A DNA stretch of 64,000 nucleotides from Prochlorococcus sp. AG-347-J19 (lineage in GTDB: Bacteria > Cyanobacteriota > Cyanobacteriia > PCC-6307 > Cyanobiaceae): NCBI GenBank assembly GCA_003279015.1, contig QCBV01000004.1, forward strand, positions 1 through 64,000, read 5' to 3'. The notes under the pieces were generated by a model. It saw only the letters and a program-made list of their open reading frames with translations. It was not told the origin of the DNA and ran no database searches. Shown one piece after another: positions 1-64,000 of this stretch (within the stretch, counting starts at the first letter, position 1; the number at the start of each line of letters is the position of its first letter). A program made the translations under genes and the position numbers.

Positions 1-105
1 GATAATTATGGGAATATATATATTTATTATTAAAATCTCATATAAAAGCTTGTGCTAGGATAAATTCAGAAATAGTTAGGTTAATCAGTTTGAATTATAA
101 GGATA

Positions 106-1077
106 ATGTTTAAAATTCGTTTAAGGGATATTTCTACCATTGAAAACATAATAACCTTACTTTATACAATTTTATTTGGAATAGGATTTTATGGATTTGG
201 AAGAGATTATCATAATTCTTATTTAATTATAAATTGGGAAAATTTTGTTAATTTGCAAGCATTAGGTTGGAGAATAGCTGGACTAAGAATATGGAATTTA
301 GCGATTGGACCAATGCTTGCAGCATTCGTCATGTCTTCTTCACTTTTTTTTATAATTAAGAAGTATTTGACAATAGATAATAAATCTCAAAAGATAATAA
401 TATTATTGTCATATATTGCTTTATTACATAGTTGGCCAATTATTTTGCCAGTTGCAAATGCAATAAGGCAAGGTATCGTAACAGGCTTAATCTATTTTTT
501 ACTAGCTAAATTTGATTCCATTTATGAAAAGCATAAAAATTTAAAAAATATTTTTCTTCTTATTCCTTTAATATTGCCATCCTTATTAATTCATAAGATA
601 GGCGGATTATTTTTCATTTTAGCTTTACTATCATCTTCTGTTTTCCTATTCAAAGAAAAAGATAGAAGAAACTATCTAATAATATCAACTATTTTACTAT
701 TTTTATTTGGGTATTATTTTGATTTTATAATAGAAACTCCTTCAAGAATTACAGGGGCAGATATGAGTTTAATATTTACCCTGATTGCAATCACTTTTAA
801 TTTATTGGTAGTCTTTAGTAATAAATTTTTATATAGAAATAGTTTTATTTTTTTATTTCCTTTTTACATGAATATATTTGCTTTGATTTTTCTAGCAAAT
901 GGATATAAATTGGAATTTGAGAGATTGATAATGATAGTTTTTATTCCACAATTGATTTGTGTTTTGCAAACTATAAAAGGAGATAAAAAGTATATACTTT
1001 TCCTGGCTTTTTCTTTTTTTTCTGTTTTCCTGACTAATTATGCAGGAATATATAAAGCTATATATAAGTTAACTTAA
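106..1077 (+). CDS. EpsG-like polytopic membrane protein, possible polysaccharide polymerase
   Basis: A 323-residue protein that is hydrophobic almost throughout, with about eight to ten predicted membrane spans. A polar GRDYHNSY motif lies near residues 32-39 and a NAIRQG motif near 118-122. These recall the EpsG/Wzy-like family, which polymerises repeat units at the outer face of the inner membrane, where conserved Arg and Asp/Tyr residues sit in such loops. No other polymerase candidate was recognised in the window, which makes this role attractive. The family call rests on topology and short motifs only; an unrelated membrane glycosyltransferase is possible. It is followed by 126 non-coding bases and a Gtr-like gene set. 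Confidence 0.55.
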   Translation: MFKIRLRDISTIENIITLLYTILFGIGFYGFGRDYHNSYLIINWENFVNLQALGWRIAGLRIWNLAIGPMLAAFVMSSSLFFIIKKYLTIDNKSQKIIILLSYIALLHSWPIILPVANAIRQGIVTGLIYFLLAKFDSIYEKHKNLKNIFLLIPLILPSLLIHKIGGLFFILALLSSSVFLFKEKDRRNYLIISTILLFLFGYYFDFIIETPSRITGADMSLIFTLIAITFNLLVVFSNKFLYRNSFIFLFPFYMNIFALIFLANGYKLEFERLIMIVFIPQLICVLQTIKGDKKYILFLAFSFFSVFLTNYAGIYKAIYKLT

Positions 1078-1203
1078 TAAAAGATATAAAATCTAGGAAA
1101 AAATTATAAATATTGCAATATAATTACTATGCTTATAAACCTAGTTACCTAATATAGTTTTTTTCAATTTTTTTATTAAAAATTAGATAATTTTGAATAT
1201 GCT

Positions 1204-1575
1204 ATGAAATTAAAACTTGACGATCAAAAAAAAATGTTCCTTTTTTATGGAATAATTAATTTTTTAATAACTAATGCTATCCTGCATATCGGCCTATTTT
1301 TAATCTCAACATTATTTGCAACGGTCCTAAGTCAGGCAGTAAATATACTAGTAGGGTATTTTCTTTACGGTAAGAAGGTTTTTAAAATTAAAAAGCTTAA
1401 TAAATTTGTTTTTAAAAAATATTTGTTCCTAGCCACAATTTTATGGTTGTTAAACTTTGTCTTTATTGAATCTTTATTTTATTTTGGAGTAAATAAAAAT
1501 ATAACAGCAATTTTTATAATTCCATTATTGGTCGTTATTTCTTATTTATCTCAAAGAAACTTTGTTTTTAGATAA
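1204..1575 (+). CDS. GtrA-like family membrane protein
   Basis: A 123-residue protein with four hydrophobic segments and the family's usual size. It starts with FYGIINF...NA, has a central Y-x-YGKKVFK stretch and ends with SQRNFVFR, matching the GtrA pattern in which each half ends in a basic residue followed by W/F-V-F. GtrA proteins are thought to flip undecaprenyl-phosphate-linked glucose or related sugars across the inner membrane. A DPM1-like glycosyltransferase follows after 45 bases, the usual partner that charges the lipid. The transported sugar cannot be told from sequence. Confidence 0.8.
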   Translation: MKLKLDDQKKMFLFYGIINFLITNAILHIGLFLISTLFATVLSQAVNILVGYFLYGKKVFKIKKLNKFVFKKYLFLATILWLLNFVFIESLFYFGVNKNITAIFIIPLLVVISYLSQRNFVFR

Positions 1576-1620
1576 ATATAAGTATTAATTGAGTTATTAT
1601 TATTTTGATTTAAAATATAT

Positions 1621-2331
1621 ATGGTAATAAATCCCTCGAGTTTCACTTTGTCTGTGATAATACCTTGCTTCAACGAAATCAACACCATTGAAGAAGTTAT
1701 AAATAAAGTTAAGAACACATCTATTAAATCAAAGCAAATTATTATTATTGATGATTTCTCAACTGATGGCACAAGAGAATATCTTAAATTATTAAAGGAT
1801 GAATCGATAAAAGTTATCTTACAAAATAAAAATCAAGGAAAAGGTGCTGCAATCGCCAAGGGCATTAATTACGCTACAGGTGATATTGCAATTATCCAGG
1901 ATGCCGATTTGGAATATGATCCAAATGAGTATGAAAAACTTATTAATCCAATACTTCTTAATAAAGCTGATGTGGTTTTTGGGAGCAGATTTAAGGGGGC
2001 AGAACCACATAGAGTAGTCTATTTTTGGCATAGAGTAGGTAATGGATTTCTTACTTTGATGAGTAATATTATGACGGATATAAATTTAACTGATATGGAA
2101 ACTTGCTATAAAGCTTTTAGAACTGAAATTCTAAAATCAATAACCATAAGAGAAAAAAGGTTTGGATTTGAACCTGAAATTACTGCAAAAGTAGCGAGAA
2201 AAAGGTGTAGGATTTATGAAGTTGGAATATCTTATTTTGGAAGAACTTATGAAGAGGGAAAAAAAATAGGTTGGAAAGATGGAGTTCGAGCCATTTGGTG
2301 CATACTAAAATACAATTTATGGAAAAAATAA
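1621..2331 (+). CDS. DPM1/GtrB-like family 2 glycosyltransferase
   Basis: A 236-residue GT2 enzyme of the dolichyl-phosphate-mannose-synthase type. It has the N-terminal nucleotide-binding strand SVIIPCFNE (11-19), an IIDDFSTDG loop (about 42-50), the metal-binding DAD (94-96) and an acceptor region with FEPEITAKVA. It ends without the two C-terminal membrane helices of classical GtrB, so it resembles soluble eukaryote-type DPM1. Expected reaction: transfer of glucose or mannose from UDP/GDP to undecaprenyl phosphate at the cytoplasmic face. It sits between a GtrA flippase and a large polytopic protein that could be the lateral transferase. Confidence 0.87.
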   Translation: MVINPSSFTLSVIIPCFNEINTIEEVINKVKNTSIKSKQIIIIDDFSTDGTREYLKLLKDESIKVILQNKNQGKGAAIAKGINYATGDIAIIQDADLEYDPNEYEKLINPILLNKADVVFGSRFKGAEPHRVVYFWHRVGNGFLTLMSNIMTDINLTDMETCYKAFRTEILKSITIREKRFGFEPEITAKVARKRCRIYEVGISYFGRTYEEGKKIGWKDGVRAIWCILKYNLWKK

Positions 2332-2364
2332 AAAGGATAAAAGAACTTTGAATTTAATTATATA

Positions 2365-4143
2365 ATGTTTGCAATTTTTATTTCTTTTTTATTTTTTGTC
2401 TATTTTTTCTCTGATTATCTTGAGTTATCCAAAGATAAAGATGAAAAATATGGAATATTTGCAGCATCTTTAATTTTCTCAGTAGCATTAAATGGACTTA
2501 TTTCAATGATGCTTGTTGCTTCCCAAAAAGTATATTTACCAATTTATTTGATACAGTTTATATTCTTTTTTATAGTAGTTGAAATCAAAAAATTAAAATT
2601 AATACTGTCGAACTTTTTTGGGGGATTTTTATTCGATATCTCAAGTATAAGGAAAAACTATGATAAAAAATTTATAACATTTATCTGCCTAATAATTATT
2701 TTACTTTTTTTTGCTTCATTTGGTCCTATTAATCAGTCAGATACCGTCAATTATTACGTTGGATATCCTTTTCAGTTCTATTTGAGAAACTCTCACTTTA
2801 TAGATGGGGATTTAGGACAAGGCTTATTAGGCATTGGGGATTTTGCAAATATCACTTTTATTCAAGAGAAATCAATTTGGCTAATAAGAGTATCTCAATA
2901 TTTACCTTTAATTCCTATTTTAATTTTCCTCTGCAAAAGGAAAACATCACCTCTTATTATTTTAATATTTATAAGTTCACCTGTTTTTTTGCAATGGCTC
3001 ACTGTTGGGAAAATAAATTTCCTTGGGGATAGCTGTTTATCTTTAATTTATCTTTGTTGGAAGTTCAAACCTACCCAGCGATATGCTTTGACAACTATTC
3101 TCGTTGGACTAATATCAATTTCGATAAAAATTAGTTCAGTTTTGATTTTTGTACCGATTTTCTTTGATATTTTTATTACTAATAGATTTAGTATAAGAAA
3201 AACTTTTATTGGGATTAAACCAAATTTCTCAATTGGCCAGTTAGTTATTTTTTTATTATCTATAAGTTCAATTATCAGTATTCTTTATTATCGATTTTTT
3301 GTTACGGGTAATTTATTTTTTCCTCTACTCTCTTCGATTTTTAGTAAAGGAAATGAGCAATATTATGATTGGGAAATAATGTTGAGAAATTTTGATAGAG
3401 ATGGTTTTTATCAACTATGGATATTTATTCCTAAAAATCCCTCTAAAATAGCATCAGTATTAGGTCCTGCTTCAGGTCTCTTCTTTTTATTAAAATTTTG
3501 GAAGGATCTAAAAAATCTAATATTTAAAAATAAATTTTGCTTAAATATAGGTTTTCTTCAATTGATATTACTTTTGATGTTTGCTCAAGGAAGAGCAGAT
3601 TATTATTTCTCTCCTTTATTTTTGTTGGTTTGTGGTGTTAATAATTTATTCGATAATAAAATAAAAAATCCAAAAAATTTAATAATGAATACCAAAAACG
3701 TCATGAAAATTTTTTGTATTGTTCAGTTTTTCTTATTTACAATCTCTACCTTTTATATGATTTTCTTAAATATTTTTGCAATTGTAAATTATGATAAGGC
3801 TATGGATAAAACTGCTTACGGTTACTATAATTCAAAGTTAATAATTGAAAATTCGATTGAACCTGTTTTGGGATTGGCTACATCGCCATCAAGACTTTTT
3901 TATGATTTGGAATTTATACCCAATCATAACTTCTGGAAATGTTTAAAATACTCAAATGATTATGATGAACAGAACCAAGAAAATTTCTGTTTGCAAAGTT
4001 TAAAACCAAATACAGTTATCGTGGAGGAAAATTATTTTAAAAATAATAATAATTTTAATTGTAATCCTATAGTATTTAAAGAAACTCCCAGAAATATTTT
4101 TAAATCATCCCAATATAGAGTAGATTTTTGCAAGAAAAAATAA
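2365..4143 (+). CDS. Large polytopic membrane protein, GT-C-like (possible GtrC role)
   Basis: A 592-residue protein with about 12 hydrophobic segments, followed by a polar C-terminal part (about residues 490-592) containing several Cys. An extramembrane loop near 125-160 carries acidic and aromatic residues, as in GT-C glycosyltransferases that take sugars from polyprenyl phosphate. No exact family was recognised; it also resembles uncharacterised bacterial membrane proteins of the DUF1420 kind. It starts 33 bases after the GtrB-like gene, so a lateral sugar transferase acting in the periplasm is the most economical role. That role is inferred from position and topology. Confidence 0.6.
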   Translation: MFAIFISFLFFVYFFSDYLELSKDKDEKYGIFAASLIFSVALNGLISMMLVASQKVYLPIYLIQFIFFFIVVEIKKLKLILSNFFGGFLFDISSIRKNYDKKFITFICLIIILLFFASFGPINQSDTVNYYVGYPFQFYLRNSHFIDGDLGQGLLGIGDFANITFIQEKSIWLIRVSQYLPLIPILIFLCKRKTSPLIILIFISSPVFLQWLTVGKINFLGDSCLSLIYLCWKFKPTQRYALTTILVGLISISIKISSVLIFVPIFFDIFITNRFSIRKTFIGIKPNFSIGQLVIFLLSISSIISILYYRFFVTGNLFFPLLSSIFSKGNEQYYDWEIMLRNFDRDGFYQLWIFIPKNPSKIASVLGPASGLFFLLKFWKDLKNLIFKNKFCLNIGFLQLILLLMFAQGRADYYFSPLFLLVCGVNNLFDNKIKNPKNLIMNTKNVMKIFCIVQFFLFTISTFYMIFLNIFAIVNYDKAMDKTAYGYYNSKLIIENSIEPVLGLATSPSRLFYDLEFIPNHNFWKCLKYSNDYDEQNQENFCLQSLKPNTVIVEENYFKNNNNFNCNPIVFKETPRNIFKSSQYRVDFCKKK

Positions 4144-4171
4144 AACATCAATTTTATTAGCAACTGATTTT

Positions 4172-4738
4172 ATGAAAGTAACAACACAGAATGCACCTTT
4201 AGAAAAATTACTTTCTTACTTTAGATATAAGAGAACTATACAATTCATCAAAAACAAAAAAGTATTAGATTTTGGTTGTGGAATTAGTAATTGGAATTCT
4301 AAATTTATTGGTAAATATCCAAAATTTATTCATGGAGTAGATAATTCATTATCTGAATTTAATCGAAAAAATTCATTTATAGAAATTTATAAAGAAATCA
4401 ACGAATTACCTTTTTCTGATTATGAGGTTGTATTATCAATGGCAGTTTTTGAGCATATTGAACCTTTTAATCTAATACAAATACTAGATCAGATCTATAG
4501 CAAAACCAGCGAAAATGCAATTATTTTTGGAACCACCCCAACCCCCTTATCAAGACCAGTTTTGGAAACTTTATCTTACAAGTTGAAGTTGATTGATGAA
4601 AGCCAGATTAGAGATCATAAAGTTTATTATGATGAATTTTGGCTTAAAAGTATACTCACAAAAACTAATTGGAAAATTAGAAGTTATAGAACTTTTCAAA
4701 TTTGGATGAATTCTGAATTTATTCTTTGCAAAAATTAA
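4172..4738 (+). CDS. SAM-dependent class I methyltransferase
   Basis: A 188-residue protein with the Rossmann motif I VLDFGCG (31-37), an acidic ribose-binding position in HGVDNS after strand 2, and motif II/III LSMAVFEHIEP (about 89-99). This is the Methyltransf_11/UbiE-like class I fold. Within the island it probably methylates a sugar, but the substrate cannot be read from sequence. It follows the Gtr-like genes by 28 bases and is the last gene before tRNA-Ala, so it may be co-transcribed with them. Confidence 0.75.
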   Translation: MKVTTQNAPLEKLLSYFRYKRTIQFIKNKKVLDFGCGISNWNSKFIGKYPKFIHGVDNSLSEFNRKNSFIEIYKEINELPFSDYEVVLSMAVFEHIEPFNLIQILDQIYSKTSENAIIFGTTPTPLSRPVLETLSYKLKLIDESQIRDHKVYYDEFWLKSILTKTNWKIRSYRTFQIWMNSEFILCKN

Positions 4739-4803
4739 AAATTTATATTTAAATTAATAACCATTTTAATAATTTACGCTTTATCATTTAGATTAAATTT
4801 ATA

Positions 4804-4876
4804 GGGGCCATAGCTCAGCTGGTAGAGCACCTGCATGGCATGCAGGGGGCCAGCGGTTCGAGTCCGCTTGGCTCCA
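4804..4876 (+). tRNA. tRNA-Ala (anticodon GGC)
   Basis: A 73-base cloverleaf can be folded by eye. The 7-bp acceptor stem is GGGGCCA with TGGCTCC (one G-U pair), the D arm is GCTC...GAGC, the anticodon stem is CCTGC/GCAGG around loop ATGGCAT giving anticodon GGC, and the T arm is AGCGG TTCGAGT CCGCT. A discriminator A follows; CC and A of the tail are not all encoded. It is strikingly G+C-rich against the surrounding A+T-rich DNA. tRNA genes are frequent integration points of genomic islands; no second copy of its 3' end was seen in the window. Confidence 0.97.
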
Positions 4877-4998
4877 TCATTATTTTGATTAAAGTGTAAT
4901 TCTCATGCTGATTTAATTAGATTTTATTTGTCAAACATTAATAGAAATGTAAAGCATATAAATTAATGTATTATTAAAAGAATTATTTTTATAAGTTT

Positions 4999-7065
4999 CT
5001 GAAAAACAATAATCTAAATAATTATAGACCTGATATAGATGGCCTAAGAGCTTTCGCAGTATTGGCAATTATAATATTTCATTTTAATAAAGATATACTG
5101 CCAAGTGGATATCTAGGAGTAGATATATTTTTTGTTATTTCTGGATATGTAATAACATCGTCACTTATAAATAACTCATATGAAAACTTTAACTTTTTTA
5201 TTACAAAATTTTTCGAGCGAAGAATTAAACGAATATTACCTGCATTGATAGTTTTCATCCTTTTTAGTGTTGTCTTAATATCACTATTTAATTCATTCCC
5301 AAGCTTATCTTTAAAAACAGGATCATATTCTTTATTTGGTCTATCGAATATTTATTTATATCAAAAATCTATTAACTACTTTGCTCAGTCTAATGAATTG
5401 AATATTTTTGCAAACACTTGGTCTCTTGGAGTTGAGGAACAATTTTACTTATTCTTCCCATTTATTTTTTGGTTTTCAATTAAGTTTAAAAAAAAGAAAT
5501 CTATAAACTTTAGAAATTTGAAATTAGTTCTTCTAATTTTAACTATCAGTTCTATTATATCTTTTATATATCTATATGAGACTAATCAATCTGCAGCATA
5601 TTTTTTACTTCCTTCGCGTTTCTGGGAAATTTCATGCGGCTGTCTTTTATTTCTAGGAGTCCATACAAGATCCAATATTGTGAAAAAAATAGAAAGATTA
5701 TCATCTCCAATAATTTTGTTCTTAATGGTTGGGATTCTTTTACTTCCAAATAATTCAGGGCCGAGTGCTCATATTTTGATGGTTTTTCTGACATTAATGT
5801 TTATCTGTTGCCTTCCTAAAGAAACTAGAATTTATAAATTGTTTACAAATAAACAAATAATTTATATCGGATTAATTTCTTATCCCCTTTATCTTTGGCA
5901 TTGGAGTATTCTTACAATCAGCAGATGGACCATAGGTATACACTGGTGGAGCGTTCCTTTTCAAGTTTTATCAATCTTATTACTATCAGTGATATCTTAT
6001 GAATTAATAGAAAAACCTCTCAGGAAAAGTTCTTGGTTAGGAAGTTCAATTAAGAATATATTCGTTGGTGCTCTCTCATTATTTTTATCGGCTTTATTTT
6101 TGTTCGTCTTGGGTAAGCCTTTAAGAGGATTTTTTTATATTGGTAAAAAAAATAATACATCAGATTTCTGGCAAGAAAGGCCACTTAAATTTGAGGGTAA
6201 ATTTACTGGTCAAGTAGCAGAAATTTGTGATAGTTCAGGTGGAGAAGGAGACATTTTAAATGATGATTCTACAATAACAGAGTATTTTTTTAAAAATTGC
6301 TACTGGAGGCGAGAAAGTAACTCGCCACTGATTACTTTCATTGGGGATAGTCATACCCTTACTTTGTTCCCAATGGTTGAAAATTTAGCAAAAAATTATG
6401 ATGTAAAAATCTTTTCGCATAGTCGTAGTGGCTGCGCCTTTCCAGAACAAGGAGAAACTACAAGGTATGGATGTAATAGGGTAATGAGAGCAATGGAGGA
6501 ATTTATTCTTTCTGAATTTAGGATTGATAATGGTGGTCTACTTATTAGTAGTTCTCACCTTGCTTCTCATTTTGGATATTCTGGAAAACATAGAAAGCAA
6601 TTTTCTGAATATAGTGATGGTTCAAAGGAAAGTGTAGATAAAAATTTAGCTAATTATATTGAATCTTTGAAAAGAATCGGGGAAGAGATGAACCTTTTGG
6701 GTGCCAATTTAGTGATTTTTGCTCCTATCCCAACTCATAAGAACTTCCGATTAGAAATATGCAGTGTTCAAAAATTTAGGCCAAAAAATTTACTCCATCA
6801 GTTTTGTCAAAGTACAGATAAATCTTTCTTATTAGAACAAAGAGCACATATTATGAATGCATTGAATGAACTTGATAAAGGTTTTCCTAATATATTTATT
6901 TATGATACTTACCCATTATTCTGTGATAATAAATTATGCTATCCCAGTAAGAATGGCGAATCACATTATTCTGACGATAATCATTTGACTAGTTTGGGCG
7001 TTGATTTTGTTTATACTGACTTTATTAAGTTTTTAGAAAAAAATAAATTAATCAAGTCTAAGTAA
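4999..7065 (+). CDS. Acyltransferase-3 with C-terminal SGNH domain (O-acetyltransferase, OafA-type)
   Basis: An inner-membrane sugar O-acetyltransferase with about ten N-terminal spans (AT3 domain) and a periplasmic SGNH-like domain. The AT3 hallmark YRPDIDGLRAFAVL lies before the first usual start (TTG at 5062) and in frame with it. The open frame begins after a TAA at 4975-4977, and the only near-start codon ahead of the hallmark is CTG at 4999, giving a plausible N-terminus of about 15 residues. Other AT3 signs are NTWSLGVEEQFYLFFP and the ExKPLR end. The SGNH part shows FIGDSH and a late DDNH. Expected role: O-acetylation of a surface glycan. The start remains uncertain. Confidence 0.88.
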   Translation: MKNNNLNNYRPDIDGLRAFAVLAIIIFHFNKDILPSGYLGVDIFFVISGYVITSSLINNSYENFNFFITKFFERRIKRILPALIVFILFSVVLISLFNSFPSLSLKTGSYSLFGLSNIYLYQKSINYFAQSNELNIFANTWSLGVEEQFYLFFPFIFWFSIKFKKKKSINFRNLKLVLLILTISSIISFIYLYETNQSAAYFLLPSRFWEISCGCLLFLGVHTRSNIVKKIERLSSPIILFLMVGILLLPNNSGPSAHILMVFLTLMFICCLPKETRIYKLFTNKQIIYIGLISYPLYLWHWSILTISRWTIGIHWWSVPFQVLSILLLSVISYELIEKPLRKSSWLGSSIKNIFVGALSLFLSALFLFVLGKPLRGFFYIGKKNNTSDFWQERPLKFEGKFTGQVAEICDSSGGEGDILNDDSTITEYFFKNCYWRRESNSPLITFIGDSHTLTLFPMVENLAKNYDVKIFSHSRSGCAFPEQGETTRYGCNRVMRAMEEFILSEFRIDNGGLLISSSHLASHFGYSGKHRKQFSEYSDGSKESVDKNLANYIESLKRIGEEMNLLGANLVIFAPIPTHKNFRLEICSVQKFRPKNLLHQFCQSTDKSFLLEQRAHIMNALNELDKGFPNIFIYDTYPLFCDNKLCYPSKNGESHYSDDNHLTSLGVDFVYTDFIKFLEKNKLIKSK

Positions 7066-7374
7066 TTCTCGAAAGATAAAAAATTTTTTTCTAAATTTTT
7101 CAATACTGTTTAGTGAATTTTAAAAAGAAAATAACTTTTGATTGATAACAATAGATAGATTTAATTTTAGAAATTCTGAATTAATTTTTTTATTAATAAA
7201 TTTACTTATTACATTTTTTTTAAGTATTCCAGAAGAAATTTTGAAATTAATTGTACTTTTTCTTTATAAATACATCGTGTCTTATAAACTATTAAGAAAG
7301 TACATTGATTTTCTCACTTTTAAATTCAATTAAAAATAATATAGGAGATAAATAATAAGTAAAAATTAGATATC
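7066..7374. other. Intergenic stretch without a supported gene
   Basis: About 310 bases between the acyltransferase and the convergent dioxygenase. It is almost pure A/T runs. A TTG-started reading frame of 63 codons (7142-7333) encodes a hydrophobic peptide, but hydrophobic peptides arise easily in such composition. It has no ribosome binding site, and I recognise no family. No GC-rich hairpin terminator was seen. It probably holds only the 3' ends of both transcripts. Confidence 0.5.
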
Positions 7375-8205
7375 TTAGTCAAAATAAAACCATAATAGAT
7401 GCCTTTCTCCACTTTCAATTAATGAGCCGTGATGTATACCTCTGGAATCAAATATAGACAAATCTCCTTTTTTCATTAAAAATAAGCTTTTTTTATTAAT
7501 AAGATAATCTCTTATTATTTTTTTAGGAAGGAACTGTTTCTGGCCTTTAACAATTCTTTTTTCATATATCCAAGTTAAAAAATAACACAATAATAAGTCA
7601 AAATTAAAAAATTGAGTACTTGCTAAGTAAGAAGTAGGACCATTATTTTTAGAAACATCTTCTAGTGCAATTACAAATTTCAATTGATGCCTGTAGGAAT
7701 CAATATGGGGATGTCCAGCAAAAATAAGTTGATTTTTGCTCATGGAGCTAGTAAAAGATTCCATCCATGAAATTTTTGGATTTTTAAAACTATATGTTGA
7801 ATAGATCGCCTTAAGTTTATTGTATTTTGTTAGCTCTTCTATCTCTTGAGTAGGTTTTTTTGTAAATCTATATCTTATTGATCCTTCAATTTCTTTTTTT
7901 AAAATAGATGATTTATTTTTTTTATTATTTTTATACTTTAAAAGTAATTTCTTTAATTTTTCAACTTCATTTTCATCAAGATATCCATTTTCAATAAAAA
8001 ATCCATTTCTTTTTAGACTTGCATAATTAAATTTTCGAGAACCAAAATTTATTATTGAATCTTTTGTTAAATGAACAAAAAATATATTTAGTTCTTCTGA
8101 AATTAATTCTAAAAGGAATAAGGGAAAGAAAATCCAAGTCCACTTGATGTGGTTTGGAATAACCTTTCTCTCGCTCTGGAATTCAATTGGAATATTTTTT
8201 TTCAA
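7375..8205 (-). CDS. Phytanoyl-CoA dioxygenase (PhyH)-like Fe(II)/2-oxoglutarate oxygenase
   Basis: A 276-residue protein with the metal triad of the PhyH superfamily: HxD at H167/D169 (in HPHIDSY), a distal His near 258-259 in SRGIHHGS, and a following Arg (R268) that would bind 2-oxoglutarate. Between them lie VIALEDVSKNNGPTSYLAST and KKGDLSIFDSRG, the usual family core. The N-terminal 65 residues contain a hydrophobic stretch (about 22-37), possibly a membrane anchor. Expected reaction: hydroxylation of an unidentified small molecule or glycan residue. It is a single-gene transcript facing the acyltransferase. A second PhyH-like domain occurs in the fusion at 9107. Confidence 0.75.
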   Translation of the reverse strand: MKKNIPIEFQSERKVIPNHIKWTWIFFPLFLLELISEELNIFFVHLTKDSIINFGSRKFNYASLKRNGFFIENGYLDENEVEKLKKLLLKYKNNKKNKSSILKKEIEGSIRYRFTKKPTQEIEELTKYNKLKAIYSTYSFKNPKISWMESFTSSMSKNQLIFAGHPHIDSYRHQLKFVIALEDVSKNNGPTSYLASTQFFNFDLLLCYFLTWIYEKRIVKGQKQFLPKKIIRDYLINKKSLFLMKKGDLSIFDSRGIHHGSLIESGERHLLWFYFD

Positions 8206-8535
8206 TTTTTTTTTTAAAATTTTACAATAAAATTTAATTATTTTAAATATAGAAACTAAATTTCTTAATAAGAAGAACTGATAGAAATTTTTTATTTAAT
8301 ATAACTATCTAAAGAGATTAAAATAATTTAGTTATATTCGACATTTCAAAAATTTTTTTTATTAACAAAATAATAATATTTTTTATTTCATAATTTATTA
8401 TTTTAATTATTAAATTATGTGTAAATAACTGTAAGGGAAGATGGATCAAAAGTTGTTTTACTGACTCTTTGACATCAATCTACGGTGATAGATCTTGATA
8501 TTCAATTTGAAAAAATACTTTTATTATAGAAAGGG
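8206..8535. other. Intergenic A/T-rich stretch upstream of a gene relic
   Basis: About 330 bases with no supported gene. It consists of A and T runs with stops in all frames and lies between the start of the dioxygenase gene (minus strand) and the recognisable part of a decayed gene. It should hold the dioxygenase promoter, but no clear -35/-10 pair could be chosen. The more G/C-containing section 8425-8520 may be the eroded 5' part of the same relic, although no protein similarity could be read there. Confidence 0.4.
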
Positions 8536-8994
8536 CTAGTTCCCTCCAGCATGATGTAGATATTATTAAAAAAGAAGGCAATCTTATAGATATTTCTTTC
8601 TTTGATAATTATTCAATACAATATTCTAAACCATATACTAAGGGAAATTAATTTGTGAAATTTAAAGGTTTAGATATTTCTCCCAATTTGAATACTGAAT
8701 TAATTAGTGAACCCAATTCTCATAAAAAGTATGGAATAAAAAGATTTTCTTTTAAAAATATTTAAAGAAAAATATGTGCCAAGAACTCGCGGAAAGCGTA
8801 GAACTGTTTTTAACAAAAATATAATTTAGTTTTTTAGAATAAACAAATAAAGGAAGAATAATGGATATTGATCTAAATTCTGGAAAAATATTATGGCAAT
8901 ATGTTAATAAATCTTCTAAAGATGTTATTCCATTTTATGTTAGCTGGTTTGGAAGAATAGCATAAGATAGTATAAATAATGACTTTGGTTCTTG
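8536..8994 (+). pseudogene. Decayed arylsulfotransferase (ASST)-like gene remnant
   Basis: Three protein-like fragments occur in order but in different frames. Fragment one (about 8538-8762) contains SLQHDVDI and ISFFDNYS and is interrupted by TAA at 8649. Fragment two (about 8770-8828) reads KYVPRTRGKRRTVFNKN. Fragment three (from ATG 8861) reads MDIDLNSGKILWQYVN then VSWFGRIA and a stop at about 8963. QHDvdi...isiFDN, D-x-x-x-G-x-x-x-W-x-Y-V-N and a late W-x-R are the core signature of the Arylsulfotransferase_2 propeller family. The frame changes and stops show it is dead. Family assignment is from remembered motifs, so moderate confidence. Confidence 0.5.
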
Positions 8995-9106
8995 TATTAA
9001 TCAATAATAAAAGTCTTTATTTTAATTAGAACTAATTAAGATTAATGAAAATTATATTGTCAACTACTAAGTACTATACTTAGATAAATTTTTAAATTTA
9101 ATTAAG

Positions 9107-10864
9107 ATGAGTTTGGATGATTCAGGTTACAAATTAATAAAGTCATTTTTCTCTAAAGAAGAAGTTAAAGCTTTAAAAAATTTGCAAGAAAATTCATTCC
9201 CAAGTTATTCATCAGGGTTAACTGATTTTGGTCAATTATCAAGAAATAATCCTTATTTTCAGGAAGTTTTTTTTGATAAAGCAAGAAAAACTAGATTCGA
9301 TGGAGTGCCTTTAGCTCATAGAATTTTTCGTGGTCAAGGTAGCCCTGATTTAAATCAAAATCCTAATATTCTATATGGCAAGAGGGCAAGTAGAAGGATT
9401 GTTAATCTACCTGAAGCTTATGATAAATATATTTTCAATAAGAAATTACTAAGTGAGGTTAGCAATTGCCTTAAAGAAGATTCATTATATTTTAATTTGG
9501 CTTCAGCAAATAGAGTTTATCCAAAGTTTGATGGATACACTAATTTATTTCACATTGACACATACGGTTTTACAAAAAATGATCAGACAATTACAGATAA
9601 ATATCTAATTAACATGATTATCTATATAAATGGTACTGATTGTGGCAGATGTGGGACTAAAATTTTTCCTTATTCTCAAAATTGGTATCACGATATGAAT
9701 TTAAGGGTTGCTAAATCTTTAGGATTAAGTAGTGAAATTAACAGGATTCATCAAAGAGAACTATATACGGAATTATTTTCTGAAAAAGAGTTAGAAAAAA
9801 TGATCACAATAGAAGCATCACCTGGGGATGTTTTATTATTTAGATCTGATCTTATACATACAATACCAAAAAATAATTCAAGCGAACTACATAGAGATGT
9901 AATAATTGCAAACTTTAGTGATACAAAAGATTTTAAAAAACCTTACTCTCAAACTGATGCAAAAAAAATTATTAAACGCATCGAAAAAATAGATAATTTG
10001 AGTTTTGCTTATTCAAAAATTAATAAAAACCCTTTAAGTAAAGAAAAAATTAAAAAAAATTATAATAATGCAAAAAACTTAGTTAAAAAAGGATTTACTA
10101 AATTAAATCTTATTAAGTGTTCTTATCTTAAAAGTAAAAAAGACATCAAAAACTTAGAAATTGTAAATTTAGGCGCTGGGCCAAGATTTTTTCAGAAGGA
10201 CGTTATTTCACTAGACCTTATAGACTCTCCTGAGAAGATTGGATATAGAACCAAAATAATTACAGATGTAAATTTTGATTTATCTTCTAATAAACCATTG
10301 CCTTTTTTAGAATCTAGATTAAGAGGAATTTATACGTCTCATTGTATTGAACATTTAACCTTAGATCAATCTTATGAATTGTTTAAAGAATGTTTTAGAG
10401 TTTTAAAAAGTGATGGTATCTTTAGAATTATAGTCCCATCAATAAAGTTATATTTTGATAAATATGATAAAAGAGATTTATCTTTCTTCAATTGGATAAG
10501 AAATAAATCAGTTTATAAATTTGATTCTTGGTTAAGATTTATAGTAAGAGAATTTGCTGGCCCGGTTGTTGATGATTTTGAAGATAAAGAATTGCTTGAA
10601 TTGTATAAATCTAAATCAATGAATCAATTTATAAAATACTTTAATGAATTATCTAATAAATGTAATGATCCTAATAAGAATATCCCTGATATCCATAAAA
10701 GTGGTTGGACAACTGACTCATTGATTAAAACTTTAAAAGAAATAGGCTTTTCAAAAGCATATGTATCGAAAAGACATGGAAGCAAGTTTCCAGCTTTTTC
10801 AAGGAAATCAGTTTTTGATAATTCGCGCCCAAATATTAGTATTTATGTAGAGGCTTCAAAATGA
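9107..10864 (+). CDS. Fusion: PhyH-like 2OG oxygenase plus SAM methyltransferase
   Basis: A 585-residue two-domain protein. Residues 1-275 form a PhyH-like Fe(II)/2-oxoglutarate oxygenase, with HxD at H149/D151 (FHIDTYG), a distal His 251 in SDLIHTIPKN and a basic residue near 263. A Lys-rich linker (about 280-350) leads to a class I methyltransferase with motif NLGAGP (354-359), SHCIEHL (411-417) and a RVLKSDGIFRIIVPS strand, as in Methyltransf_11 proteins of glycan loci. A sequential oxidation and methylation of one glycan substrate is a plausible but unproven role. Its stop overlaps the start of an FkbM methyltransferase (ATGA), so the two are translationally coupled. Confidence 0.8.
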   Translation: MSLDDSGYKLIKSFFSKEEVKALKNLQENSFPSYSSGLTDFGQLSRNNPYFQEVFFDKARKTRFDGVPLAHRIFRGQGSPDLNQNPNILYGKRASRRIVNLPEAYDKYIFNKKLLSEVSNCLKEDSLYFNLASANRVYPKFDGYTNLFHIDTYGFTKNDQTITDKYLINMIIYINGTDCGRCGTKIFPYSQNWYHDMNLRVAKSLGLSSEINRIHQRELYTELFSEKELEKMITIEASPGDVLLFRSDLIHTIPKNNSSELHRDVIIANFSDTKDFKKPYSQTDAKKIIKRIEKIDNLSFAYSKINKNPLSKEKIKKNYNNAKNLVKKGFTKLNLIKCSYLKSKKDIKNLEIVNLGAGPRFFQKDVISLDLIDSPEKIGYRTKIITDVNFDLSSNKPLPFLESRLRGIYTSHCIEHLTLDQSYELFKECFRVLKSDGIFRIIVPSIKLYFDKYDKRDLSFFNWIRNKSVYKFDSWLRFIVREFAGPVVDDFEDKELLELYKSKSMNQFIKYFNELSNKCNDPNKNIPDIHKSGWTTDSLIKTLKEIGFSKAYVSKRHGSKFPAFSRKSVFDNSRPNISIYVEASK

Positions 10865-11739
10865 CTTTTAAAAATAAAATACAAATTTTTCCCATATTAA
10901 ATTTATTGCAAAATTTTTTTTCTCCTTCTAAGAGAGTTTATAGATATTATTCAAATTCACAAAGAAATACTTTTACTGCTCCTACGAGAAGACAATTAAA
11001 GAGGCTCAAAGTTACAATAGAATCACCAATTATAAAAAAATATTTTAATAATATTGATAGACTATGCCTTAAAACTGATGGAAATATTATTTTAGATATT
11101 GGAACTAATATTGGATATTGGTCTTATGCTTTTTCTAAGTCTAAAGATCCTGAAAGAGAGGTAATTGGTTTTGAACCTGACTTAAGAAACTTATCAATGG
11201 CGGCATCAAACCTTGCGAAACGTAAAAGAGTATCAATATTCAATATGGGACTAAGCGATACATTTGGAAGATTTTCGGTGTCAATACCTACAGAAGGTAA
11301 AAAAAGAAAATATGAAGGAAAATTTAATACAGGTTTAATGACTGCATTAAATAATGATAATTCAAAAGGTACTTACTTTATAAGAGGTGAAAAATTATTA
11401 GAGATGCTTAATATCCCATTTAATTCAATTGCTTGTATTAAAATTGATGTTGAAGGTTTTGAATATAAAGTACTTAAAGGTATTGCCACAATATTGGATA
11501 AAGCTAAGCCTCTTTTGATTATTGAGATTAACCCAGTAACAATGTCTAAAGCTAATTATTCTTTTAAAGAACTGTTTTTATTTCTTTCTGAGTTGGGATA
11601 TATTTGTCTTATTGAAGAAAAATTAAATATTAAAATAAATAATTCTCAACCTTCTGGGGCTTTTAATATGCTTGCAGTTAAAGAATTTCTTCGTCATGAT
11701 GCCTGCAAATTAATGAATGCTAAAGAAGTGATTCTTTGA
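10861..11739 (+). CDS. FkbM family methyltransferase
   Basis: A 292-residue protein with SAM motif I IILDIGTNIGYWSYAF (about 76-91), the acidic GFEPD after strand 2, and the FkbM hallmark CIKIDVEGFEYKVLKG in the last third, followed by LLIIEINP. FkbM enzymes O-methylate sugars and polyketides and are common in O-antigen and capsule loci. It overlaps the oxygenase-methyltransferase fusion by 4 bases and is followed after 38 bases by an unrecognised glycan gene, so it is probably part of an operon running from 9107 to 15821. The acceptor is unknown. Confidence 0.88.
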   Translation: MTFKNKIQIFPILNLLQNFFSPSKRVYRYYSNSQRNTFTAPTRRQLKRLKVTIESPIIKKYFNNIDRLCLKTDGNIILDIGTNIGYWSYAFSKSKDPEREVIGFEPDLRNLSMAASNLAKRKRVSIFNMGLSDTFGRFSVSIPTEGKKRKYEGKFNTGLMTALNNDNSKGTYFIRGEKLLEMLNIPFNSIACIKIDVEGFEYKVLKGIATILDKAKPLLIIEINPVTMSKANYSFKELFLFLSELGYICLIEEKLNIKINNSQPSGAFNMLAVKEFLRHDACKLMNAKEVIL

Positions 11740-11777
11740 AATAAAATTTGATTACTAAGTAATAAAAATTAAAGAAA

Positions 11778-13028
11778 ATGGATTTTAAAGACTTTAGTCC
11801 CTTATCAAAAAATAAATGGTTTGTATCTTTGCAAAAAGCTTATTTTGAATATTTAATCAGAAATAATTTTCCAATAAATAAATCAATACAACTGACTACA
11901 TTATTTGGCTGGCATGTTGAATTAATTTACTATTATTTTGGTTGGAATTTATATTATCCTGAATGGTCATTGGAGGCAACAAATGGGAGCGCTTATCGAG
12001 CTAATGAAGTTAAAAAATTAAATCACCAAAAAAGTATTTTTTATAAACCTAAGAATCTTATTGCTAGAAATATTAAATTGATTCTGATCAGGTTAGTATT
12101 ACTTTTTAACAGTAAAAATTTATATAATGTTCACCTTAGGCTTAAATGGGATTTAATAAGACTAAAAATTATAAAAAGATTTTTACCAAAGACTGAAGAA
12201 AATGCTTATAAAGTTAGAGACAAATTTTTAGATAAATACTTAATTTGTGAAGACAATAAGATTTTTTCGGAAAATTTAAAAAGAATGCTTCCTATAGAAT
12301 TCTTTATAAATCAAATTTCTTTACCCCATTCAAAATTTGAAATTAATTGTGAGCAATTTCTCTTTAGAGAATCAATATCTTTGTTGATGCAAACTAAGGG
12401 GTTAGAAATTATAAATCATACTCATGGAAGCACGGCAGGTTGGTTAATAGAAAATTATTTTGATAAGAGGTGGATGAATTTAAGCGTTAAAACAGTTTAC
12501 TGGGAATATCAAAATCCTCAAAATATAACTAGATACTATATTAAACCAAAAAAGAAATCCCAAAAAAATAGAAGAGTATTATGGATTTCTAGAGCAAATC
12601 TTATTCCTTATTTATATGAAATGACTCCTGCTATTGATTATAAAATTTATCAAAATATAGAGATTCATTTAGAAACAATTTATAGGGTTATTAAGGATAC
12701 TAAATATTATTTTGTAGATCACAAGAAAAAATCATTAGATGAATATAAGCTATATAAGAATTTAAGTTCAAAAGTAATAAATTTTGATCCAAAGTCAATC
12801 TTTAAAAATGACATATTTATATTTGATACAATATATTCCTCTCTAATTTTCTATGCAAAAAAACACTCAATAAATTTTATTATATATGAAAGCAATTTTT
12901 ATAAAAACACTACACCGAGATTTAATGCTTTTAAAAACAAGTTAGAGGAAAATAAGGAACTTTTTATTAAAGATGAAATTCTTTTTCAAAAAAGATTAAA
13001 TCAATTATTTTTTGAAAATAAAAATTAA
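11778..13028 (+). CDS. Unrecognised surface-glycan transferase candidate (LIC12162-like features)
   Basis: A 416-residue, Lys- and aromatic-rich soluble protein that I cannot place with certainty. A central INHTHGSTAGW followed by YFDKRW and a VYWEY strand recalls the LIC12162 family of putative transferases found in lipopolysaccharide loci, where HG-x-x-x-G is followed by a W-G/E strand. The N-terminal LFGWHVELIYYYFGWNLYYPEW is rich in aromatics. The C-terminal third has alternating beta/alpha segments typical of a GT-B second domain. It lies between an FkbM methyltransferase and an ABC exporter. A glycosyl- or similar transferase acting before export is inferred. Confidence 0.5.
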   Translation: MDFKDFSPLSKNKWFVSLQKAYFEYLIRNNFPINKSIQLTTLFGWHVELIYYYFGWNLYYPEWSLEATNGSAYRANEVKKLNHQKSIFYKPKNLIARNIKLILIRLVLLFNSKNLYNVHLRLKWDLIRLKIIKRFLPKTEENAYKVRDKFLDKYLICEDNKIFSENLKRMLPIEFFINQISLPHSKFEINCEQFLFRESISLLMQTKGLEIINHTHGSTAGWLIENYFDKRWMNLSVKTVYWEYQNPQNITRYYIKPKKKSQKNRRVLWISRANLIPYLYEMTPAIDYKIYQNIEIHLETIYRVIKDTKYYFVDHKKKSLDEYKLYKNLSSKVINFDPKSIFKNDIFIFDTIYSSLIFYAKKHSINFIIYESNFYKNTTPRFNAFKNKLEENKELFIKDEILFQKRLNQLFFENKN

Positions 13029-13126
13029 AAAAGAAACTTATTTAACTATATAAACCTAGATTTGTATCATAATTAAATGTTTCTTTATTAGTTTAAAAAT
13101 TTCTGTTGTATAGTTAAGTTATAGTT

Positions 13127-14920
13127 TTGATTATTGTTTTGAATATTAAGTATTTCTTAGTTAGAAATACACAGTTTTTATCATCATTTAAAAGAATTTT
13201 TGAGTTGATTGATAATAAGACTAGGATTATATTCTTTATTTTTATATTTGTATCCATTATCTCTAGCTTTGCTGATTTGTGGCTTGTAGGAAGTACTATT
13301 TCTTTAATAGATTTAGTAAGTGATTCTTTTTCTGCTTCTCAGCTTAATGTGGTAGGAAATTTTTACATTAATATTTCAGAATTAATAGGTCTTAATGATT
13401 TTACAAATATAATTTGGATTGGGACTGCTTTAAGTGCGATTCTATCAGGGTTATTAGGTTTTACAAGCTTCTTCTTAAGCTCAAAATTTGTTGCATCGGC
13501 AACCTCTACAATTGGTTATAAATTTTTTAATTCACTTATTTCAAAAAGCTATAAATATTTTAAATCAAAAAATAGTACAGAGATCCAGGCTGAGTTGGCT
13601 TATTTGGATATTCTTGAATCTCAAGTTCTAAGATCAGGAGCTAAAATAATTTTTGGTTTTATTCAAATAGTGATAGTTTCTTCTGGGATTTTAATTTTGA
13701 TGCCCAGAGTTGTGTTATTTGTAATCACTTTTTTATTTTGTATTTATATTCTTAATATAAAGCTAATTAACAGCAAAGTAATTGATTTAGGAGTTAAGAA
13801 AGGTTTATCAAAACAAGGTTTGATTAGATTAGCTAATGAAGTTACTAGAAACTACAAAGAGATAATATTAAGAGATTTAGGATTTGAAAAACTACAAAAA
13901 TATAAGAAAAAAGAATACAAATATCGAAAATCTGGATTTTATATGTTGATAGCTTCACAAGGGATGAGATATCTTTTAGAGAATACAATTTTATTAATTC
14001 TTTGTATATTTGGCTTATTTGCTCAATCTAGCAGTCTTGAAATAAATCTTGGTGTATTGGCAGGTCTTTTGATAGCTTTCAGGAAAATCTTACCAGCAAC
14101 ACAACAAATATATAGTAGCCTTATTTTCCTAAAGGGAAGTGAATATATTTTGAATAGAATTCTTAATTCTATTTCACAAAAAACTATTCTTAAAGGATAC
14201 TCTAAACAGAAAAGAAACAAAAAAGATATTAATTTTTATAAGAGACTTGTTGATGGTGAAAATTTATATTTTCAAAATATTTCAGCATCCTATAAAAAAG
14301 ATGGAAAAAATATAGATATTTTTAAAAATTTGAACTTTACTTTATCAATAAATAATAGTTTTTTTATTGGAGGTATGTCTGGAGCAGGTAAGAGCACACT
14401 TATAGATATCATTATGGGATTATTAGAACCTAATGGAGGGAATGTATATTTATCAAAAAATAGAAAGGAAAAAAATGAGGTTTTTTTGAATAATAATCAA
14501 GATTGGATGAATTTAATCTCTCATGTTTCACAAAGAGTAGAAGTTTTAGATAAATCAATTTTAGATAACATTATATATGGTAGCAATTCTGAAATTGATA
14601 CTGAACAATTAGAACTTGCATGTTGGGCTTCGTGCTTAGATACTGTAATAGCAGAAAAAAGAGAAAAATATAATTACTTTATAGGCGAAGATGGTTCCAA
14701 TTTGAGTGGGGGTGAAAGACAAAGGTTATCAATTGCAAGGTCTATTTATCAAAATAGACTAATTATAGTTCTAGATGAAGCGTTAAGCGCATTGGATGCT
14801 GGTACTGAAAAAGAGATTACTAATAGACTCCTACAAATTTCAAAAAATAAAATACTTATTTCTATCTCTCATAATCAAGATATGAGATCATTATTTAAAA
14901 ATTCAATTATACTCCCTTAG
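13127..14920 (+). CDS. PglK/MsbA-type ABC exporter (fused membrane and ATPase domains)
   Basis: A 597-residue half-transporter. Six membrane helices occupy residues about 20-330. The ATPase domain has Walker A GMSGAGKST (about 416-425), signature LSGGERQ (about 526), Walker B LIIVLDEALSALD and the switch His in SISHNQD. The length and order match PglK-type flippases of lipid-linked oligosaccharides and MsbA lipid exporters. The TTG at 13127 is the first usable start after an in-frame stop at 13115. It stands in the middle of a glycan operon, so flipping a polyprenyl-linked glycan is likely. A second exporter of the same type is at 49293-51053. Confidence 0.9.
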   Translation: MIIVLNIKYFLVRNTQFLSSFKRIFELIDNKTRIIFFIFIFVSIISSFADLWLVGSTISLIDLVSDSFSASQLNVVGNFYINISELIGLNDFTNIIWIGTALSAILSGLLGFTSFFLSSKFVASATSTIGYKFFNSLISKSYKYFKSKNSTEIQAELAYLDILESQVLRSGAKIIFGFIQIVIVSSGILILMPRVVLFVITFLFCIYILNIKLINSKVIDLGVKKGLSKQGLIRLANEVTRNYKEIILRDLGFEKLQKYKKKEYKYRKSGFYMLIASQGMRYLLENTILLILCIFGLFAQSSSLEINLGVLAGLLIAFRKILPATQQIYSSLIFLKGSEYILNRILNSISQKTILKGYSKQKRNKKDINFYKRLVDGENLYFQNISASYKKDGKNIDIFKNLNFTLSINNSFFIGGMSGAGKSTLIDIIMGLLEPNGGNVYLSKNRKEKNEVFLNNNQDWMNLISHVSQRVEVLDKSILDNIIYGSNSEIDTEQLELACWASCLDTVIAEKREKYNYFIGEDGSNLSGGERQRLSIARSIYQNRLIIVLDEALSALDAGTEKEITNRLLQISKNKILISISHNQDMRSLFKNSIILP

Positions 14921-14945
14921 GATAATCCTAAATTTTTTTAATTTC

Positions 14946-15821
14946 ATGTATAAATATTTTCTTAAAGCTAGTGAAAAAATGATTTATATTATTTATCGAA
15001 AAATTTATATAAAATCACCCAAAACTGCTTTAATATTTAAGTATAACTTTATAATAAGAATCCTCCTTTTTTTAAAACCAAAAAGATATGAGTATTTGGA
15101 TGTAGTTTTTAGCGATTCGGAAGTTAGATCTGAATTGAAGTTGCCAAGAGTTAAAACTTCAAAGATTGAATTATACAAAAACTTTAATTCCAAAAAAAAA
15201 TTAGCAAGATTTTCTAGAATAATTGCAATTGGTCCTGCTTCTGAATACGACAAAATTCTTAAAGAAATTTCTGATAAATATAACGCTGTAGTTCTTAATA
15301 AAATATATCCAAATTTTATGAAATATAAAATACCTCATGTATATATTTTAAATAATTCTTGGTCTAAAAAAAATATTGATCTTATAAGAGAAGTTTACTT
15401 AAAACAAAAAAAATCTATAATATGTACTCCATTTAAAACCGAATATAGTTACGACTATTCTCCAATCTTAAAAAATTATACAGATAAGCCATTTGGTATA
15501 TCTCCTATGGGATTGCAAAGAATTCTTCTTTCTCTTCCGCATATAATTGATCATGAATATCTTAAAATAGTTGGCTATAATTTATCTTTATCTTCCAATC
15601 CATATTCCACAAAATATCCATCTTTAATAAAGGCAAATTGGGGATCCGAAAGAAAAGGAATTTTCTTATCAAATATGATACATTGCTTTGTATTTAATTT
15701 TGCATTGACAAGAAGAATTATTCAAGATTATCCTTTTAAAATCGAATATAACTCCCTTGAAGGTTTAATAGATAAACATTTTAAATACTCATTAAGAAAG
15801 TTTATTTCAATTTATAGTTGA
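14946..15821 (+). CDS. Unrecognised protein, possible sialyltransferase-like enzyme
   Basis: A 291-residue basic protein without a sure family. After about 70 residues with a hydrophobic patch it shows RIIAIGPASEYDKIL, a strand-GPS/A-loop layout seen in DUF115/MptE-like and bacterial GT42 sialyltransferase-like proteins. Later PMGLQRILLSLPHI is followed by YLKIVGYNLSLS, matching the P-x-G and I-x-G-Y/F-D pattern of those proteins. It lies 25 bases after an ABC exporter and faces the nonulosonic-acid locus, which needs such a transferase. The sialyltransferase-like reading is inference. Confidence 0.4.
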   Translation: MYKYFLKASEKMIYIIYRKIYIKSPKTALIFKYNFIIRILLFLKPKRYEYLDVVFSDSEVRSELKLPRVKTSKIELYKNFNSKKKLARFSRIIAIGPASEYDKILKEISDKYNAVVLNKIYPNFMKYKIPHVYILNNSWSKKNIDLIREVYLKQKKSIICTPFKTEYSYDYSPILKNYTDKPFGISPMGLQRILLSLPHIIDHEYLKIVGYNLSLSSNPYSTKYPSLIKANWGSERKGIFLSNMIHCFVFNFALTRRIIQDYPFKIEYNSLEGLIDKHFKYSLRKFISIYS

Positions 15822-15838
15822 AGATTTTAAAAATATTG

Positions 15839-17023
15839 TTATTTTGAGGCCTGATTTAAAATATTTTTAATAGTCATTGCATATTCAAAAATTTCACTTG
15901 TATTAATTGTAGGGTGAACAAGAAACATCAAGCTTGTCTCTCCAAGTTGCTTTGCGTTTTTAAGTCTTTTATATGAATGGGTGTTTTGTTTAGTGAAACA
16001 TTTTTCTAAATATATTTCGCTGCATCCTCCATGAAAAGCTGGGTAACCTTCCTCATTAATTTTTTTAATTATTTTATCTCTATTCCAATCAATATTTAAC
16101 ATTTCTAATTTTAAATAGCAGTAAAATTTGTAATATGCGTGAATAATATTTTTTGAAACTTTTGGAATCCTAATAAGTTCACAATCTGACAAGCACTCTA
16201 AAAGAATATTTGCATTTCGATTTCGAATTTCTATCCATTCATTTAAATTCTTTAATTGAATAATTCCTATTGAACTTTGCATTTCGGTAATTCTATAGTT
16301 TGATCCAATCGATTCATGTAGCCATCTAAATCCAGGATTATGTTCATTATTAAATACTATCTCATAATCTTTCCCATGATCTTTGTAGGACCAGACTTTT
16401 TGCCAGATTTTTTTGTTACTGGTAGTTACCATTCCACCCTCGCCACCTGTAGTGATTATTTTATCCTGACAAAAACTCCAGGTTGAGACATCTCCAAAAG
16501 ATCCAACTGATTTGAATTGATTTTTGTATAGTACTTTTGCTCCATGAGCTTGGGAACAATCCTCGATTAGAAAAAGACCATTTTTTTTTGCAATCAAACT
16601 TATCTCTATTACATCTGCAGGCCATCCAGCAAAATGTACGATACTTATGGCTTTCGTCTTTTTGGTTATATATTTTTCTATTTCTTTTGAATTAATATTC
16701 CCAGATTCATTATCAACATCAATAAAAATAGGGATTGCTCCCAAAGTAATAGCGGCTGTTGAAGTTGCTAAAAATGTTCTTGAGGTAGTAATTATTTCGT
16801 CACCTTGCCCGATTCCACAAGCCCTATATGCAAGCTCCAGTGCCACGGTTCCATTAGATACAGCAGTTGCATATTTCGTTTGGACATATTTTGCAAATTC
16901 TTTTTCAAACTTTTTTGTCTTCTCGCCAGTCCAATAATTTACCTTCCCACTTTTAAGAACCTCAGACACAGCATTTATTTGATTTTCATCAAAATACGGC
17001 CATGGAGATAAAGTTCTTTTCAT
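15839..17023 (-). CDS. DegT/DnrJ/EryC1/StrS family PLP-dependent sugar aminotransferase
   Basis: A 394-residue fold-type I aminotransferase. The PLP lysine is K188 in FCQDKIITTGGEGG, the cofactor-stacking EDCSQAHGA is at 154-162, and VSNGTVAL at 55-62 binds the phosphate. The length fits PseC/LegC/PglE-type enzymes, which aminate 4-keto sugars made by 4,6-dehydratases. It is the last gene of a minus-strand unit with a 2-hydroxyacid dehydrogenase and a CMP-sugar synthetase, and is divergent to NeuB. A role in making the amino sugar precursor of a nonulosonic acid is likely, but perosamine-type synthesis is an alternative. Confidence 0.92.
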   Translation of the reverse strand: MKRTLSPWPYFDENQINAVSEVLKSGKVNYWTGEKTKKFEKEFAKYVQTKYATAVSNGTVALELAYRACGIGQGDEIITTSRTFLATSTAAITLGAIPIFIDVDNESGNINSKEIEKYITKKTKAISIVHFAGWPADVIEISLIAKKNGLFLIEDCSQAHGAKVLYKNQFKSVGSFGDVSTWSFCQDKIITTGGEGGMVTTSNKKIWQKVWSYKDHGKDYEIVFNNEHNPGFRWLHESIGSNYRITEMQSSIGIIQLKNLNEWIEIRNRNANILLECLSDCELIRIPKVSKNIIHAYYKFYCYLKLEMLNIDWNRDKIIKKINEEGYPAFHGGCSEIYLEKCFTKQNTHSYKRLKNAKQLGETSLMFLVHPTINTSEIFEYAMTIKNILNQASK

Positions 17024-17083
17024 TAATTATAAAATTTCTAAACTATTAAAATAATAGATCAAATAAATTTAATTGGTTAATTT

Positions 17084-18037
17084 CTATAATAAATTCATGT
17101 GGTTCTTTAAAAGCTCTGCTGCTCTAAAGTAAGCTATTGATTGAGCTTCTGTAGTCATCCCAGCAATATGAGATGTTATAAGAACTTGATTATTGTTTTT
17201 AGAAAAATTTATGATTGAACTTGAATCATGATTAGTGAATTCGCCTTCAAGAACATCTGTGGCATATTTCATTTTGGGATTCTGAATAAGTTTATTTTGT
17301 AGAGATTTTTCGTCAACTATTTCGCCTCTAGAGGTATTAACAATTAAAACATCAGATTTACATTTTTTTAGAAAATCATTATCAATTAGGTGAATAGTTT
17401 CTTTATTTACATGTGCATGTATTGAAATAATATCAGAATTATAGGCTATTTCTTGTAATGTTTTTACTCTTTTAATTCTGGGATGTACTACATCTTTATA
17501 TGGGTCATAAACGAATATTTCTGAACCAAAGGCATCACAATAGTTGGCATAAAATTTTCCTAATCTTCCATAACCTATTATGCCAACTTTTAACTCAGAA
17601 AGTTGTCTCCCAATAAATGGAAGATAACTCCAGTTATTTTTTTTTACCGAATCAAAAGAAGATGGTATGTTTCTTAATGCAGACAATGTTAAAGCTAAAG
17701 CATGTTCTGCTGTACTAGAAATTTTATTTATTGTATCTCTTTCTTCAGTTATTGAAATTATCTTTATACCTCTTAATTTGGATTCTTCTTTGTCAATATG
17801 GTTTGTACCTGTTGATGCTGTACAGACAACACTCAAATTAGGAAACAAATCAAATATGAATTTATCTATATTAAAAGTAAGTTGATTTGGATTTGTAAAG
17901 ATTGCATCAATTTCTTCGGAATAATTTAAATTTTCTTTTTCGCAAGTTTCCAACATTATCAATTCAAAATCTTTTTTTAAATACTTAACAAGACCCTCAA
18001 TATGCGAAATTGGAGTTGTAATTAAAAGTTTAGACAT
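17084..18037 (-). CDS. D-isomer-specific 2-hydroxyacid dehydrogenase, NAD-binding
   Basis: A 317-residue dehydrogenase with the NAD motif VGIIGYGRLG (about 151-160), catalytic Arg in NTSRGEIVDE and the catalytic His in SHIAG. This is the family of phosphoglycerate and hydroxypyruvate reductases. Its start overlaps the end of the CMP-sugar synthetase by 8 bases and it precedes the aminotransferase, so it belongs to the nonulosonic-acid unit rather than to central serine synthesis. Its substrate could be a 2-hydroxy or 2-keto acid sugar in that pathway. Such dehydrogenases do occur next to neuA/neuB in other bacteria, but I know no defined reaction. Confidence 0.85.
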   Translation of the reverse strand: MSKLLITTPISHIEGLVKYLKKDFELIMLETCEKENLNYSEEIDAIFTNPNQLTFNIDKFIFDLFPNLSVVCTASTGTNHIDKEESKLRGIKIISITEERDTINKISSTAEHALALTLSALRNIPSSFDSVKKNNWSYLPFIGRQLSELKVGIIGYGRLGKFYANYCDAFGSEIFVYDPYKDVVHPRIKRVKTLQEIAYNSDIISIHAHVNKETIHLIDNDFLKKCKSDVLIVNTSRGEIVDEKSLQNKLIQNPKMKYATDVLEGEFTNHDSSSIINFSKNNNQVLITSHIAGMTTEAQSIAYFRAAELLKNHMNLL

Positions 18038-18755
18038 TTTTTTTCATTATTTGATCAGCTACTATCAAATCATATTCGTTATCAATATTAATAGATTTCT
18101 CGAATGGCATTAAGTAGGCAAAACTATTTTTCCCTCCAAATCTTAATTTATCCTCCATTAAATACTTTCTTGAAAGAACATAAATTGATCCATTTCTAAT
18201 GTAAGCATAAGGTTTAAGATCTTGCCTTCTGCCTGATCTCTCTGGCACACAAAAATCATATATTTTGCCATTTACTATCTTCTTTAATCTTGCTGGGTGA
18301 TATTCTTCAACTTTGGAAACACCTATAATAGAATCTGCTTTTTTGTTTATAAGCATTTCAATACAATTATCAATGTCAATAGTCTGCTTCAATGGGTTAG
18401 TGCACATTAATTCAACAAAAATATCATAAGGAGTATCATTCTGTTTCTTTTCGCAAAATTTAACTGCATGAATTAATGCATCTGTTGAGGAGGCCTTATC
18501 TGAGGAAAGATATTTTGGTCTTACAAAAGGTACATCTGCCCCCATTTTTAAACAATGAGATTTAATCTCATCATCATCTGTGGAGATAATGTATCTATCA
18601 ATATATTTACTTTTTAAAGTTTCTTGAATTGTATGATTTATTAAAGGTTGACCAGCAACTTTTTGAAGATTTTTTTTCTTAATCCCCTTGGATCCTCCTC
18701 TTGCTAAAGTTATTGCTAAAACTCTTTTATCAAGTATTGTCATCTCGATATTCAA
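18030..18755 (-). CDS. neuA: CMP-nonulosonic acid (sialic acid) cytidylyltransferase
   Basis: A 241-residue NeuA/PseF-type enzyme. The CTP-binding motif ITLARGGSKGIKKKNL is at about 15-30. It also has GQPLINHTI, TDDDEI (metal-binding strand), a conserved FVELMCTNPLK and IDNEYDL near the end. Reaction: CTP plus nonulosonic acid gives CMP-nonulosonic acid and pyrophosphate, in the cytoplasm. It is the first gene of a minus-strand unit and is divergent from neuB across 115 bases. Which acid it uses (neuraminic, legionaminic, pseudaminic or other) cannot be seen. Confidence 0.88.
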   Translation of the reverse strand: MNIEMTILDKRVLAITLARGGSKGIKKKNLQKVAGQPLINHTIQETLKSKYIDRYIISTDDDEIKSHCLKMGADVPFVRPKYLSSDKASSTDALIHAVKFCEKKQNDTPYDIFVELMCTNPLKQTIDIDNCIEMLINKKADSIIGVSKVEEYHPARLKKIVNGKIYDFCVPERSGRRQDLKPYAYIRNGSIYVLSRKYLMEDKLRFGGKNSFAYLMPFEKSINIDNEYDLIVADQIMKKNV

Positions 18756-18841
18756 CGAGAATAATATTTAAGCATATCACTAAATAAATACAAAATCATG
18801 AAAAGTGTTTAATAATTAAAAGAAAAATGATAATTTGTAAA

Positions 18842-18874
18842 ATGAAAAAAACATTGGCAATAGAAGTTCAATGA
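18842..18874 (+). promoter_or_regulatory. Possible 10-codon leader peptide overlapping the neuB start
   Basis: ATG at 18842 opens a frame reading MKKTLAIEVQ whose TGA (18872-18874) overlaps the neuB ATG as ATGA, the same junction used between most genes of this operon. A GATAAT hexamer at 18829-18834 could be the -10 box. This may be a true leader that couples translation into neuB, or chance in A-rich DNA. No pause codons or hairpin support attenuation. Confidence 0.2.
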
Positions 18875-19929
18875 AGATAGGATCCAAAGAAATTAATGCA
18901 ACATCTCAAACTTATTTTATTGCTGAAATAGGTTCTAATTTTGATGGATCACTTAAAAGGGCATTAAAATTAATTGATATAGCAAAGGATTCAGGAGCTG
19001 ATGCTGTAAAGTTTCAACACTATACTGCTTCTTCTCTAGTAAGTGATATTGGATTTAAAGCTTTAGGAAATAATTTAGGTCATCAAAAAAAATGGAGTGG
19101 CTCAGTATATGAAATTTATGATCAAGCATCACTTAATAAAGAATGGACTAAAGAACTTCAAGAATATTCAAAACAGAAAGGATTAGATTTCTTAACAAGT
19201 CCATATTCAAAAGAATTGATAGACTCTACTATCGAATATCTTGATGCTATAAAAATTGGATCAGGAGATATTACTTGGATAGACATTATAGAGTATGCTG
19301 CCAGACAAAAAAAACCAATACTACTTGCCACAGGGGCCTCAAATATTGATGAAGTAGACTTAGCAGTTGGTGCTATTCAAAAATTTACAAATGAGTATTG
19401 CATTATGCAATGTAATACTAATTATGAAGGTAAAAAAATTGACTTTAAATATCAGAATTTAAGAGTTCTTGAAGAATTCTCGTCCAGATATCCAAATGCA
19501 ATATTAGGACTTAGTTGTCATATGCCAGGACATTTAAGTGTTTTAGCAGCAGTTACTCTTGGCGCAAGAATTATTGAAAAGCATTTTACAGATGATAATT
19601 CAAGATCTGGGCCTGATCATGGCTTTGCAATTGATCCAAATGCTTGGGAAAAGATGGTTAGTGAGACAAGAGATCTAGAAATATTGTTGGGTAACAGATC
19701 AAAAAAGATTGAAGAAAATGAGTCAGAAACTTCTATAGTTCAAAGACGTGCAATTAGAATTAATGAAGGATGCAAAGCAGGTCATACAATTAGAGAGGAG
19801 GATTTAACAATTTTGAGACCTTGTCCAAAAAATGCTATTAAACCATCGGATAAGAATAAAATTATTGGGAAAAAGATTATTAATGATATGAATAAAGGCG
19901 ATTTAATTACTTTCGAAAACTTATCATAA
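18871..19929 (+). CDS. neuB: Nonulosonic acid synthase (NeuB), full length with SAF domain
   Basis: A 352-residue PEP-dependent synthase. The N-terminal TIM barrel has YFIAEIGSNFDGSL, DAVKFQHY, the IKIGSGDI strand, IMQCNTNYE, and LSCHMPG with IIEKHFTDD (Mn and PEP sites). The last 65 residues form an SAF/antifreeze-like domain with RRAIRINEGCKAG. Reaction: a hexosamine-type sugar plus PEP gives a nine-carbon nonulosonic acid. It opens a five-gene plus-strand operon (gap of 6 bases to the next gene) and is divergent from neuA. Full length and intact; a second, shorter homologue is at 26924. Confidence 0.95.
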   Translation: MKIGSKEINATSQTYFIAEIGSNFDGSLKRALKLIDIAKDSGADAVKFQHYTASSLVSDIGFKALGNNLGHQKKWSGSVYEIYDQASLNKEWTKELQEYSKQKGLDFLTSPYSKELIDSTIEYLDAIKIGSGDITWIDIIEYAARQKKPILLATGASNIDEVDLAVGAIQKFTNEYCIMQCNTNYEGKKIDFKYQNLRVLEEFSSRYPNAILGLSCHMPGHLSVLAAVTLGARIIEKHFTDDNSRSGPDHGFAIDPNAWEKMVSETRDLEILLGNRSKKIEENESETSIVQRRAIRINEGCKAGHTIREEDLTILRPCPKNAIKPSDKNKIIGKKIINDMNKGDLITFENLS

Positions 19930-19935
19930 CAATCA

Positions 19936-20931
19936 ATGATTAGAACACTAATTACGGGTGCTGCAGGGTCTGTAGGGAAATCCTTAACTTTACAACTTCT
20001 TAAAGAAGGACAAACAGTTTGTGCTTTTGATAATAGTGAAGATGCATTATTCAAATTGCGTAAGAGTGTAAAAGATAAAAATTTAGATGAAAACCTTAGA
20101 GATTTTCTTGGAGATATAAGAGATTTATCTAGACTAAGAATGGCTCTAAAAGGTTGTGATGAGGTTTATCATTGTGCTGCTTTAAAGCATGTTGGAATTT
20201 GTGAATATAATCCATTTGAATCAATTCAAACAAATATATTAGGAACAAATAATGTTGTCTCAGCATGTATTCAAGAAAATATAAAGAAAGTAATCCTTAC
20301 TAGTAGTGATAAAGCCGTCAATCCAACAAGTATGATGGGATCTTCAAAGTTAGTTGCTGAGAAAATTTTTATTGCAGCAAATAATATAACTGGTTTAAAT
20401 CAAACAAAATTTGGAGTTGTTCGTTTCGGTAACGTATGGAATACGAATGGTTCTGTTGGGAGAATTTTCTCGGCGCAGATCAATAAAAATCAAGACCTTA
20501 CTATAACCGATAAAAATATGACAAGATTTTTCATTAAAATGCAAGATGCTTTAGATTTATGCAGGCATGCAATGCGAAATCTTATAGGAGGAGAGATATT
20601 TACAAGAAGTATGGGTGCTATTTCAATAGGTGATTTAGCAGAAGCTTTTTTAAAAAATAAACCTAATCTTACATACAAAATTATTGGTAGAAGCAATGGA
20701 GAAAAATTATTTGAAGAATTATTTACTGATTTTGAAGCTGCAAGAAGTTATAAAGAAAATCATACTTATATTACTATCCCCGAGCGCTATAATTTTGGTT
20801 CAAATTTAAATGACCAAATTGAGCTGAAATATAAAAATGCAATTAAATGCAAATATGCTCTTCGCTCGGACTCTCCTGAAGTAGAAAAAATAGATCCTAA
20901 TTTTTTATTAAATGAAACTTTAAATCTATGA
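19936..20931 (+). CDS. CapD/PseB-type nucleotide-sugar 4,6-dehydratase (short form)
   Basis: A 331-residue extended SDR of the Polysacc_synt_2 family, without the membrane part of full CapD. It has NAD motif TGAAGSVG (7-14), SSDKAVNPTSMMGSSK containing the catalytic Met-x-x-x-Lys that replaces Tyr-x-x-x-Lys in this family, and FGNVWNTNGSVGRIF. PseB/FlaA1-type enzymes convert UDP-GlcNAc to a 4-keto-6-deoxy sugar. Position between neuB and an unknown gene suggests it makes the first precursor of the nonulosonic acid. The following gene overlaps by 4 bases. Confidence 0.88.
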   Translation: MIRTLITGAAGSVGKSLTLQLLKEGQTVCAFDNSEDALFKLRKSVKDKNLDENLRDFLGDIRDLSRLRMALKGCDEVYHCAALKHVGICEYNPFESIQTNILGTNNVVSACIQENIKKVILTSSDKAVNPTSMMGSSKLVAEKIFIAANNITGLNQTKFGVVRFGNVWNTNGSVGRIFSAQINKNQDLTITDKNMTRFFIKMQDALDLCRHAMRNLIGGEIFTRSMGAISIGDLAEAFLKNKPNLTYKIIGRSNGEKLFEELFTDFEAARSYKENHTYITIPERYNFGSNLNDQIELKYKNAIKCKYALRSDSPEVEKIDPNFLLNETLNL

Positions 20932-21644
20932 ATAACAAGGATGAATTATTAAGGTCTTATCAAGAAGTATTTGATGATTATCTTAAAAAAGATAATATTA
21001 CTAAATTTGATTTGCAAAATTCATTAAAAATATTTGAAAAAGAATCCGTAAAAAAAGGTAAACCAATACCAAAAGACCTAGAAGTTGTTGGTTTAATATC
21101 TGGAATATCATTTCCTTATGATTTCGTTGAAAATATTATAAAAGTGCAGTCAGAAATCTCGAATATTCTTGGAAAAACCCTCCACTATATGGTTAAACCA
21201 AATAATCTTGCAGTTGAATATTGTGTTTTAAAATGGCCCGACCAAAAATATGAAGAAAATTGTGAAAAAGAAGTTATTGCTAAGCTAAAGAATATGAAGA
21301 TAAAAAAGTTTAAATTATTTGTTTATGGATTTCAATTTCATAAAGATGGGTGTATGCTTTTGCAAGCTATTAGTGAAGAATTACAAATTAATAGAATAAG
21401 GAAGTTTTTAAGGGATAATATTGATTCCTTGCCAGAAAAACAATCGAATTGGTCACACATACCTTTAGGAAGATTTCTAGGCCCTTTTAATAAAGAAGAT
21501 AAAAAATTAATTGATCAAAAAATAAAAAATTTTAATCAAAACTTTAAACCTTTTTATACTGAAATAAATACTATTTATTTAGTACATGAACATAAGTGGT
21601 ACATGGAGAATATAGAAAAGATTTTTACTAAATATTTATTATGA
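20928..21644 (+). CDS. Unknown protein with possible 2H-phosphoesterase (LigT-like) fold
   Basis: A 238-residue soluble protein that I do not firmly recognise. Its strand/helix order and WSHIPLGRFLGPF near residue 182 resemble the second H-x-T/S motif of 2H phosphoesterases (typical HxTLGR). KKFKLFVYGFQFHKDGCMLLQA and a final NTIYLVHEHKWYM strand also fit that fold. The equivalent of the first motif seems to read VEYCVLKW, without His, so classical two-His catalysis is doubtful. It overlaps both neighbours by 4 bases inside the neuB operon, which points to a role in nonulosonic-acid synthesis. The fold call is tentative. Confidence 0.5.
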   Translation: MNNKDELLRSYQEVFDDYLKKDNITKFDLQNSLKIFEKESVKKGKPIPKDLEVVGLISGISFPYDFVENIIKVQSEISNILGKTLHYMVKPNNLAVEYCVLKWPDQKYEENCEKEVIAKLKNMKIKKFKLFVYGFQFHKDGCMLLQAISEELQINRIRKFLRDNIDSLPEKQSNWSHIPLGRFLGPFNKEDKKLIDQKIKNFNQNFKPFYTEINTIYLVHEHKWYMENIEKIFTKYLL

Positions 21645-22405
21645 GTTTTGAAAATTATTTAGAAGATAAAATCATCATAGTCACTGGTGCCCTTGGCAAG
21701 TTGGGACAAAATCTATGCAATAATCTTAATAATGCAAATGCTAATGTTATAGGTATTGGAAGATTAAAAAATAAGAATAAAGAATTAATAAAAAAAATTT
21801 CCTCCTTTTGTGATTTATATGATTGCGATGTATCTAATGAATTGGATTTCAAAAATATAATTTCTCAAATTAAAAAGAAATATAAAAAAATTGATGGTTT
21901 AGTTACGGCAACTTCTTTTAGGCCAATGAAATTAGGACTTGATGATTCAATTAAAAATTGGACTGAGTCCATTTCAATAAATAGTTCAGCAATTTTTATA
22001 CCTTGTCGGTGTATTGGGAAAATTATGTGTAATCAAAAATTCGGTTCTATCGTTAATGTCAGTTCTATATATGGATTAGGAGCACCTTTGCCAAATCTCT
22101 ATGAAGGAACAGATCTAAAGACAGAACCTGATTATCCTTTCATTAAAGGGGGTACCATAGCATTTACAAAATATTTAGCATCTTTTTTTGGCGAATATAA
22201 CGTTAGGGTAAATGTTATAACTCCTGGTGGAATATTTAATAATCAACCAGAAGTTTTTTTAAACAATTACTCAAAGAGAGTACCATTGCAAAGATTGGCT
22301 TTTGAGGATGAAGTTTCTAATTCAATAATATATTTACTGAGCGATCATTCAACGTATATAACTGGAGCAACAATTCCTATAGATGGTGGCTGGAGTGCAA
22401 CTTAG
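21641..22405 (+). CDS. Short-chain dehydrogenase/reductase (SDR)
   Basis: A 254-residue classical SDR. It has cofactor motif VTGALGKLGQN (about 14-24), DGLVTATS, catalytic Ser in IVNVSSIYG, Tyr-x-x-x-Lys as YPFIK, and the end motif STYITGATIPIDGGW. An insertion between the Ser and Tyr (about 12 residues with YEGTDLKTEPD) is typical of SDRs in nonulosonic-acid and flagellar glycan loci, such as PtmA of Campylobacter. It overlaps the unknown gene before it and precedes an SpsF-like enzyme by 10 bases. Substrate unknown; probably a keto sugar or keto acid of this pathway. Confidence 0.88.
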   Translation: MSFENYLEDKIIIVTGALGKLGQNLCNNLNNANANVIGIGRLKNKNKELIKKISSFCDLYDCDVSNELDFKNIISQIKKKYKKIDGLVTATSFRPMKLGLDDSIKNWTESISINSSAIFIPCRCIGKIMCNQKFGSIVNVSSIYGLGAPLPNLYEGTDLKTEPDYPFIKGGTIAFTKYLASFFGEYNVRVNVITPGGIFNNQPEVFLNNYSKRVPLQRLAFEDEVSNSIIYLLSDHSTYITGATIPIDGGWSAT

Positions 22406-22415
22406 ATTTTGTTAA

Positions 22416-23189
22416 ATGGATAAAACTAAATCAGACAAATTAATCTTTACTTGTTTTATTCAAGCTAGGATGAATTCAAGTAGACTCCCGAATAAAGTTT
22501 TAAAACCGATCTTAAAAAAAACCGTCTTAGAAACAGTTGTTGAGAGGGTGAAAAAGTCTAGATATTTAAATAAAGTTATTGTTTTAACTTCAACATCTAA
22601 AAAAGATGATGAAATATTTAATTTCTGTAAACAAAACTTTTTAGAATGCTTTAGGGGGGAAGAAGACAATGTTCTTTTGAGATTTTATTCAGCATCGCTT
22701 ATCTATAAATCAGATTACTATATAAGAATCAATGCAGATTGTCCTTTTATTGACTGGAACTTAATCGATCTAGCTATAGAAATCGCATTTAAAAATAAAA
22801 TTTATGACTATATATCAACAATACTTTCCAATTCATTCCCTACTGGTCAGCACATTGAGCTATTTAAAAGTTTAACTCTTCATACTGCAAATAAATTTGC
22901 AACAAATCCTCTTGAGAGAGAACACGTTACACCTTACATTTACAATAATAAAGATAAATTTAAAATTTATCCCATGGTTTCGGATATTAATGAAAGTTCT
23001 TTAAGATTAACTATTGATTATCCTGAAGACTTAGTAATGTGCCGTGAATTGATGAAAAAGTCTTCTAATGATATCCCTTCTTTTAATGAGATTAAAAATA
23101 TACTTAAAAGATATCCAGAAATCAAATTAATAAATAGTTCTTTCACTAAATCTCAATTTATTAATATTAATAATCAAATAGCAAATTAA
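22416..23189 (+). CDS. SpsF-like cytidylyltransferase
   Basis: A 257-residue nucleotidyltransferase of the SpsF/CMP-KDO synthetase family, with IQARMNSSRLPNKVLKPI (about 11-28), RINADCPFIDW (metal-binding Asp) and LRLTIDYPEDL. SpsF was named in Bacillus spore coat polysaccharide synthesis and often sits beside neuB-like genes. It is the last gene of the operon starting at neuB. Two cytidylyltransferases in one locus (also neuA at 18030) suggest either two CMP-activated acids or division of labour. Confidence 0.85.
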   Translation: MDKTKSDKLIFTCFIQARMNSSRLPNKVLKPILKKTVLETVVERVKKSRYLNKVIVLTSTSKKDDEIFNFCKQNFLECFRGEEDNVLLRFYSASLIYKSDYYIRINADCPFIDWNLIDLAIEIAFKNKIYDYISTILSNSFPTGQHIELFKSLTLHTANKFATNPLEREHVTPYIYNNKDKFKIYPMVSDINESSLRLTIDYPEDLVMCRELMKKSSNDIPSFNEIKNILKRYPEIKLINSSFTKSQFININNQIAN

Positions 23190-23279
23190 TTTACTGTATC
23201 TTTTCATGTATTTTATATAAAGCCTTTTAAAAATAGTAAGATAGAGTCTGGTTAATAATTTTAGTATTTAATAAATATT

Positions 23280-24098
23280 ATGAGAATTAGAGAAAATATT
23301 CTTGTGGTATTCTACGGAATAGGAAGATCTACAAATTGTATAAAATCCAACATAGAAAAATTAAGTATACATAAAAAAAATTTCAATTTTACATATGCAT
23401 ATGCAGTAAATAATATTTCAGAGATTACAAATCTAAGAACATTGGAGTTTAAGAAGATAGATAAAAAATCTATTTCTTCTATTAAAAAAAATATAAACAT
23501 TTTTTTTGAAAAAGATCAAAAAAAATATGAAAGTATTTTTTCTGAATTTATTAAGTTTGAATTAAATATTAATTTTAGAGATCCTTATAGGGATAACTAT
23601 AAGACATTACAAAATTTGTTTTGTCAATTAAGTTTACTTTCAGATTTTTTTAAAGAAAAAACTTTACATGAATATGATTCCTGCTTAGTAATAAGGGACG
23701 ATGTAGTTTTGTTAGACAATTTGGGTTTATTTAAATCTTTTCAGTTAATTTCAACTTTAAAAAATACTATTTTTACAACATCTTATCATTGGCATAAAGG
23801 GATCAATGATCGGATTATTTTGATAAGTCCGGAAAATTATAATATTTTCCAAAATAGATTAAATTTACTTAAAGAAAAACTGAGGTATAATAATTTTTTT
23901 AATAGTGAAACTATAAATTTTGAAGTAATAAAAAAACTTAAATTAACTGTTATTTCTACCCCTTTTAGAATAATAAGAGTTAGGTCACAAGGTAAAAAAA
24001 GAAGAGAGATTTTTTTTCTTAGACCATTAAGGGTAAAAGAAACTTTAAGAGTTTTATTTTCCATATTTCTTTTTCTTAGATATTATTTTTTGAAATAA
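23280..24098 (+). CDS. Putative glycosyltransferase of unrecognised family
   Basis: A 272-residue basic protein. ILVVFYGIGRSTNCIKSNIEKL opens like many uncharacterised surface-glycan transferases. LHEYDSCLVIRDDVVLLDN holds an acidic pair in the place of a metal-binding D-x-D, and a later SETINFEVIKKL recalls the acceptor-side Glu region. The C-terminus ends in a hydrophobic and basic segment that could bind the membrane. No named family can be given. It stands alone between the nonulosonic-acid operon and a convergent minus-strand unit. Function as a glycosyltransferase is inferred. Confidence 0.5.
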   Translation: MRIRENILVVFYGIGRSTNCIKSNIEKLSIHKKNFNFTYAYAVNNISEITNLRTLEFKKIDKKSISSIKKNINIFFEKDQKKYESIFSEFIKFELNINFRDPYRDNYKTLQNLFCQLSLLSDFFKEKTLHEYDSCLVIRDDVVLLDNLGLFKSFQLISTLKNTIFTTSYHWHKGINDRIILISPENYNIFQNRLNLLKEKLRYNNFFNSETINFEVIKKLKLTVISTPFRIIRVRSQGKKRREIFFLRPLRVKETLRVLFSIFLFLRYYFLK

Positions 24099-24115
24099 AT
24101 AAAATATTTTCACCA

Positions 24116-24745
24116 TTATTTAGTGATAATTCTACGCAAAACTAAAATCATGGTTTTTATGATGATTTTTATATCTAATAAAATTGACCATTCATCTATG
24201 TATTTTTTATTTATTGAATTTTTTTGTGGCCATATAGTTTTTAAATTATATTCCTCAGGATTATTTGCATTCTCTAGTAACTTCTCTTCATCGATTAAAA
24301 ATATTGAACTTAAACCAGTAATCCCTGGCTTCATTTTTAAGAAAAATTTATCTTTATTTGGTAATTTATTTACAAAATCTGGAGTATCAGGTCTTGGACC
24401 AACTACACTCATATCACCAAGTAGTACATTAATAAATTGAGGTAGCTCATCAATTTTGCTTTTCCTAAGAAATCTTCCAATTTTTGTTATTCTTATGTCA
24501 TTTCTTGCAGTGACATTAGTAGTTATTTTGGAGTCATTTTTCATGGTCCTTATTTTGTAAATATTAAACTCTTTCCCATTTTTACCAACTCTTTTCTGGG
24601 TAAAAACACCAAATGATCTTGTTTCAATGGTTTGAATAATAATGGTTATTATCATAAGAGGGTGCAAAAATATGATTACCAATAATGAAAAAACTAAATC
24701 AATAAATCTTTTAATTAATAGCTGTTGTTTGTGAAATTTATTCAT
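24116..24745 (-). CDS. PglC-type phosphoglycosyl transferase (small initiating sugar transferase)
   Basis: A 209-residue monotopic phosphoglycosyltransferase. It has one N-terminal hydrophobic re-entrant helix (about 15-35), then FTQKRVGKNGKEF, YKIRTMK, GRFLRKSKIDELPQF with the catalytic Asp-Glu pair, and SVVGPRPDTP. It transfers a phospho-sugar from UDP-sugar to undecaprenyl phosphate at the inner membrane, starting repeat-unit synthesis. The size matches PglC/WecP rather than the long WbaP type. It overlaps the sulfotransferase gene by 8 bases and is the last of a three-gene minus-strand unit. A second, long initiator is at 61603. Confidence 0.93.
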   Translation of the reverse strand: MNKFHKQQLLIKRFIDLVFSLLVIIFLHPLMIITIIIQTIETRSFGVFTQKRVGKNGKEFNIYKIRTMKNDSKITTNVTARNDIRITKIGRFLRKSKIDELPQFINVLLGDMSVVGPRPDTPDFVNKLPNKDKFFLKMKPGITGLSSIFLIDEEKLLENANNPEEYNLKTIWPQKNSINKKYIDEWSILLDIKIIIKTMILVLRRIITK

Positions 24746-25571
24746 TTATTAAATTATCGATAGCTAATTTTTCATATTTTGTTAATGCATTTTCCCCTTT
24801 GCCAATTGAATTTTGGTTGATTTTTCTGATATCAAAATCTTTAAAATTAATTGGTATATTTAAATTTTTAAATATCAATTTAACTGTATTTTGAGGATCT
24901 ATTATAAATTCCTCATAAGTTATGTAAGTGACCTTATTATTTAAATTATCGATTTTTTTCAATTCTTTTTCAGCCTTTTGTGTGCACTCCTTCCATTGTT
25001 TGGCACAGGTTTCTATAAGGGAATGATTTTTTCTAAAATTATCAATATCCTTGAATCTTGGTCCCCATGTTGGCATTTCATTAGACTTTCGGAGACTTTT
25101 TCTTATTCTCTGCGAAAAATATCTAAAAGCATAATATAAAAGTTCTTCTTTCGGTATATATTTTGCTTTTTTAAATAAATAATTTCTAGTAGTATCACCT
25201 ATCCATCTTTCCCTAATAGAGTTAATACAATCATAGGGATCTCTTTTGATATAAATAAACTTGCCTTCAGGAAATAGTTTACTAACGAAGTTTACTCTCA
25301 AACAATTAGCACAAGTTTTCTCTATTAAAAAATTACCTCTTGGATAATTAAGCTTAATAATTTCTCTAAATTTACTTTTTATGTAGTTACTGTTTTTGTT
25401 ATTTAAATCAGAAATATTTAATATGTCATCTTTTTTGAAGGGGTGCCCGTATCTCCAAATATAATTAATTTCATCACAATCCCATGTAATGTAATCTTTA
25501 TTAGAGGTGATTGTATCCCTAAGAATATTAGTCCCAGATCGAGGTGCTCCTATTATAAAAATTGGTATCAT
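24738..25571 (-). CDS. PAPS-dependent sulfotransferase
   Basis: A 277-residue sulfotransferase-family protein. The 5'-phosphosulfate loop is IFIIGAPRSGTNILRD (about 4-19) and the 3'-phosphate site is FIYIKRDPYDCINSIRERW. A TYEEFIIDP motif follows, as in Sulfotransfer_1/3 proteins. It would transfer sulfate from PAPS to a sugar or lipid hydroxyl in the cytoplasm. It lies between a GT4 gene and the small initiating transferase, so sulfation of a glycan intermediate is likely. No PAPS-making genes are in the window; they would be those of general sulfur assimilation. Confidence 0.9.
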   Translation of the reverse strand: MIPIFIIGAPRSGTNILRDTITSNKDYITWDCDEINYIWRYGHPFKKDDILNISDLNNKNSNYIKSKFREIIKLNYPRGNFLIEKTCANCLRVNFVSKLFPEGKFIYIKRDPYDCINSIRERWIGDTTRNYLFKKAKYIPKEELLYYAFRYFSQRIRKSLRKSNEMPTWGPRFKDIDNFRKNHSLIETCAKQWKECTQKAEKELKKIDNLNNKVTYITYEEFIIDPQNTVKLIFKNLNIPINFKDFDIRKINQNSIGKGENALTKYEKLAIDNLINE

Positions 25572-25573
25572 TT

Positions 25574-26788
25574 CTAATCACTTTCAGTAAGATTTTGGAG
25601 TTTCTTTATCAAGAACGAAGCATTTTTTTTTGTATTATAAAACTTTAGGTAATGTTCATATCCTTTTATTCCCATTAATTCTGCTTGATTTTTGTTTTCA
25701 ATAAGAAAAATAAGATCATTATAAAGTTTATTAATATTCCCGGGCTCAGAAACTAATCCGCATTTAGCAGTTTTAATTGGATCGTAATTACATTTGTAAT
25801 ATCCCAAAATAGGTTTCTTAAAAAACATATATTCATAAATTTTATTACATGATATCCCATACTTATGTAGTTCAATATTTTGCAAACTTATATATGCTAT
25901 GTCTGATGATTTTATTATTTCCTGTGTGTTAGTTTTGTCCAGTGCTCCCTTAAAAATAATATTTTCTAATTTTAATTCTTTTGTTTTGAGTTTCATATTT
26001 TGTTCCAGTTCACCTTTACCTATAATTATAAAATTAATATGAGTTTGATTATTATCTTGACACTTTTTTGCTAATTCAATAATTGAATAAATGTTGTAAT
26101 ATTTGCTTAAAGCGCCTGCATAACATATTTTCTTTAAATCATATGATTTTTCAAAAGACCTTATTGGTAAATTATTTTGATAGTGACTATTTGTGATGTG
26201 TAGAAGTTTTTTTTCTTTTACTTGAAAAAATTCTTTATAATAAGTTGATTCTCCCTCCTTCAAATATATTATTAAATCTGCAATCTTTATACTGAAAATT
26301 TCTGTAATTTTTAATATCCAATAATATGGGTTTATTTTTTTTAAAACCTTTAACTGATAGAGAACTAGTGGCCATAAATCTCTTGCCTCATAAATTAGTT
26401 TTGAAGAACATGTTTTTGATAATAAATAAGCTGGGAAAATCACAAATGGATGTGGAGAAGAAGCAATAATAAAATTTGGTTTTTCTTTCCTAATTTGTTT
26501 AATAAAAAAAATTAATTTAAATGTAAATTCAAATTGATTTAATATTTGTGATATACCCCTTTTTTTATATGGCCTTGTTTTTATCCATATATATTTAATA
26601 TCATCAATTTCTTCTGAAGATTTATTGTTTTTTACTTTTGGAAATTTAATATACTTATGAAAAAAAGAAGAAGCTATAATTGTTAAATTTATATTCTGCA
26701 ACTTTAATTCTTGACCTAGGTTGTACCATCTCATATTAGGGCCATACTTTTTAGATCCTCCAGCATGTGTAATTACTACGATTTTCAT
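25574..26788 (-). CDS. GT4 family glycosyltransferase (WbuB-like)
   Basis: A 404-residue GT-B enzyme. The N-terminus IVVITHAGGSKKYGPNMRWYNL resembles WbuB-type FucNAc transferases with a glycine-rich acceptor loop. EARDLWPL, CYAGALSKYYNI and FIIIGKGELEQN form the domain junction and donor site. The E-x7-E-like SCNKIYEYMFFKKPIL near 315 contacts the nucleotide sugar. It starts the minus-strand unit GT4-sulfotransferase-PglC. The sugar is not readable from sequence; the pairing with a PglC-type initiator suggests that it adds the second sugar. Confidence 0.9.
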   Translation of the reverse strand: MKIVVITHAGGSKKYGPNMRWYNLGQELKLQNINLTIIASSFFHKYIKFPKVKNNKSSEEIDDIKYIWIKTRPYKKRGISQILNQFEFTFKLIFFIKQIRKEKPNFIIASSPHPFVIFPAYLLSKTCSSKLIYEARDLWPLVLYQLKVLKKINPYYWILKITEIFSIKIADLIIYLKEGESTYYKEFFQVKEKKLLHITNSHYQNNLPIRSFEKSYDLKKICYAGALSKYYNIYSIIELAKKCQDNNQTHINFIIIGKGELEQNMKLKTKELKLENIIFKGALDKTNTQEIIKSSDIAYISLQNIELHKYGISCNKIYEYMFFKKPILGYYKCNYDPIKTAKCGLVSEPGNINKLYNDLIFLIENKNQAELMGIKGYEHYLKFYNTKKNASFLIKKLQNLTESD

Positions 26789-26923
26789 TTTTATTTATTC
26801 TTTTTATTCAAATAATACAAATTCTAAATTTATGGATACATATTATTTGTCAATTTAAATAATAATTCTTCTTTACATAATTAAAGCATCCTTTTATGAT
26901 TATTAGAATTATTTTTATAAATT

Positions 26924-27730
26924 TTGAACACTAAATTAATAGCTGAAATAGGTTGGAATCATATGGGTAATTTAAATATTGCTGAGAAAATGATAATTAA
27001 AGCAAAAGAATCTGGTGCGCATTACGCAAAATTTCAAACTTGGTCAGTTGAAAGATTAAAAAATGGATCTTGGGACAATGATGGTAGAAGAGAAATTTAT
27101 ATTTCTGCTGAATTATCTAAAGAAAAACATAAGTCATTAATATCATTATGTAATAAAAATGATATCGATTTCTTTTCTTCTGCTTTTTCTATTCCTGATG
27201 CTGAACTATTAAAAGATCTAGGGGTAAATATTATAAAAATACCAAGTTTTGAAATAGGCAATAATGAACTTTTGAATTACTGTAAGGAAAATTTTGATCA
27301 GATTTATATTTCTACTGGTACTTCAACTTGGGATGAAGTCAAAAACTTAAAAAACATTTTTAAGGACCTCTCTCAAATAGTAGTTATGCATTGCGTATCT
27401 GCATATCCTTGCAATGCAGAAGTTATAAATTTACCAAAAATAAATTATTTAAAAGAGGAATTCCCTTTTGTTGGCTTTAGTGATCATACGCAGGGTATAG
27501 AGATATCAAAAATTGCATTGACTTACAACATTAAAGCATTAGAAAAACACTTTACTATAGATAAAGATCTGCCAGGAAGAGATAATAAATTTGCGATTTT
27601 ACCAGATGAATTAAATCACATAAGTGATTTTTGTGAAACTCTTCAAAAGTCAAATAATTTTAAGGGATTAGATTATCAAGAATGTGAGTTAGATTCAAGG
27701 AATAACTACAGGGGGCGATTTGATGGCTAA
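26924..27730 (+). CDS. Short NeuB-family synthase lacking the SAF domain
   Basis: A 268-residue second NeuB homologue starting at TTG. The TIM-barrel motifs are present: LIAEIGWNHMGNL, HYAKFQTW, IIKIPSFEI, VVMHCVSAYPC, FSDHTQGI and ALEKHFTID. It ends right after the barrel, without the C-terminal SAF/antifreeze domain that in NeuB lids the partner's active site. Thus it is either a specialised aldolase-type synthase or needs another partner. It overlaps the next GT2 gene by several bases. Loss of the domain by 3' truncation is possible, but the barrel looks intact. Confidence 0.85.
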   Translation: MNTKLIAEIGWNHMGNLNIAEKMIIKAKESGAHYAKFQTWSVERLKNGSWDNDGRREIYISAELSKEKHKSLISLCNKNDIDFFSSAFSIPDAELLKDLGVNIIKIPSFEIGNNELLNYCKENFDQIYISTGTSTWDEVKNLKNIFKDLSQIVVMHCVSAYPCNAEVINLPKINYLKEEFPFVGFSDHTQGIEISKIALTYNIKALEKHFTIDKDLPGRDNKFAILPDELNHISDFCETLQKSNNFKGLDYQECELDSRNNYRGRFDG

Positions 27731-28391
27731 AACAACAGTCATAATAAGAGTTAAAAATGAAGCGGACTGGATCGGCCATGCAATACAAAGCGTTATTGAC
27801 AAGATTGAAAACTCAAAAATAATAATTGTAGATAATTCTTCTGAAGATAATAGTATTAACATAGCAAAATTGTTTAAACATGATACTTCAATCCCCGACT
27901 CTAAAAGATATGTCGATTTAGACATTATAAATATTGAAAATTATTCTCCAGGTAAAGCAATAAATCAGGCGGTTAATTTAGTTAGTAGTCCCACAGTATT
28001 ACTACTATCTAGCCATTGTGAGCTTACAGAATATTCAGAGAATTTAGTTGAAGAACTTCTTAAAGAAAATGTTGCAGTATTTGGGAAACAGATTCCAAGA
28101 TACTTTGGTAAAAGAATAGTTCCAAGATATATCTGGTCGCACTACACTGGAGAAAGAACCCTAAATATGTTTTCTAAACTAGAAAATAGATATTTTATGC
28201 ACAATGCATTTTGTGCTTTCGAAACTAATTATTTAAAAAATAATCCATTTAATGAAAACTTAGTCGGAAAAGAAGATAGGTATTGGGCTGAAAATGTTGT
28301 TAAAGGGGGTAAGACATATCTTTACGAACCTACATTAATTTGCCAACATCACTACACTTCAGATGGAAATACTTGGCGAGGGGTTGATTAA
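27723..28391 (+). CDS. Family 2 glycosyltransferase
   Basis: A GT2 enzyme of about 222 residues. It has TTVIIRVKNEADWIGHAI (N-terminal nucleotide strand), IIIVDNSSEDNS, and a late VGKEDRYWAENVVKGGKTYLYEP acceptor/catalytic region. The DXD position reads LLSSHCEL, so metal binding may differ from the standard. ATG at 27723 is preferred over TTG one codon earlier. The start lies inside the end of the short NeuB gene, indicating translational coupling and perhaps transfer of the sugar that NeuB makes. No CMP-synthetase lies beside it, so this link is inferred. Confidence 0.8.
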   Translation: MAKTTVIIRVKNEADWIGHAIQSVIDKIENSKIIIVDNSSEDNSINIAKLFKHDTSIPDSKRYVDLDIINIENYSPGKAINQAVNLVSSPTVLLLSSHCELTEYSENLVEELLKENVAVFGKQIPRYFGKRIVPRYIWSHYTGERTLNMFSKLENRYFMHNAFCAFETNYLKNNPFNENLVGKEDRYWAENVVKGGKTYLYEPTLICQHHYTSDGNTWRGVD

Positions 28392-28403
28392 AAAAAATTT
28401 ATC

Positions 28404-30290
28404 ATGTTTAAATTATTTGATTATTTGATATCTTTTAAGCTAAACAGAAGAATTATCTTGATAGTAATAGATGTTCTAAACATAATTCTTTCTTTTTGTA
28501 TTGCAATAAATTTTTTGCCAGAAATTTTTCTAAATTCAAATATGACAATTTTTTCTGGTTGTCTTTATTTTGTCATTTTAGGAATTTTAATTTTTATATT
28601 TACAAATCACTATAAAGGAATCACAAGGGCGATTGGAAGTCAAGATGTATATTTATTAGCATTAAGAACATTAGTTTTAGTAATTTCAGTATATTTTTTA
28701 TTGGCATTTTTAAATAAAGGAATACCTGATCAAAAATTCTTCATTTTAGTATGGCTTTTCATTACTATTTCAATTGGAGCTACAAGATTTATAATCCGAG
28801 ATATATTATTTATTTCAAGGAGAAGAAAAAAAGAAAAGAAAATTTCTGTTGTGATTTATGGAGCTGGTTCTGCTGGAGCTCAATTGGCAAATTCTTTATT
28901 AATGGATGGGAATTATAAAATAGTATTTTTTATAGATGATGATATCAGTTTGTCAGGTAGAAGTTTAAAAGGTATACCAATAATTAATCTTGATAAATTT
29001 GTTTGCCTTCCAAATATAGAAATTGATCATGTATTAATGGCAATTCCATCATTAAATAAGAAAAAGTTTAATTCAATAGTCTCTAAATTATATGGATTAA
29101 ATTTAAAGGTTTTAAGAGTTCCATCTTTGAGTGATTTAACCTCAGGAAGAGCAAAAATAGATAATTTATCACCTATTTCAATATACGATCTTTTATCAAG
29201 GCAGAATGTCAATTATATCAAAGAATTATATGGTCCTAAAATGAAGAATAAGTGCATTTGTATCACCGGTGCAGGAGGTTCAATTGGCTCAGAATTAAGT
29301 ATTCAAATACTTAAATTAAAACCATCTTCATTAGTTTTGATAGATCATGATGAATTTAGTTTGTATAAATTAAATCAAAAATTAATAAAAGAAAAAAGTG
29401 ATAATGTTGATTTATTTTTTAGATTAGGAAGTGCAACAAATAAAAAATTTATTTTTAATACTTTTAAAGAATTAAATGTTGATATAGTTTTTCATGCTGC
29501 AGCTTATAAACATGTTCCAATAGTTGAGTGCAATAAAATACAAGGTCTTTTGAATAATATATATTCAACCTATAATGTTTGTTCCAGTGCTGAACAATTA
29601 GAAATCAATAACGTAATTTTAGTATCCTCGGATAAGGCGGTTAGGCCTACAAATGTAATGGGTGCTAGTAAGAGAGTTTCTGAGTTGATAATCCAAGCAT
29701 ATGCTTATGAACAAAAGATTAATAAAAGAAATGAGAAAATTTCAAAAAAGTTCACTTCATTTTCCATGGTTAGATTTGGGAATGTATTAAATTCATCTGG
29801 TTCAGTAGTCCCTTTGTTCAAAGAGCAAATTGACAAGGGTGGTCCAATAACAATAACTCACAAAAATGTTCAGAGATATTTTATGACAATTGCAGAAGCG
29901 GCTGAATTACTCATTCAAACAGTTGAACTTTCTGAAGGAGGTGATTTATTCCTTTTAGATATGGGTAAACCAGTATTTATAAAAGATCTTGCCGAACAGA
30001 TGATTAGGTTGAGTGGTTTGAAGTTAAAGAAGTATGATAATGATAGTGGGGATATTGAGATAATTTATAAAGGATTACGTGAAGGTGAAAAATTATATGA
30101 GGAATTATTAATCGATTCAGATTCAGAAGAGACGATTCATCCTCTTATCTTTAGAGCACATGAAAAATATATAAAACCAGAAGTTTTATTTAAAAAAATA
30201 AAGACTCTACACGAGTTTTTATTGAATCAAAATGAATTAGATTCTTTAAAAGTTTTAAAAGAATTAGTACCAGAATGGAAAAACAATTAG
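28404..30290 (+). CDS. Full-length CapD/PglF/WbpM-type membrane 4,6-dehydratase
   Basis: A 628-residue protein with four N-terminal membrane helices (about 15-130). A CoA-binding-like Rossmann region follows, with VIYGAGSAGAQLAN, and then a C-terminal SDR with TGAGGSIGSEL (about 290) and SSDKAVRPTNVMGASKR holding the Met-x-x-x-Lys catalytic pair. It converts UDP-GlcNAc to UDP-4-keto-6-deoxy sugar for bacillosamine, FucNAc or QuiNAc. With a DegT aminotransferase and the PglC-type initiator nearby, a di-amino or amino-deoxy first sugar is plausible. It follows the GT2 gene by 12 bases. Confidence 0.94.
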   Translation: MFKLFDYLISFKLNRRIILIVIDVLNIILSFCIAINFLPEIFLNSNMTIFSGCLYFVILGILIFIFTNHYKGITRAIGSQDVYLLALRTLVLVISVYFLLAFLNKGIPDQKFFILVWLFITISIGATRFIIRDILFISRRRKKEKKISVVIYGAGSAGAQLANSLLMDGNYKIVFFIDDDISLSGRSLKGIPIINLDKFVCLPNIEIDHVLMAIPSLNKKKFNSIVSKLYGLNLKVLRVPSLSDLTSGRAKIDNLSPISIYDLLSRQNVNYIKELYGPKMKNKCICITGAGGSIGSELSIQILKLKPSSLVLIDHDEFSLYKLNQKLIKEKSDNVDLFFRLGSATNKKFIFNTFKELNVDIVFHAAAYKHVPIVECNKIQGLLNNIYSTYNVCSSAEQLEINNVILVSSDKAVRPTNVMGASKRVSELIIQAYAYEQKINKRNEKISKKFTSFSMVRFGNVLNSSGSVVPLFKEQIDKGGPITITHKNVQRYFMTIAEAAELLIQTVELSEGGDLFLLDMGKPVFIKDLAEQMIRLSGLKLKKYDNDSGDIEIIYKGLREGEKLYEELLIDSDSEETIHPLIFRAHEKYIKPEVLFKKIKTLHEFLLNQNELDSLKVLKELVPEWKNN

Positions 30291-30311
30291 GATATTTTAA
30301 TTAATTATTAT

Positions 30312-31406
30312 TTAATCTAATATTTTAAATATTGAATAAATTGTAACGATATTAGTCAAAGGTTCAGCTATAACTTTGATGCCATCTCCAATATTGCTGT
30401 AAAGATTTGGCTTTACTCTAATAATATCTCCATTTTTTAATGTTGGATTTTTATCCTCTGAAATTTCACTCGCTAAATTAAGTTTAAATTTTCTCAAAGT
30501 TGCAGAGCCATTTTTGTTTATTCTCACTAGCTCAACTTGTCCTGTATTTGATTTCCAACTTATTGGACCCTCAGCTAAATATATTCCTTTAGAAAGTGAT
30601 GTTCCTCTCTCAACCTCTAAACTGCCTGGTTTATTAACAGAGCCTATAATTGTAACTTTTATATTTCTATTAGTAAGATTTGATTTATTAAAAGCTTCTG
30701 GGTTATCATCTATTTTTGCTTTTTTAATTTTTATGATATCCCCATCAAAAAGATAGGGATTTTGGGATTGATCACCTGATAAAACTAATTCTAAGATATT
30801 TAAATCTGCTTTTTTTAATGCTTTTTCTTTCCCGGGTAATCTTCTAATTAATTCGATTTTTTTAAGATTTGCTTCTTGAGTTAGTCCTCCTGCCTTTTGG
30901 ATTGCATTAATTAGAGTTGGAAGACCAGTTGAAGAATTATTTGTACCTTCGATATTGCTTTCATTACTAAAATTAGTCAAAGTGTAAAGTCCTGGGCTTT
31001 CAATTTCTCCTACCAAGGAAACTTTTATAGGCCTTGTTTTTAATACAACTAAATTTAATTCAGGTCTCAACAACTGTTTGGAATAATGAGATATTAAAAT
31101 TTCTTCTGCATTTTTAATAGTTAAGTAATTTAGATCAATATTTCCTATTAAAGGAAAAGTAACTTTCCCATCACTCATAACTTGAAAAGTTCCTGAATAA
31201 TCCTCTGCATCAAACAAATTGAGATCTAAAATGTCACCTGGACCAATTAGGTATTCGTCTCTGGTTAAATCATAATTTTTGTTTTGGATTTCAGACTGAT
31301 CTTTTTTTATGTAAACTTCGGATCTTGTAAAGTTTGTAAAAGAAATATTAAAAATTCCTATAAGAATCCCTGTAAAGATCTTTGAAGCTAATTTTTTATT
31401 AGACAA
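30312..31406 (-). CDS. Wza-type polysaccharide export protein (SLBB domains)
   Basis: A 364-residue periplasmic/outer-membrane protein. It has an N-terminal signal-like hydrophobic segment (about 8-28, no lipobox Cys). The Poly_export domain begins YLIGPGDILDLNLF and contains GKVTFPLIGNI, and two SLBB domains follow (SLVGEIESPGLY and TIIGSVNKPGSL). It would form the outer-membrane channel for a polysaccharide. The start is TTG at 31406, supported by AAGAGG eight bases upstream. It is divergent from the Wzc gene, its functional partner, across 128 bases that should hold both promoters. Confidence 0.93.
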   Translation of the reverse strand: MSNKKLASKIFTGILIGIFNISFTNFTRSEVYIKKDQSEIQNKNYDLTRDEYLIGPGDILDLNLFDAEDYSGTFQVMSDGKVTFPLIGNIDLNYLTIKNAEEILISHYSKQLLRPELNLVVLKTRPIKVSLVGEIESPGLYTLTNFSNESNIEGTNNSSTGLPTLINAIQKAGGLTQEANLKKIELIRRLPGKEKALKKADLNILELVLSGDQSQNPYLFDGDIIKIKKAKIDDNPEAFNKSNLTNRNIKVTIIGSVNKPGSLEVERGTSLSKGIYLAEGPISWKSNTGQVELVRINKNGSATLRKFKLNLASEISEDKNPTLKNGDIIRVKPNLYSNIGDGIKVIAEPLTNIVTIYSIFKILD

Positions 31407-31414
31407 TACTTAAT

Positions 31415-31420
31415 CCTCTT
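31415..31420 (-). promoter_or_regulatory. Ribosome binding site fixing the TTG start of the export gene
   Basis: On the minus strand AAGAGG stands eight bases before TTG at 31406-31404. Good Shine-Dalgarno sequences are rare in this window, so this one gives real support for the TTG start of the Wza-like gene. Confidence 0.6.
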
Positions 31421-31534
31421 GATTCAATCAATATATATATATCTTAAAATTTTAATTTCTTATTAGATAATTTTCTACAAAATATATAAAATATTATTAT
31501 TAGAAATTTTTTTTAATTAAATAGGTTTATTACT

Positions 31535-33922
31535 TTGTCAGAAAATAATAAAGATTACATTAAAAATGAATCAATTTCATCAAAATTAAATAAACTCGAA
31601 ACTAATGAAGAAGGAATAGACCTTAAAGGAATTTATCAATCGATATATCGAAAAAAAAGAATACTATTTTTAATTACTTCCATTATTGTTATATTTTCAA
31701 CATTTAATGTTATTAAAAAAAGAATCACTAATCCTGTATATCAAGGTTCTTTTAAATTACTCATAAAAGACCCTTTGGGTTCTTCAGGTAGTACTGGAAA
31801 TTTTGATCAACTGCAATTTATAAAAGAAACCGGCTCAGGTCAGGATGTTAATACTTTAATTGTTTTTTTAAAAAGTGATTATATTCTAGGTAAATTAGCT
31901 AATGAATATAAAATTAGTTCACAATCTTTATCTAATAATATAAATATTTTTAGAGGAGGTGGATCTAGAGATAAAGCTAATGGAATTTTAACTATTCAGT
32001 ATAGAGATAATAATCTCGTACGCGGTAGAAAGATTTTGCAAAGTTTAAGCGATACCTACCTTAATGCTTCAATTGAGCAAAAGAAAAATAGATTGGAAGA
32101 AGGCCTAGATTTCTTAAATCAGCAATTCCCTATACTGAAAGGGAACACAAGTAAAATTCAGGCTAAATTAGCAAATTTCAGAGAGAAAAATACATTTTTA
32201 ACTCCAAATAGTCAAGTTGTAACATTAAAAACTAGTCAAAGTAATTTAGAAAATGAAATTTTGGATTTGGAAATGAAAAATAATCGTTTGTTAGACGTTA
32301 GAGAGAAAATTGTCAATGGAAATCTATCTGCAAGAGGTTTTGTGGATTCGATAGGTGGTGAAGATGGTGCTGGCCTCTCTATCTCAGATATTGATCAAGC
32401 TATTCTTACTCAAATCATAAATGTTGAAAATGAGTTGGCGAATGCAAAATTAATTTTTGTTGAAGATTCTATAGTTATAAAAGGTTTGCAAGCAAGATTA
32501 GATAAATTAAGACCACTTTTTGTTGAGAATCAAATTGAATCTGTAAATACTGCAATAAGTTTGAATAAATCCATGATTGATAAAACTAAGCAGGAAAGAA
32601 AAAAATTAATTGAAAAATTTTCAGAACAGCCATTATTAATTAAAGAATATGAGAATATTGTTCAAGATCTGGAAATTTCTCAACAAAGTTTATTAGCTCT
32701 TTCTTCTGCTATACAGTCTTTTCAATTAGAGATGGCCCAAGAAGCCGTACCTTGGAAATTGATATCATATCCAACAATGAGTAGTTCTCCAATATCTCCA
32801 AACATTTCTAAAGGAATGATAAATGGGTTAATTGTGGGCCTCGCAGTAGGATTAATATTCGCATTCATAAGAGATCGTTTTGATTACGTTTATCATAATG
32901 AAGAAGAAATAAATGAGGATTTAGGAGAAATTGTTATTGGAAAATTCCCCTATTTTTCCTTTCTAGAAAATATAAGAGATACTCAGGAATCAATAATTAA
33001 ATTCTTCATTGATGAAGAAATTGAGGATATTAAAAATAGTGAATTTGTTCAAAGTAGATTTCAATTGCAAGAATCTGTGAGGAAAATTGCATCCTCGGTC
33101 AAATTTTTAGGAATTGATAAAACTTTTAAAAACTTTACTTTTGCTAGTTCTATGCCGGCTGAAGGTAAAACTAATGTTTCAGTAATCTTCTCTATTATAT
33201 TGTCTCAATTAGGTTACAAAGTCTTAATTGTAGATGCTGATTTAAGAAGGCCACAAGTTCATAAAAGATTGGGTTTAAACAACATAAAAGGGTTAACTAC
33301 TATTGTTCGAGATAAAAATTATGATATTGAGAAGGTTATTCAGAAACCCTCAAAAAAATTTGAAAATTTATTTGTGATTACTTCTGGTGAGAGAGTATTA
33401 GATCCAACTCCCTTAATTAGTTCAGAAATAATGAAAAACCGAGTTGAGCAAATCAAAAAATTAGACTTTGATTATGTGATTTATGATACGGCACCTATTT
33501 ATGGGATTTCAGACCCAGATATAATCTTGGATTATTTAGATGGTTTTTTCTTAATAATAAGCTTATACAACATTAATAGAAATATACCGCCTGATGCATT
33601 AAAAAATCTTTCTAGAAGTGGTTTCAAACCAATTGGTGTAATAACTAATGTTGTGAAATCTGATCATGACGAAAAGTTAAATAGCAATAGGAAAGGTGAA
33701 GGACTTCTAGAGAAAAATTACTACTATAATACTTATGCAAATTACATAAGTTCAGAAAGTAAAAAATTAGATAATGAATCCACAAAAAAATCAAGATTTT
33801 TAGAAAAAATAATGGATTCAATAATAAAAAAATTCAAAATAAATCAAGAAAACTTTTTTATCGATAAACTTAATAAGTTAAATCCAAAAATCTTATCATT
33901 CTTAAAATGGTTAGATGGATAA
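31535..33922 (+). CDS. Wzc-type chain-length regulator with BY-kinase domain
   Basis: A 795-residue polysaccharide co-polymerase. It has a cytosolic lead, membrane helix 1 (about 46-65), a Wzz domain, a long coiled-coil region (about 185-400), a proline-rich TMSSSPISPNIS before membrane helix 2 (about 425-445), and a C-terminal BY-kinase. The kinase has Walker A SSMPAEGKT (about 537), Walker A' VDADLRRPQ and Walker B YVIYDTAPI. A Tyr cluster NYYYNTYANY follows at about 727-737. It autophosphorylates on that cluster and controls polymer length. TTG at 31535 is the likely start. The phosphatase gene overlaps its end by 8 bases. Confidence 0.95.
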   Translation: MSENNKDYIKNESISSKLNKLETNEEGIDLKGIYQSIYRKKRILFLITSIIVIFSTFNVIKKRITNPVYQGSFKLLIKDPLGSSGSTGNFDQLQFIKETGSGQDVNTLIVFLKSDYILGKLANEYKISSQSLSNNINIFRGGGSRDKANGILTIQYRDNNLVRGRKILQSLSDTYLNASIEQKKNRLEEGLDFLNQQFPILKGNTSKIQAKLANFREKNTFLTPNSQVVTLKTSQSNLENEILDLEMKNNRLLDVREKIVNGNLSARGFVDSIGGEDGAGLSISDIDQAILTQIINVENELANAKLIFVEDSIVIKGLQARLDKLRPLFVENQIESVNTAISLNKSMIDKTKQERKKLIEKFSEQPLLIKEYENIVQDLEISQQSLLALSSAIQSFQLEMAQEAVPWKLISYPTMSSSPISPNISKGMINGLIVGLAVGLIFAFIRDRFDYVYHNEEEINEDLGEIVIGKFPYFSFLENIRDTQESIIKFFIDEEIEDIKNSEFVQSRFQLQESVRKIASSVKFLGIDKTFKNFTFASSMPAEGKTNVSVIFSIILSQLGYKVLIVDADLRRPQVHKRLGLNNIKGLTTIVRDKNYDIEKVIQKPSKKFENLFVITSGERVLDPTPLISSEIMKNRVEQIKKLDFDYVIYDTAPIYGISDPDIILDYLDGFFLIISLYNINRNIPPDALKNLSRSGFKPIGVITNVVKSDHDEKLNSNRKGEGLLEKNYYYNTYANYISSESKKLDNESTKKSRFLEKIMDSIIKKFKINQENFFIDKLNKLNPKILSFLKWLDG

Positions 33923-34376
33923 TAGAAAAACTAATTTAGTATTTGATTGGGTTTTAGTAGATGAACTTGCTGTTGGCGTTGCTCCAACTAAGGAAGAAAA
34001 TGTAATTTTCTTAAAGAAAAAAGGAATTTCTTCAATATTAAGTCTTTGTAGTAATGAGGAGGCAAGACTTCCTCAAGAACTGGATAAAAATTTTAAATGT
34101 GAGAGGTTTTTCTTGCCAGATCATAAAACAGCGAAGGCTCCAACTATTGAAGACCTTAGATCTGCTTTAAATATTTTGAATCTTCTTACTAAGGAAGGGC
34201 CTGTTTTTGTTCATTGTGTTGCCTCAATAGAAAGATCTCCTTTACTATGCATGGCTTTCTTAAAAAATAATCTAGGTTTAACTTCTCGAGAAGCTTATGA
34301 ATATTTGGTGCAAGTTCATAGTATTTCTAATCCATTGCCATCTCAGTTAAAGTTACTTGATGAAATAAAAAACTAA
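33915..34376 (+). CDS. Dual-specificity-type protein tyrosine phosphatase
   Basis: A 153-residue phosphatase with the P-loop HCVASIERSP (about 100-109), that is HC-x5-R. An upstream acidic residue in FLPDHKTAKAP can serve as the general acid. The fold is of the DSPc/PTP type, not the low-molecular-weight Wzb or the PHP-type Wzh that usually accompany Wzc. It overlaps the Wzc gene by 8 bases, so it probably dephosphorylates the Tyr cluster of Wzc. The Ser/Thr after Arg is Ser, as expected. Confidence 0.87.
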   Translation: MDNRKTNLVFDWVLVDELAVGVAPTKEENVIFLKKKGISSILSLCSNEEARLPQELDKNFKCERFFLPDHKTAKAPTIEDLRSALNILNLLTKEGPVFVHCVASIERSPLLCMAFLKNNLGLTSREAYEYLVQVHSISNPLPSQLKLLDEIKN

Positions 34377-35318
34377 TCATTCATTCAGTTCCTTTTTAAA
34401 GAAATTAATTGTTCGGTTTAAGCCTTCATTAAGATCAACTTTTGGCTCCCAAGATAGATATTTTTTTGCAAGTTCAATATTTGGTTTCCTTTGTAGAGGG
34501 TCATCTTCAGGTAGGGGTTTAAATATAAAATCAAGTTCATTATTTATTTTCGATTTTATAAGTTGAGCAATTTCAATTATTTTATGTTCTTTAGTGTTTC
34601 CTAAATTTATTGGACCTGATTGGTCACTATTCATTAATTTGATAAGTCCTGATATTAAGTCATCCACATAACAAAAAGATCTAGTTTGATTACCGCTACC
34701 ATAGATTGTTAAAGAATTTCCTTCTAAAGATTGAACAATAAAATTGCTTATTACTCTACCATCATTTTTAAGCATTCTTGGTCCGTAAGTATTAAATATC
34801 CTTGCAACTTTAATATCAAGATTATGCATTCTTTTGTAGTCGAAGCAGAGACACTCAGCAATTCTTTTACCTTCGTCGTAACAACTTCTTAGTCCTATTG
34901 GGTTTACTGATCCTCTATAATTTTCAGGCTGTGGATGTACCTCTGGATCTCCATAAACTTCACTCGTACTGGCTAAGAGAAATTTTGCTTTTAATCTATT
35001 AGCAAGTCCCAACATATTGTAGGTTCCTAAGAAAATTGTTTTTGATGTCTTTATAGGATTTTCCTGATAATGTACAGGAGATGCAGGACATGCTAAGTGC
35101 CAAATTTTATCAACTTCTAGAAGGATAGGTTGAGTAACATCATGTCGGATAAATTCAAAATTAGGATTATCCCACCACTTCTGAATATTATTTTTTCTCC
35201 CTGTGAATGTATTATCTAGACAAATTACTTCTTCTCCTTTTTCTAATAATCTATCTATTAAATGAGAACCTAAGAATCCTGCCCCCCCAGTAATTAAATT
35301 TCTAATATTTCTAGTCAT
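34377..35318 (-). CDS. UDP-glucuronate decarboxylase (UDP-xylose synthase)
   Basis: A 313-residue extended SDR. It has [16 protein letters not shown] (11-26), [12 protein letters not shown], and [11 protein letters not shown] holding the Tyr-x-x-x-Lys pair with the E-G-K-R sequence typical of UXS enzymes. [10 protein letters not shown] and [14 protein letters not shown] follow. It converts UDP-glucuronate to UDP-xylose with NAD recycled. UDP-glucuronate would come from the dehydrogenase at 40119. It faces the phosphatase gene with no gap and is divergent from the UDP-glucuronate epimerase at 35493. Confidence 0.92.
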
Positions 35319-35492
35319 TTAATATTTTACTGAATTATCTTATTATATATTTTTGCAGGTTAATTTTAACTGAAAATAAAAATCCCAAATAATAAAGCCA
35401 AAATCACCTTCTTTATTTTTTCGTGTTTAAATAGTTAATAAATTACTAATTAATATCTGATTTCGTTTAAATTAAATGAATATTGAATAAAT

Positions 35493-36530
35493 ATGTCTAA
35501 TAAACTTTCATATATTTTAGTTACTGGAGCAGCTGGATTTATAGGAGCAGAGCTAGTTATAAAATTACTGCAGTCGGGAGAAAATGTTATTGGAATTGAT
35601 AATCTCAACAATTACTATGATGTTTCACTAAAAAAGGCAAGACTTGAGAGGATTAAAAATTTATCTTTAAAAACTAGAGTGAAATGGTTCTTTTATAAGA
35701 TATCTATTGAGGATGAAAAATCTCTTTTTGAACTTTCAAAAAATTTTTGTATAAAAAAAGTTGTTAATTTGGCAGCTCAAGCAGGAGTTAGATATTCCAT
35801 AGAAAATCCAAAAAGTTATATAAATTCTAATCTCTTAGGTTTTGGAAATATTCTTGAATTTTGCAGGAAATTTGAAATAGAAAATCTTATTTTTGCCTCT
35901 AGCAGTTCTGTATATGGAGGAAATAAAACCTATCCTTACAGAGAAGATCAAGGAGTAGATCATCCTATAAGTCTTTATGCTGCCACAAAGAAAGCTAACG
36001 AAATGATGGCACATTCATATAGTCATTTATATAAGATACCTGCAACAGGATTAAGATTTTTTACCGTTTATGGTCCATGGGGTAGACCAGATATGGCTCC
36101 GATGATTTTTACAAAATCTATTATTGAAGGAAAAATTTTGAAAATTTTCAATTATGGAAATATGTCTAGAGACTTTACTTATATTGATGATGTTGTAGAG
36201 GGTATATATAGATGCTGTGAAAAATCTGCTTCAGAGGATATTTCTTATAATTCTAAGAGTCCTGATCCATCAATATCTTCAGCGCCTTATAGATTATTAA
36301 ATATTGGAAATCACAAACCTGTAAAACTTATGCGATTTATTGAACTTTTAGAAACCGAACTAAAAATAGATGCATTGAAAGAGTTTTTACCTATGCAACA
36401 AGGGGATGTAGAAAATACTTATTCTGATTCATCCAAATTAAGAAGCTGGATAAACTTTTCACCAAAAATTTCCATAGAAGAGGGTGTAAAAAAATTTGTT
36501 GGATGGTATAGAGATTTCTATAATATTTAG
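35493..36530 (+). CDS. UDP-glucuronate 4-epimerase (CapI/WbcE-type SDR)
   Basis: A 345-residue extended SDR. It shows VTGAAGFIGAELVIKLL, DNLNNYYDVSLKKARL (the signature strand of UDP-glucuronate epimerases), NLAAQAGVRYSIENP, SSVYGG, SLYAATKKANE (Tyr-x-x-x-Lys) and FFTVYGPWGRPDMA. It interconverts UDP-glucuronate and UDP-galacturonate. Single-gene plus-strand unit between two minus-strand groups; it shares a 174-base divergent promoter region with the UDP-xylose synthase. Confidence 0.92.
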   Translation: MSNKLSYILVTGAAGFIGAELVIKLLQSGENVIGIDNLNNYYDVSLKKARLERIKNLSLKTRVKWFFYKISIEDEKSLFELSKNFCIKKVVNLAAQAGVRYSIENPKSYINSNLLGFGNILEFCRKFEIENLIFASSSSVYGGNKTYPYREDQGVDHPISLYAATKKANEMMAHSYSHLYKIPATGLRFFTVYGPWGRPDMAPMIFTKSIIEGKILKIFNYGNMSRDFTYIDDVVEGIYRCCEKSASEDISYNSKSPDPSISSAPYRLLNIGNHKPVKLMRFIELLETELKIDALKEFLPMQQGDVENTYSDSSKLRSWINFSPKISIEEGVKKFVGWYRDFYNI

Positions 36531-36550
36531 TTAAAAATATTAATTTATTT

Positions 36551-37609
36551 TTAAGATTCATAATATTTTATATACCAATTAATTGTTTTTCTAATTCCTT
36601 CCTCAAAATTATGTTTTGGTTCCCATCCTAAATTTTTCTTGATCTTGTAGTTGTTTATGGCATACCTAAAATCATGTCCTTTTCTATCTTTTACATGAGT
36701 AATTAGTCTTGAATATCCTTTTTGATTAGGAATAATTTCTTCCAACAAATTGCATATCTTTAATAGGATATCCTTATTCTTTATTTCAGAATTGCCTCCA
36801 ATGCAATAAGTTTCACCAATAATTCCAATACTAGCGACCAAAAGTAATGCATCAATATGATCTTCTACGTATAGCCAATCCCTGATATTTTCACCATTTC
36901 CATATAAAGGTATTTGTTCTTCATTCAAAGCATTTTTTATTGCTAACGGGATTAATTTTTCAGGATGCTGCCAAGGTCCATAATTATTTGAACAATTTGT
37001 TATCAAAGTAGGAATATCAAAAGTATTTCCCCAAGCTTTAACCAAATGATCACTTGATGCTTTAGATGCAGAATATGGACTTTGGGGTTTGTATTGACTT
37101 TCTTCGTCAAATTTGCCTTCTAAACTTAAACTACCAAAGACTTCATCAGTGCTGATATGATGAAATTTGAAAGATTCTTTTCTTTTGGGATTTAATTTTT
37201 GATAATGCTCTCTAATTGACTCTAGTAGATTATAGGTTCCAAAAACATTACTTTGAATAAATATTTTTGGATTTTTTATGGAAGAATCGACATGACTTTC
37301 AGCAGCCAGATGGAATACTATATCAGGATCAGCATGCATTATCGCATCATAAGTTTTTTCAAAATTTGTTAGATCAACTTTTAAGAGCTCATGACGTTTT
37401 TCATCTAGTAAGTTGTTAGCTTTAAATAAATTATTGATTGAATTTAAATTACCTGCATAGCTAAGTTTATCAAGATTGAAAACTTTTGAATTTGTTGTTT
37501 CAATTAGTCTCCTTATAAGTGCACTCCCTATAAATCCAGCACCACCAGTAACAAGAATGTTTTTACTTTCTAAGAAATTTTCGGAATTTTTTTTTGTATT
37601 TAATTGCAT
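36551..37609 (-). CDS. rmlB: dTDP-glucose 4,6-dehydratase
   Basis: A 352-residue RmlB. It has VTGGAGFIGSALIRRLIE, DKLSYAGNLNSI, HLAAESHVDSSI, the catalytic STDEVFGSL (Asp-Glu), YSASKASSDHL (Tyr-x-x-x-Lys) and NCSNNYGPWQHPEKLIPL. It makes dTDP-4-keto-6-deoxyglucose. It is the last gene of the rhamnose unit ordered rmlA-rmlC-rmlD-rmlB on the minus strand. All catalytic residues are present. Confidence 0.97.
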   Translation of the reverse strand: MQLNTKKNSENFLESKNILVTGGAGFIGSALIRRLIETTNSKVFNLDKLSYAGNLNSINNLFKANNLLDEKRHELLKVDLTNFEKTYDAIMHADPDIVFHLAAESHVDSSIKNPKIFIQSNVFGTYNLLESIREHYQKLNPKRKESFKFHHISTDEVFGSLSLEGKFDEESQYKPQSPYSASKASSDHLVKAWGNTFDIPTLITNCSNNYGPWQHPEKLIPLAIKNALNEEQIPLYGNGENIRDWLYVEDHIDALLLVASIGIIGETYCIGGNSEIKNKDILLKICNLLEEIIPNQKGYSRLITHVKDRKGHDFRYAINNYKIKKNLGWEPKHNFEEGIRKTINWYIKYYES

Positions 37610-37624
37610 GTCAAAAAAATTACT

Positions 37625-38515
37625 TTATTTTTTGTTTTTGAGGTAAGACTTAATAGATTCCTCCCAATGAATTGGTTTTAGATTTAATATTTTATGAGTT
37701 TCTGAAGAATCAAGTTTTGAGAATTTGGGCCTCTTTACATTTTCATGAAATTGATTGCTAGATATAGGCGATATTTTTACTTTCTTCTTTATTAGTTGGT
37801 TTTCAAAAGCAAGTTCATTTATTTTGCATGCTACATCGTACCAGCTGCATATACCATCATCGCTGTAATGCATAATTTTGGGCATAGTATGACTTATATT
37901 TCTCTTCGAAAATTTCTTTATTATTTCCCAGATAACAAATGATAATCTCAAAGAACTTGTGGGAGAGCTGATTTGATCGCAAATAACATTAACTTTTTCT
38001 CTATCAGCAAAAAGTTGCAGCATTGTCTCTGAGAAATTTTTACCAAAAGGGCCGATAATCCCACTTGTTCTTAATATTGTAGCTTGACAAGTATCCTTAA
38101 AGATATTTTCCACTTCTCTTTCACCAGCTGCTTTTGAAGCACCATAAATATTTATTGGTTTTTTTATGTCGTTAACCTTATAAGGCTTATTACTCTTTCC
38201 GTCAAAAACATAATCAGTACTAAGATGAATTAATTTACCACCAGTTTCGCTAAGAATTTCAGAAATTAGTTTCGGAGCAGTTTGATTTAGTGAATATGCT
38301 AATTTATGGTTATTTTCTGCATCTAAAACTTTAGTATAGGCTCCACAATTTATAATCCAATCTGGTCTATAGCTATAAATTGTGTTTTTAATTTCCAATT
38401 TATTTGTAAGATCCAATTTACTTTTGGGACAATTTATTAAGGAAATATCTAAAGGCTTTAGTTTATTTAAAGACCTGCCCAGTTGTCCTTCTGAACCAGT
38501 AATAAGTATTTTCAT
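37625..38515 (-). CDS. rmlD: dTDP-4-dehydrorhamnose reductase
   Basis: A 296-residue RmlD/RfbD reductase. It has LITGSEGQLGRSL, the NCGAYTKVLDAE motif characteristic of the family, LSTDYVFDGKSNKPY, and IYGASKAAGERE with Tyr-x-x-x-Lys. It reduces dTDP-4-keto-rhamnose to dTDP-L-rhamnose with NAD(P)H. It overlaps rmlC by 4 bases and is followed by rmlB after 15 bases. Confidence 0.96.
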   Translation of the reverse strand: MKILITGSEGQLGRSLNKLKPLDISLINCPKSKLDLTNKLEIKNTIYSYRPDWIINCGAYTKVLDAENNHKLAYSLNQTAPKLISEILSETGGKLIHLSTDYVFDGKSNKPYKVNDIKKPINIYGASKAAGEREVENIFKDTCQATILRTSGIIGPFGKNFSETMLQLFADREKVNVICDQISSPTSSLRLSFVIWEIIKKFSKRNISHTMPKIMHYSDDGICSWYDVACKINELAFENQLIKKKVKISPISSNQFHENVKRPKFSKLDSSETHKILNLKPIHWEESIKSYLKNKK

Positions 38516-39102
38516 GAAAAAATATTCCCTTCTTCTATTGCCTTACTGAGAGAAAATGCATTTTTATCTTTATCGCTCAATAAAACTTTGTTGCTATTAA
38601 GTCTTGAAATTGGCCAATCAATATTTAAAATTTTATCATTCCATAAAATTGATTTTTCAAGAGATTTTTCCCAAAATTCATCTACTTTATAAGAAAACTC
38701 GGCATCCTCACTGAGGGTTAAGAAGCCATGAGCAAATCCTTTTGGTATCCAAAATTGGAATTTATTCTCCTCCGAGAGAAGAATAGAAATATATTCACCA
38801 AATGTTTCTGAGGAAAGCCTTAGATCAACTATTACATCTAAAACTTCCCCTTTTGTGCACCTTATCAACTTAGATTGAGATTTTGGATCTAATTGATAAT
38901 GAAGACCTCTTAAAACACCTTTGGAAGAAAAAGATATATTTTCTTGCTTAAAGATAATTTCTTTGCCAATAATTTTATTGAAATTATTAAAGTTCCAATT
39001 TTCGTAAAAAAATCCTCTTTCATCATGAAAGACTTTAGGTTTCAGTATTAAAGGGCCATTAATTAAATGGCCTTTATTACTTCTTAATTTATGAAATTCC
39101 AT
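38512..39102 (-). CDS. rmlC: dTDP-4-dehydrorhamnose 3,5-epimerase
   Basis: A 196-residue cupin. It shows PKVFHDERGFFYENWN, QENISFSSKGVLRGLHYQ with the catalytic His, KLIRCTKGEVLDVIVDLR, and IPKGFAHGFLTLSEDAEFSYKVDEF with the catalytic Asp/Tyr region. It epimerises dTDP-4-keto-6-deoxyglucose at C3 and C5. It abuts rmlA (shared base) and overlaps rmlD. Confidence 0.96.
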   Translation of the reverse strand: MEFHKLRSNKGHLINGPLILKPKVFHDERGFFYENWNFNNFNKIIGKEIIFKQENISFSSKGVLRGLHYQLDPKSQSKLIRCTKGEVLDVIVDLRLSSETFGEYISILLSEENKFQFWIPKGFAHGFLTLSEDAEFSYKVDEFWEKSLEKSILWNDKILNIDWPISRLNSNKVLLSDKDKNAFSLSKAIEEGNIFS

Positions 39103-40010
39103 TAATAAGATTGAAAGTTATATGTGGATTCATTTTTCTGTTCTACAAGATCTATGAGATATTTCCCATAGCCACTATTTAATTGTTTTTTGGCCAAAAC
39201 TATCAATTCTGAATCTTTAATCCAATTATTACGCCATGAAACTTCTTCTGGGGATCCCGCTTTATACCCTTGTCTACTTTCTAGAGTCTTGATATATGCG
39301 CCTGCTTCATGTAATGAATCAAAAGTTCCAGTATCTAGCCAAGCCATGCCTCTGCCTAATATCTCAACATTTAAAGATTTGCTTTCAAGGTAAAGTTGGT
39401 TTATAGATGTTATTTCGAGCTCGCCACGATCTGATGGAATAATTTCTTTAGCTTTATCTACAACAGTGTTGTCATAAAAATATAATCCCGTAACTGCATA
39501 TTTACTTTTTGGTTTATTCGGCTTTTCTTCAATATTTTTAGCTAATCCATTTTTATCAAATTCTACTATCCCATATCTTTTAGGGTTAACTACTGGATAA
39601 ACAAATATAGTGTTTTTTGTAAAATTTAAGTTTGCTTTTTTTAATTTTTTTGTAAGATCATTTCCGTGAAACATATTATCGCCAAGTATTAATGCAACTG
39701 GCGAATTATTTATGAAAGATTCAGCAATCAAGAAAGCTTGAGCAATGCCATCTGGATTTTCTTGAATGGCATAATTAATATCAATACCTAGATGTGAACC
39801 ATCTCCTAATAATTTTTCAAATAAACTCTTAGATTCCCTATTAACTATAATGATTATTTCCTTAATACCTGCAAGCATTAGGGTGCTTAATGGATAGTAA
39901 ATCATAGGTTTATCGTATACTGGCAAAAGCTGTTTGCTTAAAGCTTTTGTAAGAGGGAATAATCTAGATCCTGTCCCACCAGCAAGAATGATGCCCTTTC
40001 TTGAAGACAA
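39102..40010 (-). CDS. rmlA: Glucose-1-phosphate thymidylyltransferase
   Basis: A 302-residue RmlA. GIILAGGTGSRLFPLTKALSKQLLPVYDKPMIYYPLS is split by the usual loops; LILGDNMFHG (metal site), VTGLYFYD, RGELEITSIN and GRGMAWLDTGTFDSLHEA are all diagnostic. The start is TTG at 40010, three codons before the conserved Gly loop. Reaction: dTTP plus glucose-1-phosphate gives dTDP-glucose. It starts the rmlACDB unit, 108 bases after the UDP-glucose dehydrogenase stop, and may be co-transcribed with it. Confidence 0.96.
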   Translation of the reverse strand: MSSRKGIILAGGTGSRLFPLTKALSKQLLPVYDKPMIYYPLSTLMLAGIKEIIIIVNRESKSLFEKLLGDGSHLGIDINYAIQENPDGIAQAFLIAESFINNSPVALILGDNMFHGNDLTKKLKKANLNFTKNTIFVYPVVNPKRYGIVEFDKNGLAKNIEEKPNKPKSKYAVTGLYFYDNTVVDKAKEIIPSDRGELEITSINQLYLESKSLNVEILGRGMAWLDTGTFDSLHEAGAYIKTLESRQGYKAGSPEEVSWRNNWIKDSELIVLAKKQLNSGYGKYLIDLVEQKNESTYNFQSY

Positions 40011-40118
40011 TTTTATTTTTATTTTTTTTAATTATATCAACGAGAATTGAATCAAGTTAAAAATTTAACTAATTTAGTTTTTTAACTTAAGTCATCAATT
40101 TTTAAATGCTAAAAAGAT

Positions 40119-41525
40119 TTATGAGCCTAGTTGCCAAATGTTAAAGTTATTTTTTTCTGCTTCTATCTTATTAATTATGGATCTCGTGTCAAAAATCCAA
40201 CAAGGTTTTCTTACCAATTTAGATAGCTCTTCCCAGTTTATTTTTGAAAAATCTTCCCAATCAGTAATTGCAATAATTCCATCGACTCCTTCAACTGCTT
40301 TTTGAATAGTTTCTGCTTTAGAAAAGCACATAAATTCATTATAGTTATCAGTCTGAATGATATTAGAATCAATACAACTTTTTATTTGTGAATAAGTAAC
40401 TTTTGGATCAAAAATATTTAATTTGGCTCCTTCAATTAATAATTCTTCGCAAATCTTTATTGCAGGTGATTCTCTTGTATCGTTTGTATTAGCTTTAAAT
40501 GAAAAACCTAATATTGCTAATTTCTTTCCAGTTATAGTCCCAAATAGTTTTTCAAGAACTTTTTGAATTATTCTTTTCTGTTGCCATTCATTTATTTTTA
40601 GAACCTGCTCCCAATAATTTGAAACTTCTTTTAATCCATAATGCTCGCAAATATAAACAAGATTTAATATGTCTTTTTTAAAACAACTACCACCAAATCC
40701 TGGACCTGCTTTAAGAAAAAGGTTCCCGATTCTTTTATCCATACCAATAGCCTTGGATACCTCATTTATGTCAGCTCCTGTTGACTCACAAAGTGCTGAT
40801 ATTGAATTTATGGAACTTACTCTTTGTGCTAAAAAAGCATTTGCTGTTAATTTTGATAACTCAGAGCTCCACAGATTAGTAGTAATGATTTTTTCTTTTT
40901 CTACCCAATTTAAATAAATTTCTACTAATAAATTTATTGCATTATCATTTTCTCCCCCTATAAGAACTCTATCAGGGTTTTCGAGGTCATTTATAGCGGT
41001 ACCCTCTGCAAGAAACTCAGGATTTGACAAAACCTCAAAACTTTTAAAATTATTCTCAAAATCAATTGATTTTTGTGAATTTAATATCTCTTTAATGGTT
41101 TCAGCAGTTTTTACAGGAAGCGTACTTTTTTCAACTATGATCGTATTTCCTTTTGCAAATTCTGATATCTGTCGGGCTGAAGCTTCAACCCATTTTAAAT
41201 CGCTTGCTTTGCCTGCCCCTCTCCCTCTCGTTTTTGTTGGGGTATTCACAGAGATGAAAATCATATCAGCTTTTGAGATATGCTTTTTTAAATCGGTAGA
41301 GAAATGAAGATTTTTCCCTCTAGTTAATTCAATAATTTCTCTAAGCCCAGGTTCATAAATTGGTATCTTTGAGGTATCTGGATCGTTCCACTTATTTATT
41401 CTTTCTTCGTCAATATCAACTACATTTACCTGTATATTCTCACAATGTTTAGCTATTACAGCCATTGTAGGACCACCTACATAACCTGCTCCTATACAAC
41501 AAATATTATTAATTTCTCTCATCAT
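40119..41525 (-). CDS. ugd: UDP-glucose 6-dehydrogenase, long eukaryote-like subtype
   Basis: A 468-residue UGDH. It has NAD motif ICCIGAGYVGGPTMAVIA (about 8-25), VNTPTKTRGRGAGKASDLKW, FLAEGTAI, and the catalytic Cys in GPGFGGSCFKKDIL. The C-terminal NDTRESPAI domain closes the fold. Length and the phrases GAGYVGGPT and K-x-R/Y-G-x-G-x-G-x-A-x-D-L-K match the UGDH type found in animals and plants more than the short 390-residue bacterial type. It supplies UDP-glucuronate for the decarboxylase (34377) and epimerase (35493). Confidence 0.95.
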   Translation of the reverse strand: MMREINNICCIGAGYVGGPTMAVIAKHCENIQVNVVDIDEERINKWNDPDTSKIPIYEPGLREIIELTRGKNLHFSTDLKKHISKADMIFISVNTPTKTRGRGAGKASDLKWVEASARQISEFAKGNTIIVEKSTLPVKTAETIKEILNSQKSIDFENNFKSFEVLSNPEFLAEGTAINDLENPDRVLIGGENDNAINLLVEIYLNWVEKEKIITTNLWSSELSKLTANAFLAQRVSSINSISALCESTGADINEVSKAIGMDKRIGNLFLKAGPGFGGSCFKKDILNLVYICEHYGLKEVSNYWEQVLKINEWQQKRIIQKVLEKLFGTITGKKLAILGFSFKANTNDTRESPAIKICEELLIEGAKLNIFDPKVTYSQIKSCIDSNIIQTDNYNEFMCFSKAETIQKAVEGVDGIIAITDWEDFSKINWEELSKLVRKPCWIFDTRSIINKIEAEKNNFNIWQLGS

Positions 41526-41654
41526 AATATAAAAATTTATTAATCTATATTACATGTAATTTTTCTAATTCATTTTACACTATGTCTTTTTTATTTAATT
41601 TAAATATTTAGTTTACATCTAATTGGTTAAAAAAATATTTAAAACAAATTAATA

Positions 41655-41660
41655 TATAAT
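41655..41660 (+). promoter_or_regulatory. Possible -10 box for the UDP-glucose epimerase gene
   Basis: A perfect TATAAT stands 28 bases before the ATG at 41689, followed by a purine about seven bases later. No good -35 hexamer is present at 17 bases, which is common in picocyanobacterial promoters. In this A+T-rich DNA chance matches are frequent, so the call is weak. Confidence 0.3.
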
Positions 41661-41688
41661 GTAAAAGTTTTAATAAAATTAATGGCGA

Positions 41689-42747
41689 ATGGGAAGAATT
41701 TTAATTACCGGCGGAGCTGGTTTTATTGGTAGTCATATATCATTAGCTTTACTAAAAAAGGGATATAAAATTATTATTCTTGATTCATTAGTTAATAGTT
41801 CTTTTGAGTCTATAAAGAGGATTAAGTCAGAAAATGAAGGAATCTTTTCCAATTACTCAAATAATTTTGAATTTATTAGGGGTGATCTTAGAAATGCAAC
41901 ACTTGTAAACGAATTATTCAAAGATTCTTCATTAACTAAATCAAAACAAATTACAAGTGTCATCCACTGCGCTGGATTAAAGTCTATTCCAGAATCTATA
42001 AAAAACCCTATTCAATATTGGGAAAATAATGTAATTGGCTCTATAAATCTTTTTAATGCTATGAAAGTATTTGAATGCAGAACTATTGTATTTAGTAGTA
42101 GCGCAACTATATATGGAATTAACGAGGGATCTTTGTTGAATGAAGAAAGTTTTATAAATCCATGTAATCCTTATGGGACCACTAAATTAGTTATTGAGAA
42201 ATTGTTGCATGATATATACATAAATAACAATGATGATTGGAGAATTGCAAATTTACGATATTTTAATCCTATTGGTGCTCATGAATCTGGCATAATTGGT
42301 GAAGATCCAATTGGTAATGCTAATAATATTTTCCCAATCTTAACAAAAGTTGCAATTGGCAAAATACCAAAATTGATGATTTTTGGTGATGATTGGCCTA
42401 CGAAGGACGGAACAGGTGTTAGAGACTATATTCATATAATGGATTTAGCTGATGGTCATGTTAATGTCTTGGAATATTTACAAAAAAATTTTCCACAACA
42501 AATCAACCTTAATCTTGGGACAGGAAAAGGAACGAGTGTTTTGGAACTAATAAAAAAATTCCAAAATATAAATAAAGTAGATATTCCTTATGAATTTACT
42601 GGGAGAAGAAAAGGGGATTATGGTTTTGTAGTGGCAGACAATTCTTTGGCTAGAAATTTATTAAATTGGACACCTAAAAGAAATATTGGAGATATGTGTA
42701 AGGATGGGTGGGAATGGCAGAGAAGAAATCCAAATGGTTATAAGTAA
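41689..42747 (+). CDS. galE: UDP-glucose 4-epimerase
   Basis: A 352-residue GalE. It has ITGGAGFIGSHISLALL, VIHCAGLKSIPESI, SSATIYG, NPYGTTKLVIEKLL (Tyr-x-x-x-Lys), RYFNPIGAHESG, and KDGTGVRDYIHIMDLADGH, a signature of true GalE enzymes. It interconverts UDP-glucose and UDP-galactose (or their N-acetyl forms). Single-gene unit, divergent to ugd and convergent to the GDP-mannose gene. Confidence 0.95.
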   Translation: MGRILITGGAGFIGSHISLALLKKGYKIIILDSLVNSSFESIKRIKSENEGIFSNYSNNFEFIRGDLRNATLVNELFKDSSLTKSKQITSVIHCAGLKSIPESIKNPIQYWENNVIGSINLFNAMKVFECRTIVFSSSATIYGINEGSLLNEESFINPCNPYGTTKLVIEKLLHDIYINNNDDWRIANLRYFNPIGAHESGIIGEDPIGNANNIFPILTKVAIGKIPKLMIFGDDWPTKDGTGVRDYIHIMDLADGHVNVLEYLQKNFPQQINLNLGTGKGTSVLELIKKFQNINKVDIPYEFTGRRKGDYGFVVADNSLARNLLNWTPKRNIGDMCKDGWEWQRRNPNGYK

Positions 42748-42769
42748 ATATTAATTTGGAGGAAAATTA

Positions 42770-44200
42770 TTAACGTCCATAATCATCTTCAAATCTTACT
42801 ATGTCATCCTCACTAATATGTTCCCCACTTTGAACCTCTATTAAAATTAATGGCTCTTTAGTTGGATTGCTTAATCTATGTTTATGAGTAACTGGTATAT
42901 ATATACTTTCGTTTTCAACTAAAATTTTTGTAATTGAATTTATTTTTACTTCTGCAGTACCTTTTACTACAATCCAGTGTTCAGAACGATGATGATGCAT
43001 TTGAAGTGATAATTTTGATTCTGGATTTACTTCAATTTTTTTTACAAGCCAATTTTTACTCTCAATTAAAGAAATATATGATCCCCAAGGTCTATAAATT
43101 TTTTGATGTAATGAAGATTCTTTGTAACCTTTAGCCTCTAAATCCTCAACTATTCTTTTTAAATTATTAATATTTTCCTTATTAGAGACAAGCATAGCGT
43201 CTGGGGTTTCAATTACTATGAGATCTTTTAGCCCAAGCGCAACTAATAGTCTGTTCTCGCTTTTAAGAAAACAACCTGAAGATTGCTCATTAATGACTTT
43301 CCCTTTAATAACATTATTGAATTTATCTTTAGGTTCACTCTCCCAAAGTGATTTCCAACTACCAATATCGCTCCAGCCTGCATCTAATGGAATAACAATA
43401 CCATTATCCGTTTTTTCCATTACTGCGACATCAAATGGTAAGTTCGGAGCATTTGAAAATGAAGATTTATCAATTCTTGTAAAATCAATATCTTTAAAAC
43501 TTCTTCTCATAGCTTTTTTACATGTATTAAGGATTGATGGTGCATGAATTTTGAATTCATCTAAAATCAATTGCGTTTTGAATATAAACATTCCACTATT
43601 CCATGTGAATCTATTACTTTTAATAAGTCTTTTGGCTAAGTTTGAATCAGGTTTTTCAATGAATTTTTTAATTCTTGAACCTTCGATATTATCTTTATCA
43701 AGAACTGATACGCTCTCGATATAACCATATCCAGTTTCAGGACTAGTTGGCACTATTCCAAATGTAACTAAGTTATCCTTTTCAGCATAATTAAATCCCT
43801 TTTTTAAAACTTGATGAAAAATATTGACGTTTTTTATAATGTGATCAGCAGATAAAACTAATAATAGTGAGTTTCTTTCTTCTTCCAATGCTTTTAGAGC
43901 ACCGAGTGCTATTGCTGGACCAGTATTTTTACCTTCAGGTTCAAGAATTATTGCCTTTGGATTAATACCTATAGCCCTCATTTGTTCAGCAACTAAAAAT
44001 CTATGCTCCTCATTACATATGATTATTGGATTTTCTACATTTTCTAAACAGGAAATTCTATCGAATGTTTGTTGCAAAAGACTTTTCTTACTATTATTTA
44101 TAATTGCAAGGAATTGCTTTGGATAACTATTTCTTGATAATGGCCAAAGTCTAGTTCCTTTCCCTCCGCAAAGTATAATTGGAATTATTTTTCTTTTCAT
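42770..44200 (-). CDS. manC: Mannose-1-phosphate guanylyltransferase / mannose-6-phosphate isomerase
   Basis: A 476-residue bifunctional ManC/CpsB. The guanylyltransferase part has IILCGGKGTRLWPLSRNSYPKQFL loops, FIEKPD and WNSGMFIF. The cupin isomerase part at the C-terminus has RPWGSYISL, LSLQMHHHRSEHWIVVKGTAEV and NESIYIPVTHKHRL with metal-binding His. It provides GDP-mannose, the precursor for gmd/fcl at the right end. It is a monocistronic minus-strand gene divergent from an epimerase gene. Confidence 0.96.
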   Translation of the reverse strand: MKRKIIPIILCGGKGTRLWPLSRNSYPKQFLAIINNSKKSLLQQTFDRISCLENVENPIIICNEEHRFLVAEQMRAIGINPKAIILEPEGKNTGPAIALGALKALEEERNSLLLVLSADHIIKNVNIFHQVLKKGFNYAEKDNLVTFGIVPTSPETGYGYIESVSVLDKDNIEGSRIKKFIEKPDSNLAKRLIKSNRFTWNSGMFIFKTQLILDEFKIHAPSILNTCKKAMRRSFKDIDFTRIDKSSFSNAPNLPFDVAVMEKTDNGIVIPLDAGWSDIGSWKSLWESEPKDKFNNVIKGKVINEQSSGCFLKSENRLLVALGLKDLIVIETPDAMLVSNKENINNLKRIVEDLEAKGYKESSLHQKIYRPWGSYISLIESKNWLVKKIEVNPESKLSLQMHHHRSEHWIVVKGTAEVKINSITKILVENESIYIPVTHKHRLSNPTKEPLILIEVQSGEHISEDDIVRFEDDYGR

Positions 44201-44304
44201 CGTTAAACTTAATTATATAAATATTACTACAATGATTTTTTTTAATTCAATTAATTAAAAAATAAAGCTTTATAAGGTCTATAGTATAAAAACTAATTCT
44301 CTTT

Positions 44305-45228
44305 ATGAAATCAATATTAATTACTGGTTCTAATGGATTTATAGGCAGCCAACTTTGTAAATATTTCTTTGGAAAAGACTATTTTATATATGGTGTAAGT
44401 AAATCTCCTCCGAAGAAGACTAATTTAAATTTCTTCAAAGATCATTTTGTTGGGGAAATCTTAGGAGAAAAAGTTCAAATTTTTATAAAGGAAATTAAAC
44501 CTGATTATATTTTTCATTGCGCAGGTAATTCATCTATTCAGAATTCTATTAAAGACCCTAAGAATGATTTTTATAATAATAGTTATTTGACATTTGAATT
44601 TTTAAATTTTATTAGGCAATTCTCCCCTCATAGTGAATTTTATTTTTTTTCTAGTGCTGCAGTTTATGGTGATCCACCAAGACTCCCTATAAGCGAAACG
44701 CTAATACCAAATCCTATATCTCCATATGGATACCATAAGTATATTTCAGAGAATATGTGTTTTGAATTTTCAAAATTATATTCTTTGAAGATTGTTGTCC
44801 TTAGAATTTTCTCGGCATACGGAGAAGGCTTAAAAAGGCAAATTCTTTATGACTTAATGCAAAAATTTTTGAATGATGACAAAATTTTATTAAAAGGAAC
44901 TGGTAAAGAATCTAGAGATTTCATTCATGTTTTTGATATATGTAAAGCAATTGAATTAATTATGAATAAAAAAAATAAATCATTAGAAATATACAATATT
45001 GGTAATGGCGAGGAAATCTCAATTGAAAAGATAGCAGAACTTTTTTCAGTTTATTTGAAATCATCAAAAAAAATTGAATTTGATAATAAGAAAAATTTAG
45101 GGATGCCATTAAATTGGAGATCAGATATAACTAAGTTGCATAATATTGGTTTTCGTAGAAGTGTCTCATTTGCAAAAGGGGTAGAGGAATATATTGATTG
45201 GTTCAAAAAAGATATTTTAATTAAATGA
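44305..45228 (+). CDS. NAD-dependent epimerase/dehydratase (extended SDR)
   Basis: A 307-residue extended SDR. It has LITGSNGFIGSQLCKYFF, IFHCAGNSSIQNSI, SSAAVYGDPP, SPYGYHKYISE (Tyr-x-x-x-Lys), RIFSAYGEGLKRQ and SRDFIHVFDICKAI. It is most like UDP-glucose 4-epimerase relatives or GDP-6-deoxy-lyxo-4-hexulose reductase (Rmd). Its place beside manC favours a GDP-sugar, but this is inference. It overlaps the glycosyltransferase that follows by 4 bases, which may use its product. Confidence 0.8.
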   Translation: MKSILITGSNGFIGSQLCKYFFGKDYFIYGVSKSPPKKTNLNFFKDHFVGEILGEKVQIFIKEIKPDYIFHCAGNSSIQNSIKDPKNDFYNNSYLTFEFLNFIRQFSPHSEFYFFSSAAVYGDPPRLPISETLIPNPISPYGYHKYISENMCFEFSKLYSLKIVVLRIFSAYGEGLKRQILYDLMQKFLNDDKILLKGTGKESRDFIHVFDICKAIELIMNKKNKSLEIYNIGNGEEISIEKIAELFSVYLKSSKKIEFDNKKNLGMPLNWRSDITKLHNIGFRRSVSFAKGVEEYIDWFKKDILIK

Positions 45229-46394
45229 AAAAAAATAAAATTTGTTTAGTATTGAAAAATAATCCGGGTTGGACAGGAGGCTCGGAATACATTAAAAATA
45301 TTTTGTCTTCCTTTACTTATCTAAATTCTATTGATAGAAGGAAAGTTGAATTGCATTTAATATCTTTTGGAGAACCATCCTTTAATAAGAATTTAGATAA
45401 ATATTGTGACTATTTGCATACCTATCAAAAATTAGAACATTTCATTACAAAAAAAGTATTTAAACAAAAAATTTATAACAAGATTTTAGAGTTTTTTTTT
45501 ACTTGTTTTATTCTCTTTAGATATAAAATAAATTTTGTTTTTCCTTTTCCTAATTATTTATTTTTTCTTAGGGTAAAGTCGGCATTATGGATACCAGATT
45601 TTCAGCATCATTATTTGGATAAGTTCTTCTCAAAAGAAGAAATTGAGTTTAGAAACAGAAAGTTTAAAAAAATTTTAAGACATTCTTCAGTTCTTGTTTT
45701 GAGTAGTATTGATAGCAAAAAAGATCTTGATAAATTCTATAAAAATTATAAAAAGAAAATTTTTATACTTAATTTTAGAGCTAATTTAAACAGAGAATGG
45801 CTTAAGAAAGATCCTAATAAAATTTTAAATAAATATAAATTGCCAGAAAAATTCTTTCTTATTTCAAATCAATTTTGGAAACACAAAAATCATTTATTAG
45901 TTTTTAAAGCATTAGATTATTTGAAAAATTATAAAAACATTAAAATTAATTTAGTTTTGACAGGTAAATTATTTTATGATGATTGTAAGTACGGTAAAGA
46001 AATTATTAATGATATAAATAAACGTAAAATCAGTAATCAAATTTTTATTTTAGGTCTCATTCCTAAAAAAGATCAATTTCTTTTGATGAGAAAAAGTGTA
46101 GCTATTATCCAGCCATCTTTATTTGAAGGATGGAGTACTATTGTGGAAGAAGCACGTTCGATTGGTAAAAATATTATTCTCTCTGATTTAGGCGTTCATA
46201 AAGAACAAAATTATAATAGATCTATTTTTTTTAAAAGGAACTCTTATAAGGATTTGGCTTTAAAAATAGCTTATGCTTTTGATAAATTCACACCTGGACC
46301 TGATTTGAATTCTGAAAATTTATTTGCTTGTGAAAACAAAGAATTAATGAAAAAATTTGCTAATGAATTTGTCTTACTATCTAATTTAGATTAA
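45225..46394 (+). CDS. GT4-type glycosyltransferase
   Basis: A 389-residue GT-B enzyme. It opens CLVLKNNPGWTGGSEYI, with the glycine acceptor loop. ALWIPDFQHHYL is seen in several GT1/GT4 glycosyltransferases of marine cyanobacteria. SNQFWKHKNHLLVFKAL, LVLTGK and QPSLFEGWSTIVEEARSIGKNIILSD give the donor E-x7-E motif. It overlaps the SDR upstream by 4 bases and is convergent to the asparagine-synthase-like gene 3 bases away. Donor and acceptor unknown. Confidence 0.88.
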   Translation: MKKNKICLVLKNNPGWTGGSEYIKNILSSFTYLNSIDRRKVELHLISFGEPSFNKNLDKYCDYLHTYQKLEHFITKKVFKQKIYNKILEFFFTCFILFRYKINFVFPFPNYLFFLRVKSALWIPDFQHHYLDKFFSKEEIEFRNRKFKKILRHSSVLVLSSIDSKKDLDKFYKNYKKKIFILNFRANLNREWLKKDPNKILNKYKLPEKFFLISNQFWKHKNHLLVFKALDYLKNYKNIKINLVLTGKLFYDDCKYGKEIINDINKRKISNQIFILGLIPKKDQFLLMRKSVAIIQPSLFEGWSTIVEEARSIGKNIILSDLGVHKEQNYNRSIFFKRNSYKDLALKIAYAFDKFTPGPDLNSENLFACENKELMKKFANEFVLLSNLD

Positions 46395-46397
46395 GAG

Positions 46398-48299
46398 TTA
46401 TTTCCATATTCTGGAACTAAGGCTTTCCCTCCATATAAATGGTTGCATTTTCAACCAAACTCTATAGCCATCATTGAAGGTTGGATTTTTTAAATTTAGA
46501 AATTGTTTAAATGATGAATATGATTTGTTTCTATAAACATTTGAGTTTCTAGAACTTTTATTTTCAAATAAGCTCAATAATTCATCCTTTAAGAAAGTAT
46601 TAAACCACTCATGACTTGGAGAGTTCCAACCAATTTTATCTCTTCTAAGCCTTATATCATCTTGTAAGATATCTTTCAAAGCATCTCTTTGAATCCTTTT
46701 TGTAAAACCATTACCTAATTTGCTCTTTAATGGAAGCGAAAAAACAAAGCATACTAATCTCCAATCCATAAATGGCATCCTGACCTCTACTCCATTAGCC
46801 ATAGAATACTTATCATAATTTCTAAGTAAAGTTGGTAATGTTGTGAAATGGAATATTTCATATAAAGCTTGAGTTAGTCCATCCATTTCTTGATAGCAAC
46901 TATGATTTCTGGTTTTTCTCAAAATTTCATTTTTTTTACTTTCGAAGGGATCATTAAAGCCAAAACTATCTGTACTGAATGATAAATCATTTAAAGATGT
47001 TTTTAGAAACTCAACAAACTTATATCGTACCCATTTCCTTTTAATCTTTTTTTGCTTTGTTGAATATATCCCATTTTTTGTTGATTCATTGATTGAGATT
47101 AATTCTTTAAATTCTGAGAGTGTTTTTGATTTGATCATTAATTTTTTTATATGCCCATAACCGATAAATAATTCATCTGATCCATGCCCATCAATTGAAA
47201 CTTTTATTGATTTACTTTTTATTGCTGAGTATGTTTGAAGCATTGGGTGAGGAAGTGATATGTATGGATCCTCAACAATGGCAAGGCTATCAAGTAGATT
47301 ATATTTATAGTTTTGAGGATTTATTTTTACTTCATTGAAATTAATTGATAGAAAATAAGATAATTTCTTAGCCCAATTTGTCTCATCTAGTTCGCTTTTT
47401 TCATAGGAACTACAAAATGTTTCTGAGCAATTTTTTTGAATTGTACTGTAATCCTTATCAAGATATTTCATGGCCGCTACAACTGAACTGGAATCTAATC
47501 CACCACTTAAAGTAGAACTAATTTTGACATCAGAACGCATTCTTAGTTTTACAGCACTTAAAAATAACTCTCTGAATTCATCTACTTGAGATTTGTAATT
47601 ATTTTTTTTGAACTCAATATTATCTAATGTATTCCAGTATTGATATTCATTAAAAATTTTGTCTTTGAAGACTACATAATGTCCAGGAAGTATTCTCTTA
47701 ATTCCTTTTATTACGCAAGAATTTGTATATTCATAATCGAAAACTTTTCTTAAATGATTTTCTATATTTTCAGAAGGGGTTATTTCACTTAGAAATGGAG
47801 TAATTGCTTTCATCTCTGATGCAAATATTAGACTATTATCATTAAATAATGAGTAATAAAGAGGTTTTACGCCAAATCTATCTCTTCCTAGTATTGCTTT
47901 ATTTAACTTCTTATCCCAAAGACAGAAGGCCCACATTCCATTACACTTTAATTGGAAGCTAGGACCTTCTTTTATTAGGCCTTCCATAAATACTTCAGTA
48001 TCGGTTTTTGATTTAAATTGAGATCCTTTTTTTTCTAAATCTTTTTTTAATTCAAGAAAGTTGTATATTTCTCCATTAAATATAAAAATATACCTATTAT
48101 CATTAGATATAAATGGTTGGTTTCCTCTGCTTGAGTTGTCAATGATATTTAATCTTGTATGGCATAATGTTACTGGATAATTATTTGCTTCAGAATGCCA
48201 TTTCCCAAAAGCATCTGGACCCCTATGGCTTAGCTTGTCAATAACTTTATCTGCAAATTTTGCCGATTCTCTACCTATTAACCCAGCAATTCCACACAT
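46398..48299 (-). CDS. asnB: Asparagine synthase-like glutamine-hydrolysing amidotransferase
   Basis: A 633-residue AsnB-family protein. The N-terminal glutaminase starts CGIAGLIG with the nucleophile Cys2 and has SHRGPDAFG, FNGEIYNF and TDTEVFMEG. The synthetase domain has the pyrophosphate loop SGGLDSSSV and SIDGHGSDELFIGYGH. It is longer than the housekeeping form, as in glycan-locus homologues such as WbpS that amidate uronic acids. It sits between glycosyltransferase genes on the minus strand, where amidation of a GlcA/GalA residue made by the window's own enzymes is plausible. True asparagine synthesis cannot be excluded. Confidence 0.9.
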   Translation of the reverse strand: MCGIAGLIGRESAKFADKVIDKLSHRGPDAFGKWHSEANNYPVTLCHTRLNIIDNSSRGNQPFISNDNRYIFIFNGEIYNFLELKKDLEKKGSQFKSKTDTEVFMEGLIKEGPSFQLKCNGMWAFCLWDKKLNKAILGRDRFGVKPLYYSLFNDNSLIFASEMKAITPFLSEITPSENIENHLRKVFDYEYTNSCVIKGIKRILPGHYVVFKDKIFNEYQYWNTLDNIEFKKNNYKSQVDEFRELFLSAVKLRMRSDVKISSTLSGGLDSSSVVAAMKYLDKDYSTIQKNCSETFCSSYEKSELDETNWAKKLSYFLSINFNEVKINPQNYKYNLLDSLAIVEDPYISLPHPMLQTYSAIKSKSIKVSIDGHGSDELFIGYGHIKKLMIKSKTLSEFKELISINESTKNGIYSTKQKKIKRKWVRYKFVEFLKTSLNDLSFSTDSFGFNDPFESKKNEILRKTRNHSCYQEMDGLTQALYEIFHFTTLPTLLRNYDKYSMANGVEVRMPFMDWRLVCFVFSLPLKSKLGNGFTKRIQRDALKDILQDDIRLRRDKIGWNSPSHEWFNTFLKDELLSLFENKSSRNSNVYRNKSYSSFKQFLNLKNPTFNDGYRVWLKMQPFIWRESLSSRIWK

Positions 48300-48301
48300 T
48301 T

Positions 48302-49267
48302 TTAAAATTTAGATTTAGATAATTGGTAAATTTTTTTTAAATAGTAATCTGGGTTAACAAATATCAAATACAATTTTCTTAGTAGCGATATTTTAAATGA
48401 GTTTACAAAAGTATATTTATCAGCTTTTTGATTAACTTTTTTTGTTTTTGGATGATCCAATAATCCATTTTTGGAAAATATTTTTAGATTATTTTTTTTA
48501 GTAAATTTGTTTACCATAATTTTTGTATTAGAAGCTTCATTATCAAAACCAATATTTTTTATCAAATTAACATTAGGAGTAATGCTTAATCCTTTATTTA
48601 CTATGCATGTATATAGCCATCTATAAGCCCATGAATCAGGCCTATTATTGTATTTCAAATTATCCCAAATCTTTAGCCAATATTTTTCTTCCGATTTATT
48701 TAAAAAATAATTTTTTTTATCTGAAAGTTTCAAAAACTCTTCGTAAGAATCAAGGTTCTCATCAATCTTTGACCAACGGTTTCTCCAAGTTGCCCAACCC
48801 CAAGAGTGAAAATATTTACTAAAGTAATAACTTGCGCTTCCTCTTGAATTACCATTCTGAAGATTTGTACCATTTATGTTCCATATATCAAGTTCTTTTT
48901 CGTATTTTTTAAGTAACAAATAACAAAATTTAAAAAAATCGGGTTCAGGGATACAATCATCCTCAAGAATCACTGCCATTTCATTATCCTCGAAAATCCA
49001 ATTAATACTCCTAATCATATTAACTCTACAACCTAAGTTTGAATCATTAAAAATTTTTCTAACATTGCATTCCCAGTTAACATTATCATTAATTATTTTT
49101 CTTGTTAGATCTATTTTTTCTAATTCTGATTTACTTTTATCCTTTGGACCATCGCATGCGAAATATAAGTTTTCGGGCTTTAAAATTTTTAGAGAATTTA
49201 TCAACTTTCGTACTTTTTCAGGCCTATTCCAGGCGGTGATTAAAATTGGTATCTGCATATAATTCAT
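48302..49267 (-). CDS. GNT-I-like/GT2-like glycosyltransferase with SWGWATW motif
   Basis: A 321-residue GT-A enzyme. It has PILITAWNRPEKVRKLI at the N-terminus, FACDGPKD, the metal-binding EDD in VILEDDCIPEPDFF (about 107-120), and SWGWATWRNRW near 158-168. This set occurs in hemolytic-protein-HlpA-like and GNT-I-like transferases. The gene ends 2 bases from the amidotransferase start and follows the ABC exporter on the same strand. A clear paralogue lies at 58661-59611. Confidence 0.85.
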   Translation of the reverse strand: MNYMQIPILITAWNRPEKVRKLINSLKILKPENLYFACDGPKDKSKSELEKIDLTRKIINDNVNWECNVRKIFNDSNLGCRVNMIRSINWIFEDNEMAVILEDDCIPEPDFFKFCYLLLKKYEKELDIWNINGTNLQNGNSRGSASYYFSKYFHSWGWATWRNRWSKIDENLDSYEEFLKLSDKKNYFLNKSEEKYWLKIWDNLKYNNRPDSWAYRWLYTCIVNKGLSITPNVNLIKNIGFDNEASNTKIMVNKFTKKNNLKIFSKNGLLDHPKTKKVNQKADKYTFVNSFKISLLRKLYLIFVNPDYYLKKIYQLSKSKF

Positions 49268-49292
49268 TTCTTTATTGATTAGAATAAAATAT

Positions 49293-51053
49293 CTAAATAT
49301 TTTTAAATTCTTCTTTCGAAGTTATTTTATAGACCTTACCTCTTCTGAACTCGATAATTTTATCACATGCTAAAAGTGCATTTTTTGAGTGGCTTATGGT
49401 TATGGTGGTTTTTTTATTAGGTAAATTATATATATTTTCCATTATCTCTTTTTCTGTATCATGATCGAGTGCATTAGTTGCTTCATCTAATATTAAAATA
49501 TCTAAATCATTATATATTGCTCTTGCTATTCCAATTCTTTGTCTTTGCCCACCACTTAGCTTAATTCCATCTTCTCCTACTAAAAGAAAGATATCATTGT
49601 TCCTTTGGCTTACTAATTCTCCCAAGCATGCTTTTTCTATAGAAAAATTAATTTTTTTTAAATTAATTTTTGGTTTGGCAAGTCCTAATGCAATATTATT
49701 GACTAGTGTTGAGTTTGTAAGATAAATTTTTTGAGGAACATGGTTGATATTTTTTCGCCATGCATAAAGATTATCAAGATTATTTGGATCAAATATATTT
49801 TGGCCATCAATAAATAATTCTCCTTTTGAGGGCTTAAGTAATCCCATAAGTATATTAATAAATGTTGTTTTCCCACTACCTGTGATACCCATTATCCCAA
49901 TATTTTCGCCCTTTTTTATTATAAGATTTATGTTCTCAAGAGAGTAAGAATTAGAATTTTGATATTTAAAATATAAATTTTTAATATAAATTTCTTTCTT
50001 AAATTTTATTGAATTATTTTTATATTTATTTGGCTTTTTATAATTTAACTTTATTAATTTAAGAACTCTTTTTAATCCTTCATCATAAAAATATAATAAT
50101 TGCCAAGATCTATAAACTGTTTGCATTGATGGTAATAATTTTTGTGCTCCTAATGCAAAAGTTCCAATAAGAGGAATAATATTTTGACCAAGAGTTGAAA
50201 ATACTATATATCCAGATATACCAATCACAATAAGACCTATTCCTTCAAAAAGGTACCTTGGGAATGTCGTAACGAATCCGCTTAAGCCTTGATATTTTCT
50301 GGAAATGAAACTTGCTTCATTATATTTTTTTAGAAAAAAATTATGTTTTTCACTAAGTATAATTTCTTTTATTGCTCCTAAACTTTCTTGAATAACTTGA
50401 AGGAATTGTTGATTAGACTTTATTTCATATTTACCATAAATTTTAATTTTCTTGCTTGTTATTATTCCAATAAGAGCATAAAGAACTGAAAGAATAAAAA
50501 CAGTAAATATTGTTATCTGAAAGCTTAGATTGATGAGACCTATTACTAAACTTATAGATAGGATTATGCAAGTAATTAATGATAATAAATTCTCAATAAA
50601 AAAATTTGCTTTGTCTATATTTTTTGTAAGATCATTAATGATTTTTGTCGAGCTAGTTTTTATATGATAATCTAATTCTTGGTAAATAATATTTTTAAAT
50701 ATTTTCCCTTCTAGATAAACTAATAAAGAAACTCTAAATTTCATACTTAACCATAAGTTAAAAATTCTCAGTAAAGTACTAAGAATAATTAATGTTATAA
50801 AAACTAGGGTCGTTTTAAGTACAATATTTGAAGAAGATAGAGATGAAAATGAATTTGTCCAACTAAGTTTTACAATAACCGAATTTGGATTAATTAATGA
50901 TTCAAGAAATAAACTAGCAGATGATAAAGTTACGAACTCTAGTATTCCATTTATAATATTCAATATTATTAAAAATATTATTTGGAACCTTCTTTTGAAA
51001 TCAATATTTTTGTATAAATCAATAATAGAATTTATAATGTTAGTTTTATACAT
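49293..51053 (-). CDS. PglK/MsbA-type ABC exporter, second copy in the window
   Basis: A 586-residue half-transporter with six N-terminal membrane helices (to about residue 320). Its ATPase has Walker A GITGSGKTT, LSGGQRQRIGIARAI (signature), LDILILDEATNALD (Walker B) and TISHSK. It follows the PglK pattern of oligosaccharide flippases. Sequence differs strongly from the exporter at 13127 (for example GITGSGKTT against GMSGAGKST), so they are not a recent duplication. Co-oriented with a GT32 and a methyltransferase upstream and glycosyltransferase and amidotransferase genes downstream. Confidence 0.92.
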   Translation of the reverse strand: MYKTNIINSIIDLYKNIDFKRRFQIIFLIILNIINGILEFVTLSSASLFLESLINPNSVIVKLSWTNSFSSLSSSNIVLKTTLVFITLIILSTLLRIFNLWLSMKFRVSLLVYLEGKIFKNIIYQELDYHIKTSSTKIINDLTKNIDKANFFIENLLSLITCIILSISLVIGLINLSFQITIFTVFILSVLYALIGIITSKKIKIYGKYEIKSNQQFLQVIQESLGAIKEIILSEKHNFFLKKYNEASFISRKYQGLSGFVTTFPRYLFEGIGLIVIGISGYIVFSTLGQNIIPLIGTFALGAQKLLPSMQTVYRSWQLLYFYDEGLKRVLKLIKLNYKKPNKYKNNSIKFKKEIYIKNLYFKYQNSNSYSLENINLIIKKGENIGIMGITGSGKTTFINILMGLLKPSKGELFIDGQNIFDPNNLDNLYAWRKNINHVPQKIYLTNSTLVNNIALGLAKPKINLKKINFSIEKACLGELVSQRNNDIFLLVGEDGIKLSGGQRQRIGIARAIYNDLDILILDEATNALDHDTEKEIMENIYNLPNKKTTITISHSKNALLACDKIIEFRRGKVYKITSKEEFKNI

Positions 51054-51058
51054 GTTTT

Positions 51059-51919
51059 TTAATTATATTTTTTTATTATTTTGGATTTAAAAATATAAAT
51101 TATCTTGTTTATTATTCTTTTGATATATTTACCTTTCATCCAGCTCATCTCCCAATGATGAATCGCAAATGATTCTGATGTGATTTCATCTTTTTCTTTT
51201 ACTGAACTATTAATTAAAAAAGAAGGGTAGGGATAGCAATAGTTTGATGGCAATATTAAGTAGTTTCTATTATTTTCATGATTATTAAAATAAATGTCTG
51301 TTAGTTTTAGAGGTCCTGAAAACTTTATGATCGACATTGGATCCTTTTTATATTGTGGTATTTGAATGTTATAAATAAGTTCTTTAAGAATTTTATTTTG
51401 AGGTGATGACATTAAAAAACCGTTTAAAATTTCTGGAAAATAATTAAAACCTATACAAGATACAAAATCATAATCTCTTAATGAATCTGGAATTTTTTTT
51501 AGACATTCAAAATCAGTATCAATATAAATCCCACCAAATTTATAAAGTATCTCATATCTAACTAGATCACTTTTGAAACCTACATTATCAGATAAATTAA
51601 AAATAGATCTATTATGCATATCTAAATCTTTTATGTCTTCATTTGTCCATAATTTATAATCCCAGTCAGGATTTTTCTTGACCCACGACCTACTCCACTC
51701 TAAATACTTCTTAGGAATTTGTTTTGGGCCAATCCATATTTGATGTATTTTTTTTGGAATTTTCTTGAACAAAATTGATTCGCTTTCTGATCTTTGCAAA
51801 TATTTTTTAAAATTCTCTGAGAGATGAAGCCATTTATTAATATTTTCTATTTTTTTTACAAAATCCCACTTAAATTTACTTGCAGTGGCGAATTCTGTAG
51901 AAAAGAAATTTTCTGTCAT
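51059..51919 (-). CDS. GT32 family glycosyltransferase (OCH1/capsular type)
   Basis: A 286-residue enzyme with KIPKKIHQIWIGP (about 56-68), NPDWDYKLWTNEDI, SDLVRYEILYKFGGIYIDTDFECLK with the catalytic DTD, and a late HHWEMSWMK. These are the Gly_transf_sug/GT32 signatures. Members add mannose, galactose or GlcNAc to surface glycans. The gene starts one base from the methyltransferase and ends 5 bases before the exporter start, indicating one transcript from 52877 to 46398. Confidence 0.92.
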   Translation of the reverse strand: MTENFFSTEFATASKFKWDFVKKIENINKWLHLSENFKKYLQRSESESILFKKIPKKIHQIWIGPKQIPKKYLEWSRSWVKKNPDWDYKLWTNEDIKDLDMHNRSIFNLSDNVGFKSDLVRYEILYKFGGIYIDTDFECLKKIPDSLRDYDFVSCIGFNYFPEILNGFLMSSPQNKILKELIYNIQIPQYKKDPMSIIKFSGPLKLTDIYFNNHENNRNYLILPSNYCYPYPSFLINSSVKEKDEITSESFAIHHWEMSWMKGKYIKRIINKIIYIFKSKIIKKYN

Positions 51920-51920
51920 T

Positions 51921-52877
51921 TTATAAAAATGGATTCAATGGAAGTTTTTTATAATTCCACTTATAGAGGATCATTTTTTTTAGTATATTTTTTTCAGGTT
52001 CTTTTTTGAAAAGGATATTTATATTTAAGGAATTATTTAGTAAGTTAAATTTGCTTAAAATTTCTTTGAAGTAAACTATGGCCTTAAAAATAAATATTTT
52101 TATTTTGGTTGATATTTTTTTTTCAGATAAGTCAATATACTCTACTCCTTTTATATAGTGGTCATTTAATTCAATAAATCCTATATCTCTGTAGTGCATA
52201 CCTAATAGAAATTTTTCTAATTCTCTAGTGTTAGTTGTATAAATAAAATTGCCGACTTCTTCAAAAGAGTAACAATCTTTATTTAAGTATTTACCTGTTA
52301 GTTTTTTATATAAATTGAATATTTTTTTCAAAAACTTAGAAAAAATATTTAATCTATATGTAATTTGATCATTTGGTTCAATTAAAATGACTCCCTTTTT
52401 GCATACTCTAAAGGCCTCGTAAAGAGCAATCCAAGGCCTTGGGAAGTGGTGAAAAGCTTCTTTTATGAGAACATAGTCAAATTCGTTATCTTGAAAACTT
52501 AATGATTCAGCATTCTCCTTTTTGTATTCATTAATAAATCCAATTTCTTTGCTAATTTTTAATAGTTTATCTGAGTAATCTGTAGCTAGAGCATTGGCTC
52601 CATTAGAGATTAAAAAATTTGCCTCTGTACCATATCTACCATCTCCAATGGTTAGCCATTTTTCATCCTTTTTAATAAATGGCTTAATAGTTGAAAGCAT
52701 TCTTTTATGTCTCCAGTAATCAAGAGTATTTTTCTTAAGCCACTGACTTGCATGTAATTTTTTTTCTTCAATAGATAAGCAGTTCTCCCACTCTTGATCT
52801 TGATTGTCATATTTTATTTGCATATATAGATTGTTATTTATATATTTGGATTTTACTTTAAATCTTGATATGATCAA
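51921..52877 (-). CDS. SAM-dependent methyltransferase (Methyltransf_11 type)
   Basis: A 318-residue protein. Motif I reads WLTIGDGRYGTEANFL, slightly unusual with Gly-Asp-Gly-Arg-Tyr-Gly in place of the common D/E-x-G-x-G-x-G. NALATDYSDKLL, FDYVLIKEAFHHFPRPW and RVCKKGVILIEPND complete a class I methyltransferase. The C-terminal 110 residues are basic with a hydrophobic patch. It is the first gene of a long minus-strand glycan unit. A sugar or small molecule acceptor is expected. Confidence 0.82.
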   Translation of the reverse strand: MIISRFKVKSKYINNNLYMQIKYDNQDQEWENCLSIEEKKLHASQWLKKNTLDYWRHKRMLSTIKPFIKKDEKWLTIGDGRYGTEANFLISNGANALATDYSDKLLKISKEIGFINEYKKENAESLSFQDNEFDYVLIKEAFHHFPRPWIALYEAFRVCKKGVILIEPNDQITYRLNIFSKFLKKIFNLYKKLTGKYLNKDCYSFEEVGNFIYTTNTRELEKFLLGMHYRDIGFIELNDHYIKGVEYIDLSEKKISTKIKIFIFKAIVYFKEILSKFNLLNNSLNINILFKKEPEKNILKKMILYKWNYKKLPLNPFL

Positions 52878-52974
52878 AACAAAATTTTAAATAACTATAA
52901 GATGCATTTTTAATAGACATAGTTATTTTTTTGTTTAGTGTATAAGTTAAAATAAAAAAGTAAAAAATTTTTTT

Positions 52975-53604
52975 ATGCAATATAGTAAATATTTATTTAA
53001 AGATTATTCCCTGAAAATTACTCAGGCCTTAGAAAAAGTAGACCAAAGTGCGGTTGATAAACTATTTAATCTAATAGATAGCATAATAAATACAAATTCA
53101 AATATATATTTATTGGGAAATGGGGGCAGTCAAGCAAACGCTCATCATATATCTGGCGATTTCATGAAAACTTTTTCAATGGTTGGATTGAAATTAAAAA
53201 TTTATTGCTTGGCTGACAATGTTTGTCATTTGACGGCTGCATCCAATGATCTTTCTTTCGAAGATTCTTATGCAATGTTAGTTGGTAATATTATCGACAA
53301 AGATGATTTAATAATATATTTATCAGGAAGTGGAAATTCGCTCAACTTGGTTAAATGTGCAAGAAAAGCAAAAACTTCGGGTATAAGGCAAGCCGCAATT
53401 GTGGGTTTTACTGGAGGTGCTCTAAAAAAAATAGTTGACTATCCTATACACGTTAATTTTGACGATATGGAAGTCTCTGAAGATATCCAAATGTCAATTT
53501 TTCATTACATAAAACAAAGACTAATAGATAAATACAATTCTTTATTTAACGAATTAGACATATCAAAATATAGAAAAAGAACAACTGAGGATTTGATTTC
53601 ATGA
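52975..53604 (+). CDS. gmhA: Sedoheptulose-7-phosphate isomerase (phosphoheptose isomerase)
   Basis: A 209-residue SIS-domain enzyme. LLGNGGSQANAHHISGDFMKTF holds the phosphate loop and the catalytic His. LSGSGNSLNLVKCARKAK, VGFTGGALKKIVDYPIHVN, and EDIQMSIFHYI follow, all as in GmhA. It converts sedoheptulose-7-phosphate to D-glycero-D-manno-heptose-7-phosphate. It opens a five-gene operon in which every junction overlaps by 4 bases. Confidence 0.94.
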   Translation: MQYSKYLFKDYSLKITQALEKVDQSAVDKLFNLIDSIINTNSNIYLLGNGGSQANAHHISGDFMKTFSMVGLKLKIYCLADNVCHLTAASNDLSFEDSYAMLVGNIIDKDDLIIYLSGSGNSLNLVKCARKAKTSGIRQAAIVGFTGGALKKIVDYPIHVNFDDMEVSEDIQMSIFHYIKQRLIDKYNSLFNELDISKYRKRTTEDLIS

Positions 53605-54593
53605 TTACTATTGGAAAATGTCCATATAGAGTTTCTCTCTTAGGTGGAAGTTCTGATTTGGATTGGTTTGTTAAGGAAAATGGATATGGCCATTGTCTAG
53701 GATTTTCTCTTGATCAATATTCTTATTCTGTTATTAATGTACTCCCTAAAAATGCAAAAAAAGGGATTCTAGAATATTCAACTAGAGAAACTTATTCAAG
53801 TTTCAATGATATAGTTCATCCTATAGTTAGGGAGGTTTTAATTGATCTAAATATAACTAGATTTATTGAGTTAAAAACCTTTGGTTTTGCTAGTGGAGGT
53901 TCAGGCTTGGGGGGGTCAGCATCTTTTATTATTTCCTTATTGTCTTCATTATGTGCTGCTTTTGAAATTAATTTAGATACAAAGGAAGCTATAGAGAAAG
54001 CATGTTTAATAGAGATTAATAAATTAAATAAACCAATTGGTAAGCAAGATCAATATCTTTGCGGTAATAAGGGTTTTAATTCCTTTACTTTTTACGATAA
54101 TGATCAAGTAAAAAAAAATCACTTGTCAAAAAACAAGTTAATAACTTTGAAAAGATTGGCAAATAATTTTTATCTTGTACCAACCAACAAAAATAGGAAT
54201 TCAGATTCTGTATTATCTGATATTAGGAGTAATAAAAATTCATTAGAAAAGATTCTTGAAATACGATCAATAGCAAGTAATTTTTTATTTTTTGAAGATG
54301 AGCGAGATTTTAAGATTGAAGAATGTTTTCATAATTCTATTCGGGATTCATGGGAAATTAAAAAATTAATGTCGAATGTGATGACGCAAACTTTGTCTGA
54401 ACAATATGAAGAAATAAATAAATTAATACCAAATAATTGGATTAGACTTATTGGAGCAGGACAAGGCGGTTACTTTCTAATCTCAACAAAAATAAATGAA
54501 GATGAGATTAATAAATTATTAGATGAAAAATGTATAAAAGGAATTTTTAAAGCAGTTATTTCAGATGAAGGTATTTCTGTTTTAAAAGTATGA
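53601..54593 (+). CDS. hddA: D-glycero-D-manno-heptose-7-phosphate kinase (GHMP kinase)
   Basis: A 330-residue GHMP kinase. It has the N-terminal CPYRVSLLGGSSDLDWF, the ATP loop GSGLGGSASFIISLLSSL (about 96-113) and the C-terminal GAGQGGYFLIS. HddA-type enzymes phosphorylate heptose-7-phosphate at O1. Its position between gmhA and a heptose nucleotidyltransferase/phosphatase fusion makes HddA the most likely identity rather than a fucose kinase. Confidence 0.9.
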   Translation: MITIGKCPYRVSLLGGSSDLDWFVKENGYGHCLGFSLDQYSYSVINVLPKNAKKGILEYSTRETYSSFNDIVHPIVREVLIDLNITRFIELKTFGFASGGSGLGGSASFIISLLSSLCAAFEINLDTKEAIEKACLIEINKLNKPIGKQDQYLCGNKGFNSFTFYDNDQVKKNHLSKNKLITLKRLANNFYLVPTNKNRNSDSVLSDIRSNKNSLEKILEIRSIASNFLFFEDERDFKIEECFHNSIRDSWEIKKLMSNVMTQTLSEQYEEINKLIPNNWIRLIGAGQGGYFLISTKINEDEINKLLDEKCIKGIFKAVISDEGISVLKV

Positions 54594-55834
54594 AACAAAA
54601 AAAATACAATGCAGTTATAAGTTGTGGAGGTCTAGGCACTAGACTAAATAAAATTTCCAAAGATATTCCAAAACCTTTATTTCCTATTAATGGGCAATCT
54701 ACTCTTGAAAGATGTATAGCAGAGTTAAATAAATATGAAATTAAAAATGTTCTTATTTCCTTAAGATATAAAAAGGATTATTTTATTAATTTTATAAACA
54801 AATTGAAAGGTAAATATGGTGTTAATATTGATACATTTATAGAGGAAAAACCACTTGGAGAATGTGGAGTTTTGTGGAAAGTAAAAGAAGATTTATCCGA
54901 TGAATTTTTTTTTATAAATGGAGATCTTATATTTTCGATAGACTTTAAGAGATTAATTCAATTTCATAGTAGATTATCTTCAAATCTAACTCTTGTAACT
55001 CATACAAGTGATCATCCTGAAGATTCCGATTTAGTTTCAGTTCCTAATGGATCGTTAATAGAAAAAATTTTTTTAAAGAGTTCTCCAAATGTTAAAGAAA
55101 AAAACGCATATTTAGGAAATGCAGGAATTTGCATAATCAATAAAGATTTATTAAATAAAATTAATGCTCCTAAGGAAACCATTGTAAGCTCAGTCTTTCA
55201 TCATATTGTAAAAAATGCTTTTGCTTTGGGTATAAATGTTTTTTCTTATAACACTACTGAATATATCAAAGACATGGGTACACCTAAGAGATTTAATAAA
55301 GTTAAGGAGGATTTACTTTCAAATAAAGTTAATTTAAAGAACTATAAAAACCAGCAAAAGGCTCTTTTCTTGGATAGAGATAATACAATTATTGAATGCG
55401 AAATGGGAAAATATATTCTAGAAGAAAATGAGATAATATTTTTAGATGATAAGATTAATAGTATTAGAAATATCGCTAAAGATTATGATCTAGTCTGTAT
55501 AGTTACAAATCAGCCAAGTATTTCTATGGGAAAATTATCTATAGAAAAGTTGGAAAGTATTAATAGCAAAATAATAAAATATTGTCTTTCAAAAGGGCTT
55601 AAAATTGATGTTATTACTTTTTGTCCACATCATCCTCACAAAGGTTTTGAAAAAGAGATTTCAATTTTGAAGAAGGATTGTTTTTGTAGAAAACCAAATC
55701 CGGGTTTAATTCTTGAGCAGGCTTTTTTAAGAAATATAAATCTGGGAAAATCTTTAATGATAGGAGATTCAGAAAATGATCTTAAAGCATCAGAACAATC
55801 AGGATGTAAATTTATTAATGTAAATAGTCTATGA
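54590..55834 (+). CDS. Fusion: HddC-like heptose-1-phosphate nucleotidyltransferase plus GmhB-like HAD phosphatase
   Basis: A 414-residue bifunctional protein. Residues 1-235 are a sugar nucleotidyltransferase with VISCGGLGTRLNKISKDIPKPL, EEKPLGECG and FINGDLIF. Residues 257-414 are a HAD phosphatase with the nucleophile in LFLDRDNTI, VTNQPS, and a zinc loop CPHHPHKG...CFCRKPNPG as in GmhB. Together with gmhA and hddA this would complete GDP-D-glycero-alpha-D-manno-heptose synthesis: dephosphorylate the 1,7-bisphosphate at C7, then attach nucleotide at C1. The nucleotide (GTP) is inferred from HddC. Confidence 0.9.
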   Translation: MKQKKYNAVISCGGLGTRLNKISKDIPKPLFPINGQSTLERCIAELNKYEIKNVLISLRYKKDYFINFINKLKGKYGVNIDTFIEEKPLGECGVLWKVKEDLSDEFFFINGDLIFSIDFKRLIQFHSRLSSNLTLVTHTSDHPEDSDLVSVPNGSLIEKIFLKSSPNVKEKNAYLGNAGICIINKDLLNKINAPKETIVSSVFHHIVKNAFALGINVFSYNTTEYIKDMGTPKRFNKVKEDLLSNKVNLKNYKNQQKALFLDRDNTIIECEMGKYILEENEIIFLDDKINSIRNIAKDYDLVCIVTNQPSISMGKLSIEKLESINSKIIKYCLSKGLKIDVITFCPHHPHKGFEKEISILKKDCFCRKPNPGLILEQAFLRNINLGKSLMIGDSENDLKASEQSGCKFINVNSL

Positions 55835-56814
55835 CATATTCTTTTTTTGGGACTTGCGTAAATGACTATGACCAATTTTTTGGATGTTTACAAACAATAT
55901 TAGAACAAACAAAACCTCCAAATCAAATTATTTTAATCGATGGTGGTGACAAAGATATAGAAAAGAAAATTTTAAAGAAGTTAAGAAATAGTGAAATTAA
56001 TTTAGTTTATATTAAGAAAAAATTAAACAGAGTAAAATCTTTGAATATTGCAATTGAAAATTCTCTTTCAGAATATTCTTTTAGATTTGATACCAGAACT
56101 AGATTCGCAAATGATTATGCAGAGAATGCTCTTAATATCTTAAATGATAAATCTTCAATAGTTGAAGTAATTGGAGGTGTTCCAAGAATAATTTCTGAAG
56201 TAAATAACTTTGAGGGTATTACATGTTCGAAAATTATGAATAGACCTTATATATTTTTTTACCCTAAGCATAGAAATATTAAATATTCTGGATATGCTAC
56301 TTCAATATATTTAGGATGTTTTAGAACTAAATCTCTAAAAGAAATTAGATTTAATGAAAAATATGCTCTCATATCAGAAGATTCATTAATAATTAATGAT
56401 TTTTTGAAAAAAGGATTTAAGGCTTACTTATCATCAAAAATAAGAGTTTTTTATATTAGTAGATCTTCATTCAAAAATATTCTTAGATTATTTAATACTT
56501 ATGGATTTTGTAGAGCAAATACAATATTAGTCTCCAGAAAAATATTTATTTCCACCAGACACTTTTTTGTTTTTGTGGCTTTTATTTCTTTATTAATAGT
56601 CTTTTTAAAATTTTCCTTCTTTTCAATATTTCTTTTGCCATTGTTATTATTGTGTCTAAATTTTTCGGGCGAAATAATATCTTTTGGTTGGAATGGAAAT
56701 TTTTTAATTCCTTTTTATGCAACTTTGTGTCAATTTTTATGGATAATAGGATTTATTTGGGGATTTTTAAGTATTTTTAGAAATATAAAAAAACAATCAA
56801 ATTTTATTTCTTGA
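55831..56814 (+). CDS. Membrane-anchored family 2 glycosyltransferase (ExoA-like)
   Basis: A 327-residue GT2. YSFFGTCVNDYDQFFGCLQTIL opens the domain. IILIDGGDKD and FRFDTRTRF (the D-x-R variant at the DXD position) lie in the donor site, and ALISEDSLIINDFLKKGFKAYLS gives the catalytic acidic residue. Residues about 240-318 form two to three membrane helices. It resembles ExoA-type succinoglycan transferases. Coupled by 4-base overlap to the heptose fusion gene, so a heptosyltransferase role is conceivable. Confidence 0.85.
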   Translation: MTYSFFGTCVNDYDQFFGCLQTILEQTKPPNQIILIDGGDKDIEKKILKKLRNSEINLVYIKKKLNRVKSLNIAIENSLSEYSFRFDTRTRFANDYAENALNILNDKSSIVEVIGGVPRIISEVNNFEGITCSKIMNRPYIFFYPKHRNIKYSGYATSIYLGCFRTKSLKEIRFNEKYALISEDSLIINDFLKKGFKAYLSSKIRVFYISRSSFKNILRLFNTYGFCRANTILVSRKIFISTRHFFVFVAFISLLIVFLKFSFFSIFLLPLLLLCLNFSGEIISFGWNGNFLIPFYATLCQFLWIIGFIWGFLSIFRNIKKQSNFIS

Positions 56815-57752
56815 AAAAAGATGTAATCGTAACTGGAGGCGCTGGTTTTATTGGGGCTAATATTGTTTCTGCTCTGAAAGGAAAGGGTCTAAATATTCAT
56901 ATATTTGATAATTTTTCTACTGGTAATAAAAATAATCTTAATTTAAATGAAGTAAATTTATATAAGATAGATTTAAAAGATGACTTCAGAAAATGGCCTA
57001 AAATAAATGCAAGCACATTTTATCATTTTGCTGCAAATGCAGATGTTAGGGGAGGATTATACAATCACGAAATTGATTTAAATGAGAATTTACTAGTTAC
57101 GAAAAATTGTTGTGATTATGCTATTAATAATAAAATAAAAAACTTTGTATTTGCCAGTAGTGCAACAGTCTACGGAGAACCAGATATTTATCCAACTAGT
57201 GAAGAATGCATTTTTAATCAAACATCTTTATATGGTGCTAGCAAAATTTCTTGCGAAGCTTTCATTCAAGCATATTCAAATTATGGCTATTTTAAATCAA
57301 CTATTTTTAGATTTGTATCTTGGATTGGTAAAGGCTATTCTCATGGAGTAATTTATGATTTTGTAGAAAAGTTGTTAAAAGATCAAAATTCATTAGAAAT
57401 ACTAGGGAATGGTAAACAAATTAAATCATATTTAGATGTTAGAGATGGAGTGAGAGGTGTATTAGATATATCTGAATTGCATAATCAAAAATCATGCGTA
57501 TTTAATTTAGGTCATGATGAAACAATGAACGTAATAAAATTAGCTGATATTGTTTGTGATGAGATGAACTTAGAAAAAGTTGAATATAAGTTTACTGGTG
57601 GGAGTAGAGGTTGGATTGGGGATTCCCCGTTCGTTCATTTAGATACAAAAAGAGCTAAAGAATATGGATGGTTTCCAAAAATCAAAATTGAAGATGGGAT
57701 TAGAGAAACCGTAAGGTATTTAATGTTTAATAAGTCGAGAAGGTTTAGATGA
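56811..57752 (+). CDS. NAD-dependent epimerase/dehydratase (extended SDR) of the heptose operon
   Basis: A 313-residue extended SDR that starts with TTG in a TTGA overlap with the preceding stop. It has VTGGAGFIGANIVSAL, IFDNFSTGNKNNL, FYHFAANADVRGG, SSATVYGEPD, SLYGASKISCE (Tyr-x-x-x-Lys) and RFVSWIGKGYSHGVIYDF. It is like UDP-glucose/GlcNAc 4-epimerases. In this operon it may epimerise or dehydrate the GDP-heptose, but sequence alone does not decide between UDP- and GDP-sugars. Confidence 0.85.
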   Translation: MKKDVIVTGGAGFIGANIVSALKGKGLNIHIFDNFSTGNKNNLNLNEVNLYKIDLKDDFRKWPKINASTFYHFAANADVRGGLYNHEIDLNENLLVTKNCCDYAINNKIKNFVFASSATVYGEPDIYPTSEECIFNQTSLYGASKISCEAFIQAYSNYGYFKSTIFRFVSWIGKGYSHGVIYDFVEKLLKDQNSLEILGNGKQIKSYLDVRDGVRGVLDISELHNQKSCVFNLGHDETMNVIKLADIVCDEMNLEKVEYKFTGGSRGWIGDSPFVHLDTKRAKEYGWFPKIKIEDGIRETVRYLMFNKSRRFR

Positions 57753-57755
57753 AAT

Positions 57756-58586
57756 TTAAAAAATAAAATCTATTATTAAAGATTTATATTTTTGAAGTTT
57801 ATGGTACACAAAAAATAATTTACGAGGAAAAAGATACTTAATAAAAAAAATTAATTTTCTAAAGATATTTATATTTTTATTATTTAAAATTTTGACTAAT
57901 TCTTTATATGAAGGTTTTATCGCTGATACTCCATCTAAAAAGAAATTAACAATAGGTTGATTTATATAAATAATTTCTTTGGAATTCTTTATTATTAATC
58001 TCTTCCAATACCCATCGGATACTGATTCCATATTTGTGGGAAAATCAAAAATGTTTGCCAGTCTATTAGAAATTATCATAGCTTGGTGATTAGGCTCAAA
58101 AAGTTTAATCCAGTTTTCGTAATTTCTTAAGTTACTACCAGGAAAAAGCCAATTTAAATTATTGGAAGCAATTATATTTGCTTGTCCAAAAATCAGACAA
58201 TTTTTTTTTATTTGATCAGTGGTTTTCTCTAAAATTATTTGTAGTGAGTTAATATTGTAAAATTGATCACCACTGTTTAAAAACATTAAATAATTCCCTT
58301 TGGCAACCTTTTTCCCATAATTCATGCATGGATAAATTCCAAATATCTTTTTTTTTAAAGAATTAAAATACTTTATTGATATGTATTTTTCTTTTTTTAT
58401 ATTATATAATTTTTTAATTAATTTCTTGTTTTTTTCTTGTATTTTTTTTGATGAGCCATCAATTATAATTAACTCAATATTTAAATTTATTTTTTGAGAA
58501 TATATGCTTTTTAAAGTCCTTGATAATTTTATATTATCGTTTTTTGAAAGTGTAATAATTGATAAATGTATATTATTGTTTCCCAC
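57756..58586 (-). CDS. Family 2 glycosyltransferase (WcaA/colanic-acid-like)
   Basis: A 276-residue GT2 enzyme. It has HLSIITLSKNDNIKLSRTLKSIYSQ split across the N-terminal strand and helix, ELIIIDGSSKK, YLMFLNSGDQFYN with the metal-binding NSGD, NHQAMIIS, and VSDGYWKRLIIKN as the acceptor Asp. These match colanic-acid-type transferases that use N-S-G-D. It faces the heptose operon and is divergent from the transferase at 58661. Confidence 0.88.
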   Translation of the reverse strand: MGNNNIHLSIITLSKNDNIKLSRTLKSIYSQKINLNIELIIIDGSSKKIQEKNKKLIKKLYNIKKEKYISIKYFNSLKKKIFGIYPCMNYGKKVAKGNYLMFLNSGDQFYNINSLQIILEKTTDQIKKNCLIFGQANIIASNNLNWLFPGSNLRNYENWIKLFEPNHQAMIISNRLANIFDFPTNMESVSDGYWKRLIIKNSKEIIYINQPIVNFFLDGVSAIKPSYKELVKILNNKNINIFRKLIFFIKYLFPRKLFFVYHKLQKYKSLIIDFIF

Positions 58587-58660
58587 TTCATTAGATTATT
58601 TGTTTTTGTAAATTATACCACTATAGTTTATTTATTTATTGACAAAATTATGAAAGAGAT

Positions 58661-59611
58661 ATGATAGATATTTCAAGTTTACCTGTTTTAATATTAGCTT
58701 ATAACAGATTTGAAAAGTTCAATAGATGTATTAATACACTTCATAAGCAAGGTATAAAAAAAGTATTTTTATCAATCGATGGTCCTAAAAATGATAACGA
58801 TTTGATAAATCAAGAGAAAATTCATAATTTTTGTATTAATAATGATCTTGATTTGGATATAAAATTTAAACAGTTAAAATTTAATCATGGATGTAGAAAA
58901 GGACCTATCAAGGGAATTACTTGGTTTTTTAAAGAAAATAGTTATGGAGTGATTCTTGAAGATGATGTAATCATTTCAAAAAAGGCAATTAATGCTTTCG
59001 CAACTTTATTAGACGAACATTTAAAAAATTATAAATATATGTCTATTTCTTCTTTTAATGAATTTACTCATAATAGCTTTGAGAAAATTTATTCTTTGCC
59101 AGTTTGGAGAAGTTGGGGATGGGCAACATGGTCAGATAGATGGGACAAACATCTTGAGTTCTCCGAAAAAATAAAAGATTTAAATATGTGGGAAATTTAT
59201 AAACTTATGCCAAAAAATTTCAAATCTATTGAGACTGTTAAACTTGTAAAAGCAAGTCAATTGAATTTATTAGATGCTTGGGATTATGAATTTAATTTTA
59301 CTCATATTGTTAATTCGAAAAGTTCTTTAACTCTTGGTGGTATAAATACCTTAGTGTATGGGTTTGATAAATCTGCAACTCATACAATTAATGAAAAATC
59401 TATAGGAATTAATTTTAACTTATTTGCAGAAAGGGAATTTGATTTTTCTCTTATAGTAAATTCTTTTGAAAAGAATATTTTAATTCTAAATAAATGTGGT
59501 TTCCAAAATAATAAAAATTTATTTTGGCCATTAAAAATATACGAGTTTTTAAAATACCTTTACTATTCTTTTATTTTTTTTCTAAGAAAATTAAAAAGAA
59601 TTATTTTCTGA
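58661..59611 (+). CDS. GNT-I-like/GT2-like glycosyltransferase, paralogue of the gene at 48302
   Basis: A 316-residue GT-A enzyme. It has PVLILAYNRFEKFNRCI, SIDGPKNDND, VILEDDVIISKKAI with the EDD metal site, and SWGWATWSDRW. All four blocks align with the transferase at 48302-49267, while the rest has diverged. The last 30 residues are hydrophobic and basic and may bind the membrane. It is followed by a fucosyltransferase-like gene on the same strand. Confidence 0.85.
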   Translation: MIDISSLPVLILAYNRFEKFNRCINTLHKQGIKKVFLSIDGPKNDNDLINQEKIHNFCINNDLDLDIKFKQLKFNHGCRKGPIKGITWFFKENSYGVILEDDVIISKKAINAFATLLDEHLKNYKYMSISSFNEFTHNSFEKIYSLPVWRSWGWATWSDRWDKHLEFSEKIKDLNMWEIYKLMPKNFKSIETVKLVKASQLNLLDAWDYEFNFTHIVNSKSSLTLGGINTLVYGFDKSATHTINEKSIGINFNLFAEREFDFSLIVNSFEKNILILNKCGFQNNKNLFWPLKIYEFLKYLYYSFIFFLRKLKRIIF

Positions 59612-59632
59612 GATTGTTTAAAATTTTTAAAT

Positions 59633-59638
59633 AGGAGG
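59633..59638 (+). promoter_or_regulatory. Strong Shine-Dalgarno sequence at unusual distance from the next start
   Basis: AGGAGG is one of the strongest ribosome binding sequences in the window, but the next accepted start in the fucosyltransferase frame is TTG at 59669, 30 bases away. An in-frame TAG at 59645-59647 prevents an earlier start upstream of it. Either an ATT codon is used, or the 5' end has been altered. Confidence 0.35.
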
Positions 59639-59668
59639 TTATTATAGGAAAATATTCCATATATTTTA

Positions 59669-60601
59669 TTGGCATTAATCTTTTCATCTGGTGGCGGGAG
59701 ATTAGGTAATCAACTCCTAAATCTTATCCATCTAATTGCTTTATCAATAGAATATAAAGTTGATATTTTTAAATTAAATGACTCTTTTTTAACTTCAAAG
59801 GAGCAATCAATATTTTTTAATGTTTACAGTAAAAACCTCTATTGGAAAATTAATAAAAATTCTTCAGAGAAGAGTTTTTTTTCTAGACTAATATTTAAAA
59901 TTATTATACGCTTTTTACATCTATATTTTTATATTTCACCTTTTAATAAATCTTATAAAATTGGCGCAAAAAATAATTATCCAAGTTTTATCTTAGCAAA
60001 AAATTTAAAATATGATTTTTCAATAAATAATTTGATAAAAGAATCTAATTATTCAAATGTAGTAATTTCAGGATGGGGATTAAGGGAATGGGAGCTTGTA
60101 AAGAAACACAAAAAGGAAATCGTTTTATATATAAATAAAGGAATAGAAAATCTTATTACAAGAACATCTTGCCATAATAAAGAATATTTATTAGTTCATA
60201 TAAGAAAATCTGATTTTTTAGAAATTAAAGCCTATAAAGATTTGAATTTCAATAACCAAATTTGGATAAAATCAATATCAAAGTTATGTAAAAAAAAGTT
60301 TATTAAAGATGTAGTAATCTTTAGTGATTCTGTAATAAGTATAGATATGGTTGCTGATTTAAGAAATAAAGATTTAAATGTCTTCATTCCTGATTCAAAA
60401 GATAAGTCTATTTTCCTAGAGCTTTTTTTTAATTATGTAAAACATGCTTCTTTAATAATCTGTAATAGCTCTAGTTTAGTTTTAAGCGTATCTTTTTTAT
60501 TTCATGAAAATATCTACCTCCCATCCCAAAAAAAAGATTATCAAAAAGTTTGTATAAATAATGCTCATAATTCTTTCCCAACTTTTTTAAATTGGAATTA
60601 G
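59669..60601 (+). CDS. GT11-like alpha-1,2-fucosyltransferase family protein
   Basis: A 310-residue GT-B enzyme. SGGGRLGNQLLNLIHLIAL at the N-terminus and LLVHIRKSDFLE in the middle correspond to the GRLGNQ-M and H-x-R-x-G/x-D motifs of GT11 fucosyltransferases. FSDSVISI and LIICNSSSLVLSVSFL match the later conserved blocks. The TTG start leaves only a few residues before the motif, which is normal in the family. GDP-fucose would come from gmd and fcl at the end of the window. Confidence 0.8.
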   Translation: MALIFSSGGGRLGNQLLNLIHLIALSIEYKVDIFKLNDSFLTSKEQSIFFNVYSKNLYWKINKNSSEKSFFSRLIFKIIIRFLHLYFYISPFNKSYKIGAKNNYPSFILAKNLKYDFSINNLIKESNYSNVVISGWGLREWELVKKHKKEIVLYINKGIENLITRTSCHNKEYLLVHIRKSDFLEIKAYKDLNFNNQIWIKSISKLCKKKFIKDVVIFSDSVISIDMVADLRNKDLNVFIPDSKDKSIFLELFFNYVKHASLIICNSSSLVLSVSFLFHENIYLPSQKKDYQKVCINNAHNSFPTFLNWN

Positions 60602-60603
60602 TT

Positions 60604-61602
60604 TTAAATTTTTCTAATTTTTTTGTTATTTAATTCTTTTTTATAGTCTTTATAGGTAATTCTTATTCCATCATTCAATGATATTTTTGATTTCCAACCT
60701 AATTTTTCTAACTTTGAGACATCCAAAAGTTTTCTAAATGTCCCTTCAGGTTTATCTTTATTCCATATAATTTTACCCTCGAATGATGTTATATTCGCAA
60801 TCATTTCGGCAAGCTCTTTTATACTTAAATCGGTTCCTGTCCCAACGTTAAGCCAAGCTAATGGCTCACCTAATTGATCCAAGGGAGCATCTTTTTTATT
60901 TGGATCCCAATTGTTTAAAGCAAAAATTGATGCATCTGCAAGATCATCAACATGCATAAATTCTCTTCTTGGATTCCCCGAGCCCCAACATTCTATGAAT
61001 TTTTTTTGTTGAAGTTTGTGTGTGTGAAATCTATCAAGGAGAGCTGGTAGTACATGACTATTTGAAGGGTGGTAGTTATCACCTTTACCATAAAGATTTG
61101 TTGGCATAAGAGAGATTGCATCAAATCCGTATTGCTTTCTTAATGCTTGACATAATTTAATCCCGCTAATCTTAGCCAATGCATACCATTCATTAGTTTT
61201 TTCAAGGGGATTTCTAAGTAATTCATCTTCTTTTATTGGTTGAATTGAATCCTTAGGATATATACAACTGCTACCAAGAAAAAGTAATCTTCTTACTTGG
61301 TTTTTCCATGCTCCTTCAATTACATTATTTTGAATTTTTAAGTTATCTAGTAAAAATTCAACTGGATAAGAATTATTTGCATGTATACCACCCACCTTGG
61401 CAGCTGCAAGAATTACGATATCAGGCTTATTTTTCTTAAACCAATTAAATACAAAATTTGTATCCTTAAGATTAAGTTCTGCTCTAGTTGGCGAAATTAA
61501 ATTTTTAAATCCTAAATTATCTAACTTTCTTTTAATGGCGCTTCCAACCATGCCAGTACTTCCTGCTATAAATACTTTATCTTTCTTATCAAGTAGCGTC
61601 AT
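60604..61602 (-). CDS. fcl: GDP-L-fucose synthase
   Basis: A 332-residue Fcl/WcaG. It has VFIAGSTGMVGSAIKRKL, LAAAKVGGIHANN, LLFLGSSCIYPKDS (catalytic Ser, Cys), NEWYALAKISGIKLCQAL (Tyr-x-x-x-Lys), MPTNLYGKGDNYHP and SGNPRREFMHVDDLADA. It epimerises and reduces GDP-4-keto-6-deoxymannose to GDP-L-fucose. It is co-oriented with gmd, with the long initiating transferase inserted between them, and starts next to the end of that gene. Confidence 0.96.
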   Translation of the reverse strand: MTLLDKKDKVFIAGSTGMVGSAIKRKLDNLGFKNLISPTRAELNLKDTNFVFNWFKKNKPDIVILAAAKVGGIHANNSYPVEFLLDNLKIQNNVIEGAWKNQVRRLLFLGSSCIYPKDSIQPIKEDELLRNPLEKTNEWYALAKISGIKLCQALRKQYGFDAISLMPTNLYGKGDNYHPSNSHVLPALLDRFHTHKLQQKKFIECWGSGNPRREFMHVDDLADASIFALNNWDPNKKDAPLDQLGEPLAWLNVGTGTDLSIKELAEMIANITSFEGKIIWNKDKPEGTFRKLLDVSKLEKLGWKSKISLNDGIRITYKDYKKELNNKKIRKI

Positions 61603-62973
61603 CTAATGAAAACCAACTGAATTTTTTCTTTTTGGTATTGAACCTTTAGCGTTTAAGACAAGTTTTACGGTTTTAAAAAAAATCATAAAATCCAATAAAA
61701 TTGAAAAGTTTTTAATGTAGTAAATATCATAACTTAGTTTTAGTTTTGAATCTTCAATGGATGCTCCATAAGGGCAATTGACCTGAGCCCAGCCGCTAAT
61801 CCCTGGTTTAATACAATATCTTAAATCGTAGTTAGAAATATGCTCTCTTAGTAAATCATCAATTTCTGGTCGCTCAGGCCTTGGCCCAATTAGACTCATT
61901 TCACCTGATAAAACTAATAGTAATTGTGGAAGTTCATCAATTCTAAGTTTCCTTAAAATTCGACCTGTATTAGTTATTCTGGCATCAGATTTGTCAGCCC
62001 ATTGGATGCCATCTTTTTCAGCATTTATAATCATTGTTCTAAGTTTAATTATTTTAAACTGCTTCCCTTCGAATCCATTTCTAATTTGTGAGTAGAAAAT
62101 CGGTCCTCCATCTTCTAACTTTATTGATAAGGCAGCAATAAATATCAAAGGTAAAGTAAAAAATAAAATTAGAAGGCTTAAAACTGACTCTAGGATTCTT
62201 TTTATTCTTGCTTTAAAACTATTCTCATCATAAGTAAATATGCCCTCTATTATTTCATTAGTTTGTATTAATTCAGAAGGATACCGGTTTAAATATCTTT
62301 CGCACCAATTTGAAACCTTCAAAAATTTCAGCCCTTTATTATTAAGCTCAAATAAGAATTTTATGTTTTTCTTCTTAAATAATTGTTCATCATCCACAAT
62401 TATTCCTTTTGCATTAATTTGATCATTTACATCTCTTTGCTCGAAATTTAATATGGTAAATTTTTTTTTAAAACCTATGATTTGATTAAAGTAATCTTCT
62501 TTATTTTTATTTCCTAAGAAATACCAAATTGAACTCTTAGAAAATTTTTTAGATAAATAAATACTAAATAATAATTGAGATAAACTGCTAAAGATAAAAA
62601 CTCGAAGATAAAAAGATAAAAAATCATTTAGGAAGTTTGAAAATGATGCAAATTTCATATAATTCCAATTCCAGAATATTCTGAATAGAATTAAAGTGAA
62701 GAATAAGTTAAAGCATATATTTAAAAATGTTTTAAAAAATTGATTAAATAATAGTTGTGATTTTTCAATATTTAAATTTGTATAACGGCCGTTTATATAA
62801 CTTGAAAAAATCCAAAATAAAGAGTTGGATATCGTTAAAAATACTAATATAACTTGATTAGAAATTGATTCTTTAAAAATTCCAAAAAATAAATAATTTA
62901 ATAAAAAGAAATCTATCAGTGAGCTAAGAAATAGAGTTTTTCTAGAATTCAACCATGAAAATTTAAATTTCAT
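61603..62973 (-). CDS. Polyprenyl glycosylphosphotransferase (WcaJ/WbaP-type initiating enzyme)
   Basis: A 456-residue initiator with four or five N-terminal membrane helices, a central CoA-binding-like region, another helix near 265, and a C-terminal catalytic domain. The latter has KIIKLRTM, GRILRKLRIDELPQL with the Asp-Glu pair, SLIGPRPERPEI, KPGISGWAQVNCPYG and LSYDIYYIKNFS. It transfers glucose- or galactose-1-phosphate (or similar) to undecaprenyl phosphate. It lies between gmd and fcl, one base from the fcl start. The small initiator at 24116 is a different type. Confidence 0.95.
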   Translation of the reverse strand: MKFKFSWLNSRKTLFLSSLIDFFLLNYLFFGIFKESISNQVILVFLTISNSLFWIFSSYINGRYTNLNIEKSQLLFNQFFKTFLNICFNLFFTLILFRIFWNWNYMKFASFSNFLNDFLSFYLRVFIFSSLSQLLFSIYLSKKFSKSSIWYFLGNKNKEDYFNQIIGFKKKFTILNFEQRDVNDQINAKGIIVDDEQLFKKKNIKFLFELNNKGLKFLKVSNWCERYLNRYPSELIQTNEIIEGIFTYDENSFKARIKRILESVLSLLILFFTLPLIFIAALSIKLEDGGPIFYSQIRNGFEGKQFKIIKLRTMIINAEKDGIQWADKSDARITNTGRILRKLRIDELPQLLLVLSGEMSLIGPRPERPEIDDLLREHISNYDLRYCIKPGISGWAQVNCPYGASIEDSKLKLSYDIYYIKNFSILLDFMIFFKTVKLVLNAKGSIPKRKNSVGFH

Positions 62974-63027
62974 ACTTTCCCTAAGAAAAATAGTAAATGC
63001 AACTTTTTATTTTCAATAAAATCATTT

Positions 63028-64000
63028 TTATTCTTGAGATATATTTATTTGAAAACCTGATTTTTTTAAAATAGAGTCTTTTCTTGCTTCTTCTTTATCA
63101 GATTCTACCATTTCTTTTATTAATTCTTCTAGTGATGTTCTTGGAGCCCAACCTAATTCCTGAGATGCTTTTTTTGATTCGCCTAGGAGAAAATCCACCT
63201 CAGTAGGTCTAAAGTATCTTGGATCAACTTTAATAACTATCTCCATGGTGTCTGCTCTCCTGCCAACCTCATTTATACCTTCACCCTCCCAAACAATCCC
63301 CGACTCACCATTTTTGCCCCATCCTAAATAAGAAGCGCTCAACTCTGCAAACTTTCTTACGCTTTCTGCTCTTCCCGTAGATATAACATAATCTTTGGGA
63401 ACCTTTTGTTGAAGCATTAACCATTGCATCTCAATGTAATCTCTGGCATGTCCCCAATCTCTTTTTGAATTTAAATTCCCCAAGAAAAGATACTTTTCTA
63501 GACCTGCGTCTATTCTCGCAAGACCTCTTGTGATTTTTCTTGTTATGAATGTTTCTCCTCGCCTTGGACTTTCATGGTTAAAAAGAATACCGTTACAGGC
63601 ATAGATATTGTATGCTTCTCTATAGTTAACAGTAATCCAATAAGCATATAGTTTTGCAACACCATATGGACTTCTCGGGTAGAAAGGGGTTTTTTCATTT
63701 TGAGGTGTTTCTTGAACTAACCCATATAATTCACTAGTACTAGCTTGATATATTTTTGTTTTTTTTGAGAGACCTAATATTCTTACTGCTTCTAATATTC
63801 TTAAAGTACCTAAGGCATCACAATTCGCAGTGTACTCTGGTGTCTCAAAACTTACTGCAACGTGGCTTTGGGCACCAAGATTATAAATTTCATCAGGTTC
63901 AATTTCTTTAATCAGTCTTATTAAATTTGTGCTATCGGTAAGATCCCCATAATGCATTATAAATTTTGGATTTTTTTCATGAGGATCTTGATACAAGTGA
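63028..64000 (-). CDS. gmd: GDP-mannose 4,6-dehydratase (5' end beyond the window)
   Basis: At least 324 residues of Gmd; the frame remains open through base 64000 (HLYQDPHE), so about the first 45 residues with the NADP loop lie outside. Visible signatures are [34 protein letters not shown] (catalytic Thr/Ser-Glu), [15 protein letters not shown] (Tyr-x-x-x-Lys), [16 protein letters not shown] and [10 protein letters not shown]. It makes GDP-4-keto-6-deoxymannose from the GDP-mannose supplied by manC. First visible gene of the gmd-initiator-fcl unit. Confidence 0.96.

Follow-up and report, generated by a model that had tools for sequence, protein, structure and literature searches.

A conserved three-gene module in a Prochlorococcus nonulosonic-acid locus, with a 2H-fold protein as candidate for the missing UDP-releasing step

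The eight genes at 15839–23189 of the window (the whole 64,000-nucleotide stretch of Prochlorococcus sp. AG-347-J19 DNA analysed here) are parts of three modules joined together, not one pathway. The core of the first module is a triad on the forward strand (18871–21644), encoding a NeuB-type synthase (NeuB1), a short dehydratase and a protein with a predicted 2H-phosphoesterase fold, and followed by genes for an SDR and an SpsF-like cytidylyltransferase. The triad is contiguous, with its order kept, in ten out of ten distinct loci from four phyla; no title describing it was listed in searches of the open-licence PMC literature. The 2H-fold protein is the best candidate for the missing UDP-releasing step.

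All eight open reading frames are present, with the places and families given in the preliminary description (ORF positions; Pfam and NCBIfam searches). They form the two divergent, overlapping units reported there, separated by a 115-bp gap (18756–18870) and with internal gap lengths of 60, −8, 6, −4, −4 and 10 bp. Adjacent to them, a possible transferase is encoded at 14946–15821; its predicted structure has a pLDDT of 40.7 and its profile has no PDB match.

The pseudaminic acid pathway comprises PseB, C, H, G, I and F, and the legionaminic acid pathway LegB, C, H, G, I and F, with PtmA/PtmF. The lack of a UDP-sugar hydrolase and an N-acetyltransferase, first noted for the locus, extends to the whole source genome (G000; 1,592,054 bases in 20 contigs, 96.33% complete). 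Searches of G000 returned no match to NeuC/LegG/WecB (PF02350) and nothing over the cut-off for PseG (a partial match of 31.3 bits, cut-off 153.55), PseH (35.9 bits, cut-off 93.1) or the NeuD/NnaD/LegH acetyltransferases (at most 57.7 bits, cut-off 160.8). The proposal of an altered nonulosonic-acid route came with a condition that would have counted against it, namely that G000 encodes a complete Leg/Pse/Neu pathway at another place; no such pathway was found, and an altered route is the best reading. No PseG or NeuC over the cut-off was found in six of the nine triad genomes searched; the named isolate Thiohalophilus thiocyanatoxydans DSM 16326 has the triad and neither of these two enzymes above cut-off. 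G149 (locus L005) and G154 (L010) have NeuC elsewhere in the genome, and G154 also has PseG. One of the 11 PF02350 matches, the 114-residue L023, was left untyped and kept out of the counts.

NeuB1 (18871–19929, forward strand) contains a NeuB domain (PF03102, 210.7 bits) and a SAF domain (PF08666), and scores under both NCBIfam cut-offs, with 250.3 of 399.65 bits for NeuB and 216.5 of 340.25 bits for PseI. The motifs GLS(C/D)H and EKHFTD are found in nine of the ten triad NeuBs, L009 having GISDH; their histidines, which we take to be metal-site residues, and the two domains place NeuB1 in the NeuB synthase superfamily. All nine triad rows that reach the site read SNFD, while the six other NeuBs have a histidine there (N-H). 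In a tree of 17 rows, none of them a characterised NeuB or PseI and with a long-branch warning from the tool, NeuB1 and the nine other triad NeuBs lie on one side of a branch with support 100/99. The short dehydratase (19936–20931, forward strand; PF02719, 278 bits) is a putative PseB/CapD-type UDP-HexNAc 4,6-dehydratase. Its best NCBIfam match is PseB, at 267.5 bits below the cut-off of 407.75, its PDB relatives are 6bwc and 2gn4, and the site TSSDKAVNP...MG..K is kept in all ten triads.

The third triad gene (20928–21644, forward strand) encodes 238 residues without a Pfam or NCBIfam match at E 0.001. Its AF2 model (pLDDT 83.7) superimposes on 1vdx with a VIA-align Z of 16.6 and an rmsd of 2.4 over 172 aligned residues; Foldseek gives a match at E 3.7e-6 and a profile search finds 2fyh at E 2.5e-5. 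By these matches, the protein has a 2H-phosphoesterase fold. His177, Arg182 and Glu97 are present in all ten triads, as is the replacement of the first-motif histidine by Ala or Gly, so that the first HxT reads (A/G)xE; the second motif is HxP, Thr being changed to Pro, again in all ten, and a WYME segment is conserved. The reading of motif 1 comes from profile alignments to 2fyh and L032, plus MAFFT; were it shifted by two residues, Glu97 would line up with the His and not with the Thr. L003, a relative outside the triads, retains the first-motif histidine. Having lost it, the triad protein may be inactive on phosphoesters. In LigT, as described in an excerpt of the source, a water molecule is coordinated by His125 and Arg130 (PMC5283653).

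The 2H family proper has 12 distinct loci, and the triad is missing only from L003/L076 and from the fragment L013, which was excluded from all alignments. L002, whose DNA coincides with a stretch of L009, was not counted as a locus, yet it forms a row in alignments A1 and A2. No relatives of the 238-residue protein were found in phages or plasmids, nor by patterns in viral_contigs. The weak Bacteroidota matches L032–L037 (22–28 bits) were rejected as family members; in L032, at least, the 2H motifs are of the generic kind.

A cytidylyltransferase lies near nine of the ten triads, and its companion is either a class III aminotransferase, with which it forms a fusion, or an SDR, or a Gfo/Idh enzyme. 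In the window the companion is a PtmA-like SDR (21641–22405, forward strand), whose best scores, 189.8 bits for PRK09186 and 132.8 bits for PtmA, are both below cut-off, that of PtmA in NCBIfam being 350; it is not assigned to PtmA. The SDR gene adjoins that of the SpsF-like cytidylyltransferase (22416–23189, forward strand; PF02348), a putative CMP-sugar synthetase, in the window and in L010; in L008 it is not adjacent to a cytidylyltransferase gene. The aminotransferase–SpsF fusion is found in L005, L006, L007, L012 and L038, its SpsF half being 29–37% identical to the SpsF of the window, and suggests that both enzymes act at neighbouring, late steps. The class III aminotransferase has C-6' sugar aminotransferases among its PDB relatives. 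In L005, a formyltransferase and an Antibiotic_NAT lie between triad and fusion, which fits what an amine product would need; no recognised N-acyltransferase was found among the scanned neighbours in L007, L012 and L038. L011, a 5.8-kb contig, has a Gfo/Idh enzyme but no aminotransferase, SDR or SpsF.

We infer from the genes, at somewhat less than even confidence, that the triad is a shortened route through a ketone, in which a sialic-acid-like sugar, a 7-keto-9-deoxy nonulosonic acid, is aminated or reduced late and then activated with CMP. The dehydratase would convert UDP-GlcNAc, or a similar UDP-HexNAc, to UDP-4-keto-6-deoxy-HexNAc, probably inverted at C5 as with PseB. The step that PseG or LegG carries out elsewhere would then fall to the 2H-fold protein, probably an RNA-type phosphoesterase that has been repurposed to free the sugar from its carrier nucleotide; His177 and Arg182 would hold the attacking water, like their LigT counterparts, and Glu97 would substitute for the lost catalytic pair of the first motif. 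NeuB1 would join PEP to the 4-keto sugar thus freed, giving 5-acetamido-7-keto-3,5,9-trideoxy-nonulosonic acid. Late finishing of the ketone would give a 7-hydroxyl through the SDR here, in which case neither an aminotransferase nor an acetyltransferase would be required, and a 7-amine through the class III aminotransferase in other genomes. Finally, SpsF would activate the product as a CMP-sugar, for use in a surface polysaccharide. The route is favoured by triad partners that act on carbonyls and accompany SpsF; we know of no 7-keto nonulosonic acids. Somewhat less likely, the triad represents a general, horizontally spread, ketone-first way to nonulosonic acids. UDP would then be released from a 4-keto sugar by a protein that descends from 2H RNA phosphoesterases and has kept one His, NeuB would accept the keto sugar itself, and C7 would be set late by enzymes that can replace each other (aminotransferase, SDR, Gfo/Idh), with 7-hydroxy-9-deoxy acids among the products.

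Three of the eight genes accompany, in other genomes, relatives of two genes that the eight-gene reading had left out: a second NeuB, NeuB2 (26924–27730, forward strand), which has PF03102 only and no SAF domain, and a large PglF/CapD-type dehydratase (28404–30290, forward strand; PF02719, 355.5 bits). NeuB2 is 50–55% identical to its copies in L010, L049 and L050 and forms one tree group with them (100/99). A D-2-hydroxyacid dehydrogenase (17084–18037, reverse strand; PF02826, 136.8 bits) is 48–51% identical to the copies in the same loci, and a PseF/NeuA-like cytidylyltransferase (18030–18755, reverse strand; PseF 126.3 bits, cut-off 205.7), with CMP-NeuAc synthetases as PDB relatives, 54–55%. 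A GT2-type glycosyltransferase (27720–28391, forward strand) stands beside the same three genes in L049 and L050, and in L010 as a longer relative with PF00535. The PseF-like transferase and the dehydrogenase accompany a SAF-less NeuB and GT2 in three of the four other loci examined, and by their neighbours are assigned to NeuB2 and GT2 and not to the triad. Of the genes proposed earlier as gap fillers, the unknown one is supported, as candidate for UDP release, and the 2-hydroxyacid dehydrogenase is not, since it accompanies the other NeuB.

The DegT aminotransferase (15839–17023, reverse strand) matches PDB 7l7x (E 4.1e-129, 434 bits) over residues 4–387, its full length, and the active-site segment WSFCQDKI is identical, which places it with the Pcryo_0638 type; its substrate is probably UDP-4-keto-6-deoxy-GlcNAc. 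A large CapD-type dehydratase lies near DegT in nine of the 11 neighbourhoods fetched, which represent the 13 non-own DegT genomes except G597 and G556, and NeuD is encoded immediately upstream in all four neighbourhoods tested. We rejected DegT as the aminotransferase of the triad, as it has its own partners; by its neighbours, it is assigned to the large dehydratase at 28404.

A single altered pathway made up of the whole set of eight, with the dehydrogenase and the unknown protein filling the gaps, is very improbable: the divergent genes are tightly packed, but the three modules each have a separate phyletic spread and their own partners, and gene content in related loci already contradicts joint action. 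It is improbable, if slightly less so, that DegT and the large dehydratase feed a Leg-like 4-amino intermediate to NeuB1, the 2H protein replacing LegG and the amine staying unacetylated. The cyanobacterial locus L075 does combine the same types of DegT and large dehydratase with NeuB, NeuC and NeuD, yet the triad has its own dehydratase, no DegT relatives were seen beside the other triads in the comparison of loci, and DegT was found in 14 of 181 family genomes, the 2H gene in 1 of 400.

More serious, though still unlikely, is that the 2H protein is a subunit for binding or regulation, or serves another step, UDP being removed by an unrecognised enzyme and an ordinary Pse- or Leg-like acid being made. 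The loss of the first His, together with the Pro that stands for Thr in the second motif, could mean that catalysis is lost, and the class III aminotransferase could use a UDP-sugar. However, His177, Arg182 and Glu97 are kept across the four phyla, the 2H gene is never apart from neuB and the dehydratase gene in triad loci, and beyond the triad no gene is common to all loci. We give slightly less weight to the SDR (and the Gfo/Idh enzyme of L011) supplying the precursor like PtmA/PtmF, with the 7-ketone kept or otherwise handled. PRK09186 and PtmA are the best named relatives of the SDR, and the legionaminic-type L075 has a PtmA-like SDR and a Gfo/Idh enzyme beside NeuC, NeuD and NeuB. The excerpted text of PMC4481668 places PtmA in the first part of the legionaminic pathway, the precursor segment, and the SDR of the window may therefore have a role other than ketone reduction. 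Against this, the triad SDRs (window, L008 and L010) are 46–48% identical to each other and only about 30% to that of L075, the gene adjoins SpsF in the window and L010, and the aminotransferase loci lack such an SDR within the stretches read.

The preferred, ketone-first reading bears on how nonulosonic acids arise without PseG, LegG and PseH, by supplying a compact, conserved module in which a specific protein, with its conserved residues, could be the missing hydrolase. If it is true, one class of nonulosonic acids would be overlooked or given a wrong name when products are predicted from genes. A published case is Shewanella oneidensis MR-1, with a flagellin nonulosonic acid despite having no clear PseH, PseG, PseI or PseF orthologues, according to the excerpted text of PMC3765264. 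Its sfmABCDE genes, likened here by description, include NeuB-domain SfmA and PtmA-like SfmC, but differ by a TPP enzyme, a methyltransferase and an ATP-grasp protein, with no 2H protein among the five as described in that excerpt (PMC3765264).

The window DegT is a close relative of Pcryo_0638, an enzyme of established function in the QuiNAc4NAc pathway (PMC8040287, in excerpt); unlike that pathway, G000 has no PglD/NeuD-type acetyltransferase over the cut-off, and DegT lies outside the triad. With the pseudaminic pathway, the window locus shares a PseB-type dehydratase, a NeuB-type synthase and a cytidylyltransferase, but G000 has no PseG or PseH over the cut-off, the PseC-type step is missing from the triad, NeuB1 and the short dehydratase score below the PseI and PseB equivalog cut-offs and every triad locus seen has the 2H-fold protein. 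Shared with the legionaminic type, as in L075, are NeuB, a cytidylyltransferase and a PtmA-like SDR, with DegT and the large dehydratase in the same window; L075 has a NeuC/LegG-type enzyme (PF02350, 361 bits) while G000 has neither NeuC/LegG nor NeuD/LegH, and the L075 NeuB is about 29% identical to NeuB1. With the 2H phosphoesterases (LigT and archaeal 2'-5' RNA ligase-like proteins), the triad protein shares the predicted fold and the second His, with an Arg five positions later; it differs in both HxT motifs, the WYME segment and the sugar-locus context, and the 2H fold would gain a new function if the proposal is true.

All eight genes of 15839-23189 are present with the families that the preliminary description gave them (ORF, Pfam and NCBIfam searches). 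The plus unit runs from NeuB1 (18871-19929), a synthase with a SAF domain, through a short PseB/CapD-type dehydratase (19936-20931), a 238-residue protein (20928-21644) and an SDR to SpsF, successive genes being separated by 6, −4, −4 and 10 bp. A second unit, on the minus strand, comprises a PseF-like enzyme, a 2-hydroxyacid dehydrogenase and DegT (gaps of −8 and 60 bp). The lack of a UDP-sugar hydrolase and an N-acetyltransferase was also borne out, but the eight genes do not form one altered nonulosonic-acid pathway, belonging instead to separate modules. The novel part of the locus is the triad of NeuB1, dehydratase and 238-residue protein, the last with a 2H fold.

The preliminary description called for a whole-genome search for PseG-, PseH- and NeuC-type genes; in this genome (1.59 Mb, 96.33% complete) none scored over its cut-off. 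PF02350, which covers NeuC and LegG, had no match, PseG a single partial one (31.3 bits, cut-off 153.55) and PseH one (35.9 bits, cut-off 93.1), while NeuD reached at most 57.7 bits (cut-off 160.8). At L075, a locus of a family relative (G583), NeuC (361 bits), NeuD (194) and NeuB (429) all exceed their cut-offs and adjoin PseF-like, SDR, Gfo/Idh, DegT and large-dehydratase genes; the searches therefore detect such enzymes where they are present. Among nine triad genomes, one (G154) has a PseG over cut-off, and PF02350 gives 11 matches in six; ten were typed, as eight WecB and two NeuC over cut-off (G149, G154), one fragment in G155 being left untyped. Neither PseG nor NeuC passes in six of the nine (G000, that of the window, G150, G151, G152, G153 and G156), an absence that is weak evidence in the several partial genomes; the genome G151 comes from an isolate, Thiohalophilus thiocyanatoxydans DSM 16326.

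The 2-hydroxyacid dehydrogenase occurs in four of 300 family genomes, its own included (E 1e-50). At L049, L050 and L010 it is contiguous with a PseF-like gene, a SAF-less NeuB2 and a GT2; L051, with a weaker relative, has no such four-gene contiguity. In the window this module is split between 17084-18755(−) and 26924-28391(+), and it looks like a separate ulosonic-acid route without a dehydratase. In known NeuBs the SAF domain assists binding of the N-acetyl group; since NeuB2 (26924-27730(+)) lacks this domain, its acceptor may lack an N-acetyl group.

DegT (15839-17023) has relatives in 14 of 181 family genomes. Eleven of their neighbourhoods were fetched: nine contain a relative of the large dehydratase (28404-30290 in the window), and seven a gene of 211-223 residues immediately upstream of DegT, a NeuD-type acetyltransferase in all four cases tested. 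No NeuD/PglD acetyltransferase over cut-off was found in the whole window genome. The best PDB match of DegT, by far, is 7l7x; the corresponding paper presents Pcryo_0638 as the aminotransferase for UDP-4-keto-6-deoxy-GlcNAc (PMC8040287). As a side observation, DegT and the large dehydratase would belong to a QuiNAc4N-type route.

Other genes of the window also deserve mention. The 291-residue protein encoded at 14946-15821, a candidate transferase, has no Pfam, NCBIfam or PDB match, and the quality of its structure model was too poor for use. Just one relative was seen (33% in the alignment); in L010 it immediately precedes the SDR, SpsF and NeuB1 genes. Within a polysaccharide locus, a 585-residue protein (9107-10864) combines a PhyH-like dioxygenase part with a weak methyltransferase part. 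At 31535-34376 the gene for a Wzz/BY-kinase-like protein precedes one for a dual-specificity phosphatase-like protein, and L073 has a related pair. The genes at 52975-55834 look like a set for NDP-heptose synthesis: they encode a GmhA-like isomerase, a GHMP kinase and a protein in which a nucleotidyltransferase is linked to a HAD phosphatase part.

A pattern scan of genome contigs yielded nine loci related to the triad. In eight, neuB, dehydratase and 2H gene directly follow one another in this order; L013, the remaining one, is a fragment that lacks neuB. L002 (G066, same genus as the window) is letter-for-letter contained in L009 and is not counted apart. A search of 369 genomes in G151's class added L038, which makes ten distinct triads, window included, in Cyanobacteriota, Bacteroidota, Pseudomonadota and Planctomycetota. 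This is a rare module: the 2H gene occurs in one of 400 family genomes (its own), two of 369 (one being the centre genome) and one of 172 (the centre), and matches in seven of 395 comprise the centre and six weak, generic 2H proteins. This rarity is compatible with horizontal spread. The triad NeuBs form one group in the tree (100/99), separate from the NeuB2s and a few others, and carry SNFD in place of the N-H signature; the dehydratase site TSSDKAVNP..xMG is conserved in all ten.

A cytidylyltransferase domain accompanies nine of the ten triads, the exception being L011 (contig of 5.8 kb), which has a Gfo/Idh enzyme. In L005, L006, L007, L012 and L038 a class III aminotransferase is fused behind the SpsF-type domain (Pfam on L006, NCBIfam on L038), the fusions being 57-76% alike over their full length; L009 stops inside a similar gene. 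The window, L008 and L010 have SDRs that are 46-48% alike. NeuB1 of L010 clusters with those of the aminotransferase loci (97/99), yet L010 has an SDR; partners have thus been swapped. Each of the three kinds of partner can act on a carbonyl, and two are located with SpsF; on this basis we propose that the triad product is a keto acid, finished late by the partner enzymes. A second NeuB is present in all three SDR-type loci, and none was seen beside the five aminotransferase-fusion loci in the neighbourhoods fetched. In L008, a NeuB-cytidylyltransferase fusion (6266-7924) lies immediately upstream of the triad. Between triad and aminotransferase fusion, L005 (6734-11730) encodes a DUF4910 protein, an adenylation enzyme, a formyltransferase and an Antibiotic_NAT, possibly for an unusual N-acyl group.

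The 238-residue protein has no Pfam or NCBIfam match. A profile built from 11 relatives, 10 of them distinct, matches 2fyh, listed as a 2'-5' RNA ligase-like protein, with an E-value of 2.5e-5. The AlphaFold2 model (nine alignment rows; pLDDT 83.7, pTM 0.80) superimposes best, by VIA-align, on 1vdx (Z 16.6, rmsd 2.4, 172 residues, 18% identity), and Foldseek gives 37 matches at E ≤0.001, mostly 2H-type proteins. In the ten triad proteins the first HxT motif is replaced by (A/G)xE and the second reads HxPLGR or HxPIGR, with an invariant Arg five residues past its His. A relative outside a triad, L003, with no NeuB-like ORF in its surrounding 17 kb, retains the His of motif 1 (HxE) and has HxS as motif 2. 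The second-motif His and the Arg of the triad proteins correspond to His125 and Arg130 of LigT, which coordinate the nucleophilic water there (PMC5283653).
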